Notes under the pieces: model-generated | Databases searched by the model: none | Told to the model about the DNA's origin: nothing | What the model saw: the letters and a program-made list of their open reading frames with translations, nothing else | In this document: positions 1 through 64,000 of the stretch, piece after piece | Position numbering within the stretch: the first letter of the stretch is position 1 | Layout: each line of letters opens with the position of its first letter | Source: a virus | Length of the DNA: 64,000 nt | Virus record (IMG/VR): IMGVR_UViG_3300042564_003823 | Coordinates: 1-64,000 of that record | Strand: one strand, 5' to 3' | Translations under genes and position numbers: made by a program

Positions 1-2255
1 CCTCCTGTTTTTCCATCTGATATTGTTTGTCTATTTCTTACATTAATTAAATTATTGTAAAAAGTTTGAGCGAACTCAAAAAACGTTTTTTTATTTGGTT
101 TGGGGTCTATTATGGTCCAATCATTAAAACCTGGTGATGGGTATGGAGCAGTTAATCCTGAATTTGGGATTGGGTATCCGTATCTTGAGGACATTTCCCA
201 AATATCATAAGTTATACCTTGTCCCATGTTAAGATATAACTCCATATTTTTTACGTTTATAACTTGTCCTTCATTTTCTAACAAATAGTTTGTTGGTGCA
301 GAACTTTGTGTGTTTTTTCTTAATCCAACCTCGTCTTTTTTCCAAGATTTTTTATTATCTATTGTTTTTGTTAACCCGTAACCAAGATTCATTGTTGGAA
401 ATTTTTCATATCTTTTTAAATAATCCTGTCCGTATGTAAATGGTTTTAATTTTGTTACAATTATTGATGGTGATACCGTAAAATTAGACAATGTAAAATC
501 AATTTCTTCTGTTGATCTATGTTCTGGCGTTGATTCAAACCAACCAGCACCTTTTTGAAAAAAGAATGAGTCGTTTTCAATTGGTGATTCCGGATATCCC
601 GTATCAATATTTATCGGGTAATTATTTAAGTCGGGTAATGTTGACCTTATAACTCCCGAACTTGTGAAACCAGTAAATTGAGTCCCTAAAATTGAAAATA
701 TATTAGTAGTATCTAAAGTTGGTACTGATATAAAAGTAGTTCCACCTGATATTCTAGCATAATTTTCATAAAAATCATCTAACGGTATTTTTTGGTCTGC
801 CAAATATATATACTCATTGAATTCCACTAAAGCTTCGGGGGCACCAATCATTCTCATTATATACTCTATTGATGTCCTTGTCCCTTTTGATCTAAACAAA
901 AATCCAGCATTTAAAATCAAATTTCTATAGTATTGGTAGTTTAATTCTGCCGGCGTATCTTCTTTTGATTGTCCAGGGTAAATCGTATCATTAGTCGTCG
1001 TAAAAATTGATTCTAATAAAGAATCGTTTGTTATTGGTGAAATGTTTGGGTCTATTCCTAATGTCGCAGCTAAATTCGCCAATAGCGCGGATGGAATGTC
1101 ATTTTTAACAATATAATTAACTGAAATTATATTTGCCAAGGCATCTATAAACTTTTTTGTCTCATCAAAACTTCTACCATAAATTTGTAATGTCTTTTCT
1201 ATTTTTTGATCAGTTGTATCAAATTCTTTAAGAGACCCTGAGATTAGGAATCTACTAATAAGATTTGTTTTATATTCGTCTAATTTTTCTGTTACTATTT
1301 GTAACTCGGTCAAATACTGATCAAATTTATCTGTCCTAATATCTAAATTCCAAATACCGTCAAGTTTCCATGTTATATTTTTATTTATTAAAATATAATT
1401 ACCGTTACTATCATATTCAGGATAAGTAAATTTAGCTGTATATTTTGGTAGGGTATATCTATTTAGTAGATAATCTTCAACCTCATCAAAATTATCTTGA
1501 AACAACTTTTCTGTGACTAAATTATTCGGTTTTAGTAATAAAGTTTGTGTTGTGGTTGTAGATGAAAATGGTTTTCCTTTTACAGTAACCGTTATAGTCC
1601 CCCCTGTTATCGTATCTGTTGGTATAAAATCTACCACCACATACTCAGTATCAATGTTTGAGACGTATAGTGCAAAATCTTGAAAATTAGAAGTAATGTC
1701 TCTGTATTTAGAAACGGTTATTGGTCTATTTTTTACGTTAATTTTTGCATTTTTTGAAAAGTCTATATCAAACGGGTTTCTAAAGAACTTAGAATCCATG
1801 TTAAAAGTTGTTTCATTATCAATAACATCATAAGATATGTTATATGCGGTGTTTCCTGTTTCAAATATTAAATTTGCAAAATTTACTTCAATACCTGCCG
1901 GAAAATAGTTAATTACTTTATTAACTGAAGAAGAAATTCTTTTACTTAAAGAACCATATAAAGAAAAACTAGTAATCTGAGATAAGTCAAAGTTAGGATA
2001 AACCTTAAAGTTTTTTTCAATTATTTTTTTTGTTTCTTCTAAATTTTCAATATTAAGGGTTTCCAAATTAAATGGATCTGAAAAAATTCCAGTACTAAAA
2101 GTTCTACTTACTTTTTCATAAACAGAACTTGTAAACTGAAAATTTCCAAGTGTTAATCCACCACCTGACACTAATTGTACACCAACTAAATCGTCAGAGA
2201 AAGTACCCGAACCTACGGGTGGTGGTGTTGGACATATGAATTTTGTTTTAGCCAT
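1..2255 (-). CDS. Putative baseplate wedge protein, tail protein I-like; 3' end outside window
   Basis: The frame is open from the ATG at 2255 to the left edge, giving about 751 codons without a stop. The protein starts MAKTKFICPTPPPVGSG. Around residues 440-475 there is a helical segment containing FRSKGTRTSIEYIMRMIGAP, which resembles the KGT-containing helical core of P2 gpI-type tail proteins, the counterpart of the T4 gp7 wedge subunit. The rest is rich in beta-strand and Asn/Thr and reads like a multidomain virion protein. The start codon overlaps the stop of the upstream gene by one base (TAATG), so the two are likely translationally coupled. It is the last visible gene of a run beginning with gp25 and gp6, which supports a wedge role. 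The CDS is certain; the gpI/gp7 link is an inference from one motif and gene order. Confidence 0.6.
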   Translation of the reverse strand, partial: MAKTKFICPTPPPVGSGTFSDDLVGVQLVSGGGLTLGNFQFTSSVYEKVSRTFSTGIFSDPFNLETLNIENLEETKKIIEKNFKVYPNFDLSQITSFSLYGSLSKRISSSVNKVINYFPAGIEVNFANLIFETGNTAYNISYDVIDNETTFNMDSKFFRNPFDIDFSKNAKINVKNRPITVSKYRDITSNFQDFALYVSNIDTEYVVVDFIPTDTITGGTITVTVKGKPFSSTTTTQTLLLKPNNLVTEKLFQDNFDEVEDYLLNRYTLPKYTAKFTYPEYDSNGNYILINKNITWKLDGIWNLDIRTDKFDQYLTELQIVTEKLDEYKTNLISRFLISGSLKEFDTTDQKIEKTLQIYGRSFDETKKFIDALANIISVNYIVKNDIPSALLANLAATLGIDPNISPITNDSLLESIFTTTNDTIYPGQSKEDTPAELNYQYYRNLILNAGFLFRSKGTRTSIEYIMRMIGAPEALVEFNEYIYLADQKIPLDDFYENYARISGGTTFISVPTLDTTNIFSILGTQFTGFTSSGVIRSTLPDLNNYPINIDTGYPESPIENDSFFFQKGAGWFESTPEHRSTEEIDFTLSNFTVSPSIIVTKLKPFTYGQDYLKRYEKFPTMNLGYGLTKTIDNKKSWKKDEVGLRKNTQSSAPTNYLLENEGQVINVKNMELYLNMGQGITYDIWEMSSRYGYPIPNSGLTAPYPSPGFNDWTIIDPKPNKKTFFEFAQTFYNNLINVRNRQTISDGKTG

Positions 2256-3163
2256 TAACTAATAATATTTGTAAAGTTTTTACTAAAATCAATATTCAAA
2301 CCTCTATCTTGTCTTACTTCGTATAGTAACTCATTAAATGTGTCTCTAACTTCAAATAAGTTGTATTGTTTGTAAATATTTCCTGCAGTATCATAAAGAG
2401 TATATATACCATCTTCAATACTCTTAGTTTGATTACCATAAAGTGCAATTGCCAATGTGTCAATATCATGTTCAGCAATTTGTATATCAATTGTGAAAGG
2501 GTTGAAGAAAGTATTACTAATTATTATTTCTTGATTTGGCTGTCCAATAAATGGTGTCGCGTTTGGTTTATTAGTTGGTGAAGCAGATGGTGATAAAGTA
2601 CAAAATAATAAATCACTTCCCGTATCCAAATATCTATATCTTATTGATTTTTGAGATGTATTAGTTTGGTCAGTTACAACTGGTTCACAAAAAAACGAAG
2701 ATGTAATTATTCTATAAAAATTAGGGATTTTTGTACCGTCAGAATTTAAATACTCAACTCTGAATCCAACTAATCCTTGTGCGGTAAATTTATTTCTAAA
2801 CTCAACGGGAACATCATTTAAATCAACAATAATACCCTTTACGTTTGGTAAAGCGGATAATACCCCACAATCAGTGATTGTTGTTCTTATTTCTGCAGGT
2901 CTTATATATAAAGTGTAGATACCAATTTGATTAAACTCGTTTGCTGGTAACCTTAAATTATATAATCCACCTAAAATTTCTTTACCGGCAACCCCACCTG
3001 TTTGTGAGTTGTGAAAATATGGTGTTAGAATATTTGCACTATTTAATTTTTTTAACACAAAATTGTTTGTCACATCCCTTGATGGGGTGTAATTCAGTAT
3101 GATGTCAACGTCTTGTGGTGACACATCTGCGGGTCTAACTGTACCGTATGTTCCTAATGCCAT
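2255..3163 (-). CDS. Virion structural protein, probably baseplate-associated (unknown family)
   Basis: A 302-residue protein starting MALGTYGTVRPADVSPQD. It has no signal peptide and no membrane segment. The composition (many Asn, Thr, Ile, Tyr, short predicted strands) is that of a beta-rich phage structural protein. No family was recognised. An exact TATTTATA element lies 8 bases before the ATG, so this gene probably has its own transcript start. Its stop overlaps the start of the next, gpI-like gene by one base. The position in the block after gp25 and gp6 suggests a baseplate or fibre-attachment role, but nothing in the sequence proves it. Confidence 0.6.
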   Translation of the reverse strand: MALGTYGTVRPADVSPQDVDIILNYTPSRDVTNNFVLKKLNSANILTPYFHNSQTGGVAGKEILGGLYNLRLPANEFNQIGIYTLYIRPAEIRTTITDCGVLSALPNVKGIIVDLNDVPVEFRNKFTAQGLVGFRVEYLNSDGTKIPNFYRIITSSFFCEPVVTDQTNTSQKSIRYRYLDTGSDLLFCTLSPSASPTNKPNATPFIGQPNQEIIISNTFFNPFTIDIQIAEHDIDTLAIALYGNQTKSIEDGIYTLYDTAGNIYKQYNLFEVRDTFNELLYEVRQDRGLNIDFSKNFTNIIS

Positions 3164-3171
3164 TTTTTATT

Positions 3172-3179
3172 TATAAATA
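3172..3179 (-). promoter_or_regulatory. TATTTATA element before the 302-residue virion gene
   Basis: Exact TATTTATA on the coding strand, 8 bases upstream of the start at 3163, followed by AATAAAAA. It is one of at least 14 identical elements in this window that precede start codons in the same orientation. Promoter function is inferred from recurrence. Confidence 0.5.
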
Positions 3180-3195
3180 GAGTTTATATTGTTTT

Positions 3196-4278
3196 TTATG
3201 TGTTATTGATTTTAAAATAACCATATCCATATCTTATTAAATCACCTAAATTGTCTACCTCACCTAGTCTTTGTAACCCCTCAACTGCACTGTATTTTCC
3301 CCTCTCAACAAAAACATCAGATTGTATTTCCGGATCCATAACAAAATCTAAAAGTATTTCGTCTTTAGTTATTGCAGAAACTACAATATCGTTGGTGGTT
3401 AAACCTGAAGAATTCACTAAAAATAATGTTTTACCATTATTAAAATCAACGTAATTAATATCATTAACAGTGTATGCGGTGTAGGTTGAGTTAATTTCAG
3501 TAACGTAACCTATCACTCCTTTTATCGGAGTTACCACATAACCTACAGTGTAGGGATTAGGTCCCCATCTTCTAAGAAGATCCAATCTTGAGTTAGTATA
3601 TCCTGAAACCACAAAAGGTACTTGTAGATATGAACTTGATATTTGTGAAGGAATATTATTTTCACTGTCTCCCGTAAAAATGTAATTATAACTAATTGGT
3701 ATACCTGACCAATTACCTCCTTGTTGTGTAAATGTTATATTACCTAATTCATTATCAATTGTAACACCAGTAAATGGTAATGTTATTGATTTTTGTATTT
3801 CAGTGATACCCCAAGGATTGCTTTGAACCATTTTTACTGTATATGTTTGTGGAGTTGGTGAATACGTGTGGTTTAAACTACTTTGATTAACACTCAAATA
3901 TTGACTGACTAACCCGTCACCCCAATCTACTTTATATTGTGATAATTCTAAAAAACTGTTATATGTATAACCCGCACTATTATAAAGTCTAACATCGTAA
4001 GGAGATGATGGGTTACCAGATATAACAAAGTTTGTTACAACATCTATTTGGTTAGTAAAACCATCAAACTCACTATAATAACCTAAATCATTATAGGATT
4101 GCGTAAATAAGACAGGGATTGTTAGTCCGGTTAATAGTGAATCACCATTTGTACCTCCACTTAACACTTGTGACAAACCAGAATACACCCCAAAAGTGAT
4201 TCCATTGTATGTTATATCAAATATATCACGACTTAAAACTTCCGGAGAAATTACTATATTAATTCTTTCTGATTCCAT
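3196..4278 (-). CDS. Virion protein with a PKD-like domain
   Basis: A 360-residue protein. Around residues 135-180 it shows the features of a PKD (Ig-like) domain: the string KVDWGDG, then an NHTY motif about 18 residues on, then YTVKMVQSNPWG. PKD domains in phages usually sit on exposed baseplate, fibre or capsid decoration proteins and bind sugars or act as spacers. The remainder is beta-rich without a recognised family. The gene overlaps its upstream neighbour by one base (shared position 4278) and so belongs to the same transcript. There is no signal peptide. A peripheral baseplate or adhesin role is likely but inferred. Confidence 0.6.
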   Translation of the reverse strand: MESERINIVISPEVLSRDIFDITYNGITFGVYSGLSQVLSGGTNGDSLLTGLTIPVLFTQSYNDLGYYSEFDGFTNQIDVVTNFVISGNPSSPYDVRLYNSAGYTYNSFLELSQYKVDWGDGLVSQYLSVNQSSLNHTYSPTPQTYTVKMVQSNPWGITEIQKSITLPFTGVTIDNELGNITFTQQGGNWSGIPISYNYIFTGDSENNIPSQISSSYLQVPFVVSGYTNSRLDLLRRWGPNPYTVGYVVTPIKGVIGYVTEINSTYTAYTVNDINYVDFNNGKTLFLVNSSGLTTNDIVVSAITKDEILLDFVMDPEIQSDVFVERGKYSAVEGLQRLGEVDNLGDLIRYGYGYFKINNT

Positions 4279-5150
4279 TATGGATTAACATACTCATACC
4301 ATTTTATAGGTAAAATACCTGTTCCGACTCTTTGTGCGTTCTGAAAATTATTATTATATGTATAAACTTTATATTCGTTTGTATTATAATCTAACACATA
4401 TTTGTAATAAAAATATAGTGGTTTGTCTAAGTTGAACATATTTTGTCCAATAAAGGTTGATTGTGGTCTATTCATCATTCTAACAAATTGTCCTGTTTTT
4501 GCATTAAAAAATTTAGCACTAACATAAAATTCAGTTATGTTCAAATAATTTTTATCTTTTAACCAATAAACATAAAACCCTTCTTTATCTGCACCCGTAT
4601 AATCTAATACAAATTTTGGTTTTTTTACTTGAACATTTGTTTGATTAAGTGGTGGGCCTATTGTACCAGGTTCTTTTAATCCTTGTTGTGTTGGTAAAAT
4701 AATACTTAATAATATTGTTTGATTTTCATTTTGTGGTGAATCATAAAAATCTAATTTAAAAAAACTTCCTTTGAATGAATTTGCAAAATAATAAATTTCA
4801 CTATCAGTAAATGTTGCATTTTCATAATCTGTTGCCCAATTTGTTGTTGTTGATGCGGTCACACCTGTTAAATAATCAAAAAAATAAAACTCGTAATTAA
4901 CATTCGTCCCTTCTAAATTTATGTTTGTAGGTCCAAATGGTGTTTGAATCGTAAAATTAAACTGCCAATCCGAGTGTGCAAACTTTGTTATTTCAAAATC
5001 AGATATTGGGTTTAATATTTCAGAAATTACTTCGTTTTCAAAACTAGCAACGCCATCTTCTCTTCCAAGCATATCAAAATTGATTTCCAAAGGAATATCT
5101 AAATATTGATCCTGATCCGTGATTGTTTTTCTAAAATATTTATTATTCAC
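4278..5150 (-). CDS. Virion structural protein (unknown family)
   Basis: A 290-residue protein starting MNNKYFRKTITDQDQYLDIP. It is rich in Tyr, Phe and Asn and has no membrane segment or signal peptide. It resembles no family that I can name. It overlaps the upstream 585-residue gene by eight bases and the downstream PKD gene by one, so all three are almost certainly co-translated. Gene order places it among peripheral baseplate components. Confidence 0.55.
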   Translation of the reverse strand: MNNKYFRKTITDQDQYLDIPLEINFDMLGREDGVASFENEVISEILNPISDFEITKFAHSDWQFNFTIQTPFGPTNINLEGTNVNYEFYFFDYLTGVTASTTTNWATDYENATFTDSEIYYFANSFKGSFFKLDFYDSPQNENQTILLSIILPTQQGLKEPGTIGPPLNQTNVQVKKPKFVLDYTGADKEGFYVYWLKDKNYLNITEFYVSAKFFNAKTGQFVRMMNRPQSTFIGQNMFNLDKPLYFYYKYVLDYNTNEYKVYTYNNNFQNAQRVGTGILPIKWYEYVNP

Positions 5151-6900
5151 AAGTGTCTGTTGTTGGAAGATTTATTTCATTATAAATAAAAGATGTGTTT
5201 CTTTTAGTTGGAAAGTGTATGAAATTTATTGTTTTAAACGGGTAATGTGCTCCGTTCATGAATGGTATATCTAACCCAAAACCTTCGCTATCAACAAACC
5301 CATAGTTATAAATGTCTCTCCAATAAAATTGTCCGTTATTATCAGAATAAAAAGAATGAAACGGAACATTATCTATTTCTTCTAAAGATGCGTTTTCAAT
5401 ATATTCACTAAAAGTTCTTATAGGTATTGAATAATGCGGTTTATAAAGATATCCTGGGGGGTATAAGACGGTGTTCGTATAATTTGAAACAGCAACTGCA
5501 ATTGCCTGACCAAAATTAGCAGGTATTGGTTGTGATATATTAAAAACATCAGGATTGTATGAGTACTTATGGTATATTGGTGATAACACGTATTCTTTTT
5601 GTTCAATATCATTGTATTCGCAAAAATCACCTTTAATAACATCATCAACGTTCAAAAAATTATTATAATAAAAAGTGAATCCGGCCATTTGATACGAACT
5701 TACTGTTATGTTTTCTTTGTTATCTGTTGATGTATGATTCCACCAGGGGTCTGTTGTATTTTGTAAAAAGTTAAATTCCCACCCTATGTCAATTGATCTT
5801 TGTAAAGATTGTGGTGGTTTATTAAACCATCCCATGTAACCTCTATTCACTATTGTAACAAAAAGTTCGGTAATGGGTTTTCCGTTATTATCTAATAAAT
5901 TAAATGTGTCAATATCTTTATTAACTGTAAACCCATAACTTTGCGTGCCGTCTTTAACTGAAATTCTTTGTTGGTTATTTGGTGTCAATGCGGAATACTC
6001 CAATTTTCTTTTAATAGGAAATGCGTTATTTTCAAAGGCCATTTTTGTTAAAAATGTCTCATTATTTGATGTTAAAATTTTATGTAACCTAACATAGTAT
6101 CTAGAAGTCGTATCTCCAGTATTATTTAAATCTACTATTCTTTTAAAATTCCCATAAGTTCCGTCAATAATATCGTTATCAGGAAACTTTAAATTATATA
6201 TCGCAAAAACCCTAAGTTCAGACCTATATGTGTCATCACCTAAACTATAAACTTGAAATGTGTTTTTCCCGTCTATTGTTATATTTAATTTGACATACTG
6301 ACCTACAGTTAAATTATGGTTTGTTGCACAATAAAAATAAACTAAATTTTTTCCATTTTGAGTTTTGTTTTTTATAATAAAAGGTATTCCGTCCGCAACA
6401 TTAAAATTAGCATTTGTTACATTAAAATCCTCATCAACAAAAGACATTGTTTGTGCGGTTGTACTACTAAATGCGTATGATACATATGTCATCCAATTAT
6501 ATGTTGTTGCACTTTTTGGCACAAAACTAACATGTCCGGGTATTGCACTATCTCTTATGATTGAAAATTCATCGTATTGTGGATATCCTTTCCATACACC
6601 AGTATTAATAGAATTAACGGGATCTAAATAATAAAGATAGTCTTTAAATGGTGTATAATCTGTTTTTCCTGAAATTACATTATCAAAAATATTTACAATT
6701 TTACCATTCAATCTAAAAATACTTGAATTTTGTCTTTCACTATCAAATATTTCTCTAAGGTTTATTAAAGTGGCTCGGTCGCCTTGTACCATTTCACGTC
6801 TTTCACCAATAAGGGGTAATTGTATTTGCACAGGTTGATTAGACGAACCAGCAAAACGCTTGTTACCTAAAACTATTCTTATCTCATCTTGTTTTCTCAT
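5143..6900 (-). CDS. Large virion structural protein (unknown family)
   Basis: A 585-residue protein starting MRKQDEIRIVLGNKRFAGSS. It is beta-rich with many aromatic residues. No catalytic motif, coiled coil or membrane segment was seen. It follows the 1746-residue gene with a single base between them and overlaps the next gene by eight bases. The run 12142 to 1 therefore looks like one long operon of virion genes. Its place after gp25 and gp6 suggests a baseplate peripheral component, perhaps a fibre connector. The function is not known. Confidence 0.55.
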   Translation of the reverse strand: MRKQDEIRIVLGNKRFAGSSNQPVQIQLPLIGERREMVQGDRATLINLREIFDSERQNSSIFRLNGKIVNIFDNVISGKTDYTPFKDYLYYLDPVNSINTGVWKGYPQYDEFSIIRDSAIPGHVSFVPKSATTYNWMTYVSYAFSSTTAQTMSFVDEDFNVTNANFNVADGIPFIIKNKTQNGKNLVYFYCATNHNLTVGQYVKLNITIDGKNTFQVYSLGDDTYRSELRVFAIYNLKFPDNDIIDGTYGNFKRIVDLNNTGDTTSRYYVRLHKILTSNNETFLTKMAFENNAFPIKRKLEYSALTPNNQQRISVKDGTQSYGFTVNKDIDTFNLLDNNGKPITELFVTIVNRGYMGWFNKPPQSLQRSIDIGWEFNFLQNTTDPWWNHTSTDNKENITVSSYQMAGFTFYYNNFLNVDDVIKGDFCEYNDIEQKEYVLSPIYHKYSYNPDVFNISQPIPANFGQAIAVAVSNYTNTVLYPPGYLYKPHYSIPIRTFSEYIENASLEEIDNVPFHSFYSDNNGQFYWRDIYNYGFVDSEGFGLDIPFMNGAHYPFKTINFIHFPTKRNTSFIYNEINLPTTDTCE

Positions 6901-6901
6901 T

Positions 6902-9900
6902 CTATTCAGTACCTATAATATACTTAGTTATAAATCTGTTTAATGCGGTTTTTCCTTTACCAAGACCAAAATAAAAATGATACGGGGCACCTACAACAAA
7001 ATTTGCTTTATTTTGATTACTTGGGTTTGTCCATACATAATCTCTTTCACCTAAATTATTATAGTTGAAAATATATCCAGTACTTGGTCCGTTTGTCGCT
7101 TTAAAGTAATCTGCACCTGTAAATGACATGTTTTGATACGGCGCAGAATACATTGGTGGTAATGTTCCAATATTTGGAAAATCCGTCAACCAATCATTTT
7201 TTTCGGTTCCAAATATGGTACTTGTATTGATTGTTGCTTGTCCTTGGTCGTTTCTTATCTCCCAATTATACATAGGGACTACTTGTGTTTTAGGGTACCC
7301 TACAAGTTGTTGGACATTCCCAAAAGTGGCGAATCCTGGAGTTAATGCGACTCTATTTTGTGTAATTGCTGAGAACAACACACCATAAAATATCTCATTA
7401 GGTGTTCCTAAAACTATATCATCATTTCCGTAGAATTGTTCATTAAATGGTATGATCCCATATTCTGAATTAATACTAAACATTTGAGCCACATCGCCAT
7501 CAATTCTATCATCTGATCTTGAAAAAAGTTGGTTAATTGATGCATCACCTCTACTAAGAGCCAACTCCCAAAAACCTGTATTAACTAATCTTGACACTAT
7601 AAACAATAAAAGTAGATCACTTGTATCATTAAATGATGTTGATTGGACGGTCTCAACTAAATAATTTTCTAATTGAGGATTTAAACATATTTCTTTTGCG
7701 AATTGATCTCTTGGTCCTAAATCCATCATAGTGGTAGGGAAATGTAAATTCCTTTCGTTAGATCCTTTACCATATATATTTTTAATATTAGTCCCATATA
7801 ATTGTGGTCTTTGTCCTATAAAATACCCATTAACATTTGTTCCGTTTTGTTGTAAAACATATGGTGTTGATCTATAATAGAAAGTGTTTGTTTGATCATC
7901 TAAATAAATAGGACCTTGGTTTTGTCTGCCAGGAACTAAATCAAAATCTTTTGATCCACAAAACACATATTTTTTTGGATTATTTTGAGCGTCAAATATT
8001 GTTTTCTTTTTAAACGCATAAGAATAAAGAGTACCATTAACCCAGTTGTTTTGAAACACCTGACTGATAACTCCTCTACATGCACCAAATAACAACCTGA
8101 ATCTTGATTTCCATTCAAAGAAATTATTGTAGTCTCTTAAAATAGCTCCTTCTGTTAAATATGGTTCTTGAATTAACTTATAACAACCCTTAGTTATTCT
8201 TGTCGGGTTTTCGTTTTCAGGACAAGGTGATTTTACACCAAAATTATCACCTGAACCACTATAACACGGTAGTGGAACCATACCTTCACAACTAAAAGTT
8301 GCTAGTACTGATGTTGTTCCTGAAATTGCGTCTTCACTATAATCGTCCGAATTACCGGTATAATCCGTTTGATTACCACCTAATTGTGTAACTTCACCAT
8401 TATCTAAAATCCTATATATTGTAAAATTATCATTTTGGTATAAAGCGTATCTATTATTATAATTTGTTTGGACATTATCGGATGTTGGTAACCGGTCAGA
8501 TCTAATGATCATTTTTGCGTTGTTCACAGTTTGGTCAAATGCTATATTTACGGATAGATTTGGGCTTGTTTGTTGGTACGATGGGGCAAATAATCTAGGT
8601 CCTCTAAAATGTTTAATGTTGTTCCAATCGGTATTTGATCCGGCACAGTTACCGTTCATAAAGGTTTCTACAGTTCCTTCATTACCAAGATCCAACCTTT
8701 TATGTAACTGATTATTTGGTATGTCTGTAAACATAAAAGACCCTCCTTCCACATTTCCTTGTCGTGTAATAGCCTCTGTATTACTACTAGTCATGTACCT
8801 AAGAAGATAACTATTATTTGGGTTTCCGACTGACGGAACATCACTTAATCCAGTATCATACCACATATTATATGGGGCATTATTGTTTAATCCTCTTAAA
8901 AATATAGGGGTTAATCCGGCAGAACTAAGGTTATACGGTAGATTATCATTACAGTCATATGTGTCAGTATTAGATACCGAATACCCACCATATAAGGTAC
9001 TTTTTCTATCTAACGACGAATAATATTGTATTGTGTTTGTGGTAAACGCAGAATATAATATGGGGTCAGGCCTAAAATTAAAAGGTTTGTGGTATAATTT
9101 AGAAAATTGATATCCAACCTCGTGTGATTCGGGAGTCTTTTTATTTATCCACCAATCAGCACTTAAATTTCCACTATTCTCTTGTATCGGTATATTTAAA
9201 TGATAATTACCTCTCACTACGTGTGTGTTAGGTGATCTCCCAAATAATTTTGATATGTCGTATTTAATAACTTGTTTTTCGGTAAATGGATCAACACCCC
9301 TAACTAAAAATATAACATTTAAATTTTTATATTCGTTTCCATTCACCTGTAATGGATTAATAAAAGATTCAACCGCAGGTTCAGTACCACAACTTTTTCT
9401 ATACGATATCCTTTGTCTCGCATTTAAAAAGAAAAATCTCATATAGTTTTGATTGGTTGTCGTTGTAAATGTTTCTGATTGTTGGATGGTCATACCAGTA
9501 ATTACCTGAAAATACTCCATACCTCCTTTGTATTTATATTCTCTTTCGGTTGTAGATCCGGTTATAGTTAAATTTGCAGTTCCACTGGTCGCATCTGGTT
9601 TTATATAATTTTGAACGATTGTGGTTGTAAGTAAGGATGTTCCTGTAATTGAATTGCTTCCGAATTGGTTTTCCGTAACTCCACTTACATTAAAACCGTT
9701 AATATTTTTATCATTCACATTATCTGGATTATTAAAACTAATTAATGAACCTGCAGGTAAATTATCCACCGTATTAGAATCGCAAAGTAAAACAATAACA
9801 TTATCGGTAAATGGGTCCGATGGGTACCCATCATTATCAACCGTTGTGGTTATTACATTTGAAAAATATGATGGATTATCAAAATACCTTTGTCTAATAT

Positions 9901-12142
9901 TGGCTAAATTTAACCTGTGTGAGTAGGTGATATCCTTTTGAAGTATGATTTGTCCTGATCCCCAAAAACATCTATTTATTGGTGTACCTTGTGTTAACAA
10001 ATTTGGGTATCCAGCGATCGCATATTTAATTCCATAACCATTTAATGTATATTTTTGTGATTCGGCGTTTGGTCCTCCAGCGTAAGTATCCGTTCTCATT
10101 TCACAAAAAGCATCACTATTATTACAATCATCATCAGCACAATTAGATTCGTTTGGAGTATTACCCCAAAAGGTATTAGAATTAACGTCACATAAAAATG
10201 ATGAATTTTTTCTTGTGTAAATTTGACTTTCCCTAACAGTAATAACTGATAGAGTACCGCTTGTTCCGTCACCAACAATCTGTTCCAAGTTCAATGATTG
10301 TGGTTCACACGAACAGGCCTCACAATCGGGATATGTCATAGACGGTAAACTAATACCGTTAAGACTTGATGTGTTAACAATTAATGGACTAACCTTTATG
10401 ATAAAAAATGCGGTGGCTAAACCAAAAATAATGGCCGTGACTGCAGATAAAATCATTAAACCAATGGCTGGAAAAGCACCAATAGCCGCACCAACAAAAA
10501 ATACAGTTAAATAACCTAATAGAATTGGTATACCAATAGCTAACGCCCATTTTGCAATAGGCCAAAACTTTGCAATTAAATGCATCAAAGGTATTAAAAC
10601 AAAAGCGAATGGAGAAAAAATGGTTATAACTAAATTAAATAAGAAAAATATTAAATCAAAATTCCTTACACCATCATTAACCGGCATTCTATTTGTTGTT
10701 GTTGAGCACTCCCTATTTGTAATTTCTTTTATACCTAAATGTCTTGATCTGTTGTATCCCCACTTCCACCTATCGATAAAACTTGAAACGGTGTAAACTC
10801 TATTATAATTAAATTCAAAAAACTTGTCTTCACAATTTATTGCATCTGCAATCATTTTTTGACCTATGGTTGTTCCTGTATCTCCGTAATCTGTCCAATC
10901 TAAACTAAATGCGTATGATTGTCTTTGTAATGTATCATCTGTAGGTCCGTTCGCATCAATATCTGAATCCCAACCATATTCCCTTATATTTGGCACCAAA
11001 TAATCCGCTCTTTGTGTTGATGCGGCAAATCCTTCGTTTTGATATTGAATTTTAAATCTATATTTCGCCTTAGTTGGTATACCTACTTTAGGGTCGTTTG
11101 AAATTATTTGTTCTCCAAATTCGTTTGTTGTGACGTAATCCAAATTCATTGGCATTTCAATTAACCATGTCCCGTCACTATCTATTAAGTTTCCACCTTC
11201 AGGTAGTTTATGCTGTTCTAATATTGGGTATCCTCCCGCGTCGGTATATATTGTTTGTCTGATAGCTAAAATGGTACCAGGTGCCGTAACCAAATCACAA
11301 AGATTTCCTGTATCAAATTTTGGTTTACAATTAGTTTGTAACGCATCTTCATCTGTTGTTGAAAACATTGATCCCATGAATATTGCTTGAGGTTCAATTT
11401 GAATTCCTAAATCCCTCAAATCAAAATCCACTCTTGTGATACCAATATTACATAACTCATCATCACCCCAAAACGAAGTTACTTCAACTTCTTTCTTTTC
11501 ATTAACTATTTGTGGTAAAGAATCTAAATCAGGTGATGATTTAAAAGATGACCCCTCAAATTGTCCTTCACTACCCATACCCATTCTTATAAGATCGGCA
11601 GGTCTTAAAGAAAAACAACCAATATTTGATACGTCCATATCCATCACAACTATTTGTTGTCCTAATGGAACTCCGACAATCATAAAGTCACCACTATCGT
11701 TAGTTCTAACTGTGTATTTATAATATTTTTCATAAACCTCTAATACTGTACTGTTACTTACAACATCCTCTCTATCAGGAAAAGTCCCTGTTGGGTTGTG
11801 TCCTCCATATTCTTTAACATACGGTAAAAGGTTATATCTATAACCATCTTCATTTTTGTCAGTTAAAGTTTTATATGGGTATAATGTTGAGATGACGGGA
11901 TCTTCAGAGTCTTCAACTGAAAGTGGTACAAATACCGAAACTGTTACATTTGGTACCCCATACCCGCCATTTGCAATAACTCTTCCAGCAACTACACCAT
12001 AATCGGCACAAAATCTTGTATAAACGTCAGATTGTTTTAATTTTAATGATAATATTTCAATAAAATCAAAATCTTGATCTACTTTAATTCTTATGTTTTT
12101 ATCTATACCTGGTGTTGTTCTTAATCTATAATTTTTAGACAT
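6902..12142 (-). CDS. Giant virion protein with carboxypeptidase-regulatory-like domain and membrane segments
   Basis: A 1746-residue protein, larger than any T4 baseplate protein. Residues about 45-185 contain VAGRVIANGG and later DSGDFMIVGVPLGQQ, the pattern of a carboxypeptidase-regulatory-like (prealbumin-like) Ig fold. Residues about 497-586 are almost entirely hydrophobic and would form three or four membrane helices, which is unusual for a tail protein. The long C-terminal part is Asn/Gly/Tyr-rich and looks like exposed structure. It lies directly after gp6, with a one-mismatch promoter-like element (TATTTATC) 13 bases before the ATG. A baseplate component that inserts into or contacts the host membrane is an inference; it could also be membrane-anchored during assembly. 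Confidence 0.65.
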   Translation of the reverse strand: MSKNYRLRTTPGIDKNIRIKVDQDFDFIEILSLKLKQSDVYTRFCADYGVVAGRVIANGGYGVPNVTVSVFVPLSVEDSEDPVISTLYPYKTLTDKNEDGYRYNLLPYVKEYGGHNPTGTFPDREDVVSNSTVLEVYEKYYKYTVRTNDSGDFMIVGVPLGQQIVVMDMDVSNIGCFSLRPADLIRMGMGSEGQFEGSSFKSSPDLDSLPQIVNEKKEVEVTSFWGDDELCNIGITRVDFDLRDLGIQIEPQAIFMGSMFSTTDEDALQTNCKPKFDTGNLCDLVTAPGTILAIRQTIYTDAGGYPILEQHKLPEGGNLIDSDGTWLIEMPMNLDYVTTNEFGEQIISNDPKVGIPTKAKYRFKIQYQNEGFAASTQRADYLVPNIREYGWDSDIDANGPTDDTLQRQSYAFSLDWTDYGDTGTTIGQKMIADAINCEDKFFEFNYNRVYTVSSFIDRWKWGYNRSRHLGIKEITNRECSTTTNRMPVNDGVRNFDLIFFLFNLVITIFSPFAFVLIPLMHLIAKFWPIAKWALAIGIPILLGYLTVFFVGAAIGAFPAIGLMILSAVTAIIFGLATAFFIIKVSPLIVNTSSLNGISLPSMTYPDCEACSCEPQSLNLEQIVGDGTSGTLSVITVRESQIYTRKNSSFLCDVNSNTFWGNTPNESNCADDDCNNSDAFCEMRTDTYAGGPNAESQKYTLNGYGIKYAIAGYPNLLTQGTPINRCFWGSGQIILQKDITYSHRLNLANIRQRYFDNPSYFSNVITTTVDNDGYPSDPFTDNVIVLLCDSNTVDNLPAGSLISFNNPDNVNDKNINGFNVSGVTENQFGSNSITGTSLLTTTIVQNYIKPDATSGTANLTITGSTTEREYKYKGGMEYFQVITGMTIQQSETFTTTTNQNYMRFFFLNARQRISYRKSCGTEPAVESFINPLQVNGNEYKNLNVIFLVRGVDPFTEKQVIKYDISKLFGRSPNTHVVRGNYHLNIPIQENSGNLSADWWINKKTPESHEVGYQFSKLYHKPFNFRPDPILYSAFTTNTIQYYSSLDRKSTLYGGYSVSNTDTYDCNDNLPYNLSSAGLTPIFLRGLNNNAPYNMWYDTGLSDVPSVGNPNNSYLLRYMTSSNTEAITRQGNVEGGSFMFTDIPNNQLHKRLDLGNEGTVETFMNGNCAGSNTDWNNIKHFRGPRLFAPSYQQTSPNLSVNIAFDQTVNNAKMIIRSDRLPTSDNVQTNYNNRYALYQNDNFTIYRILDNGEVTQLGGNQTDYTGNSDDYSEDAISGTTSVLATFSCEGMVPLPCYSGSGDNFGVKSPCPENENPTRITKGCYKLIQEPYLTEGAILRDYNNFFEWKSRFRLLFGACRGVISQVFQNNWVNGTLYSYAFKKKTIFDAQNNPKKYVFCGSKDFDLVPGRQNQGPIYLDDQTNTFYYRSTPYVLQQNGTNVNGYFIGQRPQLYGTNIKNIYGKGSNERNLHFPTTMMDLGPRDQFAKEICLNPQLENYLVETVQSTSFNDTSDLLLLFIVSRLVNTGFWELALSRGDASINQLFSRSDDRIDGDVAQMFSINSEYGIIPFNEQFYGNDDIVLGTPNEIFYGVLFSAITQNRVALTPGFATFGNVQQLVGYPKTQVVPMYNWEIRNDQGQATINTSTIFGTEKNDWLTDFPNIGTLPPMYSAPYQNMSFTGADYFKATNGPSTGYIFNYNNLGERDYVWTNPSNQNKANFVVGAPYHFYFGLGKGKTALNRFITKYIIGTE

Positions 12143-12155
12143 AATGCTCTTTGTT

Positions 12156-12163
12156 GATAAATA
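12156..12163 (-). promoter_or_regulatory. One-mismatch TATTTATA element before the 1746-residue gene
   Basis: TATTTATC on the coding strand, 13 bases upstream of the ATG at 12142. It differs by one base from the recurrent element. Confidence 0.3.
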
Positions 12164-12214
12164 GTTATGTTAGTTATTTTAAAAATAACAAGAGTATTAC
12201 CAAAATAAATAATC

Positions 12215-14053
12215 TTATGAGAAGTCTACGGTTGAAAGGTTTTTTACTCTAACCTTAATATCCTTTCTTGGGAATCTAATTTGATAGATTTGGTCAGGTT
12301 CAGCAAATATAGTATCATCAACTAATTCAATTTGTTTTGTTGTTGTATCAACATATCTTTGTGATGTTTCTGAAGAAGAATATTGACCCCCAACTTTGTT
12401 ATAAATTCTGATTTCTGCTAACGTATTTACTCCTCCAATATCTTGGACTAATCTTCTTAAATCAGACACATTTAGATTTTGACCAAGTTCTCTATTTACT
12501 GGGTTCATATAATTACTAACTTGATTAATTAATTGTGTTATCACCTCAGATTGGGATCCGGGATTATCTAAAACAACAAGAAATTCAAGTTCAAGATCTA
12601 TAACTTTTGCAACCTCTATTGATATATAATCGTTTATCATCCTGTATTTTGACAGGTAGGTTGCTAAATTTGTTTTTAGGTTATTTGATACCGTTTGCGT
12701 TAAAACTCCAGTATTATCATACGATAATATTTTAACAGATATTTTATTATCAATTTCTGTTATCGAAACTTTTGCTGGTGCTCCGTATTTACCAGGCATA
12801 GTATCTATCAAGGATTTATAATCATTAATTGTCACCGCTCTTCTTTGTGATGCAAAATTAAACGTAACCATGTTTCTAACTTCTTCAATTGATGGTTGGT
12901 TTGCTCCACCAATCGCAGCGGTTACATTATTAACCGTTAATGATTGTGTCACACTTCTATTTATACTATCAGATGGACCGTTCACATATAAATCCGATGT
13001 TAATACTTGGTTAATTGCCGCGACTCCTATGTTAGAAACAACACCACCACCTACTCTATATTGAACAAATAGTGTCGTATTTGGTTTTACGGTCAAACCT
13101 AAACCAATATTATTTTGGTAATTTTGTAATTTCAATGGGATTCCAGTTCTAGTGAACTGCTGTAGTTGTTCATTCGGTGTTGTTGTACCAGCACCAAATT
13201 GAATTTTTAAGAACCCTTCTGGTGTATATTCTGTAATAAACCTATTATCTGTTTTTATATATTTACCGACCTTTACCCCCGTAGAATCCACAGGTTTTGT
13301 TGTGTCTTCAATAAATACGGTGTCTTCAACTAAGGCATCAACTTCATACCATCTACCTTCTGCTGAATTAAATTCAGAATATGTTGGCGTGTTTTGATAA
13401 GAGGTACCATCTTTTTGTATGATTGATGTTACCCCTAATACATTTTTTTCAGGTAAGAAAAAATTATAGAATGGTACAACATTGTTTTGATTTATAACTA
13501 TTTTGAATATTTTAGTTGATCCGTTAACTAAAACCTCCCTTTTTGTGATTACATAATTTACTATGTTATTGTTTTGATCAAAAGTAGGTACTTTAGTCCT
13601 GTTTACAAACCCCTCAATGTTAAAGTCAGAAGAAAAATCAATGTCATAAAGATTTTCAAAAATAGTACCAGCACCTCCAAATTGAGATCCAGCCCTCAAA
13701 ACACCAAGATAAGATGTATTTTCAGAGTCTCCCGCGGCAGGAACAGTTATAGAAATATCAGCAATAGTCACTGAAGGTCTTAAACCTGGTATTTTTAAAC
13801 CATAAGTTCTTGCAATATTAAAAACAGATGATCTTTGTTGTGCATATTGTAAAACAGTTTCTTGTATACTTCTATCTATATGAAAATGTAGGTTGTCAGT
13901 AACCGCAGCATTTAAATCCATTAATACTGAGAATACCGAAGCATCGTTAAAGTTTTGGATTAGTTCAGGGTAATACTGTTGTGTATAATTAATTAACTCT
14001 TGTCTTATACCTTCAAAGTCTCTCTCTGTATATGATATTTTTTTATTAGCCAT
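12215..14053 (-). CDS. 6: Baseplate wedge protein gp6-like (baseplate J family)
   Basis: A 612-residue protein, close to T4 gp6 (660). The N-terminus carries the typical DFEGIRQELINYTQQYYPE and NDASVFSVLMDLNA strings, followed by an LHFHIDRSIQETVLQ helix, which mark gp6/P2 gpJ-type wedge proteins. The middle holds the conserved RRAVTINDYKSLI motif (residues near 410-425). The C-terminal half has the INQVSNYMNPVNRELGQNL helix and the VNTLAEIRIY strand seen in this family. It lies five bases after gp25, its usual neighbour in T4-like and P2-like phages. In the virion it would form the baseplate ring with the gpI/gp7-like protein. Confidence 0.9.
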   Translation of the reverse strand: MANKKISYTERDFEGIRQELINYTQQYYPELIQNFNDASVFSVLMDLNAAVTDNLHFHIDRSIQETVLQYAQQRSSVFNIARTYGLKIPGLRPSVTIADISITVPAAGDSENTSYLGVLRAGSQFGGAGTIFENLYDIDFSSDFNIEGFVNRTKVPTFDQNNNIVNYVITKREVLVNGSTKIFKIVINQNNVVPFYNFFLPEKNVLGVTSIIQKDGTSYQNTPTYSEFNSAEGRWYEVDALVEDTVFIEDTTKPVDSTGVKVGKYIKTDNRFITEYTPEGFLKIQFGAGTTTPNEQLQQFTRTGIPLKLQNYQNNIGLGLTVKPNTTLFVQYRVGGGVVSNIGVAAINQVLTSDLYVNGPSDSINRSVTQSLTVNNVTAAIGGANQPSIEEVRNMVTFNFASQRRAVTINDYKSLIDTMPGKYGAPAKVSITEIDNKISVKILSYDNTGVLTQTVSNNLKTNLATYLSKYRMINDYISIEVAKVIDLELEFLVVLDNPGSQSEVITQLINQVSNYMNPVNRELGQNLNVSDLRRLVQDIGGVNTLAEIRIYNKVGGQYSSSETSQRYVDTTTKQIELVDDTIFAEPDQIYQIRFPRKDIKVRVKNLSTVDFS

Positions 14054-14058
14054 ATATA

Positions 14059-14520
14059 TTAAATATTTATAATTACAAATTCTCTAGATCCAAAAGCACT
14101 TGAGTTGTCAATATATTCTATTTTAACCTTTGCTGTATATTCTTCAGTGTTTGCTCCAGGTACTCGGTATATCGGAATGTCAAATTGTTCTGAGGAAAGT
14201 TCCCCTAAAGATGGTTCTGAATCTATATATGGTTCTATTGATATGTTTTGTATTGTTAAATTTGGTATATACTTATTAACTGAATCTTCTATTTCTCCTC
14301 TGATACTATCAAACGTTTCACCATCAAGTGGTTCAAATATAAAATCATATAATCTAGTACCAAAATCCGGTAAAAAATATCTACTACCTTTTCTTGTTAA
14401 TAATAGATGAATTAAATTACTTCTTATTTCTTCATCTGTTTCTTCTGAAAGCGCTAAGAACTTACCCTCAATACTTTGTCTAAAAGGAAATATTATACCA
14501 TATGTTACCCCATCTGCCAT
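14059..14520 (-). CDS. 25: Baseplate wedge protein gp25-like (GPW/gp25 family)
   Basis: A 153-residue protein, slightly longer than T4 gp25 (132). It has the family hallmarks in order: IIFPFRQS, a helix EIRSNLIHLLLTRKGSRYFLP, then FGTRLYDFIFEPLD, and the SIRGEIEDSVNKYIPNLT helix. These proteins resemble lysozyme only in distant fold and act as structural parts of the inner baseplate near the tube-sheath junction. It is followed by the gp6-like gene after five bases. Upstream are a strong terminator and an exact TATTTATA element, so this gene probably starts the baseplate transcript. Confidence 0.92.
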   Translation of the reverse strand: MADGVTYGIIFPFRQSIEGKFLALSEETDEEIRSNLIHLLLTRKGSRYFLPDFGTRLYDFIFEPLDGETFDSIRGEIEDSVNKYIPNLTIQNISIEPYIDSEPSLGELSSEQFDIPIYRVPGANTEEYTAKVKIEYIDNSSAFGSREFVIINI

Positions 14521-14550
14521 ATCTAATAAATATAACCTGGTATAATTTTA

Positions 14551-14558
14551 TATAAATA
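14551..14558 (-). promoter_or_regulatory. TATTTATA element before gp25
   Basis: Exact TATTTATA on the coding strand, 30 bases before the gp25 start, in the U-run side of the preceding terminator. The placement, directly after a terminator and before a new structural operon, is what a promoter would show. Confidence 0.5.
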
Positions 14559-14590
14559 AAAAAAATCACTGATTACTCAGTGATTTTTCT
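14552..14590 (-). terminator. Intrinsic terminator after the DUF5522 gene
   Basis: A perfect 12-bp stem (AAAAATCACTGA paired with TCAGTGATTTTT, four-base loop) spans 14561-14588. On the minus strand it is followed by a run of T. The stop codon of the DUF5522 gene (14566-14568) lies inside the stem. It separates the replication operon from the baseplate operon. Confidence 0.85.
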
Positions 14591-14799
14591 TTTAGGTTTG
14601 TATTTCCTCTTTCGTGTCTTGGTTCGTATGGACAATGTAAACATCCATTACCACAACATTTACCACGTTTCATATGATAATTTTCTGTCATGACCATTCT
14701 ACCTTGACTATCATAATAAAATTCAGTTGGTTGAAGTTTTGGTCCAAACTCTCTAACGTATTGTTGTTGTATCCAATCTTTTGATGCTCCTACATTCAT
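14566..14799 (-). CDS. DUF5522-like cysteine-rich protein
   Basis: A 77-residue protein. The central string KRGKCCGNGCLHCPY, preceded by TENYHMKRG, matches the pattern of the small DUF5522 family found widely in Bacteroidota, in which clustered Cys residues probably bind a metal or an iron-sulfur cluster. The biochemical role is not known. It follows the ribonucleotide reductase gene and shares its strand, so it may support a redox step in nucleotide metabolism, but this is a guess. A second ATG four bases inside the first is out of frame, so the start at 14799 is preferred. The gene ends inside a strong terminator. Confidence 0.75.
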   Translation of the reverse strand: MNVGASKDWIQQQYVREFGPKLQPTEFYYDSQGRMVMTENYHMKRGKCCGNGCLHCPYEPRHERGNTNLKEKSLSNQ

Positions 14800-14800
14800 T

Positions 14801-14881
14801 TTAGTTAGTTTTTCTTTGATTATAAAACGCCAACAATACTTGGTATGTTAGCGTTATATCATTTCCCCATTGTACTTTCAT
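14801..14881 (-). CDS. Possible 26-residue peptide gene
   Basis: A short open frame starting MKVQWGNDITLTYQ begins four bases after the ribonucleotide reductase stop and ends one base before the ATG of the DUF5522 gene. It contains an inverted repeat (AACGCTAAC / GTTGGCGTT, one mismatch, 14828-14857) that may instead be an RNA hairpin. The tight spacing favours a real small gene in the operon; the short length and the hairpin argue against. Confidence 0.25.
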   Translation of the reverse strand: MKVQWGNDITLTYQVLLAFYNQRKTN

Positions 14882-14884
14882 GAC

Positions 14885-16753
14885 TTATACAATTTCACAT
14901 GCTCCACCGGCACACGCAGCTTCTCCTCGTAGGTCAGTGTTATCTTGTAACTCAATAACTTTTGTAAGATCAACATCTGTTAATGATTTAACTAATCTTT
15001 CAAAGTCTTCTTTTGTACAATCTTCAAAAGGTGCTTGTGTGTAAGTTCCTCCGTTGTATGGTAATACTGAAAGTCCGTTATAAAAGTCTCTATTATTCCA
15101 CATCCAATCACCAACTAATTCCCACTCATCTTCTTTAATTGAAACTGTTGCCGATACGTTGTGAGTATTTTGTCCGTTTCTATGACCAGGTTTAATCCAT
15201 TCTTGAGATACTTTTTTAACTCTTTCTAACATCTGAAATACTGACTCATGTCTAACAATTGAACCTTCAGGTGCTCTTTGTGGAATAGTAATTACCGCAG
15301 TATCGTGTGGTCTAAAGTATTCATCTTCAATCAACTCAGGGTGATTAATTGCAAGGTATGAATAAATTGATTCGTTTTTTCCAACACGGATTCTTCTTAG
15401 GTAATAATCATTATGCCAAGCGTGAATACCTGATGATGTACCTAACACTAAAGATGATGTTCCTGATGGTTTAACCGTTGTTGTTCTTGCAGATTTGTTA
15501 ATTCCTATAAGTGTTGCAACTCTTTCGTTTTCTTCTTTAACCGATTTAGATGCCTTTTTCATATCATAACCCAATACAACGCCTGAACCAATACCTGTCA
15601 TACCAACACCAATAAGAGCATCTTTTTCAGTTGTTCTTTTCCAAATGTCTCTTAGGTAATGAAAGTCTGTGTATCCCGCCTGTAATGTACCAATAAATGC
15701 CGCTGCTCTAACTCTTTTTTCAAAATCTTCTTGTGATTCGATATCTGAAGCATTTACCTCACATAAGTTACAGAATTGGAATGGTCTTAGTGCGATTTCA
15801 CAACATGGATTAGTTCCCCAATCTTTATCATTTGATAAGTAGATTCCAGGTTCACCTGCTCCTGATAACTCAATACGTTTCCAAAGACCCATAAAGAATT
15901 CTTTTGTTATTTTGTGACGAAGAAGTACTGCCGAGTTATTTGCTCTACCTCTTTGCGCATTTTGTTCCCACCAACTTCCTGACTTACAAGATATCATTTC
16001 TTCATCATCCGCTGAGAATAATGAGATAAGTGCTGCTCTTCTTATACCACCAGCCAATACCGCATCTGCAATATGACAAACAATGTCGTGAGTTTCAATT
16101 GGTGATAATCTTTCCCCATCTTTTTTGTTATCCAACACTTTTGTTATGTGGTGGATACAATCTTTTAGTGGTTGAGGTCCTGGAGCCTTTCCACCTGATG
16201 TTACAAGGTTCGCCCCTTTTTGTCTAATATCTGAAAAATCAAATACAGGTGTTGACGATTTGTAACCTAAATACGATTCCATCAATACTTTAATGGCGTC
16301 TGCCCATCCTTCAATAGAGTCACCAATTAAGTAACGTCTTGTTCTTTCAGGGTTTGGTTTTTTTATTTCTGGTAGTTTTTCAACATGGTGTTTTTGAACT
16401 GAGTATCCAACTCCTGTTCCACCTAAAAGTAAAAACATTGTTTCAGAAAATGCATCCACATGGTCAATTGGCATATATGCACAATTGTAGACTCTGTTTG
16501 GTGAAATCTCAATTGGTTTGCCACCGAATTGTAATGATCTCATTGATGGTAATACTTTCTTGTTGTATACCATTTTATATACCTCCTCTATCTCATCTTT
16601 GATGTGAGGGTACTTACGTTGGTGCATCTCTTTGTTACGTGTTACCAACTCTTCCCAAGTCTCTCTCCTGTTCAATTCAGGTTGAAACTTAGCGTATTTC
16701 ATAAAGACAGTAATGTCACTTAATATTTTTTGCGAAATATCCATTTTATTCAA
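14885..16753 (-). CDS. nrdJ: Adenosylcobalamin-dependent (class II) ribonucleotide reductase
   Basis: A 622-residue protein of the monomeric class II type, which makes deoxyribonucleotides using coenzyme B12. The N-terminus has LNRRETWEELVTRN and then VLPSMRSLQFGG. The first active-site Cys is in VYNCAYMP (residue 91). It is followed by LLGGTGVGYSVQ, typical of this class. The loop cysteine lies in NPCCEIAL (near residue 317), where the family usually has NPCGEI. The C-terminus ends in a CAGGAC pair, the shuttle cysteines that thioredoxin or glutaredoxin reduces. It is shorter than the Lactobacillus enzyme (739). It sits between the helicase and the DUF5522 gene in the replication operon. Activity in the host depends on cobalamin supply. 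Confidence 0.93.
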   Translation of the reverse strand: MNKMDISQKILSDITVFMKYAKFQPELNRRETWEELVTRNKEMHQRKYPHIKDEIEEVYKMVYNKKVLPSMRSLQFGGKPIEISPNRVYNCAYMPIDHVDAFSETMFLLLGGTGVGYSVQKHHVEKLPEIKKPNPERTRRYLIGDSIEGWADAIKVLMESYLGYKSSTPVFDFSDIRQKGANLVTSGGKAPGPQPLKDCIHHITKVLDNKKDGERLSPIETHDIVCHIADAVLAGGIRRAALISLFSADDEEMISCKSGSWWEQNAQRGRANNSAVLLRHKITKEFFMGLWKRIELSGAGEPGIYLSNDKDWGTNPCCEIALRPFQFCNLCEVNASDIESQEDFEKRVRAAAFIGTLQAGYTDFHYLRDIWKRTTEKDALIGVGMTGIGSGVVLGYDMKKASKSVKEENERVATLIGINKSARTTTVKPSGTSSLVLGTSSGIHAWHNDYYLRRIRVGKNESIYSYLAINHPELIEDEYFRPHDTAVITIPQRAPEGSIVRHESVFQMLERVKKVSQEWIKPGHRNGQNTHNVSATVSIKEDEWELVGDWMWNNRDFYNGLSVLPYNGGTYTQAPFEDCTKEDFERLVKSLTDVDLTKVIELQDNTDLRGEAACAGGACEIV

Positions 16754-16768
16754 ATTTAATAATTTATT

Positions 16769-18151
16769 TTAAGATTCTTGTTGTTCTTTTTGTTTTTTTC
16801 TTTCTAACAACTCCTTAATTCTGTTCCTATTCTTTTCTTCTTTTTGTTCCTCGTGGCCAAGGAATGTTACACTTTGTTCTGTATCTATCTCTAACATACC
16901 ATTGTCAAACTTACAGTTCTCAAATATAATCCCATCTTTACCGATCCTTGATTTTGTGATTGCGATTGTTGCCAAGTTCATTTCTTTTTGTTGTAATGAT
17001 TTTGCGACCGTGATAATAACGTGTCCAACTTGTGCCTTTTTAATAGAACCACCCATTTGATCTGTTGTTACAACCTCTGATGATATTGAATTTCTGTTAC
17101 CTTGTGTTGCGGTCCATCCTGCAATATCCAACTCGTGACACATTGCCTCAAATCCTCGCATTACCGATCCTTCACTTTTCCATTCATCACCTAACATTTT
17201 GTCAGGAACCACACAATCAATATAATCTAAAATAATCATATCAATCTTTATCCCTTCGGCAATCATTTTTCTAACCTGATTTTTAATCTGATTCATAGTT
17301 ACGGTATCAGATGCCAATTTTTTCATAATCAACTTATTTTTTCTTGTTGACTGAATTTCTTTGACTCTTTCAGTAACTTCTTTTCTATTTTCAGAAAGAT
17401 CGTCGGGATGTATCCCTGTCCAAAGTGTAAAGTGTTTTCTTTGGATAATTTTTGGGTTGTCTTCAAAGAATATCTGAAGAACATTATACCCTAAGTTAAA
17501 TGCGTGGTTAGCAATCTTTGTTGTGAACGTGGATTTACCAACACCGGTTGGTGCCAAAATAACACCAATTTCACCTTTAGCAAGACCACCTTTTAATAGG
17601 TTGTCAATACCATGTACTCCAATCGGAATTGGGTGTCTGTAGTCGTCATCCAATACCTCATCAATATTAAAAAAGACATCTGTAGTACCCTTATCAACTT
17701 CACCAACTTGAAGTGCTCCCCTTACCATTTCTTCTAACTTATCGTAACTCTCAAAATCACCTTTGTCTATGATTGATTGAGCCTTGGTCATTACTTTTTG
17801 GAGTTCTTGTTGTTTACAGAATTTAAGGGACTTTTCTTGAACAAAGATTGAACCTTCGTCTGAGACGTTCTTAACCTGATCTAATGTGTCTAAAACGCTC
17901 TTTTGAGCCATCGGTGAACTAATTTCTGACTTAGTCAATTGTTCAAGGGTATCAAATGTCGGTGTATGCTCATATTTTGAATAATATTCTTTGATCATTT
18001 GACAAATAATCTTGAAATATTGGTTATCAAAATAATGAGGATCAATAACTTCAATTATGGAATTAGAGAAATCTTTGTAAGTAATTATGTTATTTAGTAA
18101 TTGAATTTGAAAAGTATTTCCTAAGTATCCGAAGTTCTTTTTGTCTGACAT
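16769..18151 (-). CDS. 41: Replicative DNA helicase, DnaB/T4 gp41-like
   Basis: A 460-residue protein, close to T4 gp41 (475). The N-terminal helical domain (residues 1-150) carries a DnaB-like LLNNIITYKDF and YFDNQYFKIICQ. The RecA-like ATPase domain has Walker A APTGVGKST at residues 200-208 and Walker B MIILDYID near 310. The GWTATQGNR and GGSIKKAQVG strings correspond to the later DnaB motifs (arginine-finger region). The C-terminus is charged and likely disordered. It would unwind the lagging-strand template as a hexamer ahead of the polymerase. It lies upstream of ribonucleotide reductase and downstream of the nuclease and UvsX genes. A one-mismatch promoter-like element lies 27 bases before the ATG. 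Confidence 0.92.
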   Translation of the reverse strand: MSDKKNFGYLGNTFQIQLLNNIITYKDFSNSIIEVIDPHYFDNQYFKIICQMIKEYYSKYEHTPTFDTLEQLTKSEISSPMAQKSVLDTLDQVKNVSDEGSIFVQEKSLKFCKQQELQKVMTKAQSIIDKGDFESYDKLEEMVRGALQVGEVDKGTTDVFFNIDEVLDDDYRHPIPIGVHGIDNLLKGGLAKGEIGVILAPTGVGKSTFTTKIANHAFNLGYNVLQIFFEDNPKIIQRKHFTLWTGIHPDDLSENRKEVTERVKEIQSTRKNKLIMKKLASDTVTMNQIKNQVRKMIAEGIKIDMIILDYIDCVVPDKMLGDEWKSEGSVMRGFEAMCHELDIAGWTATQGNRNSISSEVVTTDQMGGSIKKAQVGHVIITVAKSLQQKEMNLATIAITKSRIGKDGIIFENCKFDNGMLEIDTEQSVTFLGHEEQKEEKNRNRIKELLERKKQKEQQES

Positions 18152-18178
18152 ATTGTATAGATTTTTGTTCCTTGTTTT

Positions 18179-18186
18179 AATAAATA
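18179..18186 (-). promoter_or_regulatory. One-mismatch TATTTATA element before the helicase
   Basis: TATTTATT on the coding strand, 27 bases before the helicase ATG and partly in the short gap after the 150-residue gene. Weak evidence, based only on resemblance to the recurrent element. Confidence 0.25.
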
Positions 18187-18189
18187 TAG

Positions 18190-18642
18190 TTAAGCGAACG
18201 AATAATTAAGGTACTGATAAGATAAATTTTTCTCTGATAAAATGTCAGTTAACTCTCTTAAAATGTTTTTTATGTCTGGGCGTATATCCAGTGTATATCT
18301 TACCTTTGGTGGGTATACTTTTGCATCAATAACTCTATGACAAATTGTCTTGTTTCCAACCTTTAATATTATGTTAAATACTTCAGGTCCATCTGTGTTT
18401 GATGTTTCTAAAATGTTTGGGTCTTCTTCTATTTGGTATCTGTTGTCTAACATATAAACCATACACTTGTTTCTCAATTTTGTTTGTAATGTTTCAGACA
18501 AATACTTAATGTAGTCATACAAATCGACTGAATTTTCAGACTTTTCGTTATAACCTTTTACATTAAAGAATCTTTGAACCACAAAATTGTCGTTAAGTGT
18601 AATTAGAAACTCAACCTTTGTTACATCATACTGTTCTTTCAT
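18190..18642 (-). CDS. Conserved-looking protein of the replication operon (unknown)
   Basis: A 150-residue protein starting MKEQYDVTKVEFLITLNDNF. It is a mixed alpha/beta protein with no membrane segment, no Cys cluster and no motif I recognise. It starts four bases after the nuclease stop and lies before the helicase, so it is in the replication operon. T4 places small helicase-loading and transcription factors near such genes. This protein is too short for gp59 and shows no clear likeness to it. The function is unknown. Confidence 0.6.
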   Translation of the reverse strand: MKEQYDVTKVEFLITLNDNFVVQRFFNVKGYNEKSENSVDLYDYIKYLSETLQTKLRNKCMVYMLDNRYQIEEDPNILETSNTDGPEVFNIILKVGNKTICHRVIDAKVYPPKVRYTLDIRPDIKNILRELTDILSEKNLSYQYLNYSFA

Positions 18643-18646
18643 AATT

Positions 18647-19654
18647 TTACTTTTTTGTTTTAAACTTTGTTTTTTCTTTTCTTGTTAACTTTAAAAATGG
18701 TTTTAAAAAATATACCCACTGATCGTCACCTTTCGGTAGGTATTTAAATAATCCGTCGTCCATCATCATCCGAATTAGATTCTTATAACCTCTTCCGTCA
18801 GGATCCAATGACTCAGAGTAATAAGTATGTACTAATTCTTTTCCTTCTTCACTAATTAGTGGTTCAGATAAATCTACAATCTTTTTATTGATTTCAAAAA
18901 ACTCGTCACCAAAAATACCTTCTTTTGTTTTACCCGTCAGTAAATTTTTAAGAGCGGTATTATCTTTTTGTTCTTTAAGGAGTTCTTCACCTCTCGTTAA
19001 AATATCGGTAAAAGAAACTTCTTTTTCAAGTATCTCAGGAAATAATTTAACAATCGTCTTCTCACCTAAGTAATAGATTCCATCTATATTATCTGATTTG
19101 TCACCAGATATTATCTTGAATGTTTTTACATTGTAGTGTGGTATTTCTATTTCGTATAGTTTGATCTTATCTCCGTTCTTATAATACTTTTTGGTATTAG
19201 GTGAATAGATTGTAACATCTTCAGAGATAAGTTGTGTTAGGTCTCTATCTCCACTGAAAATTGTTTTATCTTCGTCTTTTGAAATTTTGCAATAATATGC
19301 AATGAGATCATCGGCTTCAGAGTATTCAAATTCAACTTGTCTAACAAACATTTCTTCCAAGTATTCTTTTACTCTTTGTTTTTGTTTGTTAAAGGATTGT
19401 TCTTTAAAATCTTCTGTAACACCTTTTCGGTTAAGTTTGTATTTTGGGTAGATTAACCTTCTTTGTGAAGTACTTGTTTCTCCGTCCCAAAATACAACAA
19501 CCTTGTTGAAGTTTTCGTCTTCTATAAACCTACGTAATGTGTTAAGGAAATGCCAAATACCTCCTACGTGATCTGTACCGTTAAAGTAATCTTTAACACC
19601 GTGAAAACCAATTTTTAATAAATTATTCCCGTCTACTAATAGGGTTTTTGTCAT
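18647..19654 (-). CDS. rnh: 5'-3' exonuclease/flap endonuclease, T4 RNase H-like
   Basis: A 335-residue protein of the FEN/polymerase-exonuclease family, near T4 RNase H in size (305). Metal-binding acidic residues are visible in order: LLVDGNN (Asp8), VVFWDGE, YSEADDLIAYY, FSGDRDLTQLI, and the helix-hairpin-helix entry ISGDKSDNIDGI. The arginine/lysine string RLIYPKYKLNRKG matches the helical arch region. It would remove RNA primers and flaps on the lagging strand with the gp32-like protein. It lies directly after UvsX (about 20 bases) and before a small unknown gene and the helicase. Confidence 0.88.
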   Translation of the reverse strand: MTKTLLVDGNNLLKIGFHGVKDYFNGTDHVGGIWHFLNTLRRFIEDENFNKVVVFWDGETSTSQRRLIYPKYKLNRKGVTEDFKEQSFNKQKQRVKEYLEEMFVRQVEFEYSEADDLIAYYCKISKDEDKTIFSGDRDLTQLISEDVTIYSPNTKKYYKNGDKIKLYEIEIPHYNVKTFKIISGDKSDNIDGIYYLGEKTIVKLFPEILEKEVSFTDILTRGEELLKEQKDNTALKNLLTGKTKEGIFGDEFFEINKKIVDLSEPLISEEGKELVHTYYSESLDPDGRGYKNLIRMMMDDGLFKYLPKGDDQWVYFLKPFLKLTRKEKTKFKTKK

Positions 19655-19675
19655 TTCTGTATTATTACAGGGTTC

Positions 19676-20683
19676 TTACTCAACTTCTTCTTTTTCTGCC
19701 TTTAAATCAAAGTCACCATCAACACCGATTATTTCTTTCCAATACTCGGCATAATCTTTTTTGTATTGTTCAATGGACGCCTTTTCTTCGGATGCTTCTT
19801 TACCAGGTAAAAACCCATGTGGTGTTACAATAATTTTACCGTCTTCAAATCCAAGTCCATTGATGTGGTTTTTCATTACGGAAACTTTTGTTCTTGATGC
19901 AAACTTTACTGTACGTTTGTCTTTAGTTGCCGTAATCTTTGTTGTTCCCGCACCTTTTTGATTTCCAAATAAAAATACCAAAGATGAATTTAACCAAATC
20001 GCTTCACCACCTTTTGCCTTAATTTTTGGTTGTCCAAATGGATTGTCAGGTAATTCCACCCAAGGTTGATTAACAATAATCAAAGTGTTTTCGTATTTAG
20101 AATCCGCTTTACGAGAACCTGATATGCGTTGGTTGATTCCCATTCCAATCTTGTCGGCTAAAACACTTGCATTGTGTTGTTTACCACCCTTACCTTCATA
20201 AGTCATCTTACAAGGAACTGAACCAACTGAATCCCACATAATACATAATGAATAATCTAAATCTCCTTTTTCTTGTGCATCTAACAAATCATTAATGTAG
20301 TCTGTAATTTGTTCAATATAATCAAAGTTGTTATTGAATATATAAAACCCGTCCCACTCTAATTCTCCTGTTTCAGTATCAACAACTTCTTCACATTCAA
20401 AACCCATAAGTTTTGCGTGTTCAAAAGACCACTTCTGTTCTGTAATAATAAAAACAGGAAGTACTCCCTTCTTTTGGGCATCAACTGCGGTTTTAACTAA
20501 GGCGGTTGTTTTGCCTGTATCACTATGTCCTAAAAACATATTAATGTGTCCCATCGCAGGTCCCGGTAATCCAACAGCATCTAAGAATGGTTCACCTAAA
20601 TCAAAAAACCTTTGTGGTTTATATTTTGCTGATGTAGAAAACTTTTTCTTTAATGAACTAAAGTCGTTCTTTTTAATTGCCAT
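19676..20683 (-). CDS. uvsX: UvsX-like RecA-family recombinase
   Basis: A 335-residue protein, shorter than T4 UvsX (391). The Walker A motif is GHSDTGKTT at residues 52-60, preceded by GPAMGHINMFLG. A RecA-type Walker B follows in YSLCIMWDSVGS (near residue 155). The later loop KAKGGEAIWLNSSLV and the RTKVSVMKNH string match UvsX-type proteins. The C-terminus is acidic (GDFDLKAEKEEVE). It would form filaments on single-stranded DNA for strand exchange and recombination-dependent replication. The start overlaps the stop of the upstream 98-residue gene by 11 bases. The neighbours (SSB, nuclease, helicase) form a complete recombination-replication set. Confidence 0.92.
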   Translation of the reverse strand: MAIKKNDFSSLKKKFSTSAKYKPQRFFDLGEPFLDAVGLPGPAMGHINMFLGHSDTGKTTALVKTAVDAQKKGVLPVFIITEQKWSFEHAKLMGFECEEVVDTETGELEWDGFYIFNNNFDYIEQITDYINDLLDAQEKGDLDYSLCIMWDSVGSVPCKMTYEGKGGKQHNASVLADKIGMGINQRISGSRKADSKYENTLIIVNQPWVELPDNPFGQPKIKAKGGEAIWLNSSLVFLFGNQKGAGTTKITATKDKRTVKFASRTKVSVMKNHINGLGFEDGKIIVTPHGFLPGKEASEEKASIEQYKKDYAEYWKEIIGVDGDFDLKAEKEEVE

Positions 20684-20969
20684 CTTCTTCTCCTTTTTGT
20701 TTGTTTAAAATTTTTAACATGTCTTCAGTGATTTCAAATTTCTCATCTCTTTTAACATTATACTTGTAAATTGTTTCCAACATTTCAAGTTTATCTTTTG
20801 CGTTTGTCATCTTTTCAACAAACTTATCCATTTCTTCTAAATGTTGTGGGTGTTCTCCAATACCAACAGGGTTATTGAAATAAATTAAAAGTGTTGCTTC
20901 TGCTTCAGCCATTTCTGACCTATATTTCAAGGTCAGGGCTTCATACATTTTTTGTGATATCTTATTCAT
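20673..20969 (-). CDS. Small helical protein between SSB and UvsX
   Basis: A 98-residue, mostly helical, acidic protein starting MNKISQKMYEALTLKYRSEM. A central string NPVGIGEHPQHLEEMDKF and following coiled-coil-like heptads (KMTNAKDKLEMLETIY) give it a shape that I recall as common in small hypothetical proteins of marine T4-like phages, which is memory and not a search. It starts 10 bases after the SSB stop and overlaps UvsX by 11 bases, so it is surely co-expressed. A role as an accessory or loader protein for SSB or UvsX is possible but unproved. Confidence 0.65.
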   Translation of the reverse strand: MNKISQKMYEALTLKYRSEMAEAEATLLIYFNNPVGIGEHPQHLEEMDKFVEKMTNAKDKLEMLETIYKYNVKRDEKFEITEDMLKILNKQKGEEDGN

Positions 20970-20979
20970 TACTTAAATA

Positions 20980-21831
20980 TTAAAATGGTAATTCTTCTGA
21001 TGGTTCATCATCTGCTTGTGGGTCAACAATTGGTGTTTCTTCTTTTTGTACTCCACCTAAAGAAATTTCTGCCTCATCTCCGTAAACGTATTTTTTAAGT
21101 TCTGAACTCCACATTGGCGTCTCTCCTACCGCTACGGCTTCTAAATACTCAACAGGTTTTTTAGAATAAACATCTTTCCAAGTTAACTCATCTTGTAACC
21201 AACCTTCCATAATTTCTTTATCTGTGTGTACAGGTGCTGGGTCATCATACATAATTGTTTGAACAACCGTATATTCTTTTCCTTGTGGTGTCTTAGCCTT
21301 TGTTAATTCAATAATAAGGTCTCTTCCTTTTTCTGAATCAGTAACATCACCTTTTGCTTTCCAAATAGGAAGTATTTTATCTAAAACCCCTTCTTGTTTG
21401 TAGTTGTGTTTAAATCTCCAAAATTTAACACCATCTTGTTCGTTATCTCTATCAATAACTTTTACAATGTAAAATAAACGTGAACGGTACTGTGATGCCA
21501 ATTCTTTATCTTCTTTTTTACCTGTAGAAATTAATTCGTTATAAACTTCAGTAAGTGGAGATCTTTCGTTGTCATTTTTTTCAGGGTCATACAACTTAAC
21601 CCACTGCCCATTTACTTGAATCTCGTGATACCAAACTTCAACAAATGGTGAAGAACCGTCCTTTGTAGGTAATACTCTGATTCTTTTTTGTGCTGATTTT
21701 TCATTTTTTTGAAGAATTGCTGAAAAATATCTTTTCATTCTGTCTTCTTGTGAGATGTTTTGTCTCGGTGAACTACTTGGTGTTGAGTTCTTTTCGTACT
21801 GTGCAAGTACTGCGTCAATTGAATTTGCCAT
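20980..21831 (-). CDS. 32: Single-stranded DNA-binding protein, gp32-like
   Basis: A 283-residue protein, close to T4 gp32 (301). The basic N-terminal region has QEDRMKRYFSAIL and KSAQKRIRVLP, followed by an OB-fold core with VEVWYHEIQVNGQWVKLYDP and YIVKVIDRDN. The CxxC/zinc-binding residues of T4 gp32 are not visible. The acidic tail ends DDEPSEELPF, resembling the Asp/Glu-rich Pro-Phe tip of bacterial SSB proteins that recruits repair enzymes. The upstream region has a TATAAATT string about 15 bases before the ATG. It opens the recombination-replication gene run. Confidence 0.82.
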   Translation of the reverse strand: MANSIDAVLAQYEKNSTPSSSPRQNISQEDRMKRYFSAILQKNEKSAQKRIRVLPTKDGSSPFVEVWYHEIQVNGQWVKLYDPEKNDNERSPLTEVYNELISTGKKEDKELASQYRSRLFYIVKVIDRDNEQDGVKFWRFKHNYKQEGVLDKILPIWKAKGDVTDSEKGRDLIIELTKAKTPQGKEYTVVQTIMYDDPAPVHTDKEIMEGWLQDELTWKDVYSKKPVEYLEAVAVGETPMWSSELKKYVYGDEAEISLGGVQKEETPIVDPQADDEPSEELPF

Positions 21832-21897
21832 AGATTTTTGTTTTTAATTTATACTCTTTTATCTATAACAATTATAAGTGAATTTAGTAGAATGTCA

Positions 21898-21928
21898 AAT
21901 AAAAAAGGGACCTTTTGAGGTCCCTTAT
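21898..21928 (-). terminator. Intrinsic terminator after the Pro-rich gene
   Basis: A seven-bp GC-rich stem (AGGGACC with GGTCCCT, six-base loop) spans 21906-21925. On the minus strand it is followed by TTTTTTATTT. It lies six bases after the stop of the 248-residue gene and before the SSB gene. Confidence 0.85.
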
Positions 21929-21931
21929 ATT

Positions 21932-22678
21932 TTATAAAAATCTACGTCTTCTTCTATAGTTTTCTTTCAAATTTTCTTCATCATCTTCAGAATCATATAT
22001 ATTAAAAGTTTTTTTAATTTCTCCCGGTGAAAACCTTTCTACTTCATCAGATGTTAAAACATATTCGTTTTTACCTGATTTTTCCATATCAACTTTTTTA
22101 TCATCAAAAAAATCTGTCAATTTTTGATTATAAGGGTATGAATCTAAAGATCTTAATTCTAATCTTTCTTCAGGTGTTTTTTCCCTATATTTGTCAAACT
22201 TATTTTCTAAACTATCAATTTTATTTAATAATTGATCCATATTTTCAAGTTTAGAAGTTAAATCATCAAGTTTTGAAAAAATACCATCCATAAATTCATC
22301 TTGTTTGCTTTTAATTTCTTGTTGTGCGGTTACTAAATCAGTTATATCAATTTCTTCGGCTTCCCCTTCTTCACCTTCTTTCGCATCTGCACCCACTTCT
22401 TCAACATCAGGATCGTTTGAAACGTCTACAGGCTCAGGAACTTCTTCAGGACCTCCGGCCGGTGGAGCACCTGCATCGGTAGGTGGTGGAGCACCAGCAT
22501 CCGCACCAGGAGGTGGTGGTGGAGCACCTGCATCAGGTGGTGGTGGAGCACCTGCATCAGGTGGAGGTGGTGGTGCAGCTTCATCCTGTTCTTTAATGAT
22601 GTAACTATTTATTTCATTAAATCTTCTGATTTCTTCCAATATTTTTTTTTCTACATTCATTTTTTTATAATTAACCAT
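21932..22678 (-). CDS. Pro/Ala-rich coiled-coil protein with prohead-protease-type leader
   Basis: A 248-residue protein in three parts. The leader (first 30 residues) is basic and helical and ends in YIIKEQDE, an Ile-x-Glu site like those cut by T4 gp21. Residues about 31-90 are tandem Pro runs with repeated DAGAPPPP units. After an acidic stretch, residues about 115-170 form a coiled coil (IFSKLDDLTSKLENMDQLLNKI), and the end is basic (RRRRRFL). An internal ATG at 22660 gives a start MNVEKKILEE, similar to the upstream gene's MNVKKLL, and may be the true start. It overlaps its upstream neighbour by eight bases. The shape suggests an internal head or scaffold-core protein, but no family was recognised. 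Confidence 0.65.
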   Translation of the reverse strand: MVNYKKMNVEKKILEEIRRFNEINSYIIKEQDEAAPPPPPDAGAPPPPDAGAPPPPPGADAGAPPPTDAGAPPAGGPEEVPEPVDVSNDPDVEEVGADAKEGEEGEAEEIDITDLVTAQQEIKSKQDEFMDGIFSKLDDLTSKLENMDQLLNKIDSLENKFDKYREKTPEERLELRSLDSYPYNQKLTDFFDDKKVDMEKSGKNEYVLTSDEVERFSPGEIKKTFNIYDSEDDEENLKENYRRRRRFL

Positions 22679-22895
22679 TTAATAATGTTTTAACCCCTGT
22701 TGGTGTTTCAACTTTTAAAGTTCTATTTGTTTTTACTGTATTATCATACCTCTCTATCAACCCATCTTTCATTCTTATTGTATAACAATCTCCAGTATCT
22801 AAATCGCAAACTTCTTTATACCCATTTTCAGTTTGTTTTTCTGTTACCCTAGCATCCTTTCTAAGATAATCGTCTAAAAGTTTTTTTACGTTCAT
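22671..22895 (-). CDS. Small protein of unknown function
   Basis: A 74-residue protein starting MNVKKLLDDYLRKDARVTEK. The first 20 residues are an amphipathic helix, followed by a compact beta-rich part with CDLDTGDC (two Cys six apart). An exact TATTTATA lies 14 bases before the ATG. It overlaps the Pro-rich gene and probably shares its transcript. The leader ends in Val-Thr-Glu, close to but not matching the Ile/Leu-x-Glu pattern of its neighbours. Confidence 0.6.
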   Translation of the reverse strand: MNVKKLLDDYLRKDARVTEKQTENGYKEVCDLDTGDCYTIRMKDGLIERYDNTVKTNRTLKVETPTGVKTLLNG

Positions 22896-22909
22896 AATTT
22901 TTCTTTTTA

Positions 22910-22917
22910 TATAAATA
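22910..22917 (-). promoter_or_regulatory. TATTTATA element before the 74-residue gene
   Basis: Exact TATTTATA on the coding strand, followed by TAAAAAG, 14 bases before the ATG at 22895. Confidence 0.5.
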
Positions 22918-22934
22918 TGTAGTTATTTGTAAAA

Positions 22935-25900
22935 TTAGAAGAAAGTTTGCGCAATTTTAGAAACGGCAACGTATGAGTCGTATAGTTGTTGTGTTAAAAC
23001 GCCATTATTTAAATTATTTATAACAAAATCTTTTATATTTGCAGCACTCACCGGTTGAACTCCTTCTGTGTTTTCATCAGCATCTAAAAACCCACTATCC
23101 CAAATAGCAATAACAAATTGAGCAACCGACTCATCAAATGATTCCGTATTATTACCGTTTAAATTATTTAATTCAGGAAGTAATAAAATCGGTTGAGATA
23201 AGTATGACGATGCAATTGCAATTGATTGACTTTGACCTGTAAATGAAAATAGTGGTTTTGGTGTATCTGAGTCATTTACACATATTAATTCATAAAATTC
23301 AGGTCTATTACCACTATTAACATTTATAGCATTTATTGAAAAATAGTTTTGGTTTAGTGGTTCTATTATACCTACACTTTCTGATTGGTTTATTGGTCTT
23401 GTTAATGCAATAGTGAATAAAACAATTTTTAAATTTTTATCAGAAACATTATCATTTAAAAGAATTTTTAAATCATCGTAAGTTAATGTTTTCTTTGATG
23501 TTTTAACAAAAGGGAATGTTTTATATTGATCGGCAACTTTTTGCTCACAAACGGTTTGATTTGATTGTGTGCCATCTTTTTCTAATTTTTGTTGTTCAGG
23601 ATCTAAAAGTGATTCAAACACTTCAGGTTGTCCTTCAGTATTTTTCCTTTCCAATATTTTTTGTTTGTATTTTTGTAAATAATTAGCCTTAACATACGAA
23701 CCTAAACTCTCAGGTTGTGGTAGTGCATATCTTGGCATACGTGACCCTTTGAATGTTGTATCAAATTTGTCAACTCCTATTGAATGTGAGACATTGAATA
23801 TTAGATATGGACCATAAAATAATGGTACGTGTCTGAGATTAAAATACATCATTGGTTGTAACATCGCATTTCCCATACTTGACACTTCACACGTATATGA
23901 TAATGATTTATAAAAAGAATAAAGAGATGCGGTTTGTTGTGTTATTCTATCACCACTAGCACCATTAGCCAAATTATCTCTAACCATGAAAGTTGCTGCA
24001 GTATTTTTTTTGTCTTGCATCCCAACATTTATTGACTTGAAAATATTTTGATTTCTTATACCAAAATCAACGTTGAACCCAACCACTTTATTTGATAATG
24101 ATTTGTTTTGTTTTCCGTCTTGAACCCTATTTGGGTTTGAGGATGGTATTCTAAAATCATAGCTATCGTCACCATAAACCATAAATTTGTTATCTGTGGT
24201 TCTAGGTTTTTCGGATTCTTTACCAACATAAACACATAAAAATTTTGCACTTGAGTTAATGTAGTCTACATTTGTCCATGTACCAAATAAACTATTTGCC
24301 GGATCTATATCTATGGCTTGGGCATTTTTTGATGGGTTTTGTAACCCATAAAAATTTACGTAAGATGGTAAAGAAAAGAAAATCATATCACTACAAATTT
24401 TTAATATTCCACCAATTACAGAATATATATCTCTACCACCGTCAGATTTAAAAATGTCTCTGACTTTTTCCATATCTAATTGTATTTTATCTCCAACATC
24501 ATTGTTTCCTGTATCATGAAAAAGAAAATCCTCAAATAATGTTTTAGATTTTAAATCACTTCCCGATACCCATTTGTCATTTAATGTTTGAAAAACATTA
24601 TACAAAGATAGTTTTGTAGTGTCTCCTTCAACCGTTGCTCTAAAATTTTTGTTTTTTGTTTTTTGTTTTGGTAAATTTTTATTTAGATAACTAGAAACCT
24701 CTGTAAGGATATTATCATTAATTAAATTTTCACCGTCAATAAATGTTTTAAGTTGGTCAATAAAAGTTTCTTTATCGTAAGGTTGCCCATCTTTAATACT
24801 TTCTTGTTTTCTACTTGCAAAAATTTTAATTATAGGACTTAAAGTTTTTATATTATCCACACTAAACTTGATGTCCATATCAATAAAGAAATCTGTGATT
24901 GTTGATCCGCTATCAGCATATTCAACATATGGTAATGTGGAAAATCCAACATATTTTTCTAATGTTTTCCATTCATCATTAAAGTTCGCCCTACTTGTAA
25001 TTAAATTAATTGTTTGTGTATTGCCAGGTAAAGTGTTACTAACATATGGTTCAAATTTTATAGGATCTACGGGTGTGTATCCGGGAGTATTTAAAACACT
25101 ATTAAATAATTTTCTATCAAAATTTCCAGCATTTGCAATTTTTAAGACACAATTAAAATTCATAAAGTTTTTAACTCCTGTTGTGATATTAGATAATTGG
25201 GAAGTTGCTAATTGATATGCGTCTTGATTTTGTTCATTAATTAATGTGACATCATTGTCTCTAACAAAAAATACTTTTTTTAATTGTTCAAATAGTCGTC
25301 TTTCTTTAATTTTTTTAATTTTATTTGTATTAGTATATGATGGACTAACTTCTTCTTTTTCAAGGATTAATAAATCACTTGCACTAGGATTAGGTTTACA
25401 AAAACCTAAAAACGCCTTTTCAAATAAATCTAAAATTTCCGGTTTGAATACCGCAAAAATTTCTTCTATTGATTTTGGCATAAGTTCTTTACCTAAATTC
25501 AAATACTCATTGTATTTTGGTTTTGTAACTAAAGTATTGTCATAATAACCAAATTGAGGGGCTCCCCAAAAAGATCGTACAGATCCGTTATACATAGCCG
25601 GATTGTTTTGGATTTCTATCTTCAATTTGTTATTATCATCAAAACATTCAAGTACCGTTTGATTAATATTCAATCCTCCATTTGATGGGACTAATAAATG
25701 TGTTTTGTAATTTTTATCTATTAGAGGATCTTTATCAAAAGTTAAATATTGGAAATATGGGCTAATAATAATTGACCTGTTAATATTGTTACTGTCCCCA
25801 TTAAAGTCCATGTAATAATTCGCATTAGTATTGTTACCTATTTTTAATTTACCGGTATCATATAAATTATCAAATTCTGTTTGATTATAAGTTGTAAATA

Positions 25901-28900
25901 AATCTTTTTTTGTGAAAAACCAATATACATCATTTATTAATTTAGGGTAAAATCCAGTTTTAAAAATTTCAATCCCCCCATAAAATGGTAATAACTTAAT
26001 TTCAAAAGATTTATAATCCGTACTTCCTCCTGTGTAATTTTTTATTTTAAATTGTGTTTGTAAATCGTTAACAAAAGGATCATAATATTTTTTATAGTCA
26101 AAATCTTTCCATACATCATCTAATATATCCACTCCGTTAGTTTCTATAAATCGTTTATAACGATACCAAATTGATCCAAATTTTAAAACTATAGAATAGG
26201 GTATCTGATGTATAGATGAGAAATTTTTTAATGTTGACCCAAATGCGTCAAGTAACTCATCACTTTCAATGTCCACTAATGGGTCGGTCAAACCGGCTAA
26301 AGGTATTGAGTTAACATATAGATATCCAAGAGCCGCATATGGATTTTGATTTGTGTTGTTTGGGTCTTTTTCCATTTCAACACCGTTTAGTAACGCATTA
26401 ATAAAATAAGGTGTGTTCAACAACGTACAACTTTGTACGTTATATCCAACATTTCCTGAATATAAACCACCATCAAGTTCTAATTTATTTACCGTAACGT
26501 AACTATCTATTTGTTCATTTTCTTCAAAAAAAGTTTTTAAAGTAATACGATTATTAACGGTTGTTGTTGTTTTTTTACTAACTAAGATTGGTGTGGTAAA
26601 GTTTTCAAATTGTGTTTTAGCGTAATCTTTAAAACATTTTATTTTTTTGTACTTCTCTGTTTGGTTTAATCTTGCTATGGTTTTTTTGTCATCAAGAAAA
26701 ATAAATGTTTTATCTGTTTGGTTGAAGGACTCCCTATCAGTATATATTGTATTTTTATCTATAAAATTATTATCGGTATATGGTAAAACATCTAAAAAAG
26801 ATTTTTCTGAAACTTCACTACTTCTTAAATATTCTTCAAAATTTTTAACTAAAGGAATTGTATTATCCAAACTTATAGATCTTGAACTTAGTGTGTCCAT
26901 GTCATATAACCCATAATCTTTTTGTACCGCATTTAAAACATTTTCATTAACATAATTATCCCTTTCAAAGTCAGCCCAATTAACCCCAATTCCACCTGAA
27001 TTAGATATTGCCCTTAATTCGTTTCTGAATGTTTGTAGATTATATTTTGTGTTTTTGAGTCTTTCAGTTAATCTAGGATTTGAAAGTGCAGAACTTATTA
27101 TATTTTTTGCTTCAAGATCCGCAAGAAACTTATTTATTTGTTTTGTATTAAACGAACTTTTATATAATTTTGTATAGTGACTTAAAGCATAAAGTCTTTC
27201 ATACATTTCATACATGAAAGAAACTTCTGAAGTATTTTCATATGGCTTTACATTAAATGGAAAATATAAAGTATTACAAGAACCATAATTTGCCAATTCT
27301 TTTTCATTGTTGTAAACATTCCTTCTTGGTTCTTTATTTTTCTTTGTTGATGCCGTTAAATAATCCTCTAAAAATTTTACTTCAGGCCAAACAGTATCAT
27401 CAAAACCTTCTGTTTGATCTGCATATTTAGGGTCGCCAATATAGTGTATATTAAATTTATTATTTCCTTTATCGTCAATTTCTTCAACAAAATATGTTGG
27501 CCATGGGTAAACTAAGTTTATATTTTTTATTTCTTCTGAACTACCTTTAATAGTATTTTTTCCATCAACACTATAATTTTTATCTGGAGGTAAAATTGTT
27601 GATACCCTTCTAGGGTTATCTCTGAGATTCCATGCGTCGGTATGTGTTCTATCCATTAATATATAGAAAGTATCTAATCCGGCCATAAGAATTGCCATTA
27701 TATTTCTAATTGTTGGTTGGTAACCTAAACCGCCGTCTTTAGAAAAAAACCTCAACGCTAAATCATCTGATATTTGTGTTTCAATTTCTTCTTCTCGTTT
27801 ATCTATTTTTGTTCTTAACTGTTCAATCTTATCCAAAAACCCACCACTAACTAGTTTTCCACCACCAAAAGTTGATTCTCCATATTTTATAAGTGTCGGG
27901 AATGTTTCAATATCGTTCCCATTGATGTCCTTTATTAGTTCTTTTGTTAAGAAATCTTTGTTAATTTGGGATATAAATACATTAACTTGTTCGTCAGTTG
28001 GTGTGGTCCCGATTCTAATTGCCAATGTTTTTTTATAGTCTTCAAATGTTAGTTTATTATAATCAAAATTTTCAAATATTTCATCGTCAGTTATTGTTAC
28101 AGGTATTTGGTTTTCTGCCTTCGCATCTTCACCAAAAGTGGCGTTTCTTCTAATATTATCCAAAGAATTATTTATCTCGGCTTTAATTGCTGATATTATA
28201 TCTCTTCGTTTTTGAAAGTCTAATGTATTTTTGAAAGAATAAAAAATTTGTCCGTCAAAAAAAATGTAATTTGTTTTGTCTAAATAGGTATTTAAAACAA
28301 CTTTGTATGCCCTGTCTTTTATTTCAAGTAAGTCTTTTCTAAACTGATCAATATCACTAAGTATGACAAAGTCCCCCTTTTCAATTTTGTCTTGCATTGA
28401 GGTCGTAAAACTATCGGCGTCTTCAATAAACTCATCTATAGTCAGATGTGGGAAATCCTGATCAATTAATCCTTTGGATTTGTATATCGTATAAACTTCA
28501 TCTAATGTTTGAGACCCAATTGAAATTTCTTTACTGGATACAGTTGTATTCACAGAGTTTGATGGTGATGGGTTTTCTGTTTGAATAATTGCAGGAAACA
28601 TTTTAGGTGCAGTTCTAGCATAATCTAATAAACTATCACTTAATAACCCAGAATTTTTACCTATCAACTCTAAGTCTATATTAAAATTACCAAGGGTATT
28701 ATCAAAAGAAGCGTTGAATTTTGTTAAGTTCAAACTATATCTTATTGCTTTTCCGTAATACCCTTTTACTGTTAAATAAAATATTGGGTACGGTAAGTTA
28801 AAAAAGACTGAGTAAAGTGAGTTTTCACCTTGTTCAAAAAGTGTTCTTCCTTGTATGTCAACTAATTTTATTTTAACTGTCGGTACAAACATACCACCAG

Positions 28901-29396
28901 ACTTACCTCCGGTTATGTCTATTGTAATACTTTCTATTCCCAACATTTGTGTATCCTCAAAATTAGATACTGTTCTTACATATCTTGTGGTACCATCTTT
29001 TTGTTGTATTTCAGTTTCTTTAGTCTGATTCGCACCTCCACCTTGTCTTGACCCTAAACCACTGACTTGATCGGCCCAACTAGTATCAAACACCTTTTTA
29101 CCTAATGGTCTTAAAAAATTAATCTCATCACCCTTTTTATTGGGATCAAAATTTTTTTTACCTTCTAAACTTGCAATTTGTGTACTTACAACATCAGAAT
29201 CCAAATCTAACCCAACGGCCAATTTAGTTCTTGGAACTACTTTTGTTTCTAAATTCACATAAAAAACTAAGTCTTCGTGTTCAACTAATCTATCAACGAC
29301 CTCATCATTTACAACTATTTTGTTAGGGTCTATCAAAATTATGTTGTCGTAGTCAGTTTCTATGTATATTTTTTTTTGATTTAAACTATCTGCCAT
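22935..29396 (-). CDS. Giant baseplate/tail protein (2153 residues, unknown family)
   Basis: The largest protein of the window. It starts MADSLNQKKIYIETDYDN. A region near residues 165-245 with TVKIKLVDIQGRTLFEQ and FNLPYPIFYLTVKGYYGKAI reads like a structural beta domain. No protease, lysozyme or transmembrane motif was recognised. It begins 11 bases inside the end of the LysM-like gene (overlap 29386-29396), so it is translationally coupled to it. Its size and its position between a gp53-like protein and the small-gene cluster suggest a baseplate hub or wedge arm. A multidomain fusion of several smaller T4 baseplate proteins is possible but was not demonstrated. Confidence 0.6.
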   Translation of the reverse strand: MADSLNQKKIYIETDYDNIILIDPNKIVVNDEVVDRLVEHEDLVFYVNLETKVVPRTKLAVGLDLDSDVVSTQIASLEGKKNFDPNKKGDEINFLRPLGKKVFDTSWADQVSGLGSRQGGGANQTKETEIQQKDGTTRYVRTVSNFEDTQMLGIESITIDITGGKSGGMFVPTVKIKLVDIQGRTLFEQGENSLYSVFFNLPYPIFYLTVKGYYGKAIRYSLNLTKFNASFDNTLGNFNIDLELIGKNSGLLSDSLLDYARTAPKMFPAIIQTENPSPSNSVNTTVSSKEISIGSQTLDEVYTIYKSKGLIDQDFPHLTIDEFIEDADSFTTSMQDKIEKGDFVILSDIDQFRKDLLEIKDRAYKVVLNTYLDKTNYIFFDGQIFYSFKNTLDFQKRRDIISAIKAEINNSLDNIRRNATFGEDAKAENQIPVTITDDEIFENFDYNKLTFEDYKKTLAIRIGTTPTDEQVNVFISQINKDFLTKELIKDINGNDIETFPTLIKYGESTFGGGKLVSGGFLDKIEQLRTKIDKREEEIETQISDDLALRFFSKDGGLGYQPTIRNIMAILMAGLDTFYILMDRTHTDAWNLRDNPRRVSTILPPDKNYSVDGKNTIKGSSEEIKNINLVYPWPTYFVEEIDDKGNNKFNIHYIGDPKYADQTEGFDDTVWPEVKFLEDYLTASTKKNKEPRRNVYNNEKELANYGSCNTLYFPFNVKPYENTSEVSFMYEMYERLYALSHYTKLYKSSFNTKQINKFLADLEAKNIISSALSNPRLTERLKNTKYNLQTFRNELRAISNSGGIGVNWADFERDNYVNENVLNAVQKDYGLYDMDTLSSRSISLDNTIPLVKNFEEYLRSSEVSEKSFLDVLPYTDNNFIDKNTIYTDRESFNQTDKTFIFLDDKKTIARLNQTEKYKKIKCFKDYAKTQFENFTTPILVSKKTTTTVNNRITLKTFFEENEQIDSYVTVNKLELDGGLYSGNVGYNVQSCTLLNTPYFINALLNGVEMEKDPNNTNQNPYAALGYLYVNSIPLAGLTDPLVDIESDELLDAFGSTLKNFSSIHQIPYSIVLKFGSIWYRYKRFIETNGVDILDDVWKDFDYKKYYDPFVNDLQTQFKIKNYTGGSTDYKSFEIKLLPFYGGIEIFKTGFYPKLINDVYWFFTKKDLFTTYNQTEFDNLYDTGKLKIGNNTNANYYMDFNGDSNNINRSIIISPYFQYLTFDKDPLIDKNYKTHLLVPSNGGLNINQTVLECFDDNNKLKIEIQNNPAMYNGSVRSFWGAPQFGYYDNTLVTKPKYNEYLNLGKELMPKSIEEIFAVFKPEILDLFEKAFLGFCKPNPSASDLLILEKEEVSPSYTNTNKIKKIKERRLFEQLKKVFFVRDNDVTLINEQNQDAYQLATSQLSNITTGVKNFMNFNCVLKIANAGNFDRKLFNSVLNTPGYTPVDPIKFEPYVSNTLPGNTQTINLITSRANFNDEWKTLEKYVGFSTLPYVEYADSGSTITDFFIDMDIKFSVDNIKTLSPIIKIFASRKQESIKDGQPYDKETFIDQLKTFIDGENLINDNILTEVSSYLNKNLPKQKTKNKNFRATVEGDTTKLSLYNVFQTLNDKWVSGSDLKSKTLFEDFLFHDTGNNDVGDKIQLDMEKVRDIFKSDGGRDIYSVIGGILKICSDMIFFSLPSYVNFYGLQNPSKNAQAIDIDPANSLFGTWTNVDYINSSAKFLCVYVGKESEKPRTTDNKFMVYGDDSYDFRIPSSNPNRVQDGKQNKSLSNKVVGFNVDFGIRNQNIFKSINVGMQDKKNTAATFMVRDNLANGASGDRITQQTASLYSFYKSLSYTCEVSSMGNAMLQPMMYFNLRHVPLFYGPYLIFNVSHSIGVDKFDTTFKGSRMPRYALPQPESLGSYVKANYLQKYKQKILERKNTEGQPEVFESLLDPEQQKLEKDGTQSNQTVCEQKVADQYKTFPFVKTSKKTLTYDDLKILLNDNVSDKNLKIVLFTIALTRPINQSESVGIIEPLNQNYFSINAINVNSGNRPEFYELICVNDSDTPKPLFSFTGQSQSIAIASSYLSQPILLLPELNNLNGNNTESFDESVAQFVIAIWDSGFLDADENTEGVQPVSAANIKDFVINNLNNGVLTQQLYDSYVAVSKIAQTFF

Positions 29397-29703
29397 AATA
29401 AAAAATATAACTATCTATCGCACTTTTGTAGTCTTGTAATGCACTTATTAATGGATATGGTATTATTAAAATAGTACCATCAGGTATGTTACTCTCTAAA
29501 CCCCCATATAAAGGGTTCGCAATCTGTATTAACCAACCAAAATATGGTGAACCATATTTTTCATAACTTATTTTATCTAGTCTTGACTGTCCGGACCTGT
29601 ATATATATTTTTGGTCTGAAGTTCTTGACCCAATATTAATAAAAGGAACAACTGTCTGTTGTCCATTAAGTAAAAATTTGCTATATCTTCTATAAAAGTC
29701 CAT
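29386..29703 (-). CDS. LysM-like baseplate protein, gp53/tail protein X-like
   Basis: A 105-residue protein. The segment SGQSRLDKISYEKYGSPYFG, followed by WLIQIANPLYGGL and IPDGTILIIPYPL, is the LysM-type arrangement of short tail proteins such as P2 gpX and the LysM part of T4 gp53, in which a helix pair and a terminal PxxGxxLxIP strand form the fold. These proteins sit in the baseplate wedge or bind peptidoglycan-like surfaces. It lies between two giant tail genes with two bases on one side and an 11-base overlap on the other. Confidence 0.75.
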   Translation of the reverse strand: MDFYRRYSKFLLNGQQTVVPFINIGSRTSDQKYIYRSGQSRLDKISYEKYGSPYFGWLIQIANPLYGGLESNIPDGTILIIPYPLISALQDYKSAIDSYIFYYGR

Positions 29704-29705
29704 AT

Positions 29706-32700
29706 TTAATTGAGTGTTTTTTTCAAGTTAAAGAACTCACCAGGAATGTCAACAGATGACCAAACATCTTTTAAGTTCTGATCGTATGGTGGTAATGTTG
29801 GGTTTTGTTTTTCATAGTCCATAACCCTTTCTTTTTGTTCATTGTAAGGCTTGTATTGATTGTTTGATAAAAATGTTGAAATGAATTCGTCTTTAAATTT
29901 TTGAAATAATTTATTCGTTTCTGTTTTTGATCTTTCAAAATCTTGATATAGCCCTTCGTTTCTTTTTGTGGTCGTCCCATTATCTGTGTTATATACAAAT
30001 CCTAAGTTTGAATATAAAAATACCCTCCATGGGTCTCTAAAAGTTTCAGTCTCAGGATTAAAACTATCAGCACTACTTGGTATTGCGGAAACAACGTCCT
30101 CTACAAATTTTTTGTAGTCGTCAAGTATTTGTTTACCCATTGTCATAAAAAACACATTTATTTCTTTTTGTACCGTTTCGTATCCTTTTTTTGTTTCTAA
30201 ATCAGGTCTTAAATACATTTCAAAAAGATAATCTGTATTGAACGTGTACGGATCTCCTGAAGGTATTATTTTGTATTCATCTAATTTTTGGTTATATAAA
30301 TTTAAATCATTACCAACCTTTAAATAATCATAAACAAGTTCATCAAAAGTATTTGTTAAACCTAAAGAAAGTGATTCGGGATCTAAATATCCGGTGGTTC
30401 CTGATATATTATACGCAACCACACCACCTCTTTTGTTTATATATCCATCAACTTTATCACATACGTAATTTAATTCGTCAGTAATTTGAATTAATTTTAA
30501 TTCATTATCAACAACATTTCTTTGTGCACTTGATATAGTATCTATTAAAGAGAAATATTTTTCTTCAATTAGTTCTTTTAGTTTTCTTTTAATTTTTCTT
30601 TTTTCGTCCTTGTCAAAGTTTTTATTAGCAAGACCACCTAAGATTGGGGATGTTTCATTTTCAACATCTGATTTAGCTTGGTCTACCACTTTTCTTATTG
30701 TTTGGAAAAAAGAATTTGTTTTTCCAAAAATATTAACTTTATTATTTGTACTACCACTCAACCAATTGAAAAGTCCTTGAGTGTATTTTCTATCATTATT
30801 ATATATAATAATTCCACCGATTAACGCTTCTTCATTTATTTTTTCAAAATTACTAAGAATTGTGTCAAAATAACTTTTTGTTATATTTGATAATTCGTTC
30901 ATTTTTGTTTTATATTGAATGGTACCGGTAACCGCACTTGTAGTAACATCTAAGAAATTAGATAAAATAGTACCTATTGTATTTCCAGCATTGTTTTCTT
31001 TTTTGTCTTTAACTGTCAATATGCCATATTCATCTTTAATCCCGTCCAATACCTCTGCAGTTATCTCATCAGCAACAGGTTCGGTCTCCGTCGCTCTTTC
31101 ATCATACATTTCTGTGTTTGCATAATAATTGAAACTCAATGCATTTTGTATTTGTGCCACAGGTTTAGCCAAACCGTGACCACCAATAAATTTTAATGAC
31201 AACGTTACATCCGCAATCATAGGTTGTACACCAATACCTTCAGGATTCAAATCAAATTTAGCATCATCATATTTTAATTGTACAGAATCTATAATTGCTT
31301 TAGTGTGGTAAAAATCTCCAACTCTGATAACAACTATTGGTGGTGTACCAAAAGCACTATTGAATACGTCATTATATTCTAAGCTTGTTTGATTTATTCC
31401 TGTGGCCTTTGCAGTTGGGATAGTGTCTCCCGGTCTTGTACATTGGTGTAAAAACGTTAGTCTAGAGTTTAAACCTTCGGGGGTTATTGAATGAAATGTT
31501 GGTTGAAAATTTTTAATTTTACTTTTAATCCCGTCAAAAACCATAGGTTGTTGTTCTTGTAACATATCAAAATAATCACATTCACTTAACAAACGTCTTA
31601 ATAATTTTTTTGTTAATCCTTTAAGTCTAGGATCTGCAGATGCAACAGATATTTGTCTATCTACAATTTTATATTGGGGTGTTGGGTTATCTGTAGTGTT
31701 ATCAGAACCCGCATCAGGATTAGGTCCTGAACTTTCCAAATCAACTTTTTCTTTATCAGGAACAGGTACAGTTTTATTTTCTTCAGGTTTTATCTCTGGC
31801 GGTGTTACTTTAACTTCAGTTATTGTGGTTCTTCTACACAACATAGCCTGAACTGAAGAATACCCTTCTTTTTGACTACTAGGGAATGGTTTAGCGCAAC
31901 TTATATTTGAATACTTTTCTGTTTTTAGAATTGATTGTTTTCCTTCAAAAACTTTATTTATGGTTAATTCTTTTTCGTAATATTTTTTTAATGTTCCGTC
32001 ACTAGTTGGAAATTTTAAAATGGTCTGTAATACCGCATCATATCTTCTTTGTGATAATAAATCATTATAAGAATCATCACCATTTGCATTTGCGGAAGCA
32101 ACAATACTAAATTCAACTTTAGATCCCGAGTCAAGAGCAGACGCCACTTTTTTAAGAAATTCATCAAAGTTACTTTTTTGTTGTTTTATATCTACGTACA
32201 AATTATCTAATGAACTTTTTTTGAATATAATGTATTCTGTTGCCAAGTTTTTTTGATCAATTTTTGGATTTGTTGTTTGTTTTGTGTTTAAAGCTTCAAC
32301 TTCCTCAACTGTTTTATATTTAACGTAATTACCGGGTTTACCGTAATCGTTTCTTGTTGTTTGAAATTTTAAATAATATCCATCGGGGTAACTAGGGATA
32401 TTTGAAACTTCTTTTTTATATGATGTTTCGTTTGAAATGAATTTATTATAAAGTGTTTCATAATCACTTTCACTAAGGGTACTACTTTTTGCCTTATCAG
32501 GGTCTAAGGTTGTTCTTTCAAAAGGAACTGATTGATCAAAGAATAAAATTATTTCTTCAAATTTACCTCCCTTTTCTGATTCTTTTTTTATTTCTTCGTT
32601 TGCGGTATTAATATCTTGTGATTTATTTTCATTACTTACTGTTTCTATATTAGTTTCAACTTCTTTTTCTTCAGTAACTTTTTCTTTAGGTAATTCATTT

Positions 32701-35681
32701 GTAACTTGTTGTAGTTCTCTTATTGTTCTAAGAGATGTTGTTGCCTCAAATATGTCACTCAAACTAAATTGTCTATATTTTTTTAACAAGTCTATTGGGT
32801 CATATTTTAAACATCCAGCAAAAAATGAATCTATAATTTTAGTGGCATCACTGCTCGTTTCTTTTTCTAACTCTTTTTTTACAATTATATTCATTATTGA
32901 AGGGTGGTCAACAACAATTTTAAAAGACAAACTACCGGTTCTTTCAGTACTTTTGTAAACATAAAGTGGTTCTGGTCTACCTAAAAATCTGATTGGTTCC
33001 CATTGTGCTTGTGACGTATCGTTAAAAGTTAAGTCATACGGTGGAAACCACATTATTCTTCCTCCATTTGGCCCAATCTCACAAGCAGGTAAATCATCAA
33101 CAGTAAATCCTTGTCTATTTGAACTTCTCCAAGCTAAGTTTTCTATTGAAAACATGTATTTTTTTGCTCCGATTTTACCTTGATCGTTTAACCCTATGTT
33201 AGTAGAATTAAGTCCGTTTTGTGAACCCATAGGGGCAATATTTAAATTATATGTTTTATCTAAAACAGAGTTATTAAACTTTCTAATATTACCGTCTTTT
33301 TTCTGAAGTTCATTAAACGTGTAGTATGGTCTATCTTTAGTGAATAGTCTACAATACTCGTACCCTTTTATTGTTGCCGTTTTATCTACGGAGTTTGGTG
33401 TAGTATAACGAATAACTTTAGAACCTTTGGTCATTTCTAATAACCCGTCTTTGAATACTTTTGAGACTTGGTTTATCGCATTTCCAACATGTTCAGACCT
33501 TCTTGATGAATTATTTGCTGCCTGTACTAACTTTTGTGTAACATCAAGTAGAGAACCTTCAGTTAAATCAAAATCTGATGATTTTGTTTTATTGTATTCA
33601 GGACCAAATGACGATCTTTCAAAAACAGTATCTGTACCTGCATTATTAATTTGAAGATTACCTGGACCTACAAATTTACCCGGTTGATATATATTATTAT
33701 CAGCAACCCAAGTAAATCCACCTTGTATACCGACACTATCATAAAAAGGTTTAGAATAAGTCCCAAAAAGAATATCTGTAACTTTTTGTCCTTCATATTC
33801 TTTAGAGATTTCACTATAACTAAAAACAGGACCTACATTAGCTTTACCGTTTTTCCATTTTGCCAAATCCGTTTTTGGACTAACCGCATCTCTTATGAAG
33901 TTTTTATTACTACCAATATAATAGTTACCTTGTGGAGCTAACAAATTAGGATTTCTTAGTGATGTTAAAAGGTAATTTGGTCTATAAAAGTTATAAAATA
34001 ATTGGTCAAAAAGTAATCCTCTTACCGCATCTGATGTATTTGATAAAAATAATTCTGAAGAAGTATCAATTAGTGGTGAAGCGATTTTATTTACTAAATT
34101 ATTTAATAAATTATTTACCGAACCAATAGGGTTGTCTTGTATTTGACTAATAAAATTTCTATTTGGGTAATCAAAGTATTCTCCTGGAATAATTGAATAT
34201 GGGGAGTACAACCCTGAAAGTCTAGCGGTAAAACTCAATGCACCGGGAGTGTCAATTAATGGTTGAGTTATTTTAAAATCCCTTTGTATTATTGGTAAAT
34301 TATTAGATAAAACACCTAAAGCATCAAATGGGTTAAGATTTGGTTTAACAGAAATACCTCCACTATCCGGTGAAATTGATGAATTACTTAATGTTGATCT
34401 TCCTAATGTTTGTTGTAATAATTCAAATGCAACTCTAGCCTTAAATTCTTTTTGTAATTGTTTAGCTGCAATTTGTGCCAATGTTGAATCTTGACTTAAT
34501 TTACCGTCACTTCCATTTATATTTTCAACATTATCTGTTGTTAAAATACTAACAGGTAAATAATCTGAGGGTATAAATGCAAATGTACTATCACTTAATC
34601 TATAAGGACTATTAATTGTTTCATTAATGTATGTTACCTCTTCGGGAGTCGTAAACGTACCTTCACCACTATTGTATTTATTTTTTGCATAATAAAATGT
34701 TTGCGATTCTTCAGTTGTTTTTCCAACAAAAGAACCATATAAATATTCACCTTTATTAGGTTTTTGTTCAACATTATCGTTTGGTGTTGCTTCTACCGGA
34801 TTAAATGGTTGGAAGGTATTATTTAATAATATTGTTAGACTTTGTTCGCCAAATATTTCTAAAGGACTATTATCACCTGAACTTTCTGTTGGAAGGTATT
34901 CCCCAAAATTTGTTTGCGTTTGTTGGTCTTTGTTAATATCAACCGTACTCCCATAAGAGCGACCTCCTTTAGTGGCTGGTCCGTATTTGTTTTTAACATA
35001 TTGAAAAACTTCTTGTCTTTGTCCAACAGTTTCTAATTCACTTCCTTCAGCATCTTTTTGATTTTTATATTCACCAGTATTAATACCAAAAGTTTTTATT
35101 TCAAAAACAACCGTATCACCATACTGTCCTCCACCTTTTTCAGGTCCATATTTATTTAATACTCTTAAAAATTTTTCTAGTTCGTTTCCTTTCTTTTCTA
35201 ATCCGTTATTAATGGTATCGGAATAACCGTAGTTTCCTTCATTTGCCTTTTTTTGAAAGTTCACATTTGGGGTTACGGTAGTTTTACTTTGTTGACCTTC
35301 AGGTCCGTACTGATTTTGTACAACTAACTCTTTTTCTTTTGTTTTACCAAATATTTCTAAAAATGATTTTTCAGTTTTAGGATACCCATAAAATCCTAAG
35401 TTTGTTTGTGTCGTTTTATTTAAATTAATATTTACTATTTCGCCAAAACTACCCGATTGTGGTGTATATTTATTTTGACCAATTAAATTTGGTTCAATTA
35501 TTTTTGAAGTTATGTCTAATGGTGTAGAATCAATAACTGAATAATCATTTATAAAAAAATCTTTATTAGTTATTATGTCTGTAGGACTATAAAATCCGTC
35601 AACTCTGTATGGTTTCAGATTTTTTAATAATAATTTTTTTCTGAAATTTTCAGTAGAATCAAATGATAGTGGACTTTCCAT
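29706..35681 (-). CDS. Giant tail/baseplate protein with N-terminal tandem repeats and an OmpA-like domain
   Basis: A 1991-residue protein. Residues about 70-390 contain about six repeats of roughly 53 residues, recognised by Lys-Tyr-Gly-Pro (or a variant) at about 71, 124, 177, 232, 290 and 335, each followed by a YGxTV-type strand and a TNxGEY-type strand. Residues about 1160-1240 hold an OmpA-like peptidoglycan-binding pattern (VEFSIVASANANGDDSYN, then LSQRRYDAVLQTI). Around residue 920 is RTGSLSFKIVVDHPS. An exact TATTTATA lies 13 bases before the ATG. It lies between the tape measure and the LysM-like gene, the place of hub or wedge genes. Contact with host peptidoglycan through the OmpA-like part is an inference. 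Confidence 0.7.
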   Translation of the reverse strand: MESPLSFDSTENFRKKLLLKNLKPYRVDGFYSPTDIITNKDFFINDYSVIDSTPLDITSKIIEPNLIGQNKYTPQSGSFGEIVNINLNKTTQTNLGFYGYPKTEKSFLEIFGKTKEKELVVQNQYGPEGQQSKTTVTPNVNFQKKANEGNYGYSDTINNGLEKKGNELEKFLRVLNKYGPEKGGGQYGDTVVFEIKTFGINTGEYKNQKDAEGSELETVGQRQEVFQYVKNKYGPATKGGRSYGSTVDINKDQQTQTNFGEYLPTESSGDNSPLEIFGEQSLTILLNNTFQPFNPVEATPNDNVEQKPNKGEYLYGSFVGKTTEESQTFYYAKNKYNSGEGTFTTPEEVTYINETINSPYRLSDSTFAFIPSDYLPVSILTTDNVENINGSDGKLSQDSTLAQIAAKQLQKEFKARVAFELLQQTLGRSTLSNSSISPDSGGISVKPNLNPFDALGVLSNNLPIIQRDFKITQPLIDTPGALSFTARLSGLYSPYSIIPGEYFDYPNRNFISQIQDNPIGSVNNLLNNLVNKIASPLIDTSSELFLSNTSDAVRGLLFDQLFYNFYRPNYLLTSLRNPNLLAPQGNYYIGSNKNFIRDAVSPKTDLAKWKNGKANVGPVFSYSEISKEYEGQKVTDILFGTYSKPFYDSVGIQGGFTWVADNNIYQPGKFVGPGNLQINNAGTDTVFERSSFGPEYNKTKSSDFDLTEGSLLDVTQKLVQAANNSSRRSEHVGNAINQVSKVFKDGLLEMTKGSKVIRYTTPNSVDKTATIKGYEYCRLFTKDRPYYTFNELQKKDGNIRKFNNSVLDKTYNLNIAPMGSQNGLNSTNIGLNDQGKIGAKKYMFSIENLAWRSSNRQGFTVDDLPACEIGPNGGRIMWFPPYDLTFNDTSQAQWEPIRFLGRPEPLYVYKSTERTGSLSFKIVVDHPSIMNIIVKKELEKETSSDATKIIDSFFAGCLKYDPIDLLKKYRQFSLSDIFEATTSLRTIRELQQVTNELPKEKVTEEKEVETNIETVSNENKSQDINTANEEIKKESEKGGKFEEIILFFDQSVPFERTTLDPDKAKSSTLSESDYETLYNKFISNETSYKKEVSNIPSYPDGYYLKFQTTRNDYGKPGNYVKYKTVEEVEALNTKQTTNPKIDQKNLATEYIIFKKSSLDNLYVDIKQQKSNFDEFLKKVASALDSGSKVEFSIVASANANGDDSYNDLLSQRRYDAVLQTILKFPTSDGTLKKYYEKELTINKVFEGKQSILKTEKYSNISCAKPFPSSQKEGYSSVQAMLCRRTTITEVKVTPPEIKPEENKTVPVPDKEKVDLESSGPNPDAGSDNTTDNPTPQYKIVDRQISVASADPRLKGLTKKLLRRLLSECDYFDMLQEQQPMVFDGIKSKIKNFQPTFHSITPEGLNSRLTFLHQCTRPGDTIPTAKATGINQTSLEYNDVFNSAFGTPPIVVIRVGDFYHTKAIIDSVQLKYDDAKFDLNPEGIGVQPMIADVTLSLKFIGGHGLAKPVAQIQNALSFNYYANTEMYDERATETEPVADEITAEVLDGIKDEYGILTVKDKKENNAGNTIGTILSNFLDVTTSAVTGTIQYKTKMNELSNITKSYFDTILSNFEKINEEALIGGIIIYNNDRKYTQGLFNWLSGSTNNKVNIFGKTNSFFQTIRKVVDQAKSDVENETSPILGGLANKNFDKDEKRKIKRKLKELIEEKYFSLIDTISSAQRNVVDNELKLIQITDELNYVCDKVDGYINKRGGVVAYNISGTTGYLDPESLSLGLTNTFDELVYDYLKVGNDLNLYNQKLDEYKIIPSGDPYTFNTDYLFEMYLRPDLETKKGYETVQKEINVFFMTMGKQILDDYKKFVEDVVSAIPSSADSFNPETETFRDPWRVFLYSNLGFVYNTDNGTTTKRNEGLYQDFERSKTETNKLFQKFKDEFISTFLSNNQYKPYNEQKERVMDYEKQNPTLPPYDQNLKDVWSSVDIPGEFFNLKKTLN
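34520..35475 (-). repeat. About six ~53-residue tandem protein repeats in the 1991-residue gene
   Basis: Repeat units are marked by KYTP, QYGP, KYGP, KYGP, TFQP and KYNS at about 53-residue spacing. Each unit also has a YG-x-x-V strand and an N-x-G-x-Y string. They are diverged at the DNA level. Boundaries are approximate. Confidence 0.6.
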
Positions 35682-35694
35682 CTAATGTTTTATC

Positions 35695-35702
35695 TATAAA
35701 TA
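35695..35702 (-). promoter_or_regulatory. TATTTATA element before the 1991-residue gene
   Basis: Exact TATTTATA on the coding strand, followed by GATAAAAC, 13 bases before the ATG at 35681. Confidence 0.5.
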
Positions 35703-35719
35703 GGTAGTGTAGTATTTTT

Positions 35720-37669
35720 TTACATCATTTGACCTTTTTCAACACTAATATTACTCTTGTTTTGAATAATATTTATAACTCTACTTTTTAACTCTTCAGT
35801 AAAGGATCTATCTTTCATTAAAGCATCGGATAACGTTCCGTTTGAATTAACGTTTATATTAATATTAATATCTCCAGATGCAACAACTTTTTGTACCACT
35901 TCGGAAGACTGTGGTTTTTGATTGGGTATTGACTCTGCCATCATTTTTATAGCATTAGATTCAATACCTGTTTCATTACTGGGTTCTGATGACATCATTT
36001 CTTTTATTTTGAAATTACTATTGTATGAATTTTTTAATATATCCATATTTTTTAAAAGATCGGGAGCAAACATCGCTTCGTCATCCTTAATAAAATTAAA
36101 CATCTGACCTTTACCCATACTTAATACTTTTTTTCCTGTTGAGAAAGTAGCATCTTCTTCTTCCTTCATCTCATCGCCACTTGTTGTTCCATTTGTCATA
36201 TCTTCATCTGTGTATGTTTCTCCTCCTTTTCCTTGACCTACTTTTGTCGCATCCTTATCAATTTGGTTTTCAAGATTTTTCCAATCTTTATCCGCCTTTT
36301 TTTCTTGATTTGAGATTCTTTGTTGTGCTTTATCGTTACTTTTACCTATAATATCAATACCTTTTTCTAAATTATTTGCAATTGTATTTCTTTGGTCTTC
36401 GGTTAAGTTTCTTAATAATATATCTCTTATTGCTCTTGCATCGGCATTTAAACTTTCTTGCAGACCCAAACCTTTTGATGCAATATCTTTTTCTGATAAT
36501 TCAGCAGTTTTTTGGTATTTTTCTAAAGCCGCTTGAATTTCGTTGGGGCTGTCTTTCATCGCAGCTTCCAAATCATCAATTGGTGCAGATAAACCAGGTA
36601 TATCTAAAGTCATTTTACCACCTTTAAATTCTGTAAGTGACGCTAATAAATCTTTTTGTTCTTGAGGCATACCATCGCCAAATGAAGTATCAGAAAGTGC
36701 ATCCATAACTTCTTTAGCCTTTTTGGCTTCTTTACCCATTTTAACATATTCTTCATATGTAACACCAAGAGCGGTAGCTTGTTCTCTCAATCTTTGTCTT
36801 GATAGGGGGTCAATTTCAATTTTTCCTGTTTCTTTATTTACATTATACGCATTTGCAGATAAATCTATAAGTTGGTTTTGTAGCTCTTCAACATCATTCA
36901 TTCCCATATTCATTAATTTGAATGGGCTACCTAAATCACCAATTGCTCCACCTAACATTTGTAAATTAGACGCAACCTCTATTGCCTTTTCAGGATTTAA
37001 AAGATCGTCAGCAAGTTTCATCGCACCTATTTTATCAATATCTGTTCTTAATATTTTTGCTTGTGTTGACATTTTAGCCAAACCTTCTATTCCATTTTTA
37101 AAACCATACGCATCTAATTTTGAAATATAACCTTGCACCTCATTTAATACGGATTTACTGTCAGCACCTGAAACCCTTGCAATTTTACTAATTTTTTGCA
37201 TGGATTCAATACTTTTAATTTGTGAACCTTCAAACCTCATATACTCAGCAGTCATTTTACCTAATTCTTTAGATTGGATACCTGTGGATCTTTCCATTGC
37301 AAATAACGCTTCTCCAAATTTTTCACCACTACTTGTGGCTTGATTTGACATAAAAACTACTTTATTCATCCCTTCGGCAAATCCAGCAACCGCTTCTGTT
37401 ATATCTTTAAATGTACCCCCTAACTTAACTACACCTTCATATGATTCAAATAATTGTTCTCTAAATTTGTTAGATTCTAAAACCATCCCACTATTCATAG
37501 TCCTTGATAAAGACCTGGCAGAATCTTCCATTGACGTTATTGATTCTTGTAGATAATTGGGACTACCTAATTTTTCAATAGCGGCATCTATTTTAGCGGT
37601 AATATCATTTAATTTTGTTCCAGTTTGGTCAAACTCATTTAAAGTACCGTCAGAAGTAAATAACATCAT
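35720..37669 (-). CDS. 29: Tail tape measure protein
   Basis: A 649-residue, strongly helical protein, near T4 gp29 (590). Long amphipathic helices with few Pro or Cys run through most of its length (for example MNKVVFMSNQATSSGEKFGE and MNSGMVLESNKFREQL). There is an Ala/Gly/Met-rich part near residues 220-260. The C-terminal third is charged, with DKAQQRISNQEKKADKDWK. The position just after the gp26-like and gp51-like genes and near the tail tube gene is the classic place of the tape measure. Its length would predict a tail of T4-like size. No peptidase or lysozyme insert was seen. An exact promoter-like octamer lies 11 bases before the start. Confidence 0.8.
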   Translation of the reverse strand: MMLFTSDGTLNEFDQTGTKLNDITAKIDAAIEKLGSPNYLQESITSMEDSARSLSRTMNSGMVLESNKFREQLFESYEGVVKLGGTFKDITEAVAGFAEGMNKVVFMSNQATSSGEKFGEALFAMERSTGIQSKELGKMTAEYMRFEGSQIKSIESMQKISKIARVSGADSKSVLNEVQGYISKLDAYGFKNGIEGLAKMSTQAKILRTDIDKIGAMKLADDLLNPEKAIEVASNLQMLGGAIGDLGSPFKLMNMGMNDVEELQNQLIDLSANAYNVNKETGKIEIDPLSRQRLREQATALGVTYEEYVKMGKEAKKAKEVMDALSDTSFGDGMPQEQKDLLASLTEFKGGKMTLDIPGLSAPIDDLEAAMKDSPNEIQAALEKYQKTAELSEKDIASKGLGLQESLNADARAIRDILLRNLTEDQRNTIANNLEKGIDIIGKSNDKAQQRISNQEKKADKDWKNLENQIDKDATKVGQGKGGETYTDEDMTNGTTSGDEMKEEEDATFSTGKKVLSMGKGQMFNFIKDDEAMFAPDLLKNMDILKNSYNSNFKIKEMMSSEPSNETGIESNAIKMMAESIPNQKPQSSEVVQKVVASGDINININVNSNGTLSDALMKDRSFTEELKSRVINIIQNKSNISVEKGQMM

Positions 37670-37680
37670 AAACTTTTATA

Positions 37681-37688
37681 TATAAATA
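37681..37688 (-). promoter_or_regulatory. TATTTATA element before the tape measure gene
   Basis: Exact TATTTATA on the coding strand, followed by TATAAAAG, 11 bases before the ATG at 37669. Confidence 0.5.
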
Positions 37689-37696
37689 GACATTTA

Positions 37697-37876
37697 TTAT
37701 TTTTTCTCAAATTCCTTCATTAGTTTGTCTACAAAATATTTTCTTTGGAATGTTGGCATAGTAATTAAATCACCATAGGAAAACCCCGCATGTTTAATTA
37801 AAAAATAAATTTCGTCTAAAAGGTATTTTTGGTAATTAGAAGAAAGGGCGAAAAAATTCAACCCCAAAAGAGACAT
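37697..37876 (-). CDS. Small gp51-like tail assembly protein overlapping the gp26-like gene
   Basis: A 59-residue protein in the +1 frame relative to the upstream 250-residue gene, overlapping its last 41 bases. It starts MSLLGLNFFALSSNYQKYLL, and its end reads GFSYGDLITMPTFQRKYFVD, then KLMKEFEKK. The pattern of a short helix, Phe-x-Tyr/Trp, then Met-Pro with an Arg four residues on is what I recall for gp51-like hub-assembly or tail-chaperone extensions of T4-like phages. No Shine-Dalgarno sequence precedes the ATG. It could be translated by re-initiation at this ATG or as a frameshift extension of the upstream protein at the T6 run at 37851-37856. Either way it sits directly before the tape measure gene, where tail chaperones belong. 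Confidence 0.6.
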   Translation of the reverse strand: MSLLGLNFFALSSNYQKYLLDEIYFLIKHAGFSYGDLITMPTFQRKYFVDKLMKEFEKK

Positions 37877-38588
37877 TAACTGTCACTTCTTCTCCAGACG
37901 GGGCTATTACTTTTCTGTTTAGGTCTAATTTTGGTTCACATTCATTAATGAATTTTCTTAGACTTTTGGAATCAACTATTGGCATGTTAGTTATAAAAGT
38001 TGCAATTTTTCCCTTGTCTCTTGTTCCTTCTAGTTCTACAATTTGTGTTTCTAGTCTTTTAGTGATAATAGGTGTTATCATACCTTTTGGGTAGCTATTC
38101 ATTATAGAATCAAGCATTTTATCATCACCTATAGTTAATAGCTTAACTTTAATATTTTTTTGTGATTTAGGTAATGTAAATGAAAACAATCCTTCAGAAT
38201 CCGGTTGGTGTTTCATTGGTAAATAATTTACCTCATCAATTAAAAGGGTAACGTCAAAATATTTATCAGTTCTAGGATCTAAAACACTGATATTGTATTC
38301 AGGACCGAAAGAAGTGTTTCTTAAAAATAAAAGAATTGCTTGTGCATCAACATTTAATAATTGTTCTATATTAAACCCAGGCTCATAAACCTTACTTCTT
38401 AATAATGAATTTACTATGCCATCTTTTCCATAATTTTGGGACATCAATAAATTTTCATCACTTGCGGTAAGATACCCCACTTTTAGTGATTCTTTTTTTG
38501 ATGCGTAAAAGATTCCTTTTGACGGTAATTTTACCACATCATGTGGTAGATTAAAATTCATTTGCCCATATTCTGCTGCTTCATCCAT
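37836..38588 (-). CDS. 26: gp26-like baseplate hub/tail assembly protein
   Basis: A 250-residue protein, somewhat longer than T4 gp26 (208). It has the family pattern: LPSKGIFYASKKESLKVGYL, then TASDENLLMSQNYGKDGIVN, then LLNVDAQAILLFLRNTSFG, and it ends GVEFFRPFF. These proteins act in hub and tail-tube assembly around the tape measure. It lies after a terminator and before the tape measure gene. The last 41 bases overlap a second frame coding a gp51-like protein. The stretch GAA TTT TTT CGC close to its end could allow a +1 or -2 slip. The upstream octamer has one mismatch (TATTTACA). Confidence 0.8.
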   Translation of the reverse strand: MDEAAEYGQMNFNLPHDVVKLPSKGIFYASKKESLKVGYLTASDENLLMSQNYGKDGIVNSLLRSKVYEPGFNIEQLLNVDAQAILLFLRNTSFGPEYNISVLDPRTDKYFDVTLLIDEVNYLPMKHQPDSEGLFSFTLPKSQKNIKVKLLTIGDDKMLDSIMNSYPKGMITPIITKRLETQIVELEGTRDKGKIATFITNMPIVDSKSLRKFINECEPKLDLNRKVIAPSGEEVTVNVSFGVEFFRPFF

Positions 38589-38629
38589 AGTTTTTTATTT
38601 AAAAAATAATTAACTATTATTTTATGTAA

Positions 38630-38658
38630 ATAAAAAACCCACCTTATAAAGATGGGTT
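38630..38658 (-). terminator. Intrinsic terminator after the tail tube gene
   Basis: A stem of about ten bp (AACCCATCTT with AAGGTGGGTT, one G-T pair, three-base loop) spans 38636-38658. On the minus strand it is followed by TTTTATTT. It lies about 25 bases after the tail tube stop and before the gp26-like gene. Confidence 0.8.
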
Positions 38659-38682
38659 CTTGATTTTTTATGATATTTTTTT

Positions 38683-39171
38683 TTAGTAAACTAATATACA
38701 TCTGTCAGGTTGTAATGTCATGTCAACCATAGCCAAATCATCACCACCATAACCAACATCACCAAAAGATGCTTTTGTAATTAGACACCCTTGAAGAATC
38801 CATTTTTCAACTGCAACTCCTGTTGGGTCTAACATTTCTAAATCAATGTCTTTTTTGTAACCCGCAGCATAACCCATACGACCTGTTACAGATTCAGCAT
38901 GTAAACGAACCCATTCCATTACCGCTTGTGCGGCTGAAGGACCAATAGGGTCTCTTAACTTAACCGTAATTTCGTCCCAGTTAAACTGACCTGAAACATA
39001 TGTTTGTGTGTTAAGGAATTTTATTTCTTTTTTTCCAATAGTTATTGACGGTCTAGATGCACTTTCCACGTACCAAGAGTTGATACCCAAAGATGAAGGA
39101 AACGTCAATATAAACCTGTTCTTTCTTTTTGGTTCATACTGAAAAGGCATTTTCATTAGTAAATCAGCCAT
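38683..39171 (-). CDS. 19: Tail tube protein, gp19-like
   Basis: A 162-residue protein, one residue from T4 gp19 (163). Family features in order are the N-terminal PFQYEPKRKNRFILTFPS, WYVESASRPSI (the first core strands), WDEITVKLRDPIGPSAAQAV with the helix AVMEWVRLHAES, and the C-terminal WILQGCLITKASFGDVGYGG with MVDMTLQPDRCIL. It would stack as hexamers to form the inner tube. An exact promoter-like octamer lies 31 bases before the ATG, and a strong terminator follows, so it is probably expressed as its own short and abundant transcript. Confidence 0.92.
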   Translation of the reverse strand: MADLLMKMPFQYEPKRKNRFILTFPSSLGINSWYVESASRPSITIGKKEIKFLNTQTYVSGQFNWDEITVKLRDPIGPSAAQAVMEWVRLHAESVTGRMGYAAGYKKDIDLEMLDPTGVAVEKWILQGCLITKASFGDVGYGGDDLAMVDMTLQPDRCILVY

Positions 39172-39202
39172 GTTTTCTCTTTTTTAATTGTTTTATTTAT
39201 TA

Positions 39203-39210
39203 TATAAATA
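39203..39210 (-). promoter_or_regulatory. TATTTATA element before the tail tube gene
   Basis: Exact TATTTATA on the coding strand, followed by TAATAAAT, 31 bases before the tail tube ATG. Confidence 0.55.
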
Positions 39211-39278
39211 TTGTGTTGTTTATTTTTTTTCTATTTACTTTTTTTCATTTTGAAAATATCTTTATATTAATTCCGGTT

Positions 39279-40157
39279 TTAAAACTCTTTTTTAATATTT
39301 CCTTTAGTTAAATATGTTTTTACTGGACTTTCTTCATATTCACTAGATAAAAATTCTTTCATTTTTTCAATATTTCTTGGGTCGTCATCAGAAAACCCAA
39401 TAGAAGGTATAAGTTCCTGATTATTAACATCATTTTTAAAGAAAGCCTTTTCACCTATTTCTTTTGCCAATTCTTTACAATAAGTAATAAAAGTTCTCAT
39501 CGCTTTGATTTTCCCTTCTTCGGGGTTCGCAGCACTCCCCTCCCCAAAAGTAACGGGGTGAAATTTACACAATTCTAAATATTCATCAATTAAATCCTTA
39601 TCAGTAAAATTTAAATCAATACTCTCCTCAATATTCTTTTCGGATTCTAAATTTCTATATTTTTTTAAGTTCTCCACTAAAGTATTCTTATTAATACCAT
39701 TGTGATTAGAAACTATATAATTGTAAGTCGCCTCTTTTAATGTTTCAGGATTATGACCTCTAGCGGTAATTATAGCAAAAATAGAACCACCATTTATACA
39801 CTCAACAAAATCATTCCATGAAGGGCCAGGTGATGCCATCATTGAGTCTATAATAAATCTTTTATCTCCTTCTATTCTAAAATTTCTAAAAGGGTTTGAA
39901 GCGTATCCGACAACAGTTGTTCCTTTATAATTAAAAGGTTCTACACCTAGTTGGTGTCTATGTTCCGCAAAATCCTCAGTAGACATTCCAACCTCCTCTT
40001 CGTTTTCAGTCATCACCATAATTTGTGTTGGCATAAAAACAATGTTGTCGTCCCAATCAAACGCATAGTATTTTGTGTCAGGATTTCCTTCATCGTCAAA
40101 TCCCTCATTCAATCTACGTCTGTTTAAAAAATTGTATACGTGTTTTTTAATATTCAT
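39279..40157 (-). CDS. HAD-superfamily-like protein with leader sequence
   Basis: A 292-residue protein. Motif I of the HAD superfamily is seen as YYAFDWDDNIVFMPT (Asp34, Asp36). Motif II is FAIITARGHNP, and the acidic motif IV is IGFSDDDPRNIEKMKEF near residue 260. The family includes phosphatases and nucleotidases; the substrate cannot be read. The first 18 residues (MNIKKHVYNFLNRRRLNE) are basic and precede the domain, ending in Leu-x-Glu like a prohead-protease site. The start overlaps the stop of the upstream 46-residue gene (ATGA), so the two are coupled. It lies between tail tube and tail sheath. Confidence 0.75.
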   Translation of the reverse strand: MNIKKHVYNFLNRRRLNEGFDDEGNPDTKYYAFDWDDNIVFMPTQIMVMTENEEEVGMSTEDFAEHRHQLGVEPFNYKGTTVVGYASNPFRNFRIEGDKRFIIDSMMASPGPSWNDFVECINGGSIFAIITARGHNPETLKEATYNYIVSNHNGINKNTLVENLKKYRNLESEKNIEESIDLNFTDKDLIDEYLELCKFHPVTFGEGSAANPEEGKIKAMRTFITYCKELAKEIGEKAFFKNDVNNQELIPSIGFSDDDPRNIEKMKEFLSSEYEESPVKTYLTKGNIKKEF

Positions 40158-40294
40158 TTTTTGTTAATAATTTCTAAAATTTTTTCTAATTGACTTTCAG
40201 TAATTACAATATTCTGTTTTTTTTGAGAATATGTTTTGTAACTTGGTAAATCGTTACCTACTGATTCTTTGATTAATTTTTTTTTGATTTTCAT
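40154..40294 (-). CDS. 46-residue basic protein coupled to the HAD-like gene
   Basis: A short frame starting MKIKKKLIKESVGNDLPSYK and ending with ITESQLEKILEIINKK. Its TGA overlaps the ATG of the HAD-like gene. An exact TATTTATA lies 12 bases before the start. The ITESQLEKIL string resembles the LTESDLTRII start of the 83-residue protein at 46481-46732. No function is known. The promoter-like element and ATGA coupling make it a real gene despite its length. Confidence 0.65.
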   Translation of the reverse strand: MKIKKKLIKESVGNDLPSYKTYSQKKQNIVITESQLEKILEIINKK

Positions 40295-40306
40295 AATTTT
40301 TTATTT

Positions 40307-40314
40307 TATAAATA
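40307..40314 (-). promoter_or_regulatory. TATTTATA element before the 46-residue gene
   Basis: Exact TATTTATA on the coding strand, followed by AAATAAAA, 12 bases before the ATG at 40294, directly after the hairpin that follows the sheath gene. Confidence 0.5.
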
Positions 40315-40345
40315 TATAATGGGGAATATTTCTATCCCCCACTAA
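40315..40345 (-). terminator. Probable terminator after the tail sheath gene
   Basis: On the minus strand TGGGGG pairs with CCCCA across a roughly 11-base loop (40320-40341), followed by TTATATATTTAT. The stem is only about five bp, so it is weaker than the others. It lies some 17 bases after the sheath stop. Confidence 0.5.
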
Positions 40346-40357
40346 TTTTATTTTTTA

Positions 40358-43300
40358 TTATACATCATCAAAAGATGCTCCTGTTGGTGTGATAACAAAC
40401 TCGATGTCAATGTATTCTAACGCTCTTGTTGGTTTCAAGAAGATTTTACCTGTAAGGGTGTTTGAATCTAAATCTTCAGGTGTGTTAGAAACCGTAACTC
40501 TAAAGTCAATTAGACCTCTATCTCTTCTGATTGAATCTAAAATCGGGTTAACTGAATCTAAGAATTGTTGTCTTACTTTATCATCATTTTGTTCAAACAA
40601 TAATCTAACCGCCACAGCTGAAATTAACTTACGAGCTTGTAGTAATAATCTTCTTACGTTGATTCTATCAAGTGCAGACTCTCTAACTTGTAATGTTTTG
40701 TTACCCCAAATTACTGTACCTACATCTGAGAAAGTGGCGATCGGGTTAATTCTACCTTTGTAAAGAGTATCCCTATCTTCTTGAGTTAATTTTTTACGAG
40801 CTCTAATTGCGTTTACCAAACCTCTTGTATAACCTGCTGACGCAAACCAAGGGAACGCAATGTTATCGGTTAATGCCAAATTTTTAGTTACTTCTGCGGT
40901 TACAGGGATATAGATTTGAGTGTTATTAACAGTATCTCTTGTTAATACCCATGGATAGTATGTTGCGGTATAGTTAGAATCAATTCCTGTACTTTCTAAA
41001 TTATCAACAACCTCTTGAGGGTAAATTAAACCTTCTTCAATATCTTGGTAAGAAGGTAAGAATAGGTTAAAGTCTGGTGTTGTACAAATATAAATTGAAT
41101 CCGCTCTATCGGTTTCAACCATATCAATAGCATCCTCAACTAAATTTGAGTTATTAACATAATCAATACCAGGTGTTGTGAATACATTTATGTTTGTTGA
41201 TTCAGGATTAGCAAAAGTATCTTGACCCCATTTGTAAGCGTAGTAATCAGTATTTGCCCAAGTCTCTTGATTTGGTCCTGAGATTTGTTTAAATGCTCCC
41301 CATCCTGATGCCGTTGGGAAACTTACTGAAGACGCTGCTCCGTATTTAAATCCAGCCTGACCTAAAGCGAATGTATCACCATTAGTTCTATATTCTCTAT
41401 AGATATCCCATCCGTCAAATCCACCGTAAGCTAATACTGTAAATTTACGAGTATTTAATCTGAAATATGGATTATCCGAATCTAAAGGTTCACTATTAAA
41501 CGACCCAGCACCAACTTCAAACGCTTGTGTGTATGCTGATGTTAATACATTATACATTGTAACAACAGTCGCCCCACTATCCATGTGGAAACCTTTTGTT
41601 TTATAACCCCAACCAAGACCTACTGTATCGGTAGCTAAGTTTGCTGGAATTTGTTTTCCTTTGTATTCGAAGAAATCGTAATCGATTCCGGTAATATTTG
41701 ATATACCTAAATATGCCTTTCTTGGATTTTCGCCGTTAGAAATAACAGGATTGTCTCCACCTGAAGACGACCCAAAAGGAGGGTTATATATTACTTCACC
41801 TGCCTGTAAGTATTTAGTTTTGTAGATAACAAATGGTGGTGTTGAGTTTGCATATTCTCTAGAGACATAACCTTCAAAACCACAAGCGACTGCATCTGTC
41901 GGTGCTTCGTCACTCATCTCTAACATTACGTATTTAGACTTAACTTCATACTCACCATTAGATGTACCAATTTTATTAGCAACATAGTTATTTTGACTAG
42001 GATCCATTGAACAATTTGTAAAACTTTCAACTACCCTTACATTTTGGTCGTTATCATAAAAATCTCTAATGAATACATCAAAAGTTCTATTTGAGAATGA
42101 AATATTACCAATAGACATTTTAACTAATCTATTTGCTGCGTTACCATCAGAAATAAGTTTGAATTTAAATAATTTAAAAACTTTACTACCTCTTAATTCT
42201 GAAACAATATATGGAGTCTCAGGTGTTTGGTATTGTTCTAAATAAAATGCGATTGAGTCACTATAATCTTGTATATTTGAGTCATCAGTAACACCTGGAA
42301 GTGATATTAATGAATTATATATACCTCTAATTTTCCCGTTTCTATAACCATTAAGTAATAAACTTGAGTAAACTTCCTCAACAAATAAAGGAACTTCATT
42401 TCTATCTTTACCAAAATTACTTCTTCCAAAAACTTTGGAGATGTATTCTGAGTCTGTTGAAGATAAAGAAGTTTCAAAACTAAAGTTTTGAGAATCATTT
42501 GTTATACCTGAAATAACAAAAGTTTCAAATGGATTTAGTGACACTCCCGAATAAGATCCTGTTGTGATGATATTAACGCCAGTAGTTGCACTTACTTCAA
42601 AATTAGGACCATGTTGTGTACTAGAATAATTTGTAATACCTCTTGATCTTAATGTTGCAACAACTAAATCATCATAATCACTATATGGTGTTCCTGAATA
42701 AGTAGTCCCATAAATAGCGACAGATCCTGAATACCCTAAAGCCACGTTTGAAATTGTGTTTAATGATGCCCCAAATCCATATCCATTGTAACTACCAACA
42801 CTTTGTGATTTTGTATAATCAAACAATGCGTAGTACCAAGGATCGTTTAAATAAGAGCTTAAATCATTATTTGCAAAAATAACATTGTCAACACCGAACG
42901 TTTCAGTAACTGCGGTAGTGTTAAATGGTGATCCTGTAACTGCTGCATATGTTGTAGAATCAACTGAACCCCAAAAATAAGATGTTTTTCCTGATAACGG
43001 TGATGCTGTTGCAAATAAACCAACTTGTGCTGAAATATAATTTTGAAAATCTAAATATAGACTTGAACTATCACCATTTGCTGTAGTATATTGGTTATAA
43101 AAATCTGCAGATATTAATGATGGTAACGAAGGTAGTATTGTTATATTAGTACTTGAACCTGTAGTACCTGTAAAATATACATAACCAATAGGTGTTGGAG
43201 ACGACCCTGTTACACCAATAGTTGTACTATCTAAATTACCTATTGTAACAATAGACCAAGATGGCCCTGCGTCATAACCTGATAAACCTAATATTCTTGT

Positions 43301-43579
43301 AACAAATAATTGATTTGATTGTTGTAAATATGATTTTGCAATATACGAAGTTTCATATTTAGGGATTTGTGTGTTTACGAATTTCTCTGGACTTGTTCCA
43401 CCGAAATAAACTTGATACTCGTCAAAGTTAGTGATAAATATAGGTTCAAATGCTGGACCCTGTAAGGTCTCACCAACTAAACCTAATGTTGTTACACCAA
43501 CACTTTGAGCAACGAAAGTTAAGTCTCTTTCTGAGGTATAAACACCTGGAGAAACGAATACTTTTGTACTAGATGCCAT
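40358..43579 (-). CDS. 18: Tail sheath protein, gp18-like
   Basis: A 1073-residue protein, much longer than T4 gp18 (659). The N-terminus has VFVSPGVYTSERDLTF and GLVGETLQGPAFEP with a following TNFDEYQVYFGG, all typical of sheath proteins. The conserved C-terminal sheath domain carries FPWFASAGYTRGLVNAI, NPIATFSDVGTVIWGNKTL, and the RRLLLQARKLISAVAVRLLF helix, ending with LKPTRALEYIDIEFVITPTG. The extra 400 or so residues lie in the middle and are Ser/Thr/Gly-rich, probably surface domains on the outside of the tail. An exact promoter-like octamer lies 31 bases before the ATG. A terminator follows. Confidence 0.93.
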   Translation of the reverse strand: MASSTKVFVSPGVYTSERDLTFVAQSVGVTTLGLVGETLQGPAFEPIFITNFDEYQVYFGGTSPEKFVNTQIPKYETSYIAKSYLQQSNQLFVTRILGLSGYDAGPSWSIVTIGNLDSTTIGVTGSSPTPIGYVYFTGTTGSSTNITILPSLPSLISADFYNQYTTANGDSSSLYLDFQNYISAQVGLFATASPLSGKTSYFWGSVDSTTYAAVTGSPFNTTAVTETFGVDNVIFANNDLSSYLNDPWYYALFDYTKSQSVGSYNGYGFGASLNTISNVALGYSGSVAIYGTTYSGTPYSDYDDLVVATLRSRGITNYSSTQHGPNFEVSATTGVNIITTGSYSGVSLNPFETFVISGITNDSQNFSFETSLSSTDSEYISKVFGRSNFGKDRNEVPLFVEEVYSSLLLNGYRNGKIRGIYNSLISLPGVTDDSNIQDYSDSIAFYLEQYQTPETPYIVSELRGSKVFKLFKFKLISDGNAANRLVKMSIGNISFSNRTFDVFIRDFYDNDQNVRVVESFTNCSMDPSQNNYVANKIGTSNGEYEVKSKYVMLEMSDEAPTDAVACGFEGYVSREYANSTPPFVIYKTKYLQAGEVIYNPPFGSSSGGDNPVISNGENPRKAYLGISNITGIDYDFFEYKGKQIPANLATDTVGLGWGYKTKGFHMDSGATVVTMYNVLTSAYTQAFEVGAGSFNSEPLDSDNPYFRLNTRKFTVLAYGGFDGWDIYREYRTNGDTFALGQAGFKYGAASSVSFPTASGWGAFKQISGPNQETWANTDYYAYKWGQDTFANPESTNINVFTTPGIDYVNNSNLVEDAIDMVETDRADSIYICTTPDFNLFLPSYQDIEEGLIYPQEVVDNLESTGIDSNYTATYYPWVLTRDTVNNTQIYIPVTAEVTKNLALTDNIAFPWFASAGYTRGLVNAIRARKKLTQEDRDTLYKGRINPIATFSDVGTVIWGNKTLQVRESALDRINVRRLLLQARKLISAVAVRLLFEQNDDKVRQQFLDSVNPILDSIRRDRGLIDFRVTVSNTPEDLDSNTLTGKIFLKPTRALEYIDIEFVITPTGASFDDV

Positions 43580-43610
43580 TTTTTTAGTTAATTAAAGATT
43601 TATTTTTATA

Positions 43611-43618
43611 TATAAATA
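43611..43618 (-). promoter_or_regulatory. TATTTATA element before the tail sheath gene
   Basis: Exact TATTTATA on the coding strand, followed by TATAAAAA, 31 bases before the sheath ATG; the same spacing as before the tail tube. Confidence 0.55.
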
Positions 43619-43704
43619 CATTAATTCTAAGCAAAAAACAGACCTAAAAAATAATAAATAGATAGTAGTATGAAAAAATTCTACCTTTTTTCTACCTATT
43701 AAAA

Positions 43705-43712
43705 TATTTATT
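43705..43712 (+). promoter_or_regulatory. One-mismatch TATTTATA element before the 49-residue gene
   Basis: TATTTATT three bases before the ATG at 43716 on the plus strand. Confidence 0.3.
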
Positions 43713-43715
43713 AAT

Positions 43716-43865
43716 ATGAAAAAAATTAAAAATATAAAGATTTCTGAAGAAACACATTTATTATTAAAAAATTACTGTGAAGAAAATGGTTTAAAACTTT
43801 ATAAATTTTTAGAAAATTTAATAATTAAAACTTGTACTAAAGAAAAAGACATTTATGGTGAATAG
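43716..43865 (+). CDS. Small ribbon-helix-helix-like protein
   Basis: A 49-residue protein on the plus strand, alone among minus-strand genes. The arrangement KIKNIKISEETHLLLKNYCE, then ENGLKLYKFLENLIIK, matches a short ribbon-helix-helix fold: a basic strand, then two helices. Such proteins bind DNA as dimers and often repress transcription. It ends exactly one base before the end of the converging gp15-like gene. It may be a phage regulator, but no operator sites could be identified. Confidence 0.6.
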   Translation: MKKIKNIKISEETHLLLKNYCEENGLKLYKFLENLIIKTCTKEKDIYGE

Positions 43866-45095
43866 CTAAACTAAAACTGCATTAGTTTTTATGATTGAAT
43901 TCTGAGTTATGTCATCTTTATAAACTATAATTTTTAAAGTATCCCCATTGTTAATTTGTATTACTTGCACATTGTCTCCTAAATAATTATTATTAATAAA
44001 AACAGAATAACTTGAAGCGCAAGATGATCCCTCATTAAATGTACCTCCAGTTGTATTACTAAAAGATGGTAAGGTTGAGGATTTAACGCAAATATTACCT
44101 GAGTCACCAATATTTGTAGATATTGTGGTCGTTGCTCCGCTACAGTTAATATAGGTCAATGTATTATTTGTTATTGACGAATAAGTGGTTTCATAACAAT
44201 TGATTAAATTAGTTGTTTCGTTAATTGTTATGTCTGCAGTATATCTAAAAACTTCATTCAATTGAGTAACTCCCGAAACAAATAATAAATCTAAATCAAA
44301 ACTGTCGGGTCTTGCTGGTTCTATTTCAACTCTACGACCTCTTTTTTTATTATCAAACTCAAATAGTGTAACTTGTCTTGTAATTGCTGGTGACACTTGA
44401 AATTCTTCTTCATCTATTAACATACCCTTTAATGTTATTTTATAACTTTGAATGTAATACTTTCTTTTTTCTATTTCTTTGGCTGATTCATCAGTCGGGT
44501 CTTCTAAGGTCATTTGCATAAAGTGACCTTTTATTTGTGTATACGCTTGTTTAGAGGTAAATTTTTGCATCATTATTTTGTTGAACTCATTTACCTCTCT
44601 CATTCTATTACAAAAAATCTTAACTGTATAGGTAATATCAACAGGAACCGGTTGAGGTATTTTATATACGTCAGCGCCTTTTCTTTGCCCATCCCAAGTA
44701 GGGACCGTATAATAAAAAAATCTTAATCTCTCAGGTATATTATAAGCACCATTATTAATTTTACCGTATTTAACTTCGGGTTGTCTTACAGTTATAATAA
44801 ACGGTAAAGAAACGTTTTTATCTAAATCTTGAAACTCCCAAGTCTCTGTAAATTGAGTCCAACTTTGTGTTGTAATTATTTTATCGACAGTAGGGACCGT
44901 TTTACCATCGACCACTAATTTTAAATCATTTTTAACAAAATCTAACACACCTTTATCCATGTCGGCATGTAATACTCCTTTTGGTAGAAAAGTTCCACCA
45001 TCCGTAATATCATCCAACATTTGTTGTCTTCTTTCTTTTCCAACTTTGGTTGGTATTAAAGGAAGGTGTTTTTTGTTTTGTTTTGGTAATGCCAT
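43866..45095 (-). CDS. 15: Tail sheath stabiliser/completion protein, gp15-like
   Basis: A 409-residue protein, longer than T4 gp15 (272). The middle (residues about 140-240) follows the gp15 layout: VPVDITYTVKIFCNRMREVN, a helix leading into FTSKQAYTQIKGHFMQMTLE, a DESAKEIEKRKYYIQSYKIT string and then LKGMLIDEEEF. The C-terminal 120 residues are Thr/Asn/Ser-rich and look like a separate surface domain absent from T4 gp15. It begins two bases before the gp14-like stop and lies upstream of sheath and tube. It would cap the tail where it joins the head. Confidence 0.7.
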   Translation of the reverse strand: MALPKQNKKHLPLIPTKVGKERRQQMLDDITDGGTFLPKGVLHADMDKGVLDFVKNDLKLVVDGKTVPTVDKIITTQSWTQFTETWEFQDLDKNVSLPFIITVRQPEVKYGKINNGAYNIPERLRFFYYTVPTWDGQRKGADVYKIPQPVPVDITYTVKIFCNRMREVNEFNKIMMQKFTSKQAYTQIKGHFMQMTLEDPTDESAKEIEKRKYYIQSYKITLKGMLIDEEEFQVSPAITRQVTLFEFDNKKRGRRVEIEPARPDSFDLDLLFVSGVTQLNEVFRYTADITINETTNLINCYETTYSSITNNTLTYINCSGATTTISTNIGDSGNICVKSSTLPSFSNTTGGTFNEGSSCASSYSVFINNNYLGDNVQVIQINNGDTLKIIVYKDDITQNSIIKTNAVLV

Positions 45096-45097
45096 TT

Positions 45098-45613
45098 TTA
45101 TAAACCGTTAAATTCGTCGTTAGTTACAGGAGATGCAATTATTGTTCTATAATATTTTTTATATCCACCGTATGTGTGTTTCATATCTGATGTGACCCTA
45201 CCGTCATTTACCACTGAATAATATCTTACCCTATCTTCAGTTTCATAATAAGCCAAATAATCACCTAAAGATATTTCAATAGCCAATTGATCCAACTGAG
45301 ATTGATATACACTAAAAGTCATGTTACCCGGTTCAAGTTGAGAAAGTTTAGATGATCCATAATCTGAATTGGTTGGAGCATCAATTTTAACTAATCCTTT
45401 TACCTCGATAGGTGCTAAAAATTGAATCCCCTCACTCATGGCTTCACCATAAACATCATCATTATTTGTTCTTTGTCTATCAACTCTATATAAAACAACG
45501 GTGAAATTCATATCACCCATTTGCCATTCCATACCCATCTCAATTTCTAAATTGAAATCTTCTTCAGAAAAAAATTTATTTAATCTTGTTATTGGTACTC
45601 TTTTTTGTGTCAT
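45098..45613 (-). CDS. 14: Neck/head-closure protein, gp14-like
   Basis: A 171-residue protein starting MTQKRVPITRLNKFFSEEDF. It follows a gp14-like order of features: VVLYRVDRQRTNNDDVYGEA, then PGNMTFSVYQSQLDQLAIEI, then LGDYLAYYETEDRVRYYSVV. The frame is open 28 codons further upstream, but that extension would run through a terminator and past an exact TATTTATA element (five bases before this ATG), so the inner start is preferred. It is followed by the gp15-like gene after two bases. The gp13-like partner lies on the other strand at 49349. Confidence 0.65.
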   Translation of the reverse strand: MTQKRVPITRLNKFFSEEDFNLEIEMGMEWQMGDMNFTVVLYRVDRQRTNNDDVYGEAMSEGIQFLAPIEVKGLVKIDAPTNSDYGSSKLSQLEPGNMTFSVYQSQLDQLAIEISLGDYLAYYETEDRVRYYSVVNDGRVTSDMKHTYGGYKKYYRTIIASPVTNDEFNGL

Positions 45614-45618
45614 ATATA

Positions 45619-45626
45619 TATAAATA
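45619..45626 (-). promoter_or_regulatory. TATTTATA element before the gp14-like gene
   Basis: Exact TATTTATA on the coding strand, followed by TATAT, only five bases before the preferred ATG at 45613. If it acts as a -10 element the transcript would be nearly leaderless. Confidence 0.5.
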
Positions 45627-45635
45627 CTATTAAAA

Positions 45636-45664
45636 CAAAAAACCCCACTCTTTAGAAATGGGGA
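45636..45664 (-). terminator. Intrinsic terminator after the signal-peptide gene
   Basis: CCCCA pairs with TGGGG (with further G-T and A-T pairs inside) across 45643-45663. On the minus strand it is followed by TTTTTTGTTTT. It separates the three small accessory genes from the gp14-gp15 transcript. Confidence 0.75.
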
Positions 45665-45689
45665 CGAGAATAAAAATACTTTTTTAAAA

Positions 45690-46082
45690 TTATTCAAATA
45701 TTTTATAGTTAAAATCAGTGTCTTTAAAATTTACACTTAACCATATGCAATTATTTTCTTTGGTGTCGTCATAATAGCAAATACTTAATACTGACTTTTG
45801 TTTTGTTTCACATTTTAGTATCTTAATTTTTTCGTCGTTATAAACTTCCTCAATTATTTTATAAATAACATAAGAATTTTTAGGATAACTAGTCGAAAAA
45901 ATTACATCCTTATCATTTATTTCAATAATAAATGAAGTATCTATATTTTTTTTTAATTTAGTGTTTTTGGTTTCGTTATATTCTATAACCTCAAGTTCTT
46001 TAGGTTGTAAAATTATATTAATTTGTGAGTGTAAATTTAATAAATTAAAAAATAAAAATAAAATTAAAATAAGATTTTTCAT
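45690..46082 (-). CDS. Small secreted protein with signal peptide
   Basis: Starts MKNLILILFLFFNLLNLHSQ, a typical signal peptide whose likely cleavage after Ser (leaving Gln first) is common in flavobacteria. The mature part of about 110 residues has two cysteines near the C-terminus (ILKCETKQKSVLSICYYDD) and looks like a small secreted or periplasmic domain. An in-frame ATG eight codons upstream (46106) adds a hydrophilic stretch before the signal, so the inner start is preferred. No lipobox was seen. The function is unknown; host-surface modification or superinfection exclusion are possible roles. Confidence 0.65.
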   Translation of the reverse strand: MKNLILILFLFFNLLNLHSQINIILQPKELEVIEYNETKNTKLKKNIDTSFIIEINDKDVIFSTSYPKNSYVIYKIIEEVYNDEKIKILKCETKQKSVLSICYYDDTKENNCIWLSVNFKDTDFNYKIFE

Positions 46083-46121
46083 GTTTTTGGATTGTATATA
46101 CGACAAAGATATAAAAAAAAA

Positions 46122-46478
46122 TTAATATTTTTCTTTTTTTGTCTCACAATCCATCTCATAAGTTACAAATTTTTTTCCTTGGTAAGTTAAGATATTAAAA
46201 CACCTATCCTTTAATGGAATATCCCCACCTAGGCAAGTTCCTATACTTTTACTATTACCATTATCGTAGTCAATTTTAGGTTCAGAAATAAATTTTATAA
46301 TAACATTATTATTTTCATCAAAACCGTAGTCTTCAAAACTAGATGGGTCAACCAAACCATGTCCCCCCTCACATTTTTCATAATATACGGGGGTTTCAAT
46401 ATTAGACTGTTCTGAAATTATAACTCCCCTTTTATAACCAAAAAGGTATTTAATTTTATTAATTTCGGATAAAATCAT
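46122..46478 (-). CDS. Small Cys-containing protein with prohead-protease-type leader
   Basis: A 118-residue protein. The first 23 residues (MILSEINKIKYLFGYKRGVI, then ISE) form a basic amphipathic leader ending in Ile-Ser-Glu. The remaining part has cysteines (YYEKCEGGHG, IGTCLGGDIP, KDRCFNIL, MDCETKKEKY) and a beta-rich composition. No family was recognised. It starts two bases after the stop of the 83-residue gene, so the two form an operon. The leader may be a capsid-targeting signal. Confidence 0.6.
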   Translation of the reverse strand: MILSEINKIKYLFGYKRGVIISEQSNIETPVYYEKCEGGHGLVDPSSFEDYGFDENNNVIIKFISEPKIDYDNGNSKSIGTCLGGDIPLKDRCFNILTYQGKKFVTYEMDCETKKEKY

Positions 46479-46480
46479 TT

Positions 46481-46732
46481 TTATGCTATTTTATATGTCG
46501 TACTTTCACTAAATTTACAATAAGTAGGGCAATTACCTTCATCTTTATACATCATAAAAACGCTATCATCAATTGATATTATTTTACCACCTATCGTTTT
46601 AGCCTTTTCCACATCCTTACAATCAGGTCTTCCAGATGTTGTTGGTTTTTTACAACCTTCAGTTTCGTCCTCTTTAATAACTCGTCTTATTATTCTTGTT
46701 AAATCGCTTTCAGTTAATCTTATTGATCTCAT
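46481..46732 (-). CDS. Small Cys-containing protein with LTESDLTRII leader
   Basis: An 83-residue protein. It opens with MRSIRLTESDLTRIIRRVIK and then Glu-Asp-Glu, a strongly basic amphipathic helix ending in Ile-Lys-Glu. The body has four cysteines (EGCKKP, RPDCKDV, EGNCPTYCKF) and a short beta domain with GGKIISIDDSVFM. The leader string is one that I recall from many small hypothetical proteins of uncultured Bacteroidota phages (memory, not searched). An exact TATTTATA lies 29 bases before the start. The function is unknown. Confidence 0.65.
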   Translation of the reverse strand: MRSIRLTESDLTRIIRRVIKEDETEGCKKPTTSGRPDCKDVEKAKTIGGKIISIDDSVFMMYKDEGNCPTYCKFSESTTYKIA

Positions 46733-46761
46733 ATTTATATTTTTTTATTTTTATTTTTACA

Positions 46762-46769
46762 TATAAATA
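46762..46769 (-). promoter_or_regulatory. TATTTATA element before the 83-residue gene
   Basis: Exact TATTTATA on the minus strand, followed by TGTAAAAA, 29 bases before the ATG at 46732. Confidence 0.5.
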
Positions 46770-46815
46770 TATTGTTAAAAAAAAAAAATTGATTTTTTTA
46801 TATTATTTACTATTT

Positions 46816-46823
46816 TATTTATA
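46816..46823 (+). promoter_or_regulatory. TATTTATA element before the SNF2 helicase
   Basis: Exact TATTTATA on the plus strand, five bases before the ATG at 46829. Confidence 0.5.
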
Positions 46824-46828
46824 ATATA

Positions 46829-48592
46829 ATGGAAGAATTAATTTCAAAAACTCCCGAAACAAGGGCCCTTCAGCTATTAGATGATTATGTTGGGTCAAAT
46901 AATTATATCTTGTCGTTAAAACACAAAAAACAAAATAGTAAGACATTTACACCCACAAGACCACAATCAGAATACATAATAAATTTTCACGGAAGAGTAC
47001 CAAAAGTCGCTAAAAAATGGGTTAAATTAGATTCATATTTTGGAAAAAAAATGATGGAAGATAAAATGTACACAAAAGAACCATCAGAAATTTATGTTGA
47101 AAAGTTATTAGTTGAGAAGGATAAATCTTATCATATATGGGGTAAAATATTTAGTGGAGAAACTTTACATGACTTTTGGATTCCAAAATCCGCTTTAATA
47201 AAAGATAATGAAGTTAAAAATGTTGTTATTGAATATTCTAAATACGATCACAGATCACCGATGGATCACCAAAAAGAGGCTATCGAAAAACTTGTAAGAA
47301 ACAAAAAGTTTATTTTGGCCGATGACATGGGACTTGGTAAAACTACTTCAACAATTATATCGGCACTTGAAACAGGTGCTAAAAAAATATTAATAATTTG
47401 TCCCGCATCATTAAAAATAAATTGGGAAAGAGAGATTGCAAATTATTCAGATAGAACAGTTTATATTGTAGAAGGTAAAAAATTTTCAGATGAACATGAA
47501 TTTGTAATCATTAATTACGATATTTTAAAAAACTTCCACGACCCAAAAAAGAAAGACGAATCAACAATTTTAAATGCAAAATTTGATTTGGTTATTATGG
47601 ATGAGGCGCACATGATATCAAACCCACAAGCACAAAGAACAAAAATTGTTAATGATTTATGTGGTAACGTTGAGAGGGTTTGGTTATTAACGGGAACACC
47701 GATGACATCGAGACCAATGAATTATTATAATCTTTTAAGTTTAGTTGAAAGTCCTGTTGCTGCAAATTGGATGGCTTACGCAAGAAGATACTGTAACGGA
47801 TTTCAATTTAGTGTTGGTAAAAGAAAAATATGGAACGTAACAGGGGCATCTAACTTAGATGAATTAAGAGAGCGGACACAATCACATATTTTAAGAAGAT
47901 TAAAAGATGAGGTTTTAGATTTGCCTGATAAAATTATTACTCCTGTTTATTTAAGATTAAAATCTAAAGATTATGAAGAATTAATGGGTGAATACTTTAA
48001 TTGGTATGATAATAATTCCGAAGAGTCATCATCTTTAACAATTCAGTTTGGTAAATTAATGAAAGTAAGAAAGGTAATTGCCGAAGAAAAAGTAAAAAAT
48101 ACTATCGAGTTAGCAGAAAACATTATTGAACAAGGAAAAAAAGTAATCATATTTACAAATTTTACAGACACCTTACGAACAATTTATGATCATTTTGGAA
48201 AACAAGCGGTTTATTTAGATGGTTCTTGTTCAAAACCTCATCGACAAAAAGCTGTAGACGATTTCCAAGAAAATGATAAAATAAAAGTATTTGTTGGTAA
48301 TTTAAAGGCTGCTGGTGTCGGTATTACTTTAACCTCCGCAGAAGCAGTAATCATGAATGATTTATCTTTTGTTCCTGCAGAACACGCACAAGCAGAAGAT
48401 AGATCACATAGAATAGGTCAAAAAAATTCAACCTCAGTATATTACCCATTATTTGAAAATACAATAGAAGGGGTGATATATGACATCCTAAATAGAAAGA
48501 AAAAAATCATATCAACTGTTATGGGTGATGACATGATGGAAGACGCATCTACTATTGAAGAAATGTTAAATTTAATTTCTCATAAGAGGTGA
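46829..48592 (+). CDS. SNF2-family DNA helicase/translocase (SMARCAL1-like)
   Basis: A 587-residue superfamily 2 protein with SNF2 motifs in order: HQKEAIEKL (Q region), Walker A ILADDMGLGKTTSTI (about 164-178), ILIICPASLKINWERE, DEAH in VIMDEAHMISN (about 257), LLTGTPMTSRP, VIIFTNFTDTL, YLDGSCS, and the closing QAEDRSHRIGQ (about 525). The order and spacing are those of the SMARCAL1/HepA-like branch, which rewinds or remodels forked DNA. T4 uses UvsW (a different SF2 branch) for branch migration; this protein may fill that role. The N-terminal 140 residues form a separate small domain. It heads the plus-strand gene group. Confidence 0.87.
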   Translation: MEELISKTPETRALQLLDDYVGSNNYILSLKHKKQNSKTFTPTRPQSEYIINFHGRVPKVAKKWVKLDSYFGKKMMEDKMYTKEPSEIYVEKLLVEKDKSYHIWGKIFSGETLHDFWIPKSALIKDNEVKNVVIEYSKYDHRSPMDHQKEAIEKLVRNKKFILADDMGLGKTTSTIISALETGAKKILIICPASLKINWEREIANYSDRTVYIVEGKKFSDEHEFVIINYDILKNFHDPKKKDESTILNAKFDLVIMDEAHMISNPQAQRTKIVNDLCGNVERVWLLTGTPMTSRPMNYYNLLSLVESPVAANWMAYARRYCNGFQFSVGKRKIWNVTGASNLDELRERTQSHILRRLKDEVLDLPDKIITPVYLRLKSKDYEELMGEYFNWYDNNSEESSSLTIQFGKLMKVRKVIAEEKVKNTIELAENIIEQGKKVIIFTNFTDTLRTIYDHFGKQAVYLDGSCSKPHRQKAVDDFQENDKIKVFVGNLKAAGVGITLTSAEAVIMNDLSFVPAEHAQAEDRSHRIGQKNSTSVYYPLFENTIEGVIYDILNRKKKIISTVMGDDMMEDASTIEEMLNLISHKR

Positions 48593-48600
48593 TATTTATA
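48593..48600 (+). promoter_or_regulatory. TATTTATA element before the superoxide dismutase
   Basis: Exact TATTTATA directly after the helicase TGA stop and four bases before the ATG at 48605. If a -10 element, the SOD transcript would be leaderless. Confidence 0.45.
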
Positions 48601-48604
48601 TTAC

Positions 48605-49321
48605 ATGAGTTTAAACTTTTTTAACAAAAAAATTTATTTACTGGAAAGTAAGATTAATGTTGATCCATTTATTAATAAACAAATAATTTCAGAGATAAAA
48701 AAAATATCTATCGATAAATTACAATATAATTTTGACGATTTAGAAACTTTTATTGATAGTGAAACGATGAAGACTCACTATAACAAACATTACAAAGGAT
48801 ATGTTGATAAATTAAATGTTGAGTTAGAAAAAATAAAAGGTCCTGATTTAGATATTGAAGAAATTATAAAAAAAATATCTAAGTATAATACGGTTGTAAA
48901 AAATAATGGTGGTGGTGCGTTTAATCATGCACTTTTTTGGAAAATGTTATCACCAAAAAAACAAGAAATTAAAGACCCGATAAAATCAAAAATTGAAAAG
49001 ACTTTTGGTTCATATGAAAAGTTTAAAGAAAAATTTGAGGATGAGGCAAAAAGTAGGTTCGGTTCTGGATGGGTTTGGTTGGTGTTAACTAAATCTAACA
49101 CTTTAAAAATTGTAACGACCGCAAATCAAGACAACCCTTTAATGAATACAGAAAAAATACAGGGATACCCACTATTAGGTTTAGATGTTTGGGAACACGC
49201 ATATTACTTAAAATATAAAAATCAAAGAGACAAATACGTAAAAAACTTTTGGAGAGTCGTGAATTGGGGATTTGTTAATGATCAATACACAACACAATTA
49301 GAAAGAAATAAAGTTAAGTGA
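48605..49321 (+). CDS. sodA: Superoxide dismutase, Mn type, with N-terminal extension
   Basis: A 238-residue Fe/Mn superoxide dismutase that turns superoxide into oxygen and hydrogen peroxide. All four metal ligands are present: His58 (KTHYNKHYKGY), His108 (AFNHALFW), Asp194 and His198 (DVWEHAYY). Gly104 in NNGGGAFNH and Gln175 in TTANQD match the Mn-type pattern rather than the Fe type. The C-terminal WRVVNWGFV is as in bacterial enzymes. About 35 extra residues precede the usual start. They begin MSLNFFNKKIYLLE, a basic leader ending Leu-Leu-Glu, like the T4 prohead-protease site. A virion-packaged SOD is possible. It lies between a helicase and a neck gene. Confidence 0.92.
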   Translation: MSLNFFNKKIYLLESKINVDPFINKQIISEIKKISIDKLQYNFDDLETFIDSETMKTHYNKHYKGYVDKLNVELEKIKGPDLDIEEIIKKISKYNTVVKNNGGGAFNHALFWKMLSPKKQEIKDPIKSKIEKTFGSYEKFKEKFEDEAKSRFGSGWVWLVLTKSNTLKIVTTANQDNPLMNTEKIQGYPLLGLDVWEHAYYLKYKNQRDKYVKNFWRVVNWGFVNDQYTTQLERNKVK

Positions 49322-49326
49322 TAAGA

Positions 49327-49334
49327 TATTTATA
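49327..49334 (+). promoter_or_regulatory. TATTTATA element before the gp13-like gene
   Basis: Exact TATTTATA, followed by TAAAAATA, 14 bases before the ATG at 49349 and just after the SOD stop. Confidence 0.5.
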
Positions 49335-49348
49335 TAAAAATATATCTT

Positions 49349-50467
49349 ATGAATACTGCAATTATCACCGAACCGGACAGAAGTAAACTTTATAAAAGAA
49401 TTAGAAATCTTTTAGGAGCACCTTTACGTAGTGTAGAGTTAGAAGACGAAATGATGGATTCGTTATTGGAACTATCAATTCAAGATTATGCTCAACATGT
49501 AAATGATTGGTTGATTGAATCTCAGTGGTCGTCTTTATATGGTTTAAACTTGGATGAACAATCTGTGACAAGGGCGTTCACAACTAGAAGTTTAGATTGG
49601 GAAACACAATACACATATTCGTATTCAAAAATTGTTGGATTACAAGCGGGAGGAGATTATGTTTTGAAAAAAGATTATATAGATTTAATTCCAAACCAAC
49701 AAATATATGAAATACCTGCAGGAAGAGAATTAAATGAATTACTTTGGTTTACAAGATCTGAATTGGATGCAGCATATTTTGATCCGTTTATGGGAGGATT
49801 TGGTGGATTTGGTGGTATTGGTTTAGGTGGTGGAGCCGGATTTTCTCAAATGGGGACGACAGGAAATTATTTTATAACACCAGCATTTGATATTCTTTTA
49901 AGAATGCAAGATATAAGTATGAAAAGAAGAATAATATCAGGGGAACTAACATATAGAGTAACCGCATTACCTGAAGGTAAAAAGGCCATACACTTAATGA
50001 ATGTTCCTGGTGGTAAATTTGATTTTGGAAATATAAAGTATCAGAAATATAAAGTTTGGTATTGGTATTATGAAACAAACGATAGAGAAGATTGTTTGAA
50101 AAAAAATCCAGATATTGTAAAATTACCTTCAGACGTTCCAATTGATGAAATGAGATGGGATGAATTAAATTCACCTGCACAGACATGGGTTAGAAGATGG
50201 TTTACCGCTTATTGTAAAGAAACTTTAGCAAAAGTTAGAGGTAAGTATAGTGGTAACTTAAAAACACCGGATAGTGAAGTAACTTTAGAGTGGCAAAGTT
50301 TAAACACTGAAGCTAAAGACGAAAAAACTATTTTGTGGGAAGAACTTAAAGCTAGATTAGAAAGACTTAGACCTGAAAAACAATGGGAAATAAAAGGTCA
50401 AATGGCCGAAAACATGAATAAAGCACTTAAATTTAGACCATTTACAAGTCCATATAATGTTATATAA
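49349..50467 (+). CDS. 13: Neck protein, gp13-like
   Basis: A 372-residue protein, a little longer than T4 gp13 (309). The N-terminus reads RIRNLLGAPLRSVELEDEMM, then DSLLELSIQDYAQH, matching the LGAP and following helix of gp13-type neck proteins. A Gly-rich loop GGFGGFGGIGLGGGAGF lies near residues 150-170. The C-terminal half has WVRRWFTAYCKETLAKVRGK and a helix-rich tail. It would join the portal to the tail completion proteins. Unlike T4, where gp13, gp14 and gp15 are adjacent on one strand, this gene is on the plus strand about 3.7 kb from gp14-like. Confidence 0.75.
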   Translation: MNTAIITEPDRSKLYKRIRNLLGAPLRSVELEDEMMDSLLELSIQDYAQHVNDWLIESQWSSLYGLNLDEQSVTRAFTTRSLDWETQYTYSYSKIVGLQAGGDYVLKKDYIDLIPNQQIYEIPAGRELNELLWFTRSELDAAYFDPFMGGFGGFGGIGLGGGAGFSQMGTTGNYFITPAFDILLRMQDISMKRRIISGELTYRVTALPEGKKAIHLMNVPGGKFDFGNIKYQKYKVWYWYYETNDREDCLKKNPDIVKLPSDVPIDEMRWDELNSPAQTWVRRWFTAYCKETLAKVRGKYSGNLKTPDSEVTLEWQSLNTEAKDEKTILWEELKARLERLRPEKQWEIKGQMAENMNKALKFRPFTSPYNVI

Positions 50468-50473
50468 TTTTTT

Positions 50474-50806
50474 ATGGCAGTTTTTAGATCCGTATCATCA
50501 CAAAGAATAATCAATGGTAATTTAATTGAAACTTCAGATTCTGCAATAGTCTCAAACCCATCATACGAGGTAAATGGCGAGTACGTAATAATCACAAAAG
50601 GGATTCAAGACTGTGTTGTTATATTAAATGAAAATACAAGTGACCATGTAGTTATAAAGTCATTGACAAATACCATAGTAAAATCAAGTAAATTAATAGA
50701 CGATGAATTTAACGAAGTAGAACTAAGTAAGGGTTCCTGCGTTGAATTTAAATACGTTAATGGTGGTTGGTACATACTTTCTTCTGATGGACTAAAAGGT
50801 TCTTAG
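50474..50806 (+). CDS. Small beta-rich virion-like protein
   Basis: A 110-residue protein. The C-terminal part repeats short strands ending in LSKGSCVEFKYVNGGWYILS and SDGLKGS, the pattern of small trimer-forming domains on phage decoration or fibre proteins. There is no signal peptide. It starts six bases after the gp13-like gene and overlaps the end of the converging DNA polymerase gene by four bases. A head or neck decoration role is likely from position but unproved. Confidence 0.55.
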   Translation: MAVFRSVSSQRIINGNLIETSDSAIVSNPSYEVNGEYVIITKGIQDCVVILNENTSDHVVIKSLTNTIVKSSKLIDDEFNEVELSKGSCVEFKYVNGGWYILSSDGLKGS

Positions 50807-53703
50807 TCAAAAACTAAAGACATTAAATCTCCGTCTTCATCAAATTCATATAATTCTTCTTCATCAACCTTACTTTTAGAAATTCTGGTTTTCATTAGTT
50901 CCATATTACTATTAACATAATCGGTATTAACTAAATTAATAGTGTCGTCAATATACATGTAGTATGGATCAATACCTACAGATTGCCAAAAATTAATCTC
51001 CATGTCCGATAATGTTAATACCTCATCTAAGTTATCTTGGTCTTTTTCTTTCATTGGGTATCCTCTACCTAATTCTGTTTGTGACTTGGTAAAAATTGGT
51101 TGGTCTTTAGGATCTTCAATTAAAATGTCTTTTCTAATATCAGGACTATATACGACAAGTAATGGTTCAATTCTTTTATTGAATGCCGCTAAAGCCCTTA
51201 ATACATTATAATCACCTAACAAATCTGGATTATTCTCAATCTCTTTTTCGTCAATTAAATAACAATTTAAAATAACCTCACTTTTTGATAACATTTCAGG
51301 GGGGACCGCTCCGTGAATTTTTGTATATTCTTCTATTTGTTTTTTAGTCATTTTAGTTGTTTTTTTCTGAACGTCACCGTGTGATTTTTTTACACCATTA
51401 TTAACATAATAAATTGTATCACCTAAACCTGGATTTTTTCCTGCATTTATTAAAAGTTCCATATGTGCTTGACGTGACATTAAACTTCCTGCCTTTGTTG
51501 TTTTTGTAATATGTACTTTATAATCATCTATTGATTGTTTAACACGGGCCTTGTTTGCAATCTTTGCTAACGGTATTTCTTTGTTGTAAATTTTACTTAC
51601 ATACTCATAATAGAAATCTAAAAACTCGCCACCCTTACCATCAAGTAACATTCTCAATCCCTTATCTAAAAACTCGGCAACATATGTTTGAAGTTTTTTA
51701 GATTTAATTGAATTACCTGTGAGTTTAACTTTACCTTTATCTGTTAGAAGTGCGTAGTTTTTACGAGCCACGTTAATGGTTGCTGGCCATACACCATCAA
51801 TATCAAGACCCATTTCATTTCTCATAAATAAGTCATTGTATTCAGCAACATCAGCTTCAGCTCCGGTATATACTTCACCCTCTTTAACTAAACCGTTAAG
51901 ACCTTTACCCACATAAGTATAGTTTTCTCTATCTATCGGAGTTTCAAAGTTAACCCCATCCGTATCCATAACCAAAGGAACATACCCTCTACTCATGAAA
52001 TACATAATCATCTGTCGTAAATACTGCCTACCTGTACACGTAATCTGTTCTCCCATGTCAATGTCTCCCCATGGAAATACATGAGGCGCCGAGAGAGATC
52101 CAAAGAATGCGTTGATGAAGATTTTGATTGGTAATTGTTTTCTGTCATATGAGACTGAAAGTTTCGGATCCGTTTTTTTAAATTCACTTGCTAAATTTTT
52201 ATATTTTATACGAGTATCTCTAAAGTACTTTAACATACTTTTCATCGCTCCTGTTACATCACAAGATGGGAATACGTCGTGAACTAATTGAATAGATGGA
52301 TAAAGAGATGAGTAGTCAAGTTTTAATACCTTTCTTGAATACCCAACCTGTACTAAACGAGAAAGACCTCCTGTGAATTTTCTTTTCTCTTTTTTCTTAG
52401 GTAGAGCCAAATTGTTTTTATAAGACCATGCACACATAATCATTTTCCATAATGTTGCTGTACCCATAGTTGATAGCCTTTCATATGTCGTTGGTACAAG
52501 TTTAGAAAGTAAAAAGTTTGCTTGGTTGAACTGTTCGTCAACAACCATAGTCTCATAAAGGTCATCATCAAGGTAGTCCTCAATAATTTTTGAACCATTA
52601 GTTTTAAAATATACATCAGTTCTTCTTGAACAAATTTCATCTATTTTTTCGTTGATCCCTATCTTTTTATAGTTACCATTTTCTTTATTCATCCAATAGT
52701 CCTCATTGTCAAAATAAATCTTTCCGATTTTATCTCCCTCAACATAAACACGATTTTCTTTTTCTGCTTCAATAAATTTGGTAATATACTTCAAACCCCA
52801 GCTTTTAATATCTGAGTTGATTGCCTGAGCTCTACGAACTGCGTGAGCAATATCAATAATATTGTAACCCCACATTTGTGTTTGAACGTAAGGCTCCATT
52901 TCGTTTGCTAATTTTAACATCCCGTCTTTTTGTTTTAAAGAGTGATCAGGATTTAAAGTTTTTGCAATTTTTTTAATATTTAATTTTAAAATTTCTGCAC
53001 GTTTTAAAATAAACGGGAAGTCAAAGAATGCTGAGTTGTACCCACCAACAAGGGATGGTTTAAGTTGATCTATAGTTTCAAAAAACTCAATAATCATTCG
53101 TCTTTCTTCATCTTCATTTTGTGCCGATAAAGATTTCATAAAACCACGATTGTCTTTCATCCCTATTAAGAACATCTTACTTGTTTTGGGATCTAAACCT
53201 GTGGTTTCAATATCAAATACAAACCTGTGAATTTCATCGTATTCATCAAACCCTTTAAATAGTCTTTTACTTTTTTGGATGAGGTATTGTTCTACCGGTG
53301 TCATAATGGTAATTGCGTCTGAGTTATCCCTATTCCAAGGATCTAAACCACCACCTTTAAAAAAGTTTACAAGGTTTGAGTAAGACTTTGTTGTTTTAAC
53401 TAAAAACGTTAATCCGTTTTTTAACCTTTCGTCTCCCCTGTCTTCTAATTTTTCTATGATAATGCCGTTTTCAGACATCGCCTTTTTTTGAAACTCCTTA
53501 TTACCTTTATAGAAGTTTTTATCTTTAAGATCACCAACCCAAGCAAATGGAATAAACGTATCCATTCTCAAAAGTTTACCTTTGATTGGGTCTTGTATTA
53601 CCTTGAAAATTTTATCTGATCTGTAATCGTATTCTAATGCGACAATATATTTTTCGTCGTCTTCGCCATGTAAAAAGCGTTCAATTTCTTCTTGAGGAAC
53701 CAT
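50803..53703 (-). CDS. 43: Family B DNA polymerase, T4 gp43-like
   Basis: A 966-residue protein, close to T4 gp43 (898). The exonuclease domain has Exo I RFVFDIETTGLDP (about 160) and Exo II VGGYNSAFFDFPF. The polymerase domain has motif A LDYSSLYPSI (about 461), motif B in PIKIFINAFFGSLS (about 532), and motif C as VMDTDGVNF (about 580). The usual motif C of this family is DTDS, so Ser is replaced by Gly here. The KKxY-like region is RKNYALLTDKGKVKL. The C-terminus is acidic and ends GDLMSLVFD, perhaps a clamp-binding tail. It would be the replicative polymerase with proofreading. The gene converges with the small virion-like gene. Confidence 0.94.
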   Translation of the reverse strand: MVPQEEIERFLHGEDDEKYIVALEYDYRSDKIFKVIQDPIKGKLLRMDTFIPFAWVGDLKDKNFYKGNKEFQKKAMSENGIIIEKLEDRGDERLKNGLTFLVKTTKSYSNLVNFFKGGGLDPWNRDNSDAITIMTPVEQYLIQKSKRLFKGFDEYDEIHRFVFDIETTGLDPKTSKMFLIGMKDNRGFMKSLSAQNEDEERRMIIEFFETIDQLKPSLVGGYNSAFFDFPFILKRAEILKLNIKKIAKTLNPDHSLKQKDGMLKLANEMEPYVQTQMWGYNIIDIAHAVRRAQAINSDIKSWGLKYITKFIEAEKENRVYVEGDKIGKIYFDNEDYWMNKENGNYKKIGINEKIDEICSRRTDVYFKTNGSKIIEDYLDDDLYETMVVDEQFNQANFLLSKLVPTTYERLSTMGTATLWKMIMCAWSYKNNLALPKKKEKRKFTGGLSRLVQVGYSRKVLKLDYSSLYPSIQLVHDVFPSCDVTGAMKSMLKYFRDTRIKYKNLASEFKKTDPKLSVSYDRKQLPIKIFINAFFGSLSAPHVFPWGDIDMGEQITCTGRQYLRQMIMYFMSRGYVPLVMDTDGVNFETPIDRENYTYVGKGLNGLVKEGEVYTGAEADVAEYNDLFMRNEMGLDIDGVWPATINVARKNYALLTDKGKVKLTGNSIKSKKLQTYVAEFLDKGLRMLLDGKGGEFLDFYYEYVSKIYNKEIPLAKIANKARVKQSIDDYKVHITKTTKAGSLMSRQAHMELLINAGKNPGLGDTIYYVNNGVKKSHGDVQKKTTKMTKKQIEEYTKIHGAVPPEMLSKSEVILNCYLIDEKEIENNPDLLGDYNVLRALAAFNKRIEPLLVVYSPDIRKDILIEDPKDQPIFTKSQTELGRGYPMKEKDQDNLDEVLTLSDMEINFWQSVGIDPYYMYIDDTINLVNTDYVNSNMELMKTRISKSKVDEEELYEFDEDGDLMSLVFD

Positions 53704-53791
53704 ATTTGTATAATTTAAGTTTGGGTTATTATACTCACAAAAAATATTGTGATTTCCCTTTCTTAATAAATAATGGTTAAATGGTGAAATG

Positions 53792-54145
53792 TCAAATGAT
53801 GTTGATATATAAATTTGAAACTATTGGTGCGATCAACTCTCCGTTTTCTAATATAATTGAAAATTCTCCGATGAATCTTCCTTTTTTATTTGTGTCTCTT
53901 GCCGACCATTTGTAATAGATATAATATTCTCTATCTGAATCAGGATTTGTTCTATTTTTTTCTGTTAAATAAGCCGGTTGCATAAATATTTTTTGAATTC
54001 CGTTGTCTTCACTTTTCATAGAAAAACGGATATTCGCGTTATCTAAAACAGAATAAAATTCTTTCCATGAGTCGGTTCTTCCGTCTCTGATAACATCCAT
54101 TTTTAAAATGGGTAAACTTGTATTTTGTTGAATAAAAAACTCCAT
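53792..54145 (-). CDS. Small baseplate/fibre-associated protein (BppU-like shape)
   Basis: A 117-residue protein starting MEFFIQQNTSLPILKMDVIR. The sequence of short strands with NIRFSMKSEDNGIQKIFMQP and KGRFIGEFSIILENGELIAP recalls the N-terminal Ig-like domain of BppU-type baseplate proteins, which hold receptor-binding modules. This is a resemblance of pattern only. It is the last gene of the fibre cassette, just before the polymerase gene. Confidence 0.55.
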   Translation of the reverse strand: MEFFIQQNTSLPILKMDVIRDGRTDSWKEFYSVLDNANIRFSMKSEDNGIQKIFMQPAYLTEKNRTNPDSDREYYIYYKWSARDTNKKGRFIGEFSIILENGELIAPIVSNLYINII

Positions 54146-54197
54146 TAGTTATAATAAGTATTTTATTTTTTATCTTAATTGTGAAAATTTATTTTTT

Positions 54198-55157
54198 TTA
54201 ATCATTATAAACTTCAAATGTTAATGTATTATTAGGGGAAAATTGATTTTTTATTCTTTCTGTGGTTGTTAATATGATGCCACCCTCATTTTCTAAATCA
54301 ACCGAAAAAGTACCAAGAGTACTAATGATATTATCATTATTCAAAGCAATAACCAACTCGTCAATACTATTAACTTCATTATAATCACCATAAATTGTTT
54401 CTACGGAGTTTTCTCCAATGGTACCGGCATAAATCCTAATAGTTATGTTACCATAAGGAAATTTACTAGTGTTTAAACCATATGCAACAAAAGGAGTTGT
54501 CGGACCTTGATTGATAGTGATCTCAACTGGTGTATAGTATAATGCGTTATCTATATTACTACCATCAAAATACATCTCAACAAAAATTGCCGAATCCTTT
54601 TCAGTATAATTACTAACGCCTGTTATCCCAATCGGAGGAAACCCAGACCAATTAAATGGGTATTTAATTGACATATTTATTTTTGTTTTAGCTCTCGGAA
54701 AAGAATTAAATAAAGGTCCTGTACTATTATTAACCCCTATGTAATAACCATTACCACCAAACGGATTCTGTTCCCAAGATATTTTATACCCAAGAGTATT
54801 TTCTAATACATCAACAATTAAACCACCACCTGATGTTAATTCTGAATTGTTACCCCAAAAATTAGGAGTTTCTCCTGTTGCAATAAAAACACATCCGGTT
54901 TCATTAATTGTTCCCGATTCTACATATGCAATGTTACTAAAATCGTCACCCGACTGATATGATGTTATTGTATATGATTCACCAATTATTAATCCATAGT
55001 TAAATTGACCGATATTGGTTCCTATTATACTTCCTGTTTGAGTTAATAATGCCCTATAAACACCTGTGTTATTAATTGTTGTTGTTCCTGTGACAATTAA
55101 GTTACCGTTTATTGTTTGTGCTGATAAGTTATTTACTATATATTTAGTTGTCTCCAT
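54198..55157 (-). CDS. Tail fibre/adhesin-like protein
   Basis: A 319-residue beta-rich protein. The N-terminal segment NNLSAQTINGNLIVTGTTTI is an ...INGNLIVTG fibre shaft-like repeat. It continues VYRALLTQTGSIIGTNIGQF, which is a start shared by many structural proteins of marine phages. A later half of that domain appears after an insert (VLENTLGYKISWEQNPFGGN). It starts two bases after the stop of the 1042-residue repeat protein. A fibre tip or fibre-associated role is inferred. Confidence 0.55.
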   Translation of the reverse strand: METTKYIVNNLSAQTINGNLIVTGTTTINNTGVYRALLTQTGSIIGTNIGQFNYGLIIGESYTITSYQSGDDFSNIAYVESGTINETGCVFIATGETPNFWGNNSELTSGGGLIVDVLENTLGYKISWEQNPFGGNGYYIGVNNSTGPLFNSFPRAKTKINMSIKYPFNWSGFPPIGITGVSNYTEKDSAIFVEMYFDGSNIDNALYYTPVEITINQGPTTPFVAYGLNTSKFPYGNITIRIYAGTIGENSVETIYGDYNEVNSIDELVIALNNDNIISTLGTFSVDLENEGGIILTTTERIKNQFSPNNTLTFEVYND

Positions 55158-55159
55158 TA

Positions 55160-58100
55160 TTATTCATTTATATTTTTTATTGTTAATACATCACTTCCAT
55201 CGTAGTAAGATAACCTATTCGTTAAACTTGAGTTTTTGAAAATTTCACAATTATATAATTCATAAACAGAAGGGTTTGGTGATACCGCATCAACTGTTAT
55301 AGTAAAATTATCAGTTATTATATCAGTTATTGTTATTGTGATGTCATCAACTCCGTCAGTACCGCCAAATAAACTACCTAATATCACTAGTTGATCTCCA
55401 TCGGTGTATCCAGCACCTTGATTATCGTTTAAAAGGGAACTTATATTTCCACTACCGTCAACAACTATATCAAAAGTTGCATTTACTCCGGTCCCTCCTG
55501 TCACAGCAAGACTAGGGTACGTACCTGTAGTTCCTGTTTGGATAGAATAATTATCGGTATATGTGTCTATTGCATCATTAAATCCACCAATAGAAGTTCC
55601 TAATATTGTGATGGTATTACCACATAAGTATAATTTACCTGATGTATTTAATGTAACATTAGTTACAGAACCACCTAATACGACAATATCAAATGATGCA
55701 TTTACACCAATACCATCGGTGTCTCCATTTATTCCTGTATATGTGTTGTCAGCAGCACTAGTACCCACAGAATTATGACTAAATCCTGTTATATTTCCAT
55801 AATTTGTTGTAAAGTCCTCAAACTCAACATTTGTATTTACATTATTCCATTGAAAATAATCTCCAATCGTGTTGTAAGAGAAGTTATCAGAAATTGTATT
55901 GTCATAAAAATATTCCCTAATATTGTTTCTATAAAAATAATTTCCAATTTTGTTCCCTCGGTATTGACTTCCACCAAAACCAAACCCATCAAGTATATCA
56001 TTACTTTCAAATGACGACCCAATTACATTACTTCTAAAGTCATTTGTAATGTTATTATTTCTAAAATCATTTCTAATTTGATTATCTTGAAAATTATTAC
56101 CTATATTATTATTTTGAAAGTCGTTTCCAATTTGATTATATCGGAAATTACTACCGTTATTAGGTGCGGTATAGATTGAGTTCCATTCGGTATCTTGTGG
56201 AGACACGTTATAATCCCAACTATTTTCACTCACAATATTATAAATACCGTTTTGACTTCCTCTAGTTATTTCAACAACTCCTGGAACAATAATATCAACT
56301 TCATTACCGTAATTTGTTTTTGTAAATGTAATTAAATCCCCTATATTATTACCGTTAGAATCAATTTCTTGTCTTTCATATTGGAATCCACCACCATTAG
56401 GATTTTCATTATTACCTTGTGTCCATTGAGTAAATTTAATTTTAAAGTATTGTGAAGTTGAGATTACCTTCATTACTAATTCTTTACCTAATAGTCTGTT
56501 ACCTAATCCGCCACCCCCGACAACTTGATAAAAATTATCATAAGTTCTTGCGGATACCGTTGATAGGTCATTCCACCCAAATAAATTAGTGTTAGTAGGT
56601 TCATTGTTCTCAAAAAACTCCCCGATATTATTAGCTTCAAAATCATGACTAATTAAATTACTATAAAAATAATAACCTATGTCATTTCTTCTGAAATCAT
56701 CACCTACCTTGTTTTCATTAAATCCATTACCAATTTGGTTTAGTTCAAATTGCCAACTAGTTTCATTATTATTAAAACCATTTAATATTGTATTCCCTTT
56801 GAATTCCCCATTAACTATGTTTTGTTGAAAATTATTCCCAATTGAGTTATTTTGGAAATCTTGTCTTATAATATTATTATTAAAATTTTGTCCAATTCTA
56901 TTTCTATAAAAGTCAAAAGTACCATCTTCAACATTACCAAAATCACCTATAGTATTATTATTAAAATCATTTAGAATTTGGTTGTCATAAAAGTCTGAAT
57001 ATATTGTATTATTATTAAAATCATTACCAATAATATTATATCTAAAACCAGAACTATTTTCAGCTAATAATCTATTATTATTAAAATTAGCACCAATCTG
57101 ATTTTCAGTTAGATTAGTATTTATCAGATTATTATTGAAACTATCTTTAAAAACACAATCATCAATATCGTTCGTTGATGCGTTTTCATAACAATAGTCA
57201 CCCCAAATATTATTTGAGTTATCGGTACCCCATGTATTATTAAAACAGTAATCACCAAATTTATTACTTTCGTATTGTCCTTCTAAAAATACATTGTTTG
57301 CTAATATAAATGTATTAGTTGCTAAATTAGTGTAGTTATTTGCATAATTACCAACATAATTATTTTTAGCATATTCATTTGATATCGCATCCCCAAATGT
57401 TGTATATTCTTGGTAGTCATTTGTTTTAACATTTGTTCTTTTATAACTAAAATACCCATTTGTGTCGTTTGTTTCTTCTATTGTATTATAAATTATAGCC
57501 CCTGGACCTGTTTCGGTTATAGTATCTCCTGAAACAGTCATTAAAGTATTACCACTTATTGATACTATTTCAAAATAAGAAGGTGATACGCTGTTTGTAT
57601 ATATTACGTCACCAACAGTTAAAGCACTAAAAGTAGTATTTGTACCACTTACAGTTCCACCTGATAAAATCTCTACAGTTCCGTTTAATCTTAATTCTTC
57701 TCTGTAAGTAAATAATTTATACCTTTTAAATAAAACATTTCTGTGATCATAATCGGTTCTATTATTAAACTCATCTATCCTTTCTGTAATTCTACCATAA
57801 GAAGTACCGCTAGTGACTTCTGTTTGGTTATAATAAACATCATATTGAATTCTATCATTAGGATATTTAGGTTGATATGCGGTTGTACTAATGGTATTCT
57901 CCCCTGTTGCTAAAACCATTATAGGGTCAATAGGTCCTTGTTTGTAATTACCCGTGAGTCCTGTATTAATAATAGGATTACCATTATAATTAAAATCAGG
58001 TTGGTCATAACAAGTTCTAAAGTCTGTTATTAGGTAGTAAGATCCCGTAGTTAATCCACTCCCATCAATCAGGTCATTAATTTCTGAATACGTTGCTTCA

Positions 58101-58288
58101 GTGGCGCCAGTAAATGACCCACCACCAAAATCTTCAAATGACCCATCAGGATTTTTCTTTTCAAATAACCCTGTATTTAAATCAACACCAACGTAATAAG
58201 TGTCAGTGGTTCCACTTAAATTATTGAAATCTTCTCCTGTAACGTAAATTGTGGTTTTACCATTATTTTGTTGTATTATTCTTCCCAT
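55160..58288 (-). CDS. Tail fibre protein built from nine-residue solenoid repeats
   Basis: A 1042-residue protein. The N-terminus carries IIQQNNGKTTIYVTGEDFNN. Residues about 380-565 and 709-810 are a strict nine-residue repeat I-G-x-D/N-F-x-x-N-x (about 17 units in the first block, about 10 in the second), interrupted by a non-repeat domain (about 565-705) with KFTQWTQGNNENPNGGGF. The C-terminus has two copies of a domain with GVNA(S/T)FDIVV, then GYTDGDQLVILG-type strings. The repeats should form a regular beta-solenoid shaft. An exact promoter-like octamer lies 12 bases before the ATG. It is the largest member of the fibre cassette and likely decides the fibre's length. Confidence 0.75.
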   Translation of the reverse strand: MGRIIQQNNGKTTIYVTGEDFNNLSGTTDTYYVGVDLNTGLFEKKNPDGSFEDFGGGSFTGATEATYSEINDLIDGSGLTTGSYYLITDFRTCYDQPDFNYNGNPIINTGLTGNYKQGPIDPIMVLATGENTISTTAYQPKYPNDRIQYDVYYNQTEVTSGTSYGRITERIDEFNNRTDYDHRNVLFKRYKLFTYREELRLNGTVEILSGGTVSGTNTTFSALTVGDVIYTNSVSPSYFEIVSISGNTLMTVSGDTITETGPGAIIYNTIEETNDTNGYFSYKRTNVKTNDYQEYTTFGDAISNEYAKNNYVGNYANNYTNLATNTFILANNVFLEGQYESNKFGDYCFNNTWGTDNSNNIWGDYCYENASTNDIDDCVFKDSFNNNLINTNLTENQIGANFNNNRLLAENSSGFRYNIIGNDFNNNTIYSDFYDNQILNDFNNNTIGDFGNVEDGTFDFYRNRIGQNFNNNIIRQDFQNNSIGNNFQQNIVNGEFKGNTILNGFNNNETSWQFELNQIGNGFNENKVGDDFRRNDIGYYFYSNLISHDFEANNIGEFFENNEPTNTNLFGWNDLSTVSARTYDNFYQVVGGGGLGNRLLGKELVMKVISTSQYFKIKFTQWTQGNNENPNGGGFQYERQEIDSNGNNIGDLITFTKTNYGNEVDIIVPGVVEITRGSQNGIYNIVSENSWDYNVSPQDTEWNSIYTAPNNGSNFRYNQIGNDFQNNNIGNNFQDNQIRNDFRNNNITNDFRSNVIGSSFESNDILDGFGFGGSQYRGNKIGNYFYRNNIREYFYDNTISDNFSYNTIGDYFQWNNVNTNVEFEDFTTNYGNITGFSHNSVGTSAADNTYTGINGDTDGIGVNASFDIVVLGGSVTNVTLNTSGKLYLCGNTITILGTSIGGFNDAIDTYTDNYSIQTGTTGTYPSLAVTGGTGVNATFDIVVDGSGNISSLLNDNQGAGYTDGDQLVILGSLFGGTDGVDDITITITDIITDNFTITVDAVSPNPSVYELYNCEIFKNSSLTNRLSYYDGSDVLTIKNINE
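55830..56165 (-). repeat. Second block of nine-residue IGxDFxxNx repeats
   Basis: About ten units, for example IGNDFQNNN, IGNNFQDNQ, IRNDFRNNN, ITNDFRSNV. Units are diverged in DNA but keep Ile at position 1, Phe/Tyr at 5 and Asn at 8. Boundaries are approximate. Confidence 0.7.
56590..57150 (-). repeat. First block of nine-residue IGxDFxxNx repeats
   Basis: About seventeen units, for example IGQNFNNNI, IRQDFQNNS, IGNNFQQNI, IGNGFNENK, with two short insertions. Boundaries are approximate; a looser version of the repeat extends further toward the N-terminus. Confidence 0.7.
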
Positions 58289-58300
58289 GTCTTTTTAATT

Positions 58301-58308
58301 TATAAATA
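58301..58308 (-). promoter_or_regulatory. TATTTATA element before the solenoid fibre gene
   Basis: Exact TATTTATA on the coding strand, followed by AATTAAAA, 12 bases before the ATG at 58288. Confidence 0.5.
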
Positions 58309-58356
58309 TCTTTACTTTTTTATTTATTTTATTAATAAAATTAAATTAATTAATTT

Positions 58357-59082
58357 TTATAGTCCGTACCACCATTTAACGGCATTAAAATTATATAATA
58401 TTTCATCATCAGTTAATCTTCTATTATACATATGTACTTCACCTATTGACCCATTTAAAAACTGTTCAGATCCAAAACAACAAGATCCCCACGCAATTGC
58501 TGTCCACCAAACAGAATTATCTAGTACGACTAAAGTTCCGGTTGTGTTAGGCACCCCATTAACATACATAGTAGCGTTATTAGATGGTGAGCCCGTTGCT
58601 CCACTAAATGCCAATGTAACATATCTCCATTGATTGTCTAACAAATTAATTCCAGTTGAAACTATACCTCCACCTGCGCCCCAACTATAAAAAAGTAAAA
58701 CATCATTATTTGTAAATATTCCCCAAGCATCTCGTTTAGTAACTATTCCAGCAAACCCACTTGACGACGAATTAACCTTTACCCAAACACCAACGGTTGC
58801 GGTTGTAAGTCTTGTTGAGGGATTGTTTGAAACAACCATTTGTCTACTTGTGGTTTTATTAAAATCAAGAACTCCTTTATTATAAATTGGAGGTCCACTT
58901 GCATTTCCACCACCTGTTGTTTGAGTAGAAGTGGCATTATTGATTTCCGAATTTTTTGATAAATCAAACCAAGTAGTTCCTGTACCGGGAAATGAATTAA
59001 TGTTTTTTGCGTCTAAGTTAAAAACTAAACCTGATTGTGTTATTGAATAATTAAATGTGTTTGGATTAACTATAAAACTCAT
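58357..59082 (-). CDS. LamG/concanavalin A-like domain protein
   Basis: A 241-residue protein. It is nearly all one LamG-type jelly-roll: LVFNLDAKNINSFPGTGTTW near residue 20, VGVWVKVNSSSSGFAGIVTK, QWRYVTLAFSGATG, and closing LNGSIGEVHMYNRRLTDDEI with the typical helix NFNAVKWW. These domains usually bind carbohydrates and are common in flavobacterial phages and in the surface proteins of their hosts. It starts after the fibre protein at 59086 with three bases between. A glycan-binding adhesin of the fibre is likely. Confidence 0.8.
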   Translation of the reverse strand: MSFIVNPNTFNYSITQSGLVFNLDAKNINSFPGTGTTWFDLSKNSEINNATSTQTTGGGNASGPPIYNKGVLDFNKTTSRQMVVSNNPSTRLTTATVGVWVKVNSSSSGFAGIVTKRDAWGIFTNNDVLLFYSWGAGGGIVSTGINLLDNQWRYVTLAFSGATGSPSNNATMYVNGVPNTTGTLVVLDNSVWWTAIAWGSCCFGSEQFLNGSIGEVHMYNRRLTDDEILYNFNAVKWWYGL

Positions 59083-59085
59083 GTC

Positions 59086-60168
59086 TTAACTTGTTATATT
59101 CCCTATTATTGTGACTTTTAACCCTCTTGCGGTTCCACTACCTATTTGTGTTATTCTTACACTAATTTCATCGTCATCTATTAAATTTGGTGTGGATATT
59201 ACTGGTTGGGTTGTTCCTAACGCTTTTGATGTCTTTTGGTTGTTATCTATGGTTAATAATGTTGATAATATTGTTGTTCCTGTTTTTAAAATATCAACAG
59301 TAAAAGTATTACCACTTGTTTGTGCGGTTGTTAATGAGCCTCTAACTTCAGTAATTAACATGTTATATGGCATTCTAAAAGTTGTTGTTGTTCCAGTAAT
59401 TAATGCGGTTATTTCATCAGAACAAGAAACTTGTATAACTGTAGGTAAGTTTTGATATGTTGTTGCACTAAATGTGTTTGCCGATAATCCACCTGTGAAA
59501 TTAGTTGGGTTAGTTACTGTTCCTCCTGAAAAAGACCCGCCCCCTCCACTAATACCGGTTAAATTAGAACCATCACCATAAAACGTAACTCCACTAATTG
59601 TTGTTGCTGAGATTGAGCCGGCAACTTCTAAATTTGCCGTTGCTGCGGTTGTACCAATACCAATCTTACCGTCACTTTGAATTCTCATTCTTTCAAACCC
59701 AACGTCGGTTCCAAAAGTCAAAGTACCTCCTGTTGTTTCTGTTGATATATCAAAAGTACCTCCAGTGTAATACCAAGACATTTTTGCTCCATAAACACTT
59801 GAGGGTGTTCCAAAATAAATTTGTGAGGTGTTAGTATCGGTAGTAAAAAGTCCTACATTATTATTATTAAATCCTTGTACTATAAAATTAGTAGTGAACG
59901 GTAACCCTGATGAAGGTATTTGTGATGTACTATTATTAACTTGTAGTTTTGCCTGAGTACCACCTGAAGTTGTCAAATATTCAATCCTACCAATATTAAC
60001 ACTACCCCCTGAATTTATAATAAATGGGGTCGCGTCGGGGTTTGAACTATCCTCAATTAATACCGCATTTCCCGTACCTAATTGACTAATATATATGGCG
60101 TCTGTTGTTGTGTTCGCACTTATATTTAGTCCACCGTTTATTCCTAAAGAATCGTAAAAATTTGTCAT
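59086..60168 (-). CDS. Tail fibre protein with GDGSNLTGI module
   Basis: A 360-residue fibre-like protein. It has shaft-type repeats, then ERMRIQSDGKIGIGTTAATA, then ISATTISGVTFYGDGSNLTG and a Gly-rich linker. The C-terminal 110 residues (VIQVSCSDEITALITG through RGLKVTIIG) look like a compact beta-sandwich tip. The 58-residue ISATTISG...TTYQNLPT module is identical in protein sequence to one in the upstream 671-residue gene, so part of the gene was duplicated. It begins five bases after a small 54-residue gene. Confidence 0.65.
   Translation of the reverse strand: MTNFYDSLGINGGLNISANTTTDAIYISQLGTGNAVLIEDSSNPDATPFIINSGGSVNIGRIEYLTTSGGTQAKLQVNNSTSQIPSSGLPFTTNFIVQGFNNNNVGLFTTDTNTSQIYFGTPSSVYGAKMSWYYTGGTFDISTETTGGTLTFGTDVGFERMRIQSDGKIGIGTTAATANLEVAGSISATTISGVTFYGDGSNLTGISGGGGSFSGGTVTNPTNFTGGLSANTFSATTYQNLPTVIQVSCSDEITALITGTTTTFRMPYNMLITEVRGSLTTAQTSGNTFTVDILKTGTTILSTLLTIDNNQKTSKALGTTQPVISTPNLIDDDEISVRITQIGSGTARGLKVTIIGNITS
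59441..59615 (-). repeat. Direct repeat, copy 1 of a 175-base fibre module
   Basis: Nearly identical to 61081-61255, with about eight base differences by eye, all synonymous over the 58-codon module. Located in the 360-residue fibre gene. Confidence 0.85.
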
Positions 60169-60173
60169 AATAA

Positions 60174-60338
60174 TTAATTTTTAATCGTATATCCCTCTCT
60201 TATAAAACCAAAATAATACTCTTCAAGTTCAATTTCATTTTGATTATTATAATAAATAATTTTTTGTTTATTGATAGTTCCTTCTACAGGATGATTAATA
60301 CTATAATTTACTATTTCATATGTACCTAAGTAACCCAT
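60174..60338 (-). CDS. Small 54-residue protein in the fibre cassette
   Basis: A 54-residue protein starting MGYLGTYEIVNYSINHPVEG and rich in Tyr, Ile and Asn (YFGFIREGYTIKN end). The ATG directly follows the stop of the 671-residue fibre gene without a gap, and its own stop is five bases before the next gene. Tight spacing makes it a real gene. No family was recognised; a small fibre-assembly helper is possible. Confidence 0.55.
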   Translation of the reverse strand: MGYLGTYEIVNYSINHPVEGTINKQKIIYYNNQNEIELEEYYFGFIREGYTIKN

Positions 60339-62354
60339 TTAAAAATCTATTAATACGTTTATTTGTTGTCTTACTGTTGTTGGGTTTGTTGCATATGCAG
60401 GAGTATCCCACTCAATTTCTAATTTATCACCAGCAACAACAGGTAATGGTGATGTTAATGTATAGTTAATTAATGAGCTTGACGAATCAAAAGTCGCGGC
60501 GCTTGTTATGATTCTTGTGGTTGCTTGAGTTACGTTATTTATTGAAAGCGTATTTAATTCAGAAGACCCTAAAGTACCTCCAATTGTTCTTGATATAGAG
60601 ACTTGTGTGATATTACCTGTTTTTTGTGTTATTAATCTTCTACCATCACTTGTTGATGTAACAGGGGCTAAATTAAATTGACCCCCAATAAAATATGAGA
60701 CACTATCTGAAGGACTGACGCTATCATGACCGAAGAGTAATGTTATCGAACCTCTTGGTGTGGTGGATGTCAAAGAACCTCCAGCAACAACAACTTTAAT
60801 ACCATTTAAAGAACTATTTAATGTAACATCAAATGAATTTAACTGATAGTTACTAATATTTCCAAAAATTTGTTGATTAGTATTTGTATCTATAATTTGT
60901 ACTAATACTTCAGTTGTACCAAAATTGTGTGTTATTGAAACAGGAATTCCTGACGTATAATTATTTGTTTGACTATAAGTATATCCAGTACTGAATCCTG
61001 TAATAGAAAACGTACCACCCGTATTATTTGTAAATGTTGTGGTTCCTGCAGAATATGTACCGCCAGTTACTCTAACATCTGTAGGTAAGTTTTGATATGT
61101 TGTTGCACTAAATGTGTTTGCCGATAAACCACCTGTGAAATTAGTTGGGTTAGTTACTGTTCCTCCTGAAAAAGACCCACCACCCCCACTAATACCTGTC
61201 AAATTAGAACCATCACCATAAAACGTAACTCCACTAATTGTTGTTGCGGAAATTGTATTTGCACTTAAACCATCAGTAAATGAAGTAGACCCTGTTACAG
61301 TACCACCTGTAAATCCATTACTTAACGAACCATCACCCATAACATATTTTGATGATGTACCGCCTTGTGTAATAAATTTATCTGCATTTATGTATTGAAA
61401 ATAATCTATTGAATTAGTACTAGTTCCTGTAAGCGTAGAACCTGGTTTATCATATACGGTGTTAATAATTGTGTAAATACCTGCAACACTTATAGGTGCT
61501 ACATTATTCCCCGCCGTAACAAGCACTTGGCTATTTATCAATGTTAATGTAGTCAAAGATCCCGTTATCGTTATACCATTACCACCTAAAGCAGTAACAA
61601 TACAATCAACTATTGCTAAGTTACCTGCACTAGCTGATGGTGTTACTACACTATTACATCCCTTTATAATAACTTGTGCTGAGGCATCGTTTACTGATAC
61701 TCCAACATTTTTATTACCGTTGATAATAGTGATGCCAGCACCAGAAATTTGAATACCTAAAGTACATTGCAGTTCTGAGTTAATAATTTCAACATAACCA
61801 CTAGATGATTTGGTTACTTGAGTATCAACAGTACAGTTGCTTATATAAGCTTGAGCTGTTCCACTAATGACAAGGCTACTCATCTTCAAACCTGAAATGC
61901 GAGTACCAGAACCTAATGTCCCAATAGTTAATGTACCTGATAATAGAGTATTTGCTCCTGTTAACTCTGATGTTGAAATTGTCGTATTAGTGTTAGCGAC
62001 CGTAACATTTTCTGAATAAGTACCAGGGTGGATAATTATTGTTTTACGAGACCCAGTAAGTAAGGTTAATGCCTTAGTAATGGTCGCAACAGGATTAAGT
62101 AAATCACCATTACCTGTAGTATCATTTCCATCTACGGTGCTAACGTGAATTTCATAATCATATGTTGGTAAATTAATATATGTTGTTGCTGATATTGTTG
62201 TTGCAGATACCCCATTAGTAAATTGGGTTGCTCCTGATACAGTTCCACCTGTAAAAGTTCCTCCACCTGAAATACCTGTTAAATTAGACCCGTCACCATA
62301 AAAAGTTGTTCCACTTATTGTTGTTGCACTTATTATATCTGTATTAAATCCCAT
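60339..62354 (-). CDS. Tail fibre/adhesin with beta-helix and duplicated GDGSNLTGI modules
   Basis: A 671-residue protein. Residues about 1-65 carry one GDGSNLTGI module. Residues about 65-310 form a right-handed beta-helix-like domain, opening with YEIHVSTVDGNDTTGNG and KTIIIHPGTYSENV, as in pectate-lyase-fold adhesins or depolymerases; no catalytic residues could be named. A second, longer module (ISATTISG to TTYQNLPT, about 365-424) is the one shared with the 360-residue fibre. The C-terminal 250 residues are two beta domains ending TVRQQINVLIDF. It probably binds or trims host surface polysaccharide. The next gene starts directly at its stop. Confidence 0.7.
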   Translation of the reverse strand: MGFNTDIISATTISGTTFYGDGSNLTGISGGGTFTGGTVSGATQFTNGVSATTISATTYINLPTYDYEIHVSTVDGNDTTGNGDLLNPVATITKALTLLTGSRKTIIIHPGTYSENVTVANTNTTISTSELTGANTLLSGTLTIGTLGSGTRISGLKMSSLVISGTAQAYISNCTVDTQVTKSSSGYVEIINSELQCTLGIQISGAGITIINGNKNVGVSVNDASAQVIIKGCNSVVTPSASAGNLAIVDCIVTALGGNGITITGSLTTLTLINSQVLVTAGNNVAPISVAGIYTIINTVYDKPGSTLTGTSTNSIDYFQYINADKFITQGGTSSKYVMGDGSLSNGFTGGTVTGSTSFTDGLSANTISATTISGVTFYGDGSNLTGISGGGGSFSGGTVTNPTNFTGGLSANTFSATTYQNLPTDVRVTGGTYSAGTTTFTNNTGGTFSITGFSTGYTYSQTNNYTSGIPVSITHNFGTTEVLVQIIDTNTNQQIFGNISNYQLNSFDVTLNSSLNGIKVVVAGGSLTSTTPRGSITLLFGHDSVSPSDSVSYFIGGQFNLAPVTSTSDGRRLITQKTGNITQVSISRTIGGTLGSSELNTLSINNVTQATTRIITSAATFDSSSSLINYTLTSPLPVVAGDKLEIEWDTPAYATNPTTVRQQINVLIDF
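61081..61255 (-). repeat. Direct repeat, copy 2 of a 175-base fibre module
   Basis: Partner of 59441-59615. A third, diverged copy of the GDGSNLTGI part lies at about 62260-62340 at the start of the same gene. Confidence 0.85.
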
Positions 62355-62360
62355 ATCTTT

Positions 62361-63263
62361 TTAATTAAATGTTCCTGAAATTATCCAAACACCACCAACT
62401 CTTTTTTCAACAATAAAGTTAGATCCTGATATTCTCATTCTCCACGAACCGTTGGTATTATCATCCCCAAAATAAAGGTATCCTGTTGATTCTATATATG
62501 TGTTTGATGTTTGTAATGTTGTCGCACTTAAACTACCGTTAATTGTTAAACCACTAACCGAATCAATATACGCATTAAAAGTGGTATTTGTGTTATCTGT
62601 TAAAGTTATTGTATTTGTTAAATTATCATAGGTAACTCCTGTTAAAAACGTATTTGAGTCTCCAGTTAATGAACTAATATTAACAGTATATGCTGAAGGT
62701 GATACGTTAGTATCAAAATAAATAATACCATTATTGTAAGATGCACCTGTTGTAAAAACGTCAGTACTTCCGGTGAAAAAACCATTGACCGTTACATCTG
62801 TACCGTTACTTGTAGATAATGTTAATGTCCCTCCAGAGTATGTCCCTGAAGTAATTAAATCGCCAAATGTTGGCAAATCAACCAAAACGGTTTGTCCTGA
62901 ACCACTAACAGTGATAGTTCCACCACTTAAAATTAAATTACCATTTAATATTATTAATTGAGAATTGTCATTTAATATCAATTCACCTAAAACATATAAA
63001 TCACCATACACAAAACTTTGTGAATATGAACCAATTTCAACAGTACTTCCTGAAGGTACATACCACCTACTGTCAGCATTAATATCAATCAAAGCATTTG
63101 CAATTGTACCACCGGTAGGGTTTGTGAGTGTAAGAGTATTTGCAGAAAACGTCATTCCAGACACACCTAAAGATTGTAGATAATATAAATTATTATCCAT
63201 ATCTAAATTGGTTAATTTTGACCCCTTAGCGTCTGGTCCATATTGTCTTGTAACTAAACTCAT
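62361..63263 (-). CDS. Tail fibre shaft protein
   Basis: A 300-residue protein starting MSLVTRQYGPDAKGSKLTNL. The body consists of short Thr/Ser/Asn-rich strands with repeated TLT-, ITL- and SGGT-type units (for example LILSGGTITVSGSGQTVLV), typical of trimeric fibre shafts. The C-terminus has STGYLYFGDDNTNGSWRMRI, a string common near the end of phage fibre proteins before a tip. A one-mismatch promoter-like octamer lies 11 bases before the ATG. It is followed by the beta-helix fibre after six bases. Confidence 0.65.
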   Translation of the reverse strand: MSLVTRQYGPDAKGSKLTNLDMDNNLYYLQSLGVSGMTFSANTLTLTNPTGGTIANALIDINADSRWYVPSGSTVEIGSYSQSFVYGDLYVLGELILNDNSQLIILNGNLILSGGTITVSGSGQTVLVDLPTFGDLITSGTYSGGTLTLSTSNGTDVTVNGFFTGSTDVFTTGASYNNGIIYFDTNVSPSAYTVNISSLTGDSNTFLTGVTYDNLTNTITLTDNTNTTFNAYIDSVSGLTINGSLSATTLQTSNTYIESTGYLYFGDDNTNGSWRMRISGSNFIVEKRVGGVWIISGTFN

Positions 63264-63274
63264 TTTTTTTATTT

Positions 63275-63282
63275 AATAAATA
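63275..63282 (-). promoter_or_regulatory. One-mismatch TATTTATA element before the fibre shaft gene
   Basis: TATTTATT on the coding strand, followed by AAATAAAA, 11 bases before the ATG at 63263. Confidence 0.3.
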
Positions 63283-63288
63283 TATTGT

Positions 63289-64000
63289 TTATTCAAAATA
63301 CCCACACTCAATGTAATCTCCATCAATATACTCGTTGGTACAAAGACAATTAGGACACCAAAAATTAAGTAAATTAAATTTATCATTTAGTATTCTAAAG
63401 TTATGCTGTATTTGTGGAGAACTTAAAGGTTCAACGTACATCCTAAATTGAGATATTGCACCCATAAAAGTCCCACCAAAATTTTGTTCTAATAAAATGT
63501 TTGTTGAAAGTCCTGATAAAGTTGTTGCAGATAAAATGTTATTTGGGAACAATTCGGGATCTTGCATATAAGGGACGTTTGGTAATGAGCAACCTGAAAA
63601 AATTAAGTGATCGTGTAACCCTTGAGTACCCCCACCGAACGAAATATTAAAAGGAACGCCAACTTGTTTTTCTTTTTCTGTATTTAATTCTCTTGGAATT
63701 ATCTCTTCAAAATCTTCAATCACTAAAAGCAAATACCCATTTACGTAAAGTTTTAATGTTCCTAACCTATAATCTAATTCATCAAACCATTTTCTATCAA
63801 AACGTATTTTATGTATTTTTCTTTCAGGTGTTGAACCTGGATGTGTTTCAGGTGGTGATATTAAATTTATTGATTTACCGTCTATTGATGATTGTGTTGT
63901 AATAACCCTTAAATCATTTAACCCACCGAGATTTAATAAATCACAATCTTCAATTGTTGTGTACCGTTCAAATACGGCACTTATCATTACCCACCTTTCT
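63289..64000 (-). CDS. LamG-like tail protein, probably the C-terminal part; 5' end may lie outside window
   Basis: The visible 232 codons from ATG 63987 code a beta-rich LamG-like region: LKLYVNGYLLLVIEDFEEII, then KQVGVPFNISFGGGTQGLHD, then GGTFMGAISQFRMYVEPLSS, a closing helix, and a Cys-rich tail NFWCPNCLCTNEYIDGDYIE. The frame stays open to the window edge, and the first residues read like the middle of a domain, so I expect a longer protein starting beyond 64000. Against this, the ATG at 63987 is preceded by AAAGGTGGG, an SD-like string. Carbohydrate binding by the LamG region is inferred. Confidence 0.6.
   Translation of the reverse strand, partial: ERWVMISAVFERYTTIEDCDLLNLGGLNDLRVITTQSSIDGKSINLISPPETHPGSTPERKIHKIRFDRKWFDELDYRLGTLKLYVNGYLLLVIEDFEEIIPRELNTEKEKQVGVPFNISFGGGTQGLHDHLIFSGCSLPNVPYMQDPELFPNNILSATTLSGLSTNILLEQNFGGTFMGAISQFRMYVEPLSSPQIQHNFRILNDKFNLLNFWCPNCLCTNEYIDGDYIECGYFE

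Follow-up and report, generated by a model that had tools for sequence, protein, structure and literature searches.

A protein of 1746 residues encoded in the baseplate cluster of a virus fragment carries in its middle a long hydrophobic module (residues 497–590). The module is present in every family member that covers the site and is predicted to form three helices. A possible role is that of a stored element which, on firing of the tail, passes into a host membrane. The window analyzed is the whole stretch of 64,000 nucleotides that begins with the first base of IMG/VR record IMGVR_UViG_3300042564_003823, a virus fragment of 96,188 bases; its GC content is 31%. The features discussed are collected in Table 1.

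The initial annotation had pointed to a long apolar block in mid-protein, and hydropathy analysis bore this out, with residues 497–590 forming one block. Kyte–Doolittle averages over 19 residues (KD19) showed maxima of 2.38 (residue 499), 2.16 (532), 2.33 (547) and 2.49 (564). The sole charged residues or histidines within the block are H521, K525, K531 and K583. A single 19-residue value of 2.49 is within chance, as the maxima of 2000 shuffled sequences averaged 1.76 (SD 0.27) with a top value of 2.98. The 90-residue mean of 1.92 from residue 495 lies beyond chance, the same number of shuffles giving a mean of 0.45 and a top value of 1.07. Among the 35 minus-strand ORFs scanned, the module is the strongest apolar stretch, with the runner-up at 1.65.

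Structure prediction, which the annotation had proposed, was carried out with AlphaFold2 on 86 aligned sequences. The module is predicted to form helices at residues 497–525, 527–555 and 560–590, each of 29–31 residues, with pLDDT values of 74–92 per ten residues. Of the three or four helices expected beforehand, three were thus recovered and a fourth was not. Both flanks of the module (455–495 and 600–660) were modeled with low confidence. In length and Kyte–Doolittle hydrophobicity the predicted helices reach the membrane-spanning range.

The ORF was assigned to the baseplate cluster because of its neighbors gp6 and gp25, which places a long membrane-grade block in a protein of that cluster, as had been claimed. 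Sheath, tube and hub genes on the same strand identify the cluster as that of a T4-like contractile tail. The protein gave no match in Pfam, PHROGs, PDB sequences or a tblastn search of 50,697 phage records, and the family profiles A1 and A3 gave none against PDB sequences. Two distant members, L054 and L073 (L numbers denote family loci), also served as tblastn queries; the former gave one 19% match to an unannotated record and the latter none. No published account of the family was found in the open-access papers searched, a set that omits most subscription articles.

Table 1. Positions in the window of the protein, its regions and the tail genes around it
Feature	Position	Strand	Basis or remark
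Hydrophobic-module baseplate-cluster protein, 1746 aa	6902..12142	-	Stop codon 6902-6904; ORF list; family in IMG/VR
Putative transthyretin/carboxypeptidase-regulatory-like beta-sandwich with insertion, residues 45-248	11399..12010	-	AlphaFold2; VIA-align; CarboxypepD_reg
Second, mostly beta region, conserved, residues 250-451	10790..11395	-	AlphaFold2 pLDDT mostly 57-93 per ten-residue block; family alignment
Hydrophobic module, residues 497-590	10373..10654	-	Kyte-Doolittle, shuffles, AlphaFold2
First helix, residues 497-530	10553..10654	-	Apolar save conserved polar/small stripe N503, T507, T510, H521, A524 (then P528, K/R531)
CxxCxC motif behind module, residues 607-612	10307..10324	-	Cys607 in 83/86, Cys610 and Cys612 in 74/86 rows
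C-terminal region, variable among members, residues 613-1746	6905..10306	-	AlphaFold2 mean pLDDT 73.5
Counterpart of 1000-aa protein of L009/L016	3-2258	-	Cut off by start of record
585-aa protein, adjoins downstream, place conserved	5143..6900	-	84/89 family loci with complete gene
gp6-like baseplate wedge protein, adjoins upstream	12215..14053	-	phrog_219 E 1.8e-20; weak Baseplate_J
gp25-like baseplate wedge protein	14059..14520	-	Pfam GPW_gp25 E 3.6e-10; phrog_261 E 2.3e-18
Candidate tape measure, 649 aa, helical	35720-37669		Designated from its location and helical appearance; PHROGs without match
Hub protein	37836-38588	-	Farther upstream
Tail tube	38683-39171	-	Farther upstream
Tail sheath	40358-43579	-	Farther upstream

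The module across the protein family

Searching IMG/VR with the protein alone gave 69 loci, and a profile search gave at least 591 related candidate stretches, of which the best 80 were kept. Complete members range from 1212 to 2220 residues, and their first ~450 residues can be aligned across the whole family. The module was found in all 132 members covering the site, within a few dozen residues after the conserved N-terminal beta region. An automatic scan of the 230 residues beyond an anchor motif scored 131 of these at 1.6 or above. The sole miss, L071, was a failure of the anchor; its segment (2.12 at residue 468) lies just ahead of the fallback anchor. L139 scored 1.85 in the anchor scan but reaches 2.24 at residue 504.

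Despite its universal presence, the module is strongly divergent in sequence. It is shortest, with a few dozen residues, in rumen and short-form members and longest, at ~97–110, in the groups of the window's protein and of L041. Members with a short module, such as L054 and L048 with ~41 apolar residues, have few other apolar helices to cover the surface of helix 1. Elsewhere on the same strand of the related loci, 463 ORFs of 400 residues or more were scanned, a set with redundancy between loci, and none reached 2.0.

Gene order is well conserved. A gp6 gene lies directly upstream in all 149 family loci and gp25 was seen in 140 of them. The 585-residue protein comes next downstream in all but five (L053, L132, L152, L071 and L072) of the 89 loci with a complete gene. 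Four loci come from genome bins, three labeled Bacteroidales or Paludibacteraceae, the latter falling within Bacteroidota, and one labeled Mycoplasmatota. The hosts of the family are likely Bacteroidota, given the bin labels, the SprB repeats of some members (see below) and the fact that the closest cultured relatives, as judged by gp6, include a phage of Flavobacterium.

These nearest cultured relatives share 26–29% identity in gp6. In Flavobacterium phage immuto, Microcystis phage Mel-JY01 and the uncultured record LR756508, the proteins following gp6 have no segment of 1.6 or above (three of three records). Kinship of the family with these large proteins was rejected, the hhalign probability being at most 0.6%. 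The 1265-residue post-gp6 protein of immuto is homologous to a 1000-residue protein encoded farther downstream here (L009, L016; hhalign 95.3%, E 2e-8). A [KR]xKGT-type motif in the latter recalls T4 gp7 by eye; hhalign gave no confirmation.

Membrane crossing by contractile phages is usually credited to tape measures. The candidate tape measure in the window peaks at a KD19 of 0.82, in agreement with the earlier remark that the tape measure has no comparably strong segment, and in related records the tape measures peak between 0.66 and 1.76. Tape measures are long, helical and coded between the tube and hub genes; the 1746-residue protein was itself considered for this role and rejected. It is mostly beta outside the module and sits in the gp25–gp6 block; the helical 649-residue ORF is the better candidate. 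Tape-measure searches gave a match in 11 of 16 and 4 of 20 records, the misses being mostly short fragments. L054 also matched a tape-measure PHROG weakly (E 0.02), which was attributed to composition and disregarded.

A trade-off between tape measure and module was likewise rejected. The raw rank correlation of tape-measure hydrophobicity with module length, chosen after the data were seen (rho = -0.74, n = 14 pairs, p = 0.002), was lost once phylogenetic contrasts were applied (r = -0.14, p = 0.64); the 45-residue measure gave rho = -0.26 (p = 0.37). L022, with a truncated copy of the protein, was dropped from this set, and the fragments L165 and L168 were not counted as separate pairs. For the pairs L072 and L073, the tape-measure match may belong to a different contig within the bin.

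Regions flanking the module and the first helix

The N-terminal domain was compared with known folds. VIA-align of the model reached at most Z 7.4 (79 residues, rmsd 2.3), under the caution line of Z 8. CarboxypepD_reg matched 15 of 17 family members (best E 2e-5), with 13.1 bits for the window's member, 19.4 for L054 and 19.7 for L071 against a gathering score of 32.3 bits. As these scores fall under the usual lines, the beta-sandwich assignment of the modeled domain is suggestive only. Foldseek with the N-terminal model found no informative solved relative apart from beta-sandwich domains. Foldseek also matched this model to A0A8S5LA66, an uncharacterized protein of Myoviridae sp. ctPuP5, with 35% identity over 551 columns (E 3.6e-44); this deposited relative has no assigned function.

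The C-terminal region gave no PDB chain at Z ≥2 among 999 compared and no BFVD match at E 1e-3. In some other members this region carries recognizable repeats. SprB repeats, familiar from gliding adhesins of Flavobacterium and Bacteroidota, were found in the C-termini of all six short-form members scanned (L054, L047, L053, L056, L057 and L067; Pfam E 1.7e-12 to 1.1e-6); the scan left out the similar L048 because of its size. None were seen in the rumen members L071, L072 and L073. In the longer members L020 and L091, beta-propeller repeats (DUF5122) are inserted in the C-terminal half (E 9e-20 and 4e-31). Domains of the SprB or propeller type usually face outside. An ORF starting at 5671 in L156 (LR756502.1, a 642-kb uncultured phage) encodes 1670 residues with a signal-like N-terminus and 29% identity to the C-terminus of L054 that bears the SprB repeats (E 3e-4). 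This protein is possibly a phage-encoded secreted adhesin.

Almost all columns of helix 1 in the 86-row alignment are apolar, and N503, H521, P528 and K/R531 are conserved. Its periodicity was evaluated on the 48 ungapped rows among 61 non-redundant ones, in which N503 is kept in 36, His521 in 45 and Ala524 in 38. The hydrophobicity moment was above that of permuted columns (p = 0.0002 at 100 degrees), and the polar-residue moment gave p = 0.003 at 100 degrees and 0.02 at 102.9 degrees by the same permutation. The helix is thus apolar but for a single stripe of polar or small residues, the pattern expected of helices that pack together.

Cysteines are conserved on both sides of the module. Cys479, ahead of it, is kept in 83 of 86 rows, and eight cysteines around the beta region and the module are each present in 74–85 of the 86. 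The whole protein has 26 cysteines, compared with 0–11 in each of twelve neighboring tail-cluster proteins counted. A disulfide lock is described for phage Milano in passages of PMC10811340. The conserved cysteines here may form a lock of that kind or metal sites. Cys479 and Cys607–612 might make up a putative metal site closing the module, in a part of the AlphaFold2 model that is of low confidence.

Possible roles of the module

In two precedents, tail-tip proteins hold apolar helices in store and are proposed to insert them when triggered. Passages of PMC11101478 describe helices H1 and H2 of lambda gpI, predicted to be transmembrane, as leaving their closed position, and propose that they insert into the outer membrane. 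Like the 1746-residue protein, gpI as described there is a tail-tip protein other than the tape measure with predicted transmembrane helices; those of gpI are kept in the virion and, it is proposed, enter the membrane once the receptor is bound. As a difference, gpI is a siphophage protein with two helices located in the tube lumen, whereas the protein here has three and belongs to a contractile-type cluster. T5 pb2 has 46 apolar residues that are proposed, in passages of PMC10038345, to make two transmembrane helices forming a channel. As described there, pb2 is the tape measure, whereas here a baseplate-cluster protein bears the segment and the candidate tape measure does not. Coding in a tail-tip or baseplate cluster is common to these proteins and the one described here, which has gp25 and gp6 upstream. 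According to parts of PMC8894136, baseplate or fiber extensions (Cis12, Cis13) of the thylakoid contractile injection system (CIS) contact or enter the membrane. Unlike the family here, that system is host-encoded and anchored in its own cell, with a single C-terminal helix in a fiber-like trimer. The family is large and unannotated in the databases searched; the stored-helix device is of a kind already known, of which the place and size of the module here would be a variant.

On the analogies with gpI and pb2, we tentatively favor storage of the module in the baseplate followed by insertion into a host membrane on firing, while rating this reading as somewhat short of probable. We infer that the protein is a peripheral component of the baseplate in the virion, with its N-terminal beta domains docked beside gp6 and its variable C-terminal part pointing outward to the cell. 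The helical module between them would be kept protected in the unfired particle, probably in a multi-copy bundle packed via the polar stripe of helix 1. Firing of the tail would free it for insertion, the membrane chosen presumably being one of the host's. Once inserted, the module could anchor the baseplate, or open or line a path for the tube or DNA.

The universal presence of the module despite its divergent sequence, its three membrane-length helices and the first helix, apolar all round except for the stripe, are consistent with insertion, as is the scarcity in short-module members of further helices to cover that surface. So are the fixed place in the tail cluster, the outward-type C-terminal domains and the candidate tape measure without a membrane-grade segment. 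Nevertheless, three helices would put the N- and C-terminal parts on opposite sides of the membrane, which is awkward for a large C-terminal part facing outward. This problem would be avoided if one helix lies flat or if shorter members use two. The loss of the inverse relation between tape measure and module under phylogenetic contrasts also counts against insertion.

The initial annotation had stated that T4 baseplate proteins have no such segment, which does not hold for single helices. T4 gp7 reaches a KD19 of 2.07 at residue 886 (Wimley–White octanol -10.7 at 882) and gp29 2.20 at residue 237; the next among the other T4 tail proteins measured is gp11 with 1.66. The segment is kept in all six gp7 proteins examined (1.82–2.07), and a RefSeq note describes the C-terminus of T4 gp7 as an integral membrane domain by prediction. 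The two still differ in degree: over 45 residues T4 gp7 attains a mean of at most 0.73, as against a median of 2.21 in the family; the unusual point is length. As with the 1746-residue protein, the gp7 gene directly follows gp6 and encodes a membrane-grade segment; unlike that protein, gp7 has one short helix, near its C-terminus. Homology was not detected by hhalign of family profiles A2 and A3 against the six gp7 proteins (probability 0.2% and 0.1%), a shallow six-row profile that could miss remote kinship. T4 gp7 was absent among the Foldseek matches listed for the N-terminal model, which is no argument against kinship. Wedge proteins with membrane-grade helices are therefore already known. 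T4 gp7 has solved structures in baseplates, and the apolar helices of T4 wedge proteins give no checkable sign of membrane insertion. A wedge protein in the same gene position can thus carry such a helix without a sign of insertion, which counts against the insertion model.

The T4 case bears on a less probable but serious reading, in which the module is a purely structural helix bundle inside the baseplate, its apolar surface covered by other chains, and never meets a membrane. The conserved apolar helix of gp7, a component of solved baseplates, fits this, as does the three-helix bundle reported in passages of PMC6300606 for the type VI secretion (T6SS) complex TssF2–TssG and for T4 gp6(2)–gp7. 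The Asn/His stripe suits helix–helix packing in any setting. Blocks of 40–97 apolar residues nevertheless far exceed the T4 helix by the 45-residue means given above, nearly every face of helix 1 is apolar, and the lack of detectable sequence homology to gp7 also argues against this reading, which we consider doubtful.

Membrane insertion remains the preferred reading, and a further step can be proposed from it, although we regard it as improbable. In these widespread T4-like phages, a baseplate protein may have taken over the membrane penetration that the tape measure performs in other phages. On contraction, module copies surrounding the spike would enter the host membrane and together make up an oligomeric collar or pore, with the conserved Asn/Thr/His stripe as its lining.

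It is rather unlikely that the protein sits in the inner membrane of the infected cell as an anchor on which baseplates assemble. By the positive-inside rule, the acidic residues before helix 1 and K/R531 after it would leave ~490 N-terminal residues outside the cytoplasm, and the N-terminus has no signal-type sequence by eye. The released virion would also need to leave the membrane again. Anchoring does have parallels: in passages of PMC8894136, thylakoid CIS particles are freed by deleting the Cis13 transmembrane domain, and passages of PMC12237407 report that the membrane protein CisA is required for firing of the Streptomyces CIS. A role outside the virion, as an assembly factor or exported adhesin-like protein coded in the tail cluster, is very unlikely; some C-termini do bear repeats known from secreted Bacteroidota adhesins, but no N-terminal signal was seen and almost all loci have the gene placed between gp6 and a conserved block of the tail cluster.

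For the step in which a contractile phage, once fired, crosses the host membrane or keeps hold of it, the family supplies a defined fragment (residues ~480–620) together with N503, H521 and the stripe. Should the module turn out to be buried, the case would show that predictors of membrane segments go astray on baseplate proteins, which may already apply to T4 gp7.

The surrounding genes show other peculiarities. A ribonucleotide reductase gene (14885-16753; phrog_367 E 2e-133) adjoins the baseplate block; some family members have this gene and in others it was not seen. The tail sheath has 1073 residues, about twice the usual size, and its match to the sheath profile is confined to the C-terminal end (residues 856–1070).
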